IMG/VR virus record: IMGVR_UViG_3300012005_000009
Location: 1 to 29,103 of that record
Reading direction: 5' to 3' (one strand)
DNA: 29,103 nucleotides
DNA from: a virus
Each line of letters opens with the position of its first letter. Position 1 is the stretch's first letter. Both the position numbers and the translations under genes were made by a program. The notes below the pieces were generated by a model. The model was given only the letters and a program-made list of their open reading frames with translations. It made no database searches and was not told the DNA's origin. Positions 1-29,103 of the stretch are shown here, piece after piece.

Positions 1-1812
1 GGTATTTGACGCAGTTTGACATGCAATACCGAGAGAATCAGCAACAAGCGCGGCCTTCAACCCTTGAAGTTCGGCATTTAAAGCGATGGTGATCGTACCA
101 GAAGAAGTTACCGGAGTAGAACCAATAACCAATGCATCGGTAGATGTAGACAACCCAATTGAGGTTACCGAACCATCTCCAGTTCCAACGTTTGACCACG
201 CTGCGTTGAATCTTTGGCGAAGACGACCTCCGGTGACGATATCGCTGTTGTAGCGAATCATACCGTTAGTAGATCCAGTTTCCTGAGCGTTTGTACCAGT
301 TACGAGGGTAACCGCGGTAGTTCCTGGAAGAACCGCGTTGTCCGCCACTGTGATCGTTGGGTTGCCAGATACACCATCTCCGTTAGTGATTGTGATGGTG
401 TTGGACGTACCAGTCATGGTACGTTGCGCCCACGTATCGGTGGTGGTGCGTGAAGCAAAACCGGTAGATGCCAGACCTTCTAGGGCTCCAAGGTCATTGG
501 CAAGAGCTAACGTTGGATTGCCAGAAACACCGTCATTGTTAGAAATTGTAATACCAGCCGCTGGCGCAGTTAATGACCTGTTAGATACGGTGTTAGATCC
601 TGTCTTTACGAGGATACCATTTGACGCTAGGTTATGTAAACCACGCAGCAAGCTGGTAGAATCAGTTTCAATATCATTTGCGCTGATCGTGATACCAAGA
701 GATGCGGTATAAGTAGCTCCACCGTTGAACTGGACATATGTCAAGCTAGTGGTATTAAGAGTGATTGGATCGGCAGTAGACAGAATCCAACCAGTGGTTG
801 CATAGGTTCCTTCTGTAACAAAGCAGAACATACCAGAGGTAACCAACGCCGATGTGTTCGCATCCGTCGAACGGGTCATCGCAGAGCTAGAACCGTTGAA
901 GACGTAGATACCATTTTCTGATGCGGTCGACTGATTTTTCAACAGTACACGATCACCAGATGTAAGCGTCACTCCACCAAATGTTGACGTTGCTGGGTTT
1001 GAAATCGTATATGAAATCGCAGATGCTGCACGAACAGATCCTTTAGGATCGAGACCAGCCGACCTAGCATCTACATATTGCTTGGTCGTTGCGTGCATCG
1101 CACTAGTTGGGTCTTGGAATAGAGTCAAGTCACCAGCAGATAACGAGTCACCGGCTTTATTGAGCGGTGTGTATGTTAGAGCCGTGGTGATGTCAGAACC
1201 AGCTACAGCAGATGTTCCTGATACACGTCCATAACTATCACGGGTAAACTTGAGGAATGTACCGCCGCCAGCATCAGACAGCGTTGCCATGTCTAACGTT
1301 GGATTACCTGCCGAGCCGTCTGCATTGCTTACGGTAAGCCGAGTGGTAGATGCTACGGCGATAGAACGCTGAGCCCAGGTATCTGTGGCGGTTCGTACAG
1401 CGATACCGGTAGATGCTAGACCTTCTAGGGCTCCGAGGTCATTAGCGAGAACTAACGTTGGATTGCCAGAAACACCGTCTCCGTTAGTGACGGTCATACC
1501 AGCAGCAGGTGCGGTTAGAGTTCTTGCCGCATAGGTCCCAGTGGTAGTTCTAGCAATAAGACCGTTGGCGGCCAGCGCCGAAACCCCGTCAAGCTCAGTT
1601 GACCAAAACTGAAGCTGTTTCCAAGTAGATCCGTCGATAGCAACTTCTAGCTTACTGTTAGTTGTGCTCCAGCGGAATTTACCTGCCGCCGGGGTTGGTC
1701 GAGAAGCATCAAGACCGATAGGAAGCTGTAGGGCACCGTTACCGGAAATATTCAATGATTGACCAGTGACGCCAGATACGTCAATGGTACTTAGGTCGTG
1801 GTCGAAATTCAA
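1..1812 (-). CDS. Phage tail fibre-like structural protein, partial (C-terminus beyond window)
   Basis: An open frame of 604 codons runs off the left edge. The start is read as TTG at 1812 because GGAG lies 8 bases upstream (1821-1824) and the nearby ATG at 1817 meets a stop after two codons. The protein is rich in Ser, Thr, Gly and Asn and carries repeated modules of the type VSGNPTL, LANDLGALEGLASTG and TDTWAQR, which I recognise from fibre and tail-associated proteins of large phages. Its N-terminus holds an ARPTPAAGKFRW...STWKQL segment like the wrap motif of the neighbouring collagen-like fibre. It follows that gene by 13 bases and is probably cotranscribed from the late promoter at 4148-4155. 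The exact role (fibre, whisker or neck decoration) is not visible. Confidence 0.8.
   Translation of the reverse strand, partial: MNFDHDLSTIDVSGVTGQSLNISGNGALQLPIGLDASRPTPAAGKFRWSTTNSKLEVAIDGSTWKQLQFWSTELDGVSALAANGLIARTTTGTYAARTLTAPAAGMTVTNGDGVSGNPTLVLANDLGALEGLASTGIAVRTATDTWAQRSIAVASTTRLTVSNADGSAGNPTLDMATLSDAGGGTFLKFTRDSYGRVSGTSAVAGSDITTALTYTPLNKAGDSLSAGDLTLFQDPTSAMHATTKQYVDARSAGLDPKGSVRAASAISYTISNPATSTFGGVTLTSGDRVLLKNQSTASENGIYVFNGSSSAMTRSTDANTSALVTSGMFCFVTEGTYATTGWILSTADPITLNTTSLTYVQFNGGATYTASLGITISANDIETDSTSLLRGLHNLASNGILVKTGSNTVSNRSLTAPAAGITISNNDGVSGNPTLALANDLGALEGLASTGFASRTTTDTWAQRTMTGTSNTITITNGDGVSGNPTITVADNAVLPGTTAVTLVTGTNAQETGSTNGMIRYNSDIVTGGRLRQRFNAAWSNVGTGDGSVTSIGLSTSTDALVIGSTPVTSSGTITIALNAELQGLKAALVADSLGIACQTASNT
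422..573 (-). repeat. Intragenic direct repeat, copy A (fibre module)
   Basis: This stretch closely matches 1367-1518 in the same gene and frame. Both encode the module around TAPAAG, NNDGVSGNPTL or NGDGVSGNPTL, LANDLGALEGLASTG and TDTWAQR. Matching blocks at DNA level include the segment encoding the LEGLAST part. It is a duplicated structural unit of the fibre, not a mobile element. Confidence 0.7.
1367..1518 (-). repeat. Intragenic direct repeat, copy B (fibre module)
   Basis: Partner of 422-573, about 945 bases away in the same reading frame. The two copies differ mostly at silent or conservative positions. Two shorter relatives of the GNPTL block occur near 340-380 and 1295-1340, so the gene appears to have grown by module duplication. 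Confidence 0.7.
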
Positions 1813-1825
1813 AGCATATTCTCCA

Positions 1826-4108
1826 TTAATTCGTTACTTCTACAGTTTCAACTAGGGCGGCCCACCTAAAGGTTTTGCTATTTGCACCAGTTGCGGTTAC
1901 TTTCAAGCTTCCATCTACCGTTATCGCGTAAACTGCAGCATCTACGGTATTATCAGTTTTATGATAAATCGTTTTAACTACATTTCCTTTTAGGAATGTA
2001 GCGGCAGCCGAAGCTCCCCTCATTATCATTCCTCGTAGCTCCATGACAGCTTGATCATCGCCATCTGTCCTATGCCCAGTAATAGTTATCTTAAAGGACC
2101 AAGTAGAATTGTTCGCGAGGATAATTCTTGCTCCACCACCATCTCCATTAGCATATAGTTCATATTCTGCCGCTGTGGTAGACTTAGCGATCAGCATATA
2201 TTTACAATATTGAACATCTCCAGCAGTTAAAAACTTGCTTCCAGCAAAGGCCATTTGACCAGGAAGCGTTGCTTTAGCTCCTGTTCCAAATGCTATGGAA
2301 TTTTGTCCTGTGGCGGTAGGAGTATCTTCTAGATAAGGGCTTTCTCGATAAAGGTGAAGAGGAAGTTGGTGAACTATCCAGTTTGCTCCATCATAAACTT
2401 CTTGAAGGCCGAGAGTTTCATTGAACCTAGTCATACCAACGCTAGGAGATCCTGGTCTAGCAGCCGTCGTTCCATGCGGCATAGTAAATGCCAAGCCTGG
2501 AATAACTAATGTAGAAGATATCGATAGAGTTAAGCTACTTAATGCACCACCGTCTGTTAATACGATTTGATTAGACGTTCCAGCAAGAAGCCTAGAAGAT
2601 GAAAGGGCACTATCAGTAACGGCAAGAACGAATGCCGAAGATGTAGATGCAGGAGCTCCTGTTGGACCCGTAACTGATGGGCCAGTCGGTCCTGTTACTG
2701 ACGGACCGGTAGGGCCAGTTACCGTAGATGCTGGACCTGTTGGACCTGTGACTGATGGGCCGGTAGGGCCAGTGACACCCGTAGTACCAATCGGCCCGGT
2801 AGATCCTGTTGGACCCTGAGTTCCAGTTGGACCCGTTACCGACGGACCAGTTGGACCAGTAGTTCCAGTTGGACCTATTGCTCCAGTAGTTCCAGTTGGA
2901 CCTGTTACTGATGGGCCAGTTAATCCGGTTGACCCAGTTGGGCCAGTTGGGCCAGTTGGACCTGTTGGACCTGTTGCTCCAGTGTTACCTGTAGTTCCTG
3001 TCGGGCCGGTAGCTCCTAACAATCCAGTAGGACCCGTTGGTCCAGGAGCACCTTGCTGTCCAATACCAGTAGGCCCGGTTGGACCTTCACCACCAGTAGC
3101 CCCAACGTCCCCTCTAGGACCAGTTAAAGACGCACCTGTAGGTCCGATCACACCAATCGGTCCTGTTGGTCCTTGGGACCCTGTAGGACCAGTCAATGAG
3201 GTGCCGGTTGGACCAGTGATACTTGGTCCGGTGGGACCTGTTACGGTTGAATCAGCTCCGCTAGATCCTGTGGGTCCAGTTTGACCACGTGGACCAGTAG
3301 GACCAACGATCGTAGAATCGGCACCAGTAGACCCCGTCGGGCCAGTTGATCCTGTTAATCCTGTAGACCCTGTTGGACCAGTTGCTCCAACAGCTCCAGT
3401 GGATCCTGTCGGGCCAGTAACGCTTGGACCAGTAGCTCCAATCTCGCCTTGTGAGCCGACAAGACCTTGCGGACCTGTCGGTCCTGTTGCTCCAGTGGTT
3501 CCTATACCAGTAGGCCCTGTTTGACCAAGTAATCCAGTTGGGCCAGTTTGACCTCGTAACCCAGTTGGACCCGTTGGACCGACGTGGCCTGTTGGCCCAA
3601 CAGCACCGTCAACACCATTAGTTCCAGATGGACCAGTGACTCCAGTTAATCCAGTAGGACCGGTGACGCCTTGGATACCTTGGGCTCCTGTCGGGCCAGG
3701 ATATCCTTGTACACCTTGGGCTCCTGTCGGGCCGCCTGATCCGGTAGGACCACTAGCTCCAGTATTACCGGTGAGTCCATCTGCACCAGTAGGACCAGTA
3801 GCTCCAGACATTCCTGTTGGACCTGCTGGACCCCGAGTTCCAGTTCCTGATCCGGTGCCGATAGGCTGCCACGCAGCTCCATCCCAAAAGTTGAAGAGAA
3901 CTAAATCGGTGTTGAAGATAAGAACGCCAGGAACTAGCTTGGCTGTGTCAATGGCGTCTTGTTGAAGAGTCGTCAACCGAGGGGCAAGAAACCCCTTATC
4001 GGTTGTATTGATGGCAAGAGCAACGCTTTCAGGAGTCGGAGGATTGCACGCATCTCCGATGATGACAGCGCCAAATTCGCTTGACGGAAAGTTAAGAATC
4101 TTTGTCAT
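1826..4108 (-). CDS. Collagen-like phage tail fibre protein
   Basis: A 760-residue protein in three parts. Residues about 1-85 resemble the N-terminal part of fibre proteins with a [15 protein letters not shown]...PGVLIFNTD...[11 protein letters not shown] wrap motif. Residues about 88-490 are a collagen-like Gly-X-Y tract dominated by GPTG and GATGPTG, which in known phage proteins forms a rigid trimeric stalk. Residues about 490-760 are a globular C-terminus with another [17 protein letters not shown]...YDGANW motif and a beta-rich tail, the likely receptor-binding or trimerisation head. Cys is almost absent. The ATG lies about 40 bases downstream of a perfect T4-type late promoter. Nearly every long frame on the opposite strand here is a Pro/Val-rich shadow of the repeats. 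Confidence 0.88.
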
Positions 4109-4147
4109 CTAAAGTATACGTCCCCTGTAAGCAACAACTGCTAGGGG

Positions 4148-4155
4148 TATTTATA
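4148..4155 (-). promoter_or_regulatory. T4-type late promoter for the collagen-like fibre
   Basis: The minus strand reads TATAAATA exactly, the consensus -10 octamer recognised by the T4 late sigma factor gp55. It lies 40 bases upstream of the fibre ATG at 4108 in a 57-base gap. The predicted transcript starts near 4141, where the minus strand can form a small AGCA/TGCT hairpin. Confidence 0.75.
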
Positions 4156-4165
4156 CCTTAAGACT

Positions 4166-4960
4166 TCAAAGAACCGGTTTGTTCAAGCCGTAATCACGAA
4201 TCTCTTTTTTGCTGGCGGTAGCTTTAGTTTGGATACGTTGCTTTTCGTAACTGGTTACTTGCTTGGTTTTACCGTCAACCCGCTCAAAGACATAGTAAGC
4301 ACGATCAACAATCTCCCAAACATACTTGAACCAAGTATGGTTTTCAAGATTAAAGCGGATCACCCAGCCTTGTGGCTCACGACCATGCTTTGTGCAGAGT
4401 CGTATTCCATCTTTGAAATAACGGTTTTCAGCTTGGCGCTTCTTGCCAGCTTCTGAGATGGCATCCTTATCGTCGTAGTCTGGTATCCGGCAGATTAAGT
4501 TAGATACAGGATGAACGTAAAGCGTTCCTGGAGAAAGAGAGTTATATCCGTAGCTGAATCGGCGGTACGTCATCTCCTGATCTCTCATCTCTCCATCTTC
4601 ATCGATGAAGACTTTGAGAGTGATCAGATCTTTGATGTGCTGGCGAACGTGCTGCTTAACGGTTGACCCGGTGTCAAGAGTCTCGCAGATCTCTGAGTAA
4701 ACGTCATCCCAACGTTTACCGATGCGGCTTTCGATGAAGCGGCGTAGGGGATTGAGGTTCTCGTTGAATGATTTGTAGTCAGTGTTAAGGCGCTTGTCGC
4801 CCATCGAGACTTTTGTCTTTCCCGAGAAATAGTCAACACAGTCAAGATCTTCATTGAGCTTGACTGTTCGTGCCTTGCGATAGGCATTAGAATACTTGGA
4901 CATCGTCCGAGAGCCCGGGCGTGGGCGCTCGACGATGACTTTAAACATATCTTTACGCAT
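4166..4960 (-). CDS. Conserved protein of unknown function, late gene
   Basis: A 264-residue, highly charged soluble protein starting MRKDMFKVIVERPRPGSR, with no signal peptide or membrane segment. The opening and the blocks KSFNENLNPLRRFIESRIGK, WDDVYSEICETLD and TVKQHVRQHIKDL remind me of an uncharacterised family in free-living bacteria, for example Planctomycetes and other large genomes; that is memory, not a search. A late promoter octamer lies about 88 bases upstream, so it is probably made with the structural proteins. It sits just upstream of the fibre genes but is separated from them by its own promoter gap. Function unknown. Confidence 0.8.
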   Translation of the reverse strand: MRKDMFKVIVERPRPGSRTMSKYSNAYRKARTVKLNEDLDCVDYFSGKTKVSMGDKRLNTDYKSFNENLNPLRRFIESRIGKRWDDVYSEICETLDTGSTVKQHVRQHIKDLITLKVFIDEDGEMRDQEMTYRRFSYGYNSLSPGTLYVHPVSNLICRIPDYDDKDAISEAGKKRQAENRYFKDGIRLCTKHGREPQGWVIRFNLENHTWFKYVWEIVDRAYYVFERVDGKTKQVTSYEKQRIQTKATASKKEIRDYGLNKPVL

Positions 4961-5047
4961 GAGGTTTCCTTTAGGTTACTAACTCAGCATAATAGCCTCC
5001 ATGGGTACGTTAATAGGATTGAAATGTTTTCACAACATATAAAAGAG

Positions 5048-5055
5048 TATTTATA
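5048..5055 (-). promoter_or_regulatory. T4-type late promoter for the 264-residue protein
   Basis: An exact TATAAATA on the minus strand overlaps the last codons of the gene at 5051-5320 and lies 88 bases before the ATG at 4960. The 90-base gap 4961-5050 holds no other gene. The match to the octamer is perfect; the leader is somewhat long. Confidence 0.62.
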
Positions 5056-5320
5056 GAATAAAAGGAAGCGCCGTTCCAAGCTTTGGAACATCTAAGTTCT
5101 TTTCATCACTTGGATGCATTTCACCTGCACACCTATCGGTATAGTACTCAGCATCTTCCACCGCCATAACGTAGACTTCTTTCATCGTTTGTGGATACTT
5201 CGGATGAACGTTATCACGTTTGACGATGGTGCAAGCTGTTTCATCACCGCTAGCTTTACGATCAAGCTTCGATAGCAAAGCTAGTAAGTTGCGTCGTGAA
5301 AGGTATATCTTGGCTGGCAT
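5051..5320 (-). CDS. Small hypothetical phage protein
   Basis: An 89-residue protein starting MPAKIYLSRRNLLALLSKLD. A longer frame reaches back to a TTG at 5419, but it would run into the plus-strand gene at 5384, and its extra segment is hydrophobic and unlike the rest. I therefore use the ATG at 5320, which has a weak AAAGAGA ribosome site. The body is charged with the block TIVKRDNVHPKYPQTMKEVYV, cut here to its family-like core; it has two Cys and no recognisable catalytic motif. It is divergent from the next gene. Function unknown. Confidence 0.6.
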   Translation of the reverse strand: MPAKIYLSRRNLLALLSKLDRKASGDETACTIVKRDNVHPKYPQTMKEVYVMAVEDAEYYTDRCAGEMHPSDEKNLDVPKLGTALPFIL

Positions 5321-5342
5321 CTCTATAAGTCTCTTTATCAAG

Positions 5343-5350
5343 AATAAATA
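5343..5350 (+). promoter_or_regulatory. Possible late promoter variant for the plus-strand gene at 5384
   Basis: AATAAATA on the plus strand is one base from the late octamer and 34 bases before the ATG at 5384, giving a leader of ordinary length. This is the only promoter-like element seen for this isolated plus-strand gene. Such a sequence could occur by chance in AT-rich DNA. Confidence 0.3.
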
Positions 5351-5383
5351 TAGTAACACAACTTCTATTGAAAGTAAACTATC

Positions 5384-5953
5384 ATGATCAAATGTTTTTG
5401 GCTTGAGCCAACCGATCAAATCGAGATGGACCTGCGTAGGTACAAGGGCAGTGAATCAGGAGAAAAATGTCCCGGACCAATGAGCTACCATGATGCTTCA
5501 GTCATCATCGGTCAAGACTTGAAATCTAATCACACCGATGTTCATGGTGATAGCTGGGACCATGCCGATCCGCGTTGGCCGAAGAAATGCTCGTGCGGTT
5601 ATGAATTTGTTGACGCGGATCACTGGCAATTTAATCCAACATCTCTATATAAACGAGCAGACACCGGAGAGCTAGTAACGATGCACAATGCGCCGGTAGG
5701 AGCGATGATGCACGCCGATTGGCTACATCGTGAAGGATGGAGAGGATATAAGCTGGGAGCTGATGGCGTTATGCTCCAAGTTAAAACTCCAGATGGCTGG
5801 TGGTGTGTTGATGGCCCAACCTACGGGCCAGAAGGTCGCAAAGATGGTAGTTGGACTAGAACTGGAACCATCCCTAATGTGACAGCATCTCCATCTATCT
5901 TGATGCCGAACTACCACGGTTGGCTTCGAGATGGTTACTTAGTCGAGTGCTAA
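5384..5953 (+). CDS. Conserved hypothetical protein with CxC motif
   Basis: A 189-residue Trp-, Asp- and Gly-rich soluble protein, the only plus-strand gene in the left 19 kb. It contains DPRWPKKCSCGYEF, then LYKRADTGELVTMHNAPVGA, HADWLHREGW and a C-terminal PNYHGWLRDGYLVEC. I recall this order of blocks from a widespread unnamed family in phages and Actinobacteria. The CSCGY pair together with His-rich surroundings could bind a metal, but this is inference. Its 3' end overlaps the convergent HAD-like gene by 15 bases. The ribosome site is weak (GAAAG). Function unknown. Confidence 0.8.
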   Translation: MIKCFWLEPTDQIEMDLRRYKGSESGEKCPGPMSYHDASVIIGQDLKSNHTDVHGDSWDHADPRWPKKCSCGYEFVDADHWQFNPTSLYKRADTGELVTMHNAPVGAMMHADWLHREGWRGYKLGADGVMLQVKTPDGWWCVDGPTYGPEGRKDGSWTRTGTIPNVTASPSILMPNYHGWLRDGYLVEC

Positions 5954-6382
5954 CTCTTCAATTAAGCTGAGATAATTGATTACTTCATCCCAATGTATAT
6001 CAGGATCAAATCCTGCTTTATCATCTAGCAACACGCTAAAATAAAATTTCTTCGAGAAATCTCCGGTATTGGTATTAAGAATTTCGGGATTCTCGTTGAA
6101 AGCGTGGATAGGTATCCCTTGTGTCTCAAAGAACTCAATGATCGCTTGTTGCTCTTCGCTGTGAGCTGAAGACCAAAGAATGATCTTAGATTCTTTCTTG
6201 GAAACAATAGCTTTAAGTCCCTTGAGTACCTTCCCGTTTATCCATTCATAATTTCCACGTTCATAGCTCGACCTTAAGCAAACTCCATGTAAGTCAATTG
6301 CCCAGTAAATTATGTCCCAGTTACGCTCTTCCATTACGTTATAAGCGCGGTTAATAGCATTTGAGATAGCAGTTGCAATCAT
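5939..6382 (-). CDS. HAD-superfamily phosphatase-like protein
   Basis: A 147-residue protein with the order of HAD motifs: motif I as AIDLHGV (Asp30, residue 32 is His instead of the usual Asp), motif II as ILWSSAH (Ser71/72), a Lys near 111, and motif IV as LLDDKAGFD (Asp120-Asp121). Family knowledge says the first Asp is the nucleophile and the second the acid/base, so the DxH change could lower or redirect phosphatase activity. A nucleotide or polynucleotide phosphatase is a reasonable guess. Its ATG overlaps the stop of the upstream gene (ATGA), so the two are translationally coupled. Confidence 0.62.
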   Translation of the reverse strand: MIATAISNAINRAYNVMEERNWDIIYWAIDLHGVCLRSSYERGNYEWINGKVLKGLKAIVSKKESKIILWSSAHSEEQQAIIEFFETQGIPIHAFNENPEILNTNTGDFSKKFYFSVLLDDKAGFDPDIHWDEVINYLSLIEELALD

Positions 6383-6957
6383 AATTTTACTTTATGGTAT
6401 TTGGAGTTGAAAGCATCAACTGCTGGTTTTTCAGATTCGAATAGACCTCTACCAGAACCATTATATGTGGATTGTATTTTTGACATTTTAGCGAGAATCG
6501 GATCATTCTCCTCATTTTGAGGTAATGGTTTCGGATCTACCATTGGAGGCTCTTCATCATCAGGTATTCCCTCGGTTCTCTCAATCCATGAAAGAACATC
6601 AACAGGATCTGTCGACGGGTGAACACCTTTAGGTTTTGGAACCGTTACATCATGGAACCAAAATGCAAGCTTATACATCCCCACTAGAGAAAGCAGCTGC
6701 ATTATCGGGTGACCGAAGATATTGTGGAGAAACCAATCAAACTTTCCATAAGACAACCGATGGCCTTCCACTACCGAAGGCTTTAGCTGCATCATTAGCT
6801 CAACAGCGTCAATATTAAGAGCATGATAAACCGTTCCATCATTCAAGTAAACTGTAACCTTCAGCTGTTCAAGTTCTGAGCAATCAGCAGACAAGATCGA
6901 GTGAAATGGAACGATGATCTTGCCGATCTTGACGCTGTACTTGTTTAGATCAGACAT
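6379..6957 (-). CDS. Hypothetical phage protein with hydrophobic centre
   Basis: A 192-residue protein. The ATG at 6957 is preferred over the in-frame TTG at 6963 because AAGGG lies 6 bases before the ATG and overlaps the TTG. Residues about 70-105 hold the block FDWFLHNIFGHPIMQLLSLV followed by a HDVTVPKP stretch, perhaps a membrane-associated helix pair; the block HNIxGHPxM is familiar from unnamed phage proteins. The C-terminal half is acidic and Pro-rich, probably disordered. It is coupled to the HAD-like gene downstream and follows the small Cys-rich gene upstream. Confidence 0.7.
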   Translation of the reverse strand: MSDLNKYSVKIGKIIVPFHSILSADCSELEQLKVTVYLNDGTVYHALNIDAVELMMQLKPSVVEGHRLSYGKFDWFLHNIFGHPIMQLLSLVGMYKLAFWFHDVTVPKPKGVHPSTDPVDVLSWIERTEGIPDDEEPPMVDPKPLPQNEENDPILAKMSKIQSTYNGSGRGLFESEKPAVDAFNSKYHKVKL

Positions 6958-6959
6958 AT

Positions 6960-7130
6960 TCAACCCTTCGCAGTTCGATCAATCCACTTTTGCCATGCAG
7001 CCTTGTGGATACGACAAACACATGAATGTCCTGTTGATCGTTCTGGTTCCCAATTATCAAGATCGCAGTTGCACCTCATTGACTTCTCAATTTCAGATAC
7101 AAAATCTTTAGGTTCAGATTTTTGATTCAT
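6960..7130 (-). CDS. Small Cys-rich protein, possible zinc ribbon
   Basis: A 56-residue frame that is too short to be noticed easily. It starts at ATG 7130, overlapping the stop of the CoaB-like gene (7127) by 4 bases, and ends 2 bases before the next start. Four Cys in two pairs (CNC near 20 and CVC near 37) with nearby His residues (35, 42) suggest a small zinc-binding fold; the tail AAWQKWID is amphipathic. Its tight overlap on both sides is the main support that it is real. Function unknown. Confidence 0.6.
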   Translation of the reverse strand: MNQKSEPKDFVSEIEKSMRCNCDLDNWEPERSTGHSCVCRIHKAAWQKWIDRTAKG

Positions 7131-8365
7131 ACTTTAAACTCCTCAGTAAAGATTCCGCCAGTCTTACCAGATAAGTCAAAATGACGATCAAAGAAATCAA
7201 TCACCTTTTCGCTAGGGATCGTCCTTTTAAAGACGACGTTCGGGCCATGATTTTCAAGGTAAACCGCCCAAATACCAGGCTCAACTTCCTTCAAGTTGCT
7301 AGACGTATTTTGACCACACTCGTGAGAACCGCACTCATAAGGCCATTGTTCAGCGATGGGGATGATTCCCTTAGATTCTTCCTTGAGCGGAACGTGAGCG
7401 TGGGCGATGCAATCTAGCTCTGGGTGATCAGCGAAGATGATTCTTTGAGATTGACCACCGACCGAAGGCTTACCACCGATCGCGAAAACCTTATCATCTC
7501 CGTCTGGAAGGATCCTGATCATGCCAGTTCTTGACAAATCATTGAAGTTACTCTTTCTACGGCTAGTGATGATGTCGCCACCGCCGTCCTTATAAGCAAA
7601 ATGTCCAACAGTCTTTCCTAGGAAAGGTTTGTACGCACCTTTGTTGATCAGGTGATTAACAGTTTCAAACAAACTATTTGGAACGTTATTGCTGTTCCAT
7701 TGTCTTGCATTACCAGGAATAACTGTTGATCTAGTAAATGTCAGCTTGGTCCGGGCCAAGATCATCTTGGTTAAAAATCGCAACGCTTGATCACGATTTT
7801 TCGTTTTAGAGTAGGTTGATTCTTCTGGGGTGACGATGACATTTTGACGAGTTACCAGGTCATTAGCCAGAACTAGGTTAAGAGAATTTGTCTTGAGTAG
7901 CTTCAACCCGGCTTGGTACTGATCTTGGTCTGACGCTGAGGTGGTTGACTTGAATCCCACCACAAAGATGTCCTTACGGGTCTTACGAATCATGCCGATG
8001 AGCTTATCAGCCGGATGCAGTCTCATCCGCTGATCACCATCTTGTGTCTTCATCCGATCAGCATGAGGACCAGAAGGAATATCGCCGATTGATCCGTCGT
8101 AATCACAGAGAGCAGCATTCATGACGATGACCTTAGTGCTCGGGTCATCGATCAGCTCTTCTATCAACTTTTTAACATCATCATTGGTAATGATTTTAGA
8201 TCGAGAGTCAGCCATCTTCGTGAGATGAAGTCTGACAGAATACTCTCCTTGCTCCAGAAGATCAGTGAGACGCTTTGCGGTCTCGCCGAAAGCCATCGCT
8301 GACAGTGCAAGGTGGTTACGAACCGGTGAGAAGGTCCCTCCGCCAATGATATGAATGGTGTCCAT
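7127..8365 (-). CDS. CoaB-like (phosphopantothenate-cysteine ligase) / class II aldolase-like fusion
   Basis: A 412-residue protein. Residues about 1-180 match the CoaB half of Dfp/CoaBC: GGGTFSPVRNHLALS at the nucleotide end, VMNAALCDYDGSIGDI (Asn83) where CoaB has NAAVADY, VVGFKSTT near 136, and LNLVLANDLV near 163. CoaB joins cysteine to 4'-phosphopantothenate using CTP. No CoaC flavodomain is present. Residues about 230-405 resemble a class II aldolase/adducin fold: DIITSRRKSNFNDL, a metal-type HAH at 322-324, and ENHG near 372. The combination is not one I know from cellular CoA enzymes. It is driven by a good sigma70-like promoter at 8388-8417 and has an AGAGGAAA ribosome site. Confidence 0.7.
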   Translation of the reverse strand: MDTIHIIGGGTFSPVRNHLALSAMAFGETAKRLTDLLEQGEYSVRLHLTKMADSRSKIITNDDVKKLIEELIDDPSTKVIVMNAALCDYDGSIGDIPSGPHADRMKTQDGDQRMRLHPADKLIGMIRKTRKDIFVVGFKSTTSASDQDQYQAGLKLLKTNSLNLVLANDLVTRQNVIVTPEESTYSKTKNRDQALRFLTKMILARTKLTFTRSTVIPGNARQWNSNNVPNSLFETVNHLINKGAYKPFLGKTVGHFAYKDGGGDIITSRRKSNFNDLSRTGMIRILPDGDDKVFAIGGKPSVGGQSQRIIFADHPELDCIAHAHVPLKEESKGIIPIAEQWPYECGSHECGQNTSSNLKEVEPGIWAVYLENHGPNVVFKRTIPSEKVIDFFDRHFDLSGKTGGIFTEEFKV

Positions 8366-8387
8366 GATTTCCTCTTAGTTTAAGTAC

Positions 8388-8417
8388 ATTATATACTAGT
8401 TGATAAGAGGATGTCAG
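8388..8417 (-). promoter_or_regulatory. Sigma70-like promoter upstream of the CoaB-like fusion
   Basis: On the minus strand CTGACA (8412-8417) and a perfect TATAAT (8388-8393) are separated by 18 bases. The transcript would start near 8381 and reach the ATG at 8365. The -35 box overlaps the stop codon of the preceding gene, which suggests a separate early or host-type transcription unit for 8365 down to about 5939. Confidence 0.62.
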
Positions 8418-8740
8418 ACCCCCCAAGAAATAGAAGCACCCATCTTCTGAGCTTCTCGAATCATCTCCATCAACGGAAATGCCCGTGAGAAGAAGCTGAC
8501 GCTTCCAACTTGGTCATGTGAATGATCAACCGCATGGTTCGTTGCGTCATCCTTGAGATGCTCAGTTGTAGAGTGTCCATGAGCGAACGAAGTCTCAATC
8601 TTAGTTAAAGCTTCACCTAACTCGGTAGCTTGAATAACTCCTTTATCAATTGACTTACCGAGAACGTCAAGGATTTTTTGAGCGTTGTCCTTGAACATCA
8701 TGATATCTGCTGCCGCTTTTGACTTGAAGGTGATTAGCAT
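8414..8740 (-). CDS. DUF1840-like protein
   Basis: A 108-residue protein starting MLITFKSKAAADIMMFKDNA and ending FPLMEMIREAQKMGASISWGV-like (the last part is residues 88-108). Both ends and the length fit the DUF1840 family as I remember it, a small uncharacterised family mainly of Betaproteobacteria. The middle is His-rich (HGHSTTEH, HAVDHSHDQ), which may bind metal. It starts one base after the stop of the upstream gene, so translation is coupled. Its presence suggests gene capture from a betaproteobacterial host. Confidence 0.7.
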   Translation of the reverse strand: MLITFKSKAAADIMMFKDNAQKILDVLGKSIDKGVIQATELGEALTKIETSFAHGHSTTEHLKDDATNHAVDHSHDQVGSVSFFSRAFPLMEMIREAQKMGASISWGV

Positions 8741-8741
8741 T

Positions 8742-8906
8742 TTATTTGACTAGAGTTGTTAGTAAGGTCAAGTAATCCTCGACCTCTTGGTTTGACATTT
8801 CAAAGAGATATTTGTTACAAATACCGCAGCGCTTCAATCGGATGTTTAGAATACAGCCGGCCAAAAGGTTTTCAACAGCATCTATTGACCAAGCTGTATC
8901 TGACAT
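8742..8906 (-). CDS. Small hypothetical protein
   Basis: A 54-residue protein starting at ATG 8906, one base after the thymidylate synthase stop (8908-8910). A longer frame to 8948 would overlap thyA by 41 bases and has no ribosome site. It contains LKRCGICNKYLF, a CxxC knuckle with only one more Cys (CILN), so a complete four-Cys zinc site is not visible. It lies between thyA and the DUF1840-like gene with one-base gaps on both sides. Confidence 0.6.
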   Translation of the reverse strand: MSDTAWSIDAVENLLAGCILNIRLKRCGICNKYLFEMSNQEVEDYLTLLTTLVK

Positions 8907-8907
8907 G

Positions 8908-9816
8908 TTATACCGCGATCGGTAGTTTAACGAAGGGATGTGATTCATACCCTATTATATCAAAATCTTCGATCTTGTATCCATCTATATCAATATTATC
9001 GGTGTTAATAAGAAGTTCAGTCTTACAATCCTTGGGAGGACATGTTGCCAAAACTTCCTTGATCGGTTCCAGGTGGTTGAGATAGATGTGTGCATCACCG
9101 TAGTTAATCTTCAGCTTACGTGGTTTCAACCCAGTAGCTCTAGCTAAAAGGTGAGTGAGCAGAGCATACTGAGAGATGTTAAACGGTCCACCTAGGCAAG
9201 TGTCCCAGCTCCTGATCGACATCATCAGGTCCAGGTGTCCATCATTAGATACGTAACATTGAAAATCTCGGTGGCAAGGTGGCAAACCCATCTCAGATAG
9301 GTGAGTTGGGTTCCAAGCGGTAACGATGTGGCGCCGACCTTCTGGATTCTTCTTGATCATCTCGATCAATTGTTTGACTTGATCGATATCTGGTTCTTTT
9401 GTCCAAACGTGACGAGGATGCTTTAGCTTTGGTGTATCTTCATCAAGTCCATCTTGTGGATTGCACTGCTCCATATCATCAGGTAGCGTAGTAACCCAAT
9501 CAGCTTTTCCTGGCCACTTCCTCCATTGAACACCATAGATCGGACCTAGGTTCCCTTGTTTATCGGCCCAGTCATCCCAGATCTTTACTCCATGGTCCTT
9601 GAGGTACTTGGTGTTTGGCTCTCCGCGGAGGAACCAAAGCATCTCGATGAAGGCGTGCTTAAATAGAGTTTTCTTAATGGTAACAAGTGGAAAGCTTTCT
9701 CGAAGGTCGAACTCCAGGTGACCACCAAAGATAGATTGAGTTCCAGTCCCAGTGCGATCGCCGCGGATCTCGCCTTCGTTGATGATCTTGTTTAATAGGT
9801 CTACGTATGGTTTCAT
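8908..9816 (-). CDS. thyA: Thymidylate synthase
   Basis: Converts dUMP to dTMP with methylene-tetrahydrofolate. The 302-residue reading starts at the ATG 9816 (MKPYVDLLNKIIN) because this aligns with the usual ThyA N-terminus; a GTG 24 bases upstream has no better ribosome site. Motifs: GDRTGTGTQSIFG near 19-31, the catalytic Cys181 in LPPCHRDFQCYV, RSWDTCLGGPFNISQYALL (202-220) for dUMP binding, and GDAHIYLNH near 240-248. All key positions are present, with a modest insertion around 105-140 compared with the 264-residue E. coli enzyme. It works with the dNMP kinase (15750) and the MazG-like gene (11319) in dNTP supply for replication. Confidence 0.95.
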   Translation of the reverse strand: MKPYVDLLNKIINEGEIRGDRTGTGTQSIFGGHLEFDLRESFPLVTIKKTLFKHAFIEMLWFLRGEPNTKYLKDHGVKIWDDWADKQGNLGPIYGVQWRKWPGKADWVTTLPDDMEQCNPQDGLDEDTPKLKHPRHVWTKEPDIDQVKQLIEMIKKNPEGRRHIVTAWNPTHLSEMGLPPCHRDFQCYVSNDGHLDLMMSIRSWDTCLGGPFNISQYALLTHLLARATGLKPRKLKINYGDAHIYLNHLEPIKEVLATCPPKDCKTELLINTDNIDIDGYKIEDFDIIGYESHPFVKLPIAV

Positions 9817-9823
9817 ATTTTGA

Positions 9824-10186
9824 TTAAATGTTAGGAACACCGTGTTTCTTGACTAGATCAGCCAAGATTCTCTTCTCTTCAGTTTCTTTCTTGAGCTTAC
9901 GCTTAATCGCCGCTGCTTTTCTAGCAACTTCCCTCTTATCTTCCTCTTGCTTTCGCTTCTTCTCTTCCTCGAGGAGAAAGGCCTTAAAGGTTGCTATGGT
10001 GCTAAACATCTCTTCAGTTGGTAATAGCTCAACCACTCTAAAGTTGTATACGTATTGAGCTCGAACAAGAAGAGCATATGTTTCTTCATCTACCTCTTCA
10101 AATTTACTCACATTGCTGACAACCATCTCGGTATGATCATAAGCGCATGATTTTTCGATGAATCTAATTAAGGCAATTTTTCTCAT
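9824..10186 (-). CDS. Coiled-coil hypothetical phage protein
   Basis: A 120-residue protein. The first 70 residues are a mixed fold; residues about 70-110 are an uninterrupted run of Lys, Glu, Arg and Ala (EEEKKRKQEEDKREVARKAA and onward), almost certainly a long charged helix or coiled coil. It starts one base after the stop of the upstream gene and ends 7 bases before thyA. Function unknown. Confidence 0.7.
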   Translation of the reverse strand: MRKIALIRFIEKSCAYDHTEMVVSNVSKFEEVDEETYALLVRAQYVYNFRVVELLPTEEMFSTIATFKAFLLEEEKKRKQEEDKREVARKAAAIKRKLKKETEEKRILADLVKKHGVPNI

Positions 10187-10187
10187 A

Positions 10188-10403
10188 TTAATTTAACGAT
10201 ATTTTTCTAGATTGTTTTAACAAGCAACGCTTGCAACGCCGCTCAGCCATCTCGATGTAAAAGTGATGATAGAATCCATCATCTCCTTGTGCATAATCTA
10301 GGTGTGTTAGGATGTCTTTATTCCACTTTGTCCAACTATGTAGCCTTAACTGGCAAAGAAGCTTTTTAAGATCTCGTCTAATATTTCTTAAATTTAACAT
10401 CAT
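10188..10403 (-). CDS. Small hypothetical protein with CxxC
   Basis: A 71-residue basic protein ending in AERRCKRCLLKQSRKISLN. The LHSWTKW block plus the RRCKRC knuckle recalls short phage proteins with a half zinc ribbon. Its start overlaps the end of the upstream gene by 26 bases, and an alternative ATG lies one codon later. No clear ribosome site is seen. Function unknown. Confidence 0.6.
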   Translation of the reverse strand: MMLNLRNIRRDLKKLLCQLRLHSWTKWNKDILTHLDYAQGDDGFYHHFYIEMAERRCKRCLLKQSRKISLN

Positions 10404-10692
10404 AGCATGGAGGACGATTTTTGCGATTATATTCAGTTATAATAACGCGGTAATATGGAATTTGATCTTTGGCACCGACTATGTCAAATTCAGGCGAAGC
10501 AAAGAGCCCGATGTTCAAACCAATAACGTGTGATTGGACTTTTTTCATTAGCTGCAGCCTTCTGCTGAGATGGTCTTGCAGATCGTCGTCGCAGTCTTCA
10601 ATGAACTCATCGGTATAATTAATAAAACCCATGCGTTGTTCTATTATTGCGATTGGAAAGCTAACCTTCTTTCCAAATTCATCTGTTTTCAT
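10378..10692 (-). CDS. Hypothetical phage protein
   Basis: A 104-residue soluble protein with an acidic patch (EFIEDCDDDLQDH) and a tail IPYYRVIITEYNRKNRPPCY. No recognised domain. Its ATG overlaps the stop of the gene before it (ATGA), and its end overlaps the next gene by 26 bases, typical of a packed phage operon. Confidence 0.65.
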   Translation of the reverse strand: MKTDEFGKKVSFPIAIIEQRMGFINYTDEFIEDCDDDLQDHLSRRLQLMKKVQSHVIGLNIGLFASPEFDIVGAKDQIPYYRVIITEYNRKNRPPCYDVKFKKY

Positions 10693-11093
10693 ATCGGACC
10701 CAACCCCATCGCGTCGCGCCGCAGATTAGTTAACCTTCGGCTAAATATACCACGAACGAATACCTCATGGTCTCCACCAACCCTACAATATAACGGCATC
10801 TCAGAAGCCATCCAGGATGGATATGGGAATGGAAGTGGAGTCAATGGAGGAACTACCACCCAGTTAACAGGAACCCCAGATGAATTAAAGATTCCTTGAC
10901 CTAAGATACCAAGGTCGGCTAGGTCAAAAGAGTCCTGGATATGATTATGAATCTGTGGAGGTGGTGCAATGAATCCATAAGTCACCCCGTAGCTATTAAT
11001 AGCCGTAGCAGGTGAAGGTTGAGGTGTATCATCATCTTCTGGAATTTCTCTTGAAATAGCGAGATCATCTAACGTTAATTCATCTGCATTCAT
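10689..11093 (-). CDS. Pro-rich hypothetical phage protein
   Basis: A 134-residue protein with an acidic N-terminus (MNADELTLDDLAISREIPED), Pro-rich low-complexity middle (APPPQIHNH, VVPPLTPLPFPYPSW) and a basic C-terminus (IFSRRLTNLRRDAMGLGPI). Little regular fold is expected in the middle, so a linker or assembly role is possible. It is joined by ATGA overlaps to the genes on both sides. Function unknown. Confidence 0.65.
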   Translation of the reverse strand: MNADELTLDDLAISREIPEDDDTPQPSPATAINSYGVTYGFIAPPPQIHNHIQDSFDLADLGILGQGIFNSSGVPVNWVVVPPLTPLPFPYPSWMASEMPLYCRVGGDHEVFVRGIFSRRLTNLRRDAMGLGPI

Positions 11094-11338
11094 GACATTA
11101 TTTTCTTTAGAAGCTTGACAAAGATACCTTTGTGCTTGTTATAGATCCGACGAACATAAAATCCCCTAATGATGCTGGCCACCGTAAAGATAACGGTGAT
11201 AAGGATGTTTTGTCCGGCGGTAGGGTGAATCCCAATTACAAAGGGGACGATCATAAATTGAATGATCATCGCCACAATAAAACCCGTGCCGACGCTGACC
11301 AGGGTTTCTTCTAAGCTCTCAAGCTTCGATTGTTCCAT
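11090..11338 (-). CDS. Small membrane protein, DUF7220-like
   Basis: An 82-residue protein with two hydrophobic segments (about 15-37 and 44-60) and a positively charged end (YVRRIYNKHK...). The opening MEQSKLESLEETLVSVGTGF and the TAGQNILITVIFTVASIIRG block resemble a small phage membrane family I recall as DUF7220. It probably sits in the inner membrane with both ends in the cytoplasm. It overlaps the end of the MazG-like gene by 20 bases and the next gene by 4. Confidence 0.7.
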   Translation of the reverse strand: MEQSKLESLEETLVSVGTGFIVAMIIQFMIVPFVIGIHPTAGQNILITVIFTVASIIRGFYVRRIYNKHKGIFVKLLKKIMS

Positions 11339-11993
11339 TATTTATCCGTAAGTAACTAGCAATTAACTCTTCTGTCCGAGGTGGAATCCATCCTTCTGGT
11401 TTGAACACGTCTAGAGTCGAGCTTCGTTTTGATTGTGTAGCTGAAGTAGCTCGTTCCTTTGACATGTTAGCACGTTGAACGTCAGCCCACATCTCATCCC
11501 ATTGTTCATTAGTGAGATCCATCTTTGTAGATGCGAACATGCAGTTTAGGTAGATTGAGGCTAAAGCACGCTTAATGATATCAGCGTTATTAACTTCGCT
11601 AGCGTCAATGTACATCTCAATGTTGCTGTTGATGTTAGCGATGAAGCTTGAATTATCAGCTGGTGTTAGGAAGTGTGGATTTCCTGTTGGCGTTAAGTTA
11701 GGAGACTCGAGACCAGCAGCTTTGTGGTCAAAATCGAGGATTTCGTCAAACTTATCAAAACCGATGCCATGGAATAGTGCGGTGCCGCAAGTGATATAGA
11801 CGAGGTCGATCAGTGAATCGACTGCGGTACCAAGGTCATTGGCTGAGCATGAGTCTACATACTCTGTTAGCTCTTCGTAGAAGAACTTTACTCGGAAGTC
11901 GAAGACATTCCGGTTTAAAAAGGTAAAGTCTGAGGGAATCTCAAGGCCAAACTTATTGTGGAAGAGTTGAACGTCTCTGCAGTAATGTGACAT
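11319..11993 (-). CDS. MazG-type nucleotide pyrophosphohydrolase-like protein
   Basis: A 224-residue protein. The ATG at 11993 is chosen over a TTG at 12008 because AAGGA lies 7 bases before it. Residues 36-80 carry the all-alpha pyrophosphohydrolase signature: FFYEELTEY (Glu41 and Glu44, EXXE) and TAVDSLIDLVYITCGTALF (Asp59, Asp63), the metal-binding acids. Family members hydrolyse NTPs or dNTPs to monophosphates and can lower ppGpp or clear odd nucleotides. The C-terminal half (about 130-224) is an extension with no motif I know. The leader may form a hairpin over the ribosome site (see the inverted repeat 11993-12051). Confidence 0.75.
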   Translation of the reverse strand: MSHYCRDVQLFHNKFGLEIPSDFTFLNRNVFDFRVKFFYEELTEYVDSCSANDLGTAVDSLIDLVYITCGTALFHGIGFDKFDEILDFDHKAAGLESPNLTPTGNPHFLTPADNSSFIANINSNIEMYIDASEVNNADIIKRALASIYLNCMFASTKMDLTNEQWDEMWADVQRANMSKERATSATQSKRSSTLDVFKPEGWIPPRTEELIASYLRINNGTIEA

Positions 11994-12051
11994 AAAATAG
12001 TCCTTCAAAGAAGAAACTATTTTATCCTAAATTTCCTCTTGGACTATTTTA
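11993..12051 (-). promoter_or_regulatory. Inverted repeat able to hide the MazG-like ribosome site
   Basis: On the minus strand TAAAATAGTCC (12041-12051) is perfectly complementary to GGACTATTTTA (11993-12003), which contains part of the Shine-Dalgarno and the first base of the ATG. A second partial copy, TAAAATAGT (12016-12024), can pair with the same target. The two possible hairpins would compete for the ribosome site. This fills the 72-base gap between genes. Confidence 0.45.
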
Positions 12052-12065
12052 ATATAAAAATACAG

Positions 12066-12389
12066 CTACCATTCGATCCAAACTACCAAATCTTCATCGC
12101 CGAATTCAGCGAGAAATAGCCGCGTAATTTCTTTCTGCCATTCATGTTCACACATCTCAAGAAGGTTAGAGAAGTTAATCGATTCTTCACCTCCATTGCT
12201 AACCTCATCCCAAATTGTTAGCATAAAGTGCCAATAATCTTGGTATTCTGTATCCTCCCACCCTGGCAGCGCATTTTTATATTTTCCTGCATAATCTCGA
12301 ACGTTGATCTTGTACTTTTTCTCAACGTAGTCGACCATCTCATGCCAATCATATAATGCTGGACGGGTTTTTTGTTTTGGTTTTTCCAT
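12066..12389 (-). CDS. Hypothetical phage protein
   Basis: A 107-residue acidic protein rich in Trp, Glu and Asp (YDWHEMVDYVEKKY, GWEDTEYQDYWHF, FGDEDLVVWIEW). Predicted soluble and mostly helical. No domain recognised; the strong acidity could suit DNA mimicry, but this is only composition. It lies 5 bases after the upstream exported-protein gene. Confidence 0.65.
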   Translation of the reverse strand: MEKPKQKTRPALYDWHEMVDYVEKKYKINVRDYAGKYKNALPGWEDTEYQDYWHFMLTIWDEVSNGGEESINFSNLLEMCEHEWQKEITRLFLAEFGDEDLVVWIEW

Positions 12390-12394
12390 ATTAG

Positions 12395-12691
12395 TTATTT
12401 TGACACTTCCATAACGATATAAACGTGATCTGGAGTAATTGCCACACCTGTGCTAATCAGAGTTTTATATCCCAATGCAGTTGCATAATCTGCTGGGCTC
12501 GCTTCATCAAATCTAGTTAAACCTGGAAGCCCGCCTCGTGGAAGCATACACTTCCCTCCTCCAGATTGGAGACAAACGATAACGCTATGAGAATCAGAGC
12601 TAACGACCTGACCTGTAGTTGACTGTGATGTCGTGATTTTTGCAAATGAGATAGATGAGAGCAAAAGGAGAATGAGAGGTAGTTTTTTCAT
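12395..12691 (-). CDS. Small exported protein
   Basis: A 98-residue protein with a classic signal peptide: MKK start, a hydrophobic core LPLILLLLSSISF and a likely cut after SFA. The ATG at 12691 is preferred over a GTG at 12697, with GAAAG upstream. The mature part of about 80 residues has two Cys (VCLQSGGGKC) suited to a disulphide in the periplasm. No domain recognised. It is one of three genes with signal peptides in this window (also 15268 and 18541). Confidence 0.7.
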   Translation of the reverse strand: MKKLPLILLLLSSISFAKITTSQSTTGQVVSSDSHSVIVCLQSGGGKCMLPRGGLPGLTRFDEASPADYATALGYKTLISTGVAITPDHVYIVMEVSK

Positions 12692-12731
12692 AGACACTTT
12701 CTTTTCTTAAAGTTGACATAGAAAATCATAA

Positions 12732-13475
12732 TTATACGATCTCACCATCACCGATCTCCGAGTGCTTGTACTTCAAAATGGTTAGCCAATTGTTGGAATC
12801 GGCGTGTTCTTTCAGAGCCTTCATCAAAGATTCAAGATCTGATCGCTCTTGATTCGGATTGAAGTTGACGTTAACGGTCGCCGTCGTATCATTGTAGAAC
12901 ACGGCAGTCGACAAGATGACCTGGGTGCGAACCACTACAGCGTCGGCCTTAGGATCATACTCAATGGTCGGAGTCTTGATCGCATTGAGGCGCCAGCCTC
13001 GACGTCCCTTGACGCGAGACTTTTCAGCCCAAGTCTTGAGAACTTCGCGAAGCTGGGTACGATACGGACGGAAATCTTCGACGTTGTCAACATTAGTGAT
13101 GAGCTTCAGGTCAATGATCGACAGCTCCTTCGTGTCATCGGCCTTATTTGGGAATTGACCTGGTTGAGTCATGATCAAATTTCGAGTTGACAACGTATGG
13201 AGCGTCGAGTTGGTCGACATCTCAACGATCGCGTTGTGTTGCTTCTCGGTGACGATCTCCTTGAATGAGGAGAACTTCTCCATCGAGCCGACGGTGTCAA
13301 AGGAGCTTTCCTTGGTGAGGTCGAAGCCACGAATAACGAATGGTTTTGCAGATGATTTCTTTGAAGACATGGTAGATTTCCTTATAGCGTTATGAAATTC
13401 TTTGCGCAAGCGATCAATTCCTTCTTTGGTAGCGGGCGCTGTTGCAGGGATGAAATATGGTTTTGTTGACTTCAC
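12732..13475 (-). CDS. Hypothetical protein downstream of the PARP gene
   Basis: A 247-residue soluble protein. The GTG at 13475 overlaps the PARP stop (GTGA), which would couple translation. An internal ATG at 13370 (MSSKKSSAKPFVIRGFDLT) has a good AAGGA 8 bases upstream, so a 212-residue form may also be made or be the only one. The N-terminal part (KPYFIPATAPATKEGIDRL) still reads like real coding sequence. The C-terminal half has beta-strand-like repeats of Thr and Val (DAVVVRTQVILSTAVFYND). No domain recognised. Being directly coupled to PARP, it may act with or on it. Confidence 0.65.
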   Translation of the reverse strand: MKSTKPYFIPATAPATKEGIDRLRKEFHNAIRKSTMSSKKSSAKPFVIRGFDLTKESSFDTVGSMEKFSSFKEIVTEKQHNAIVEMSTNSTLHTLSTRNLIMTQPGQFPNKADDTKELSIIDLKLITNVDNVEDFRPYRTQLREVLKTWAEKSRVKGRRGWRLNAIKTPTIEYDPKADAVVVRTQVILSTAVFYNDTTATVNVNFNPNQERSDLESLMKALKEHADSNNWLTILKYKHSEIGDGEIV

Positions 13476-14809
13476 TTTTTGTCAAACTCAACTAGGTAAC
13501 GCAAGTTGGCTTGGCTGGTGCGATAAACGATCATCTCATTATTCATCACACCGGACTTTCCTCCGACGGCGAAGGTTGAATCAAACCCGCGCTTTGGTAG
13601 TGTTTCATAAGAAGCTTTTGGTGTATATGGGTTACCCATAGCAACATCAGCTAAGAACATGAAGCAGTTGTTATCACGAGAACCGCGATCCCAGTAGCCA
13701 TAGGCGTAATTAAGAGATTTTGACGATTGATCTGAGAAGTAGAGTCCGTCTCCGAACAAGCGACCAGTAACGTGGATGGATCCACCTGACTTTGGAACGA
13801 TAAGGAAGTTCTTCAAGATCGACAGTACATTGAAGACGCGAGTACCATGCCACAAAAGCTGAATGTTACCAAGCTTAGCTCCATCGGTCTCAAAAGCGTC
13901 ATGAGCCGCGTTATGCTTTACCTCATAGAACCGAATTGGCTTCAGGTGAGCAGATTCATGGCTCTTATTAACATTGTCAAAGTACATCTTCTCGATCATC
14001 TTGATGATCTTCGGATCAGTCACCAACTTCAGGTCTGTGTTGAACAGCTCCGGAGCGGCTGCAACTGTTGAAGCAACAGCACCCTTGAGAGCGGCTTCCT
14101 TACGCGCGGTTGCCATGTCAGCAGACGCTTCAAGCTGATCAAGCAACGTATTTTGACGTTGCAGACCGATGTCATCGGTCACAAAAGTACGATACCATCC
14201 GCGTCCGTGGGCGACGGTCTGTGGAACCAGCATCAGGTAGTTATCGAGGAGCTTGATGAAGGAGCGATTGTCAAGGTCATGAGCTTGAACGTACGGAGCA
14301 AGGTCATTGAGGAAGATACGAGCTTCATTGATGTTATCCTTGGTGACAACACCCATCGCCGTTTTAATCAGGCCAGACGAATCGATGTTCATCGCTCCAC
14401 CAGAAGCCTTATGAAGTTCATGCTTATTAGCTTCTACGAGCCGAGTTACCAAGCTGACTAGTTCAACGTCTTTCTTGGCCAATTGGGAAATAGCAGCTTC
14501 TTTGACGGCGGCCTTAGATAGGTCTGGTCCGGTAGGTCCAGAGACAATTCCTTCGTCTAAGACAGGAATTTCCTTGTAGGGGGCTTTGTATGAGGGAGTA
14601 CCTTCTTTGCCGCGACCGTTGAGCTTTTCTCGGATCTTTCGATCTAGGTCTGATTTATTCTTTGGTGCTTCTACGTTCTTGGTCTTACCCATCCGACCAT
14701 AGGTAGCGACATAGGTGTCGTCGTCAAAGAGTTGATATTCCCAGAACTTTGCGTTGTTGTTTTCGCCGTCAAAGCAGACGAATTTACGGTGTTCAACTAG
14801 ATTTGCCAT
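13472..14809 (-). CDS. WGR-domain poly(ADP-ribose) polymerase-like protein
   Basis: A 445-residue protein with the order of eukaryotic PARP1: a WGR domain (residues about 8-80, with FWEYQLF...YVATYGRMGKTKN, YGR in place of WGR), a helical regulatory-type region (about 105-250) and an ADP-ribosyltransferase domain (about 280-445). The H-Y-E catalytic triad is complete: His321 in LLWHGTR, Tyr357 in FGDGLYFSDQSSKSLNYA, and Glu425 in NNEMIVYRTSQANLRYL. Members transfer ADP-ribose from NAD onto proteins or nucleic acids, and the Glu allows chains. T4 has Alt and ModA/B, which are of a different type. The ATG at 14809 is preferred over TTG 14824. A perfect late promoter lies 67 bases upstream. Confidence 0.9.
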   Translation of the reverse strand: MANLVEHRKFVCFDGENNNAKFWEYQLFDDDTYVATYGRMGKTKNVEAPKNKSDLDRKIREKLNGRGKEGTPSYKAPYKEIPVLDEGIVSGPTGPDLSKAAVKEAAISQLAKKDVELVSLVTRLVEANKHELHKASGGAMNIDSSGLIKTAMGVVTKDNINEARIFLNDLAPYVQAHDLDNRSFIKLLDNYLMLVPQTVAHGRGWYRTFVTDDIGLQRQNTLLDQLEASADMATARKEAALKGAVASTVAAAPELFNTDLKLVTDPKIIKMIEKMYFDNVNKSHESAHLKPIRFYEVKHNAAHDAFETDGAKLGNIQLLWHGTRVFNVLSILKNFLIVPKSGGSIHVTGRLFGDGLYFSDQSSKSLNYAYGYWDRGSRDNNCFMFLADVAMGNPYTPKASYETLPKRGFDSTFAVGGKSGVMNNEMIVYRTSQANLRYLVEFDKK

Positions 14810-14852
14810 TATGATTCCGATCAATTATTAGGTTAATTCAATTATTCAAGAG

Positions 14853-14867
14853 GCAACCATTGGTTGC
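14853..14867 (-). promoter_or_regulatory. Hairpin at the predicted 5' end of the PARP transcript
   Basis: GCAACC and GGTTGC form a perfect 6-base stem with a 3-base loop. The late promoter at 14876-14883 would start the RNA near 14869, so the hairpin would sit at the very 5' end. Such caps often slow decay of phage mRNAs. No T-run follows, so it is not a terminator. Confidence 0.4.
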
Positions 14868-14875
14868 AACAGATA

Positions 14876-14883
14876 TATTTATA
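14876..14883 (-). promoter_or_regulatory. T4-type late promoter for the PARP gene
   Basis: An exact TATAAATA on the minus strand, 67 bases before the PARP ATG, overlapping the last codons of the gene at 14879-15208. It is one of only three exact copies seen in this window, each placed before a gene start. Confidence 0.68.
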
Positions 14884-15208
14884 ATTTAACTAATTCACCG
14901 TGAATCAAGTCGTCTAATTCTTGAATGTATCGCCTCATCTCTAAGATGATCTTCTTTCGAACAAATGCACTTAGAACGCTTTCCATCTTATAAAGCTTTT
15001 CAATAGCTTCATATTTCTTATGAGAAAGTGTTCTATAAGTTATCAACTCTCGTTTTAGATGCAACCCGTCAACTACTTGTTGAGCTGCAGAACCATCGGT
15101 GAAAATTAAGACGAAGTTACGAGTGTCAGATGGGTCAATGAGTTGCTTTATGACGGATAATTCTTTCTCTTGCGTGTGAGAAGCTGTGATCCATTTTCCA
15201 GCTAACAT
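14879..15208 (-). CDS. Hypothetical phage protein
   Basis: A 109-residue soluble protein with a mixed N-terminal half (IDPSDTRNFVLIFTDGSAAQQ) and a basic, helical C-terminal half (HKKYEAIEKLYKMESVLSAF onward). No domain recognised. The ATG has GGGAT upstream. A TTTACA/TACAAT promoter with a 17-base spacer precedes it at 15239-15267. Confidence 0.65.
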   Translation of the reverse strand: MLAGKWITASHTQEKELSVIKQLIDPSDTRNFVLIFTDGSAAQQVVDGLHLKRELITYRTLSHKKYEAIEKLYKMESVLSAFVRKKIILEMRRYIQELDDLIHGELVKL

Positions 15209-15238
15209 TTGATATCCCAGTTGTTATTCCAAGTAGTT

Positions 15239-15267
15239 ATTGTAACTCAGCTCTCTTCAAATGTAAA
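15239..15267 (-). promoter_or_regulatory. Sigma70-like promoter for the gene at 14879-15208
   Basis: On the minus strand TTTACA (15262-15267) and TACAAT (15239-15244) are spaced by exactly 17 bases, each box one mismatch from consensus. It occupies the 59-base gap after the exported nuclease gene. Confidence 0.55.
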
Positions 15268-15753
15268 TCACTTTTTCACAAAGACCTTATAAGCTGAGAT
15301 CCAATCAGTTGAGATGGCGGTCTGAGCTTCATGAAGCGTTATACGGCCTCCACAGACGGCTCTCTTGAGAGCGTTTTCGAGTTGATCTTTCTTTCGAGCA
15401 TTCCACTCGATCGGAGCTTCCTTAGTCCCATATGGTTGTGGCCAAAGATTTTTAGGATCGGTTGGATGCCCACCCAGCTCAAGGCTGATCAGGTGATCTT
15501 CTTCATAATGACGAGGATCCATGTCATCATTTTTATAGTCTGCGGCAAGTTGGGTCAACTTTAACTTTCTAAAGTAGCTATTAGCTGGACGAATCGTTCC
15601 AGTGAAGCCTGGTTTGCAGATCGTGTCCTGGATATTTTCCTGAGTGACGTCAGGATTGCTTGCTCCTGGAGTGACATCAGCGATAGGAAGCGTTTCCTGA
15701 GAGAATGCAACAGCAGAGATGAAGAATAACGATAGAGCGATGATACGTTTCAA
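15268..15753 (-). CDS. Exported protein with HNH-like nuclease motif
   Basis: A 161-residue protein with a signal peptide (MKRIIALSLFFISAVAFSQ, cut near residue 18). The start is a TTG at 15753 that overlaps the upstream stop (TTGA) and has AGGA 8 bases before it. The motif EEDHLISLELGGHPTDPKNL (84-103) with Asp86-His87 and Asn102, then WPQPYG and WNAR, matches an HNH (beta-beta-alpha-metal) family that I recall in many bacterial exported proteins ending in DWISAYK. Two Cys (46 and 134) could form a disulphide, fitting the periplasm. A phage nuclease outside the cytoplasm could cut DNA of competing phages or salvage host DNA after lysis. Activity is inferred only. Confidence 0.75.
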   Translation of the reverse strand: MKRIIALSLFFISAVAFSQETLPIADVTPGASNPDVTQENIQDTICKPGFTGTIRPANSYFRKLKLTQLAADYKNDDMDPRHYEEDHLISLELGGHPTDPKNLWPQPYGTKEAPIEWNARKKDQLENALKRAVCGGRITLHEAQTAISTDWISAYKVFVKK

Positions 15754-16316
15754 GAGAAGATCCTGTCAATTTGTTGATGGAGGTTAGTAACGCCAAGACC
15801 TTTGTCATTAATGATCTCGATGTCAGATGGATACTGTGTGATTCCAGCTTCAGATGCGTGCTGTGATTGCTCATCCTTCTTGAGGCCAGGAACCTTAAGA
15901 TAGATTAAGATTCCGCCTGGTTGCTGACGAAGCCACTCGCCTTCGTTCTCAAATCGAACGTCGGTGATGATGGTTCCTTTGGCTGACTTGTGATTTGCTT
16001 CAAACTCCATCTCAGCACGCTTGATCCAGACATCATCACGAAGCATTCCTCGGCCATATTCGGTTCCAAGCTTTTGCATCGCAAAGCGCGGGGTGAATCC
16101 CCAAAATGGATCAACCTCCTTCTTCAGTGCCTGGTCCTCGAGCTGTTCATGCGTGAAGCCAAACATCTCAATGCAGGCACGCTTAAGCGGACCAGCGAAG
16201 GCGTAGCGCCCAAACTTGCCAGGAAATTTAGCTTGGATGTAGTTGGCTGTGGTATCCTTGCCGCCGTTGAGCGGACCGTGGATCCCGATGATGGTGACCT
16301 TGGAGATGTCAATCAT
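15750..16316 (-). CDS. Deoxynucleoside monophosphate kinase (T4 gp1-like)
   Basis: A 188-residue P-loop kinase. GPLNGGKDT (14-22) is the ATP-binding loop, in the GKDT form typical of phage dNMP kinases; RYAFAGPLKRACIEMFGF (37-54), WGFTPRFAMQKLGTEYGR and IITDVRFENEGEWLR follow in the usual order. The enzyme phosphorylates dTMP, dGMP and modified dCMP to diphosphates, next to thymidylate synthase in the pathway. The ATG has AGGAA 8 bases upstream. It overlaps the exported nuclease gene by 4 bases (TTGA). Confidence 0.88.
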   Translation of the reverse strand: MIDISKVTIIGIHGPLNGGKDTTANYIQAKFPGKFGRYAFAGPLKRACIEMFGFTHEQLEDQALKKEVDPFWGFTPRFAMQKLGTEYGRGMLRDDVWIKRAEMEFEANHKSAKGTIITDVRFENEGEWLRQQPGGILIYLKVPGLKKDEQSQHASEAGITQYPSDIEIINDKGLGVTNLHQQIDRIFS

Positions 16317-16347
16317 GGTAAGATTCCTAGTGAAATTAGATCTTACA

Positions 16348-16353
16348 ATTATA
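16348..16353 (-). promoter_or_regulatory. Possible -10 box for the dNMP kinase
   Basis: A perfect TATAAT on the minus strand, about 32 bases before the kinase ATG, in the 39-base gap 16317-16355. The -35 region is poor, so an activator or extended contact would be needed. Confidence 0.35.
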
Positions 16354-16355
16354 TC

Positions 16356-16682
16356 CTACCGGAAACTTAGCTTGCATTTATCAAACAAAGTAATCATTGC
16401 GATCAGGTATTCTCGTGAACAATACTCATATGGTTTAAGTAATTCTTCTGTAGTCTTATCTATCGTAACACAAATTATGTCATCTTTTGTTTTTATCATA
16501 GCTGCCGAAACTTCTGCGTGGATGTGGTTATCAGATATGTCAAGCTTTAATAGGTCACGAATTTCTTTAAATTTATTTTGTAGCTCTAGGCTTAATTCAA
16601 CTTCAAGGTTTATGGCGTAATGACCTAGGCGCATATATTCTTCAGCTGGTTGACGCTTCCCGTAAAAAGTTATAGGTTTCAT
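16356..16682 (-). CDS. Hypothetical phage protein
   Basis: A 108-residue protein starting MKPITFYGKRQPAEEYMRLG. The ATG at 16682 overlaps the upstream stop (ATGA) and has GGGA 6 bases before it, which favours it over a TTG at 16694. Predicted alpha/beta, no domain recognised. Confidence 0.62.
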   Translation of the reverse strand: MKPITFYGKRQPAEEYMRLGHYAINLEVELSLELQNKFKEIRDLLKLDISDNHIHAEVSAAMIKTKDDIICVTIDKTTEELLKPYEYCSREYLIAMITLFDKCKLSFR

Positions 16683-16867
16683 CTTAATTCCCAAATTTGA
16701 GCGTGTTTTCCAGACGCCTTGGAGTATCCCATGGAAAATTCTTGGGCCAATACCATTGGGTCTAAGTTTGTCTTAAACCGAATGGTGATCGCCTCGTGCA
16801 TGGGATCATCTCCTTCACACGGTGCTGGTACCGCGTCATAGATCGCCATCGTTAAAGTGTAGTTCAC
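16679..16867 (-). CDS. Small hypothetical protein
   Basis: A 62-residue protein. The GTG at 16867 overlaps the upstream stop (GTGA); an in-frame ATG at 16849 (MAIYDAVPAPCEGDDP) is an alternative, neither having a strong ribosome site. The sequence MHEAITIRFKTNL...LAQEFSMGY suggests one strand-helix unit. Its overlaps on both sides support it being real. Confidence 0.55.
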   Translation of the reverse strand: MNYTLTMAIYDAVPAPCEGDDPMHEAITIRFKTNLDPMVLAQEFSMGYSKASGKHAQIWELR

Positions 16868-17085
16868 TTAAACGGTAACAACAAAGTTTGAACCAGGTGG
16901 CTCCCTGCCTCGAAGACGCCGACTAATAAACACCATGATCCAAAGATCAATAGGCCTAATGATCGAACCATGTCACCAGTGGTAAACTTTGACCTAGACA
17001 ATGGATTCTTCAAAAATTGAGCATAGATCATCAACGCTATGAAGATGATCCATATAACAATGTTGAATGCGTTAAAAACACTCAT
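16864..17085 (-). CDS. Small membrane protein
   Basis: A 73-residue protein with two hydrophobic segments (about 6-24 and 42-62), separated by a basic loop (NPLSRSKFTTGDMVRS). AAGGA precedes the ATG, which overlaps the stop of the topoisomerase subunit (ATGA). Probably an inner-membrane protein; function unknown. Confidence 0.65.
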   Translation of the reverse strand: MSVFNAFNIVIWIIFIALMIYAQFLKNPLSRSKFTTGDMVRSLGLLIFGSWCLLVGVFEAGSHLVQTLLLPFK

Positions 17086-18467
17086 GATAGTTCCTTTGAG
17101 AGGTCCAGCGCCTCAAGATCTGTAATGTATAGGCTGGAGGCAGTTGACAGTTGATAATAATCAATGTTCTTTTGGGTCTCTTCGATCTGTTTTTCGAGCA
17201 TTTGAATACGATCTAATGTGAGGTTATAGATCTTTATCTCGAGCAATATATCAATCAAGGTGAACCCAACTTCGAGTAGCATAGCTGACATCTCAGCACG
17301 AGTTTTCTTAGAGAACTTTTCGGCGTTAGCGATGTAATGTCTGATGAATCGGAGCCGTTCATTGCGCTCCTTGAGCTCATAGTCGAGCTCAACAAGCTTG
17401 GCTTTCCTTCGATCTTCATACTTGGTCAACCTAAAATCGATGAAGTAATCACACAGGTCCGCGGCGTTAGCAAAGCACTTAAGCTTACCGTTCGGCAACC
17501 ACACAGTAAAGTTTTCAGTGTGTCTGGCAGCAAGCTTGAAGGTTTTAACGAGTACCTCATCATCTTCATAGCCTATAGATCGTGGAACATTAATCCTAAA
17601 ATCCCAACTATCAGTTGAAGAATCATTAACATAAGACTTGATGATCTCCTTGTCTTCAAGTCCATTAAGAAATTCTTTATAGCTATCTTCCCAAATGCCG
17701 ATCGGAAGCTCGGTGATGCGTAGCTGTGTGGAATTAACCCGCTCCATAACGCCGGTGATGGTTACTTGACCGGTAGAATCATTACGCTCGATCTTACCTT
17801 TGTAGCCACGAAACCATGGGAACAGCTTGATATTTTGTTTCTTGCTCTTCAGCTTATTGAGGATGTATCTCTTTAGATCTTCTGGATTGTACTGAAGAAT
17901 ATAAGTGGCGTGGCCAGTAGCCATCCCATCAGATCCATTGATAAGCACGTTTGGAAGGATAGGAAGATAATAAATTGGTTCGATCTGATCACCATCTTCC
18001 TCCAAGTGTTCGAGGATTGTGTCATCTTCGCGAGGGAAGATCTTGCGGAAGATGCCATTCAGGTCGGTGAAGATGTATCGATCAGCACCAGGTTCTTTAG
18101 ACAACCTAGATCCAAATTGACCGATCGGCTTAAGATAGTTAAGATTGTTAGATCCTGGGAAATTTTGAGCCATACCAGCGATAGCTCCAGCCAATGATCC
18201 TTCACCATGATGGTATTGCGAGCACTCAGCTATATAGGCCGCTAACTGAGCTACCTTAATACCTGTGTCAGGGATAGACGGAGCCTTCTTGAGGGTTCCA
18301 AAGATGACCTTGCGTTGAGACGGTTTAAATCCGTCAACAACAGATGGGATCATCCGAACGTTGTTATAGATGGAGAATTCTCTGACCGGTCCCCTGAATA
18401 GGTCTGATACTCGGATTGACTTGTTTGCTTTTATTTGAGGTCTGGTGACCTTAGGTTGCATTGCCAT
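17082..18467 (-). CDS. DNA topoisomerase II medium subunit (T4 gp52-like)
   Basis: A 461-residue protein of the GyrA/ParC type without the C-terminal beta-pinwheel, as in T4 gp52. Motifs: VDGFKPSQRKVIFG (44-57), QYHHGEGSLAGAIAGMAQNF (84-103), and the DNA-cutting Tyr131 in GADRYIFTDL, preceded by Arg130. The subunit makes the transient double-strand break and pairs with the ATPase/Toprim subunit at 21127-23094. The C-terminal region is a coiled-coil (ELKERNERLRFIRHYIANAE). The start at 18467 has GAGAAA upstream; a second Met is two codons later. An extended -10 promoter lies in the preceding gap. Confidence 0.93.
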   Translation of the reverse strand: MAMQPKVTRPQIKANKSIRVSDLFRGPVREFSIYNNVRMIPSVVDGFKPSQRKVIFGTLKKAPSIPDTGIKVAQLAAYIAECSQYHHGEGSLAGAIAGMAQNFPGSNNLNYLKPIGQFGSRLSKEPGADRYIFTDLNGIFRKIFPREDDTILEHLEEDGDQIEPIYYLPILPNVLINGSDGMATGHATYILQYNPEDLKRYILNKLKSKKQNIKLFPWFRGYKGKIERNDSTGQVTITGVMERVNSTQLRITELPIGIWEDSYKEFLNGLEDKEIIKSYVNDSSTDSWDFRINVPRSIGYEDDEVLVKTFKLAARHTENFTVWLPNGKLKCFANAADLCDYFIDFRLTKYEDRRKAKLVELDYELKERNERLRFIRHYIANAEKFSKKTRAEMSAMLLEVGFTLIDILLEIKIYNLTLDRIQMLEKQIEETQKNIDYYQLSTASSLYITDLEALDLSKELS

Positions 18468-18493
18468 GGTTTCTCAATTATTAAAGTTGGTTG

Positions 18494-18502
18494 ATTATAA
18501 CA
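18494..18502 (-). promoter_or_regulatory. Extended -10 promoter before the topoisomerase medium subunit
   Basis: The minus strand reads TGTTATAAT, a perfect -10 with the TGn extension, 27 bases before the ATG at 18467. The -35 box is poor. The same nine bases precede the large subunit (23123-23131). The form resembles T4 middle promoters, but no MotA box is found at the right distance. Confidence 0.48.
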
Positions 18503-18540
18503 CTAAAATTTACTGCAGGAATTATTAAATTACATGTTGT

Positions 18541-19356
18541 CTATTTATTCTTGATCTCGGTTGGCATTCCGGCCGCGATGAGCTCCTTCTCAACCCACGG
18601 CCACCAGATCTGCACTCCATCGATCCAACCGATCAACCCATGAGCGTCTGCCTTAAATGGCCCAAAACTGATCAGCTTCGCTGGAGCTCCATGCTGTGTG
18701 TATACGTTGTATAATTGTTCGGCCATCTCAGGGCTAGTGTAGCTGTCATTGACACCGTAGAACCAAACCGATGGGATCTTAGCCGTTTCTCCGTATTTTG
18801 CAAATGCGTCAACCATTGCAGCCTTCCAATCACACCCTCTTTCAAATTTTAGAACACCTGCAAAGTTGATCAATAGTTTAACTCCAGGATAATTAGTCGA
18901 TCCAAAACCCATCGTCGCTAGTCCGCCAAAGGATTGTCCTGCGATGATGATGTGATTTGAGTCTACCCAAGGGAGCTGTTTGAGGTAGTTTAAGATCTCG
19001 CTGATGTCATCGCCTTGGTGTCTACCGGTGGTGGCGAGATCGCATCCATCTTCCATGAATGGACCAGTCGATTGTGCAAATCCTCGTCTCATCGGTAAGA
19101 TAACCGCGTATCCTCGATCAAAGAATTGCTGGGCGAAGTTCTTGTAGGTAACTCGAGCTTGACCTCTGGCAGGACCGAGATCCTTCCCATGATTCATGAT
19201 AACTATCGGGAATGGGCCAGGGCCTGGAGGCTTGAAGATGGTAGTTTCCAAAAAGATCTGAGGGAGAACCTCGATCATCTGTACATTTTCGTAGAGCGTA
19301 CCGCCGAAGCAGTTTAGGGAAAAGAAGAGAAGAAGAGCAACAAGTAGCTTTTGCAT
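18541..19356 (-). CDS. Exported alpha/beta hydrolase
   Basis: A 271-residue protein. Residues 1-18 are a signal peptide (MQKLLVALLLFFSLNCFGG); a Cys is near the cut but the lipobox is poor. The mature part is a dienelactone hydrolase/peptidase-like alpha/beta fold: IVIMNHGKDLGP (oxyanion side), nucleophile Ser142 in AGQSFGGLA, Asp204 in YGVNDSY and His239 in DAHGL, a complete triad. Cys105 and Cys175 could pair in the periplasm. The substrate is unknown; an ester or peptide in the envelope is plausible. It is divergent from the plus-strand LRR-like gene, with an inverted repeat between them. No clear ribosome site. Confidence 0.82.
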   Translation of the reverse strand: MQKLLVALLLFFSLNCFGGTLYENVQMIEVLPQIFLETTIFKPPGPGPFPIVIMNHGKDLGPARGQARVTYKNFAQQFFDRGYAVILPMRRGFAQSTGPFMEDGCDLATTGRHQGDDISEILNYLKQLPWVDSNHIIIAGQSFGGLATMGFGSTNYPGVKLLINFAGVLKFERGCDWKAAMVDAFAKYGETAKIPSVWFYGVNDSYTSPEMAEQLYNVYTQHGAPAKLISFGPFKADAHGLIGWIDGVQIWWPWVEKELIAAGMPTEIKNK

Positions 19357-19393
19357 GATATAGTATGCTGAAGTACAACTGACATACTATATC
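19357..19393. promoter_or_regulatory. Perfect inverted repeat between divergent genes
   Basis: GATATAGTATG (19357-19367) and its exact reverse complement (19383-19393) flank 15 bases, in the 59-base region between the exported hydrolase (minus) and the first LRR-like gene (plus). One arm touches the hydrolase start codon. This symmetric layout suits an operator for a dimeric regulator or a pair of divergent promoters. Confidence 0.5.
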
Positions 19394-19415
19394 TATAAAG
19401 AAATAAATATCTTAC

Positions 19416-20009
19416 ATGAAACTTACCCACCTATTTGAACAATCAGAGATGAGCGCTGATGACTTGTGTTTATGGATGCGTGACCACGCTACAGGTGTGG
19501 TCCATGCTTATCACTCTTCATTTTTTAAGTACATCAGCCCTGGAGTATTCGACATCTCCGCAGATGTGTTCATTGAGCTAGCTGATGATGAAGAGCTTCC
19601 AGTTCAATTTAGAGAGACTAGATCACTATTCTCAATAAAAGGAGGAAAGTCACTGAAGGGTTGTCCGCGTAAGGTAGATAGCGCGTTTTACGTAAAAGGA
19701 AATGCTTCATTTGAAGGAGCACCGTTAGAGTGCAATGGAGTGTATATCGCCGATAGAGATAGCTTAACTAACATTCATAAGCACTTTAATACAATTCATC
19801 GTGTTATCACCATTGGTGAGCAAATAAAAAGTAACATATTAGGAATCTTATTGATTCCAAATTTTAATGGATCGCTCAAGGGTCAAGGAAATGGTAATGT
19901 AGAAAAGGCCTGTAAGATCCTTGAATCATGCGAACGCAGCAAGAAGGGCGTTTTAGAAGCACAAGACAAGCTTGAAGATGCAGGACTAGAGGAGTTTGCG
20001 AAGCTATGA
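19416..20009 (+). CDS. LRR-like phage paralogue 1
   Basis: A 197-residue member of a five-gene family in this window. Shared plan: start MKLTHLFEQ, a helix with a Trp (LCLWMRDHA), a DGxV-type strand region, short repeats of the form SLKGCPRKV, a conserved NILGILLIPNF block, and a C-terminal helix ending GVLEAQDKLEDAGLEEFAKL. Family members in large phages have leucine-rich-like repeats (xxLTSLxGxP). Function unknown; a protein-binding scaffold is likely. No strong ribosome site. Its stop overlaps the next paralogue (ATGA). Confidence 0.75.
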   Translation: MKLTHLFEQSEMSADDLCLWMRDHATGVVHAYHSSFFKYISPGVFDISADVFIELADDEELPVQFRETRSLFSIKGGKSLKGCPRKVDSAFYVKGNASFEGAPLECNGVYIADRDSLTNIHKHFNTIHRVITIGEQIKSNILGILLIPNFNGSLKGQGNGNVEKACKILESCERSKKGVLEAQDKLEDAGLEEFAKL

Positions 20010-20698
20010 AGCTATATCAACTGAAGGAAACTGGGTTTAATCCTAAAGACTGGATCAAGCAACACTATAACTCATTTGCTGGTTCTACTGCCGAAAGATA
20101 TTTTGTAGATGACACGATCATCAATGATGATGGAACGGTTAACTATGATAGCAGCTTATACTTGCGTGATATCTCTAGGATAGAGGTGGAATTTAATGTG
20201 GTCAAGGGGAATTTTGAGGTAACTACTACTTCATCAAGTTTAACATCGCTGAAGAATTCCCCGAATGAGGTGTATGGGACCTGTAGGGTTCGGAACCAAA
20301 AGATAACGTCACTTCAATATTGCCCTAGGTGGATAAAAGATAACCTTGACCTGGGATCAAACAAGATCGAGAAGATTGATTATTTTCCAGAGCACGTAGG
20401 TGGGTGGATCAACCTCGCTGAAAACAATATCAAATCTCTCAAGGGAATTCAAAAGATGATCAAGGAACTTAAAGGAAAGCTATACTTAGGAGGTAATCCG
20501 ATCACAAGGTCTATAATTGGATTGACTATGATTCCTGGCGCAAACAAAAATACCGTATTGTTTGGGACCTTAATCTCATATAATTTGAGAGATGCCCTAG
20601 ATATAATGGAGCCTTACTATGGAAAGAGCAAGGCCGACGTCTTAGAGTGTCAAGAAAAGATGATCGACGCCGGTCTTGATGATTACGCAGAGTTTTAG
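20006..20698 (+). CDS. LRR-like phage paralogue 2
   Basis: A 230-residue member with the clearest repeats: SLTSLKNSPNEVYG, KITSLQYCPRWIKDN, LDLGSNKIEKIDYFPEHVG and NNIKSLKGIQKMIKELK, each about 20-23 residues with a Leu/Ile ladder. It has the shared NPITRSIIGLTMIPG block and the end VLECQEKMIDAGLDDYAEF. The ATG overlaps the stop of paralogue 1. Its 3' end overlaps the convergent gene at 20695 by 4 bases. Confidence 0.78.
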   Translation: MKLYQLKETGFNPKDWIKQHYNSFAGSTAERYFVDDTIINDDGTVNYDSSLYLRDISRIEVEFNVVKGNFEVTTTSSSLTSLKNSPNEVYGTCRVRNQKITSLQYCPRWIKDNLDLGSNKIEKIDYFPEHVGGWINLAENNIKSLKGIQKMIKELKGKLYLGGNPITRSIIGLTMIPGANKNTVLFGTLISYNLRDALDIMEPYYGKSKADVLECQEKMIDAGLDDYAEF

Positions 20699-20976
20699 AT
20701 CTTAAGATCTCTAAGGTGCTTCTTAATTGTTTCAAAAGCCCTAACTAGCTCTACTTGCTCTAGCGTTGGATTCTTAATCTCATGCTCGATCGTATAGTAA
20801 TGAGATGTATGCATCTCCTCATCCCAAGATAATTTCTTAAGCTTGCTGTTGTAATAAGTATCTGTCGGAATCTTTACCGCACGATAGGCCTCGCACTTCA
20901 AGGTCTCGAGAGCGTCTAGTGGATTTATCTCGACGTTAACTCGGCTTACATCTGTTTTCGTTCCTTCGAATTTCAT
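20695..20976 (-). CDS. Hypothetical phage protein
   Basis: A 93-residue protein starting MKFEGTKTDVSRVNVEIN. The ATG at 20976 is chosen over a TTG at 20997 because GGAGA from the tandem repeat sits just upstream. Contains DEEMHTSHYYTIEHEI and a helical C-terminus. No domain recognised. It ends 4 bases into the opposite-strand LRR gene. Confidence 0.65.
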   Translation of the reverse strand: MKFEGTKTDVSRVNVEINPLDALETLKCEAYRAVKIPTDTYYNSKLKKLSWDEEMHTSHYYTIEHEIKNPTLEQVELVRAFETIKKHLRDLKI

Positions 20977-20980
20977 AAGA

Positions 20981-21020
20981 TCTCCAATTATCTCCAATTA
21001 TCTCCAATTATCTCCAATCA
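20981..21020 (-). repeat. Four tandem 10-base repeats carrying a ribosome site
   Basis: The plus strand shows TCTCCAATTA three times and then TCTCCAATCA. On the minus strand each unit is TAATTGGAGA, holding the Shine-Dalgarno core GGAGA. The copy nearest the gene is the ribosome site for 20695-20976. Each unit also carries a TAA stop, one of which ends the 38-residue frame upstream. Confidence 0.85.
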
Positions 21021-21124
21021 TCATAATCATCCATCTCGCCCCAGCTACCGCCAGGATCCACGACATACATGATTAAACCAGCCACCACCGAAATTCCAAC
21101 TGCGATCAAGATTCCAATCAACAT
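21008..21124 (-). CDS. 38-residue single-pass membrane miniprotein
   Basis: A short frame: a hydrophobic segment (MLIGILIAVGISVVAGLIMY) then an acidic tail with GSWGEMDDYDDWR. It starts 2 bases after the stop of the topoisomerase large subunit, with CGGAGAA as ribosome site, so it would be translated by coupling. It ends inside the tandem repeat. The clean TM-plus-acidic-tail pattern and ribosome site make it a likely gene. Confidence 0.55.
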   Translation of the reverse strand: MLIGILIAVGISVVAGLIMYVVDPGGSWGEMDDYDDWR

Positions 21125-21126
21125 TT

Positions 21127-23094
21127 CTATTCTCCGCTCATGTCAGCCGTGGTGATGTCCAGGTCATCACCATCTTCTGTTAGAGCCAACCACTTCTTAC
21201 GCTTATCAGCCGATCCGGTACCCTTACCGAAGACCAGCCCAATTACACCTGAATCTTCTACATCTTCAATTCTTATCTGGATGAGGTGATCATTTATGTT
21301 ATTAAGATATTCTCTAAACTCATCATCCTGGCTAGTCGCCAATCCCTTATAGTATTTTTGTCGATACTTAGTCGTCTCATGAGTAGCCTTCCAAGATTTG
21401 AACTCATGCTCCTCGAAGAAGCTAATGGGTTTCTTCGAAGTACCGACCCAAACCTTCACGATCGGAGTTACAAATCGATGAATGATTCCCATGGTAAACA
21501 GCTCTGGCCAGAACTTATAGAGGTTTGAGATGAGCAACCCGGTGATGTGTCCGGCACCGTCATGGTCAGCATCTGTCATGAACGCGAGCATTCCGTAACG
21601 TAGGTCTTTGACTGACTTAACTGGAACTCCGATCTTAAGTCCCATTGCGGCCATGATATTAAAGGTCTCAACGTTCTTCTCGATCTTCTCCGCGGTCACA
21701 GAGCTCATGTTGAGCGGAACACCTCGAAGCGCCAGGAAGCCCATCGTGTCCCTGTCTCCGGTACCCTTACCCGCCTTTGCGGCCGAGTCTCCCTCGGTCA
21801 AGAAGAGGATGCAGCGCTCAGGTTGCTTCCCAGCCAGGTTAGCGTCCTGCAGCTTGATGATGTGCCTTGGGTTAAACTTATCAACTTCCTTGTTCAATCC
21901 TCGCAGCTTCGCCATTTCGGCCGCTGCCTCCTTTGCTTCAGCCCAGTCAAGAACCTTTTGAATGATCTCCGACTTCATGATCCTAGCCATGAATTTCTCG
22001 TCAGGAGACCAAGATGTCTTGAACTCTTTGGCCTCTGTCATCAAGTTTTCCTTGGTTTGAGAATCATACCTTGGGTTAATGATACGCGCGTTGATGAAGA
22101 CCTGCATGTGATTCATGATCTCTGATGGCTTGGCATCGATCTTGTGCTTTTTCTTGATAAACTCACGAACCTTATTAACGATCTGCTCTGAGACATACTT
22201 AACATGGTTACCACCTTGAATCGTTTCAGTGGTGTTAACAAATGAAACTTGTTGAAAACCATCATCGCTCTTAGCGACGGCGATTTGCCAATCCTTATTT
22301 TCGTCATATTCGAACTCATCGATGTACATACCGACGTAGTCCTTGAAACCGTTGATCTTAATGCGATCGCCGTTGAGGTAAACCTTAAGGTGCGGATTAC
22401 AACCAGCTACGTCAATAACACGCTTGACGAGCTTAGAATAGTTGTCATCATCTAGCTGCATGTCAAGGTGTTTATAATCTGGAGTAAAGCTGATCTTGGT
22501 ATAGCCCTTACCATCCATCTCGATGATTTGAGGATTTGTCTTTAGCAGCATGTTCTTAGTCCACGTCTGCTTGAACTTCTTCTTACCATCACAGGTTTCA
22601 ACCGTAAAGGTTGTTGAGAAGATGTTCGTCAAGGATGCACCCTCACCGTTCTGTCCCGTGAGGTCGGTTTCATCGTTGTCGTCGAAATTTGAACCAGAAC
22701 GGAGGTAACCGAAGATCATCGACGGCACATACTCCTTGTATTCTGTATGGAGCTGGACAGGAATTCCACCGTTGTCCTGCACGATTATCTCTCCAGATTG
22801 ACGGTGCAGCTCAACCTTGATAACATCAAGGTGCTTACCTTCTGGTGTTTTGGAGAAGTCGACCGAGTTAGAGAGAATCTCATCAAAAATCTTGATCAAC
22901 CCAGGGTTCCAAGTAACCTCTTGTTGCTTCATCTTCAATTGACCAGCATTCGGCGTTCCATAGGACTGGCCGAGAATCCAAGTTTTGAGAGTCTTAGGTT
23001 TGATTGAGCCGATATAACGGCCCGGGCGGAGGAGGACGTGTTCGACGTCCGTGAGCATTCGGTACTTCTGCTCGATTGTTTTTTGTTTGGTCAT
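21127..23094 (-). CDS. DNA topoisomerase II large subunit (T4 gp39/gp60-like)
   Basis: A 655-residue GyrB/ParE-type protein. ATPase (GHKL) motifs: FDEILSNSVDF with Glu72 and Asn75, VQDNGGIPV (106-113), GQNGEGASL (147-155). The Toprim domain has LTEGDSAAKAGKGTGDRD (Glu433) and TDADHDGAGH (507-514), which hold the metal for DNA cutting. In T4 the large subunit is split into gp39 and gp60; here the ATPase and Toprim parts are one protein with all motifs. It partners with 17082-18467. The start has no obvious ribosome site; an extended -10 promoter lies 29 bases upstream. Confidence 0.93.
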   Translation of the reverse strand: MTKQKTIEQKYRMLTDVEHVLLRPGRYIGSIKPKTLKTWILGQSYGTPNAGQLKMKQQEVTWNPGLIKIFDEILSNSVDFSKTPEGKHLDVIKVELHRQSGEIIVQDNGGIPVQLHTEYKEYVPSMIFGYLRSGSNFDDNDETDLTGQNGEGASLTNIFSTTFTVETCDGKKKFKQTWTKNMLLKTNPQIIEMDGKGYTKISFTPDYKHLDMQLDDDNYSKLVKRVIDVAGCNPHLKVYLNGDRIKINGFKDYVGMYIDEFEYDENKDWQIAVAKSDDGFQQVSFVNTTETIQGGNHVKYVSEQIVNKVREFIKKKHKIDAKPSEIMNHMQVFINARIINPRYDSQTKENLMTEAKEFKTSWSPDEKFMARIMKSEIIQKVLDWAEAKEAAAEMAKLRGLNKEVDKFNPRHIIKLQDANLAGKQPERCILFLTEGDSAAKAGKGTGDRDTMGFLALRGVPLNMSSVTAEKIEKNVETFNIMAAMGLKIGVPVKSVKDLRYGMLAFMTDADHDGAGHITGLLISNLYKFWPELFTMGIIHRFVTPIVKVWVGTSKKPISFFEEHEFKSWKATHETTKYRQKYYKGLATSQDDEFREYLNNINDHLIQIRIEDVEDSGVIGLVFGKGTGSADKRKKWLALTEDGDDLDITTADMSGE

Positions 23095-23122
23095 TTTGTT
23101 AATTATGAGAAGAGACGGTTAA

Positions 23123-23131
23123 ATTATAACA
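23123..23131 (-). promoter_or_regulatory. Extended -10 promoter before the topoisomerase large subunit
   Basis: TGTTATAAT on the minus strand, the same nine bases as before the medium subunit. A MotA-like AAAGCTTTA lies only 5 bases upstream, too near for a standard T4 middle promoter. A late-like AATAAATA is also present at 23147-23154. Confidence 0.48.
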
Positions 23132-23171
23132 GGTAAAGCTTTGTAATATTTATTCCCGTCTTAAAATGACA

Positions 23172-23702
23172 TTATTTGTGGCCCTCATCTAGCTTCTTGC
23201 CAATCTCTTCTAGGGTCATTCCCAGTTCAGCTTCCAAACCGGCGATGAAGTCCTTAGGAGAAATTTCATCTCGCTTCCGCCAGATTTCACCATCGACCTC
23301 TATCTCATAAGGCTCTACTTCTATTTCAGGAAAAAACTTGAAATCTGCGGGAGAATCGCGGGCAGATTCAGCGTGTCGTTCTAGTATATACTTTACCGCA
23401 GGCTCAGAAATTCCTTCGTCCTGCAATTTTTTCATTCGCACTGGGTCATTCAAGACAGAATAAAGGACCGGTTGTGCTGGAGGTAGCGCACATTCTTCGT
23501 GATCTAATCCATCGCCGATGGTGGCATCCATCGATTCGATCTCATCGTGCATTTGATCACGAAGCTTTTCAGACAGCTCCTTCATTCGTTCAGGAGTAAC
23601 TTCATTCTTCTTTCCGAAGATTCTATCCCAATTATCACGATACGCTTCAGACGGAGCCTTAGTGGAGATCTCATCTCCGGTGATGTCATTTTTTGAAGTC
23701 AT
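23172..23702 (-). CDS. Acidic hypothetical phage protein
   Basis: A 176-residue acidic protein. The ATG at 23702 is preferred over a TTG at 23708 because GGAG is at correct distance only for the ATG. Contains an amphipathic helix (ERMKELSEKLRDQMHDEIES), a middle IPSE-like EGISEPAVKYILERHAESAR and a C-terminal PKDFIAGLEAELGMTLEEIG. No domain recognised. It follows the upstream stop by 2 bases. Confidence 0.68.
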   Translation of the reverse strand: MTSKNDITGDEISTKAPSEAYRDNWDRIFGKKNEVTPERMKELSEKLRDQMHDEIESMDATIGDGLDHEECALPPAQPVLYSVLNDPVRMKKLQDEGISEPAVKYILERHAESARDSPADFKFFPEIEVEPYEIEVDGEIWRKRDEISPKDFIAGLEAELGMTLEEIGKKLDEGHK

Positions 23703-23704
23703 GC

Positions 23705-23914
23705 TCAAAGCTCCAATATTTTAGCTAACTGATTAAGCTTTTTAACGAGATCATCATCTTCAAGGTTGAATGGATCTTCCCCATTATTTAAGAAGATGAT
23801 CAGCTGTCCAAGACGAAGGTCGGTATTTTCCGGAAGCTCCCAGAACATCTTAATCAAGTTGAGAACCTCTGGGATTCGTTTTGGGTCACGCTTGATTCCA
23901 TTAAAGATTCCCAT
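23705..23914 (-). CDS. Small phage protein of the RDPxRI...LRLGQLI type
   Basis: A 69-residue protein starting MGIFNGIKRDPKRIPEVLNL. The blocks RDPKRIPEVL, MFWELPENTDLRLGQLI and EDDDLVKKL match small phage proteins I recall, distantly like E. coli YihD (DUF1040). Role unknown. The ATG at 23914 is preferred over TTG 23920, having GGG upstream. It overlaps no neighbours but is spaced by 2 bases on each side. Confidence 0.65.
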   Translation of the reverse strand: MGIFNGIKRDPKRIPEVLNLIKMFWELPENTDLRLGQLIIFLNNGEDPFNLEDDDLVKKLNQLAKILEL

Positions 23915-23916
23915 GT

Positions 23917-24252
23917 TCAACCCATGAGAATGTTACGCATGGATTCTTCCTTATGGTACTCGTCAAGAGCCCCATATTCTTTTTGAAAGATCGTTAACAT
24001 TCCATACTTAATGATATCTTCTGGAGTGGTACCCAGATTTGAGCAGCATTCTTGCATCTCCAGTATGAGCTCCTTGGACATTTTTCTTACGTGTTGTTCA
24101 AATGCGGGATCTAGGATTAGTTGACCGTCTATCTTTTTCAAATCACCGATAACCATTGCCACTTTAGACTCCTTATAGGAAACGCTGTTATTAATTGAAT
24201 ATAGATCATGGCCGTAATGTGCTGCGGCGAACCTGGGATCAATCTCGTCCAC
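23917..24252 (-). CDS. Hypothetical phage protein
   Basis: A 111-residue protein with a GTG start supported by GGAGA 6 bases upstream. Helical and acidic; contains three Cys or Met-rich blocks (MSKELILEMQECCSNLGTTP). The segment EDIIKYGMLTIFQKEYGALD is amphipathic. No domain recognised. It overlaps the end of the membrane protein gene by 14 bases. Confidence 0.62.
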   Translation of the reverse strand: MDEIDPRFAAAHYGHDLYSINNSVSYKESKVAMVIGDLKKIDGQLILDPAFEQHVRKMSKELILEMQECCSNLGTTPEDIIKYGMLTIFQKEYGALDEYHKEESMRNILMG

Positions 24253-24493
24253 TAGCTTTCTCCTTTTTTCGTTCTTTAAACAAGGGTTCGTTTAAAACGA
24301 TCTTATACTTTTTTAAAGAAACATCTACTAACAACGCGATTAACATATAAGTGCCCATTATCGTAGCTACAAAATTTACAATAGGTATCATACCTATGAA
24401 TATTGCAGCAACAAGGTTTATACGTTTCGTCTTATCACTCTGCCAAGATGGATAGTCCATTGAGCTCATCGCAAAAAGCTTAGGACATAACAT
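24239..24493 (-). CDS. Small membrane protein, start uncertain
   Basis: An 84-residue reading from ATG 24493 (MLCPKLFAMSSMDYPSWQ). Two hydrophobic segments follow (INLVAAIFIGMIPIVNFV and IMGTYMLIALLVDVSL) with a basic tail (FKERKKEKASGRD). The open frame continues upstream through SILYDIHSAILCRLHHDD, which looks like coding; a GTG at 24571 could be the true start but would overlap the nuclease gene by 38 bases, and an even longer TTG form overlaps by 104. No ribosome site decides. Confidence 0.58.
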   Translation of the reverse strand: MLCPKLFAMSSMDYPSWQSDKTKRINLVAAIFIGMIPIVNFVATIMGTYMLIALLVDVSLKKYKIVLNEPLFKERKKEKASGRD

Positions 24494-24533
24494 ATCGTCA
24501 TGATGAAGCCTACAAAGTATAGCTGAATGAATG

Positions 24534-25172
24534 TCATATAGGATTGAGATATTTGAGCTGCTTGCGGTCACAGGCTTTAACCATTTGAAGGTAATATCCG
24601 CGATCGCCGCTCTTGTTAACGAAATTTGACTTGACAAAGATACCAGCGTCTGGCATCAGCGCTTCGCTGTCAATCAAAACCCACGGGTGAACATCGGCCA
24701 ACACATCCTTGATCTTCACTCCGTACCACCCGATGACCATGTGGTGAGACCTCCACTTCATGATCGCCGTTTCGATCTTCTTAGGATCGTCAAAAGAAAA
24801 ATAGCTTCGCTTTTGAACACGACCATAGATGTCAGGCGCTTGGTATCGACTTTGATACTTCAGCTCAATAGACAATCCTTCTACCTTGATATCCCAGTGA
24901 TACTCTCCAGAATGCTCCTCTGAGTTCCACTCGACTACCATGCCGGCGTTCTTCAGCCGTGTGTAGATCGCCAGCTCTCCGTACTTTCCTACGATGCACT
25001 GATCGCGAATTTGTTCGAGCGTGCGACCGCGCATGTCATATTGATAGATCTTGGCCGCTAGCTCGTTGACGGTGTCCAAGAACTTGTGCTGCGTGGCATT
25101 GATCTCGACGGCCTTGATAGGGGTGGACAGCTCTCGCTTAATCCACCTGGCCTCGATAACGTCCAAGATCAT
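24534..25172 (-). CDS. PD-(D/E)XK nuclease-like protein
   Basis: A 212-residue protein. The pattern GKYGELAIY (Glu66), YHWDIKVEGL (Asp94), IELKYQ (Glu103-x-Lys105) and a following SRYQAPD fits the metal-binding core of the PD-(D/E)XK fold, with the usual spacing. The N-terminal 60 residues are helical. Members include restriction enzymes, recombination nucleases and phage DNA-processing enzymes. Which of these applies here is not visible. Its ATG overlaps the upstream stop (ATGA). Confidence 0.62.
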   Translation of the reverse strand: MILDVIEARWIKRELSTPIKAVEINATQHKFLDTVNELAAKIYQYDMRGRTLEQIRDQCIVGKYGELAIYTRLKNAGMVVEWNSEEHSGEYHWDIKVEGLSIELKYQSRYQAPDIYGRVQKRSYFSFDDPKKIETAIMKWRSHHMVIGWYGVKIKDVLADVHPWVLIDSEALMPDAGIFVKSNFVNKSGDRGYYLQMVKACDRKQLKYLNPI

Positions 25173-25723
25173 GTAGCTAATCCCGTGTTCTTGAGGAATT
25201 GACCGATGAATCGACCCATTGGGCTTTCATGGGAGTACCTAACAATATCTCCGGTGTATAGATTTTCCCAAAAGAAATCTTTTTCAAAATCATTACGAGG
25301 ATATTTTCTCATGAATTCATTAACGTTGAAAACGGGCTCAAGCATCTTCTTATAACTTTGAGCGTTATAGATCTCTTCAGGTAACACGATTGAGATGCTC
25401 GTCAATAAACCACCGAGGGTGTACTCATCTTCGTGAAATTTAGCCCATGGAAGGATCACTCCACCAAACTCAAGGTCATTGTATGAGAGAAGCTGGTCTA
25501 AAGATACCATATCTCCATGAAAACCACCGTTCAGGTATATGACTGTCTTGTGGTTCAAGGACCAATCCTTAAGAAAGTCTCTAGTTTTGATCGAGTGTTC
25601 ATGAGCATGGTCCGCGTAGACGTACTTATTTGTAAGTTCGTCTCCTGCGTGATCAGCTTGAACTCCTTGCTGAATTGAGCGCAGCATGAAATTGGTAAAG
25701 GTGTACCGTCGTTTTTCAGACAT
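25169..25723 (-). CDS. Conserved hypothetical phage protein
   Basis: A 184-residue protein starting MSEKRRYTFTNFMLRSIQQG. The blocks SIQQGVQADHA, KTVIYLNGGFHGDM, FHEDEYTLGGLLTSISIVLP are familiar from an unnamed family in large phages; the IQQGVQADHA stretch is faintly like the N-terminus of type II peptidyl-tRNA hydrolase, which I mention only as a lead. AGAGGA precedes the ATG, which lies inside the end of the upstream gene (8-base overlap). Confidence 0.7.
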   Translation of the reverse strand: MSEKRRYTFTNFMLRSIQQGVQADHAGDELTNKYVYADHAHEHSIKTRDFLKDWSLNHKTVIYLNGGFHGDMVSLDQLLSYNDLEFGGVILPWAKFHEDEYTLGGLLTSISIVLPEEIYNAQSYKKMLEPVFNVNEFMRKYPRNDFEKDFFWENLYTGDIVRYSHESPMGRFIGQFLKNTGLAT

Positions 25724-26030
25724 GTTCTTCCTCTGTTATAGGTTTGTTTAGCGTTTCGTTTGTATCATCTGAATCATCCAACCCGCTGATCGGTCGAAGC
25801 CAATCATCAGCAGCGAGAACTTTTGTTTGGTTTAAGTCAATTTCAATTTCGAGACCTGTGTCCAGGTGGGTCACCGTTCCTCTGGTGATAGGCGAGGTAA
25901 ACTCAACCACCCACGATGGACCTAGGTTTTCCCAATGACCGGCGAATTCTAAAACTTCACAGATCTTTCCGACATTTTCAGGACGGGTGCTCTTGATCAA
26001 GATCGCAAGATCTCCTTGCTTAACATTCAT
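25716..26030 (-). CDS. Conserved hypothetical phage protein, SH3-like
   Basis: A 104-residue protein. The first 80 residues (MNVKQGDLAILIKSTRPENV, ICEVLEFAG, GPSWVVEF, AADDWLRPI) look like a small beta-barrel found in many phages; the tail is acidic and disordered. AAGGA lies upstream of the ATG. Function unknown. Confidence 0.7.
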   Translation of the reverse strand: MNVKQGDLAILIKSTRPENVGKICEVLEFAGHWENLGPSWVVEFTSPITRGTVTHLDTGLEIEIDLNQTKVLAADDWLRPISGLDDSDDTNETLNKPITEEEHV

Positions 26031-26059
26031 ATATTATATTCCTTATCGTGTTGCTTGTT

Positions 26060-26731
26060 TTATTTTATGAGAATGATCTCGTCAAATCCTTCGGAGCGAT
26101 CTGGTTGCTGATAGTCCTTCTTCATCTGTGCTAGCGTTTCAGCAGGGATGTGCTTACCGGTCTTTTGAAATCGATCGGCTAGCCTACCAGTCAATAGATT
26201 ATCATCAAGCTCAAACGTAAGGCAGATCTTAAAGTAATCATCCGATAAACGTCCAAGGTGTCCTGCCCTAAATTCTTTCTTCAACAGCGTTTGATCTACG
26301 ATAAAACCGCGTCCATTTTTAACGTGGTTAGTGACGTTGGTGTCTACCTTCTTCAAGAAGGCTCCCATCACCTTGCCATAGTTAGCCGCCATGTAATCTT
26401 TGTAAGACATACCAGCCTTCTTAGCTGCGGCCTCTACCTGGTCATCGGTGCTCTCAACAGGAAGCATCACGCCTTTGTCTTCAGTTACCAGCGTCTCCAG
26501 CTTTCTAAGAAAAGTTGACTTCCCAGATCCCGGGAGCCCAACCATCAGCAAGCAGATCGGTACCTTCTTTTCCTTCATCAGCTTTGCTACGTGTGCGACT
26601 GCCCCATCAACGGTTAGTCCTAGCGTCTTAATCTCATACAGCCTCATACGTTCCTCATCTCTTGGAAAGAAAGTTCTATTTACCTTTCCGAACACAAAGA
26701 GGTTTGGACCGATGCGCTTCATGTGAGACAT
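26060..26731 (-). CDS. P-loop kinase / zeta-toxin or PNK-like ATPase
   Basis: A 223-residue protein. Walker A is GLPGSGKST (65-73), preceded by hydrophobic CLLMV. GRGFIVDQTLLKKEFRAGHL (141-160) resembles the DxTN region of polynucleotide kinase and zeta-type kinases, and RLADRFQKTGKHIPAETLAQ is the lid region. T4 Pnk has a phosphatase domain which is absent here. The substrate could be RNA/DNA 5' ends, a nucleotide or a sugar nucleotide. It is divergent from the LRR-like gene at 26781 across 49 bases. The start has no clear ribosome site. Confidence 0.72.
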   Translation of the reverse strand: MSHMKRIGPNLFVFGKVNRTFFPRDEERMRLYEIKTLGLTVDGAVAHVAKLMKEKKVPICLLMVGLPGSGKSTFLRKLETLVTEDKGVMLPVESTDDQVEAAAKKAGMSYKDYMAANYGKVMGAFLKKVDTNVTNHVKNGRGFIVDQTLLKKEFRAGHLGRLSDDYFKICLTFELDDNLLTGRLADRFQKTGKHIPAETLAQMKKDYQQPDRSEGFDEIILIK

Positions 26732-26780
26732 TGTATCATAGCTAATTCCAGTTGTAAATAGATCTCAAGGAGCTCTACGC

Positions 26781-27413
26781 ATGAAACTTACGGATCTGGT
26801 CTTATCTGAGCAACAACAATTTCTTACCGATGAAGATGACATTTGGGAGTGGTTGAGAGTTTATTGCGAGATTCTAACACCTTTTAATTCAAGAATTGAC
26901 ATTTTAAAAGATGGTACCGTGAATTGTGATAGATCTATCACAATTCACAAACCTGTTGATTACATCAAAGTGAAGTTCGGAGAAGTTGAAAATTACTTTA
27001 ACGCCGATAAAGCGCGTCTTAAATCGTTGAAGGGTAGCCCAACCGAAATCGTCAATATTCATAATAAATCTTGGATATGCTATGGTAGTGAAGGAGAGCT
27101 AACTTCCTTCGAGGGTATCACCAAGGATGTACACGAAGTTTCATTCCTTAGGTGTAATGGGCTAACAAGCCTAAAAGATATCGATAAGCACGCGGTATGT
27201 ACACAGCTCTTTATTCCGCCCTCGATAAAAAGTCACCTTTTGTCGGCGATGAAGATACCCAACATTAAATCTATCTCGACCGAACAATCTCGCAAATTTG
27301 GCGACATTTATGAAGCGTTAAAAATTATCAAGCCATTTATCGGTCATGGAAATGCTGGTATCCTTGACGCTCAAACAGCATTGATTGACGCTGACCTAGA
27401 ACATCTATCATGA
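26781..27413 (+). CDS. LRR-like phage paralogue 3
   Basis: A 210-residue member of the family at 19416. It begins MKLTDLVLSEQQQ, then DIWEWLRVYC, NCDRSITIHKPVDYIKVKFG, repeats LKSLKGSPTEIVNI and ELTSFEGITKDVHEV and LTSLKDIDKHAV, the block HLLSAMKIPNI and the end GILDAQTALIDADLEHLS. AAGGAG lies 8 bases before the ATG. Its stop overlaps paralogue 4 (ATGA). Confidence 0.77.
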   Translation: MKLTDLVLSEQQQFLTDEDDIWEWLRVYCEILTPFNSRIDILKDGTVNCDRSITIHKPVDYIKVKFGEVENYFNADKARLKSLKGSPTEIVNIHNKSWICYGSEGELTSFEGITKDVHEVSFLRCNGLTSLKDIDKHAVCTQLFIPPSIKSHLLSAMKIPNIKSISTEQSRKFGDIYEALKIIKPFIGHGNAGILDAQTALIDADLEHLS

Positions 27414-28072
27414 AACTAAAGAACTTGTTTGAAGAAGAGCTGACGAAGGGTCAAGTTGTCGAGTGGCTCCGAAAGCACTGCAATGGTCACGTTTTGAAGA
27501 ATGAAATAGACCCAAGCCTGGGCAACACCAGCGCGCATGACATCACAGAAGATATGATTGATATAAAAGACAACATCGTTTCTATAGATGGTGGAATTGA
27601 ATTGGTCAGCATCACCGATGATATTCCATTTAAGCTTGGAACGATTGACGGATCATTTACGATCTATGATAGCACCGTTTCTCTTAAGAACTTGCCTACA
27701 CGCATCTTGGGTGAATTTAATTTCACCAAGATAAAGATAAAGTCACTCGATCACTTTAAGCATTTTCCAGAGTTCGTGGACGGAGATGTTAACTTACACA
27801 ATTGCGAGCTTACCTCTCTTGAGGGACTTCACAAGAACCTCAAGCACATGAATGGAGTGCTGTGGGTTGACATCAACCCAATAAAATCTCACTTGCTAAG
27901 CCCAATCTTAATTCCTGGGTGCACCAGGGTTAGGGTTGGTAGAGATGCTAATGAGCGACTAACGCTTGCGGCGACTTACGTCAATGATCACCTGGGTGAA
28001 GGCAAGTCTGGAGTGCTCGATGCCCAAAATGAACTGATTGACGCTGGGCTTGATGAGTTTGCCGAGCTCTAA
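27410..28072 (+). CDS. LRR-like phage paralogue 4
   Basis: A 220-residue member: MKLKNLFEEELTKGQVVEWL, then TVSLKNLPTRILGEFN, KIKSLDHFKHFPEFVDGDVN, CELTSLEGLHKNLKHMNG, the block INPIKSHLLSPILIPGC and the end GVLDAQNELIDAGLDEFAEL. It overlaps paralogue 3 by 4 bases and ends just before the non-coding structured region. Confidence 0.78.
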   Translation: MKLKNLFEEELTKGQVVEWLRKHCNGHVLKNEIDPSLGNTSAHDITEDMIDIKDNIVSIDGGIELVSITDDIPFKLGTIDGSFTIYDSTVSLKNLPTRILGEFNFTKIKIKSLDHFKHFPEFVDGDVNLHNCELTSLEGLHKNLKHMNGVLWVDINPIKSHLLSPILIPGCTRVRVGRDANERLTLAATYVNDHLGEGKSGVLDAQNELIDAGLDEFAEL

Positions 28073-28110
28073 ACACACCAAGCCCAAATCTCACCAACAT
28101 CTAAGAATTT

Positions 28111-28116
28111 TAGAAT
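28111..28116 (+). promoter_or_regulatory. Possible -10 box for the structured RNA
   Basis: TAGAAT, one mismatch from TATAAT, lies 7 bases before the first stem of the candidate RNA. No good -35 is seen at 16-18 bases. The position relative to the structure is its main support. Confidence 0.3.
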
Positions 28117-28443
28117 AGGTAAGAAAAGCCTTTTGTTGTCACCGAGCAATTACTTGAGTGAAAGGCTTTCTACTGGTTCGCTCTTAAATTTTGAACCAGT
28201 AGCAGATACTACGCTTACGTGCTTGGCCACCACCCATAAAGCACTGCGCAGCAAGTTATCGACCGCGGTTTACCGCTATCATCTTTGTGGATCATTAGGT
28301 CGTTTATTGAGCGTGTCTGCACACAACTCTTCCCCGGGCTTGAAGAAGGGAAAGACAAGTTCACTCTCGCGAGTAGAGCATGCCTCAAGCTCTATAGACT
28401 TTTTGAAGTGCAACCGCCCACCGGTCACCAACTTTAGGTGCTT

Positions 28444-28497
28444 CGGACCTTATTTCTGTCTGGAAATTATATCACCAGAAATGGTCCGGAGATTTTT
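28444..28497 (+). terminator. Terminator-like hairpin at the end of the structured RNA
   Basis: CGGACC plus ATTTCTG pair with CAGAAAT plus GGTCCG (13 pairs, one 2-base bulge, 17-base loop), followed after a few bases by TTTTT at 28492-28496. The gap between stem and T-run and the short T-run make termination only moderately convincing; it may be a structural stem instead. Confidence 0.4.
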
Positions 28498-28512
28498 GGC
28501 TAGGTAAATATC

Positions 28513-28542
28513 GGTAGGATAGAGGAGTTTGCTGAGCTATGA
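28513..28542 (+). pseudogene. Remnant 3' end of an LRR-like paralogue
   Basis: These last codons read GRIEEFAEL-stop and closely match the 3' end of paralogue 1 (19980-20009: GAGGAGTTTGC and AGCTATGAAG are shared), with one base missing that breaks the family frame upstream. An in-frame TAG lies at 28501. The rest of that paralogue is absent, replaced by the structured region. Its stop overlaps the start of paralogue 5, as between other neighbours. Confidence 0.5.
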
Positions 28543-29103
28543 AGATCTTTGAGATAAAACAGGAGCAAAAGTATGATTATGATGCTGATGGATTCATTCG
28601 TGAACCATCTCAGATAAAGAGCTGGTTATATCAATGCTTCGATCATAAGACAGTAGGACAAGAATTTGAAAGTTGTGTCATTCACCCAAACGGCACGGTG
28701 TCAGGATCCGGTAGCGTTTCATTCAACTTGAAGAAGGATACTCAGCTTAGGGTACAGTTCACTAAGGTTCAAGGTAGCTTTAGTATCTTTGGAGACTCAG
28801 GATCCGTCCTCGAAGATCTTCGAGGATTCCCAACCGAGGTTACCACTTTCACCGCATTGCACGGCATTAATACTAAATCTTATAAGGGGTTAACTAAGAA
28901 AACGGCAGCCCTGACGATCTTTAATCTCTTACCTGTTAAGTCCTTTGAAGAATTCCCACAGATGCTACATTGTCATGTAGATATCATTGAATCATTAGAG
29001 GGAATTCACAAGAAAATTAAATCTCTAAACATATTTTCATTAAAGGTTCTAAAAAATCCAAAAGGATTTTTGGATATTATGAAAATACCAGATATTAAAA
29101 AAG
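28539..29103 (+). CDS. LRR-like phage paralogue 5, partial (runs off window)
   Basis: 188 codons with no stop before the window end. It starts MKIFEIKQEQKYDYDADGF, has IKSWLYQCFDH for the Trp helix, HPNGTVSGSGSVSFNLKK, then repeats KSFEEFPQMLHCHVD and IESLEGIHKKIKSLN and the family block FLDIMKIPDIKK. The C-terminal helix with the DAGL motif is beyond the edge. GGAG upstream (28522-28525) with a long spacing; coupling from the remnant stop is possible. Confidence 0.75.
   Translation, partial: MKIFEIKQEQKYDYDADGFIREPSQIKSWLYQCFDHKTVGQEFESCVIHPNGTVSGSGSVSFNLKKDTQLRVQFTKVQGSFSIFGDSGSVLEDLRGFPTEVTTFTALHGINTKSYKGLTKKTAALTIFNLLPVKSFEEFPQMLHCHVDIIESLEGIHKKIKSLNIFSLKVLKNPKGFLDIMKIPDIKK

Follow-up and report, generated by a model that had tools for sequence, protein, structure and literature searches.

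The locus examined here raises the question of whether a phage gene resembling a poly(ADP-ribose) polymerase (PARP) encodes a complete enzyme, to which PARP type that enzyme would belong, and what it might do during infection. The window, meaning the whole stretch of DNA analysed (29,103 nucleotides), comprises positions 1-29103 of a 47290-base IMG/VR virus record (IMGVR_UViG_3300012005_000009). The phage is large and T4-like; as the nearest relative of large size is a contig of 345 kb (59% identity), the record probably represents part of a jumbo-phage genome. Within the window, the PARP gene (445 aa) occupies positions 13472-14809 on the minus strand, with its ATG at 14809 and its stop codon at 13474-13472; this span is a single open frame, and many stops close the plus strand. 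An earlier note on this DNA had placed the gene at exactly these coordinates, leaving the strand unstated. The gene is real, intact and well conserved, and its product has the architecture of PARP2 and PARP3.

Several searches carry this identification. The catalytic family is recognized directly by Pfam (PARP, PF00644; 91.5 bits, E 6.5e-26, cut-off 26.7), PHROG 23333 ('polymerase') spans nearly the full length of the protein (E 9.7e-63), and a PDB search with the single window sequence returned chicken and human PARP1 (best E 1e-17); no NCBIfam model matches. In single-sequence Pfam searches the WGR (19.3 bits) and PARP_reg (18.4 bits) matches both fell below their respective curated cut-offs, and these two assignments are nevertheless secure because of a profile of 15 phage homologues and the predicted fold. 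The profile matched PARP2 (6usj, E 8.7e-41) over profile positions 8-383, covering the WGR domain, the helical domain (HD) and most of the ADP-ribosyltransferase (ART) domain, and matched PARP1 (4dqy, E 1.3e-40) from the WGR domain via the HD into the ART domain. Structure prediction, which the earlier note had proposed as a check, yielded an AlphaFold2 model (45 sequences; pLDDT 85.6, pTM 0.77) in which the ART fold is present and the linker at residues 86-99 has low confidence. Its best Foldseek matches in the PDB were PARP1 and PARP2 structures, including the DNA-bound human entries 7s6h, 4opx and 4dqy (PARP1) and 6x0l (PARP2), at E-values from 1e-22 to about 1e-25 (best 3e-25). Whole-chain TM-scores against these structures were about 0.5-0.7, which probably reflects a different placement of the domains. 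The best named matches in a viral structure library were ADP-ribosyltransferases of a bacteriophage and of Bodo saltans virus. The strength of the PARP match is beyond chance.

The domain order claimed by the earlier note, WGR followed by helical and catalytic domains, is borne out by the profile and the predicted fold. The WGR domain (residues 1-85; 14555-14809, minus strand) carries the motif NNNAKFW...YGRMGK, with N18, K21, G38 and R39, and is modelled as strands at residues 4-14, 19-28 and 32-39 followed by a helix at 52-64. The helical, or regulatory, domain (residues about 100-250; 14060-14512, minus strand) is assigned from the weak PARP_reg match, the profile and the model, and the ART catalytic domain (residues 256-445; 13475-14044, minus strand) from Pfam, the PDB match, the profile and the predicted fold. 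Since the protein begins at the WGR domain and lacks both the three zinc fingers and the BRCT domain of PARP1, a strict PARP1 architecture is ruled out, and the description 'PARP1-like' given earlier is better replaced by PARP2/3-like (WGR-HD-ART only). Judged from sequence and model, the protein belongs to the clade-1 PARPs, with a WGR domain N-terminal of the catalytic domain and a predicted helical autoinhibitory domain.

The active site is complete. H321 (codon 13847-13849, in LWHGTR), Y357 (codon 13739-13741, in GDGLYFSDQSSKS) and E425 (codon 13535-13537, in MNNEMIVY), all read from the minus strand, align with the H-Y-E triad of PARP1 and PARP2 and do not vary among the 66 sequences of the alignment, namely 64 phage or bacterial proteins plus human PARP1 and human PARP2; the PARP2 region preceding the Glu is incomplete in this alignment because the letters of the two human proteins came from HMMER output. 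K364 and Y368 are likewise invariant. In the WGR domain, G38-R39 is invariant in all 61 sequences aligned there, and position 37 is Tyr in 32, Trp in 20, Asn in seven and Phe in two; the window protein reads Y-G-R, and in bacterial PARPs Tyr mostly replaces the W of WGR (PMC5966428). Conservation extends to the HD core leucines (L167, L223 and L226). A full triad including Glu425, as the earlier note had reported, is therefore present, and the link it drew from this Glu to chain formation holds in part: the residue makes chains possible, but its presence does not show that they are formed. The note was also right to set the T4 ADP-ribosyltransferases apart, as Alt, ModA and ModB, although phage ARTs too, belong to the R-S-E clade (PMC9503650), and the R-S-E active site is not found in the window protein.

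Among enzymes whose activity has been published, the nearest come from bacteria. HaPARP of Herpetosiphon and CdPARP of Clostridioides difficile CD160 have the same architecture by published description, and the CdPARP triad (H322, Y359, E428) has nearly the numbering seen here (PMC5966428); both differ in being cellular genes of demonstrated activity with a PARG in the same genome. Bacterial PARPs of this architecture are DNA-activated and make poly(ADP-ribose) (PAR) (PMC5966428, PMC4245714). Human PARP2 and PARP3 share the WGR-HD-ART arrangement, and PARP2 is the best profile match, with identities of 25% in the WGR domain, 13% in the HD and 33% in the ART domain; a basic N-terminal tail is absent from the window PARP. 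Among phages, the Xanthomonas jumbo phage XacN1 encodes a protein annotated as poly(ADP-ribose) polymerase (BBA65562.1, ORF414) with 39.6% identity over residues 8-443, but in a different neighbourhood, a von Willebrand A protein being encoded by the next gene. Klebsiella phage vB_KpM_FBKp34 (QQV91759.1; 31% identity) shares the annotated WGR, PARP regulatory and PARP catalytic domains as well as the triad, yet this 141 kb phage carries its PARP near anaerobic ribonucleotide reductase genes, and the protein forms a separate deep branch in the tree. The PARP of Cellulophaga phage phi4:1 (AGO49444.1, named in PMC4245714) shares a WGR-type start and H-Y-E but is very divergent (branch 3.0), and the PARP-like protein of Aeromonas phage Aeh1, also a phage ART, has its ART domain within a 1211-aa frame with other domains (PMC1266365).

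Phage PARPs of the WGR-HD-ART type are thus already known in public genomes and reviews, and the window gene is a further member. At the protein level 15 GenBank phage records match, six of them at full length (XacN1, two Stenotrophomonas phages and three Klebsiella phages); relatives recognized by two signature motifs occur at 48 loci in IMG/VR, many on contigs of 300-476 kb, and GTDB genomes contributed 16 loci. The Aeh1 protein was listed in 2005 (PMC1266365), PARPs of four dsDNA viruses, including two phages, were listed in PMC4245714, a jumbo-phage PARP was reported in 2021 with XacN1 BBA65562.1 as the example (PMC7824862), and PART has been counted with the ART families that viruses carry most frequently (PMC9503650). 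To have called the architecture rare in phages was therefore an overstatement, given the IMG/VR loci, the isolates from four host genera (Xanthomonas, Stenotrophomonas, Klebsiella and Cellulophaga) and reports dating back to 2005-2014. The literature searched contained no bench assay of any phage PARP.

An IQ-TREE tree was built from 66 sequences, two of which represented eukaryotes, one of these with an incomplete C-terminal part. Here the window protein grouped with phage contigs (100/93) and then inside a set of 11 phage sequences (100/99) that adjoins sequences from Variovorax, Gemmobacter and Defluviimonas. Phage and bacterial sequences were mixed, with eight label changes, which suggests that PARP genes may have been exchanged between phages and bacteria in either direction. 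The eukaryotic pair branched apart from the main phage group. With the window protein deep in a phage-bacterial clade, this tree with its two eukaryotic sequences speaks tentatively against one recent acquisition from eukaryotes. The mixing and the position of the eukaryotic pair make phage PARPs relevant to the origin of clade-1 PARPs. Full-length homologues were also observed on Variovorax, Gemmobacter, Defluviimonas and Mycolicibacterium/Mycobacterium contigs and on a Pseudomonas serbica plasmid (loci L065, L066, L068-L071 and L073).

The gene lies in a conserved replication and nucleotide block, all on the minus strand in the window, that related contigs share wholly or partly: genes for a type II DNA topoisomerase large subunit (21127-23094) and gyrA-like subunit (17082-18467), a deoxynucleoside monophosphate kinase (15750-16316), the PARP, an ORF of 247 aa (12732-13475), a MazG/PRA-PH-type pyrophosphohydrolase (11319-12008) and a thymidylate synthase (8908-9840). 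Counted from its first start codon, the 247-aa ORF shares 4 bases with the stop end of the PARP gene, and in five related loci a homologue follows PARP at a short distance, the motif KxWAEKSRVKxxRGxR being invariant. By position this ORF is a possible candidate partner of the PARP; a partner function finds no further support, the protein matching neither a known family nor a known structure. Between the topoisomerase genes lies an unusual neighbour, an alpha/beta hydrolase of the dienelactone hydrolase/S15 type with an apparent signal peptide (18541-19356, minus strand).

Beyond the window, the record encodes NAMPT (record positions 38772-40268), and the gene next to it specifies a bifunctional NMNAT-Nudix protein (40278-41447); these two genes also stand side by side in two further phages with PARP; macro-domain, PARG and ADP-ribosylglycohydrolase genes were not found within these 47 kb. 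Across 16 PARP-bearing large-phage records, macro domains occurred in 12, the NAPRTase/NAMPT family in 11, ADP-ribosylglycohydrolase in six and microbial PARG in one (phage G serving as positive control for the microbial PARG model), compared with 12 macro, 12 NAPRTase and two glycohydrolase genomes among 23 other large phages; five of these controls have a weak PARP-family match, and both glycohydrolases lie in phages with such a match. Eukaryotic-type PARG (PF05028) matched in no genome, controls included, so that its absence carries no information. When 14 PARP-bearing phages were compared with eight large phages of matched size without PARP, enrichment with PARP was unsupported for macro domains (12/14 against 5/8, p=0.31) and for the NAPRTase/NAMPT family (9/14 against 5/8, p=1.0). 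NAD salvage and macro domains are thus general features of large phages, not clearly commoner with PARP than without, and so do not demonstrate a functional link to it. Alone among the genes compared, ADP-ribosylglycohydrolase showed a sign of enrichment (6/14 against 0/8, p=0.05, size-matched; 6/16 against 0/18, p=0.006, unmatched), no more than a hint given the relatedness of the genomes and the choice of the sample by hand. Where a complete PAR cycle of a phage is concerned, the best candidate by gene content is a 395 kb phage contig on which PARP occurs together with a microbial PARG and a macro domain (L204; G004 51763-52218). That jumbo phages possess a full poly(ADP-ribose) cycle of their own, managing DNA breaks during infection with a DNA-end-activated PARP, NAD regeneration by NAMPT and NMNAT, and a macro domain, ADP-ribosylglycohydrolase or PARG as eraser, is a speculative proposal that we consider doubtful.

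With regard to function, we consider it reasonably probable that the window protein acts as a clade-1 PARP, activated by DNA breaks and ADP-ribosylating in an NAD-dependent manner; by analogy, DNA-end-activated (poly)ADP-ribosylation would be its most likely activity. The domains, the NAD-site triad, the conserved WGR residues and the HD core leucines, all taken from sequence and predicted fold, point this way. As in HaPARP, CdPARP and human PARP2/3, the WGR domain would bind DNA breaks, the bound break would relax the autoinhibitory helical domain, and the ART domain would move ADP-ribose from NAD onto the enzyme itself and onto break-associated proteins, the products probably being chains because the Glu is present; the mode of action would be that of the two bacterial enzymes. 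Points that count against this reading are the Tyr in place of the WGR tryptophan, the missing zinc fingers and BRCT domain, the lack of eraser genes in the 47 kb of the record and the macro and NAMPT frequencies given above. More tentatively, its place in the topoisomerase/nucleotide block suggests that the enzyme may act during infection on broken or replicating DNA, and the phage NAMPT and NMNAT-Nudix proteins could return the nicotinamide it releases to NAD.

These same features bear on the alternatives. A role like that of T4 Alt and Mod, in which defined host proteins such as RNA polymerase would be modified to redirect the host and the WGR domain would dock on nucleic acid instead of sensing breaks, has been proposed for phage ARTs and PARPs in jumbo-phage surveys (PMC7824862, PMC9503650), and ARTs are common in phages; it is nonetheless unlikely here, as the conserved WGR-HD pair is the break sensor and autoinhibitor of clade-1 PARPs and the gene sits in the replication/nucleotide block, away from head or packaging genes. 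Overactivation of PARP drains NAD in eukaryotes, which speaks for a defence or exclusion factor that would sense breaks made by nuclease defences or a superinfecting phage and then lower NAD or tag incoming DNA or proteins. The prominence of ARTs in phage-host conflict (PMC9503650) adds to this reading, but the protein has no PADLOC match, toxin-antitoxin pairing was not seen, and the phage itself would replicate less well once NAD was drained, at odds with its NAD salvage genes, so that we hold it to be quite improbable. The earlier suggestion that the enzyme counters NAD-based defences fits a consumer of NAD poorly, and the NAMPT/NMNAT pair of this genome suits that role better.

Less probable still is the modification of DNA or RNA ends, with ADP-ribose placed on terminal phosphates to shield phage DNA from nucleases: one report (PMC8190142) describes PARP2 as modifying DNA besides proteins, but sequence gives no distinction between the two targets. 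A decayed or inactive homologue is the least credible reading, against which stand the open frame, the intact domains and a triad invariant across a deep family. Should phage PARPs of this kind prove active, PARPs of the DNA-repair type encoded by viruses would be at work in bacteria, where PARP is rare, the effect of PARylation at phage DNA ends would become a direct question, and these proteins would offer compact PARP2/3 models for work on allostery and inhibitors.

Other genes of the record merit description. One family, with at least 11 paralogues (about 190-256 aa) that end KxGVLDAQxELxDAGLxxFAxL and are encoded on both strands, is unusually large for a record of 47 kb; its members lie on the plus strand in the window (19416-20009, 20006-20698, 26781-27413, 27410-28072 and 28539-29102) and on the minus strand further along the record (32711-33343, 33340-34005, 34002-34649, 34646-35356, 36370-37140 and 37153-37905), and the three that were scanned, two in PHROGs and one in Pfam, gave no family match. 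A collagen-like protein with long G-P-T/G-x-T repeats (1826-4108, minus strand) is probably a tail or head fibre, and a 412-aa protein (7127-8365, minus strand; phrog_35624, of unknown function) has a DFP (CoaBC C-terminal) portion joined to one that weakly matches class II aldolase/adducin. A second, divergent thymidylate-synthase-like gene (record G000 43665-44354; L108 14666-15355, minus strand) might encode a dUMP/dCMP-modifying enzyme and so hint at altered bases.
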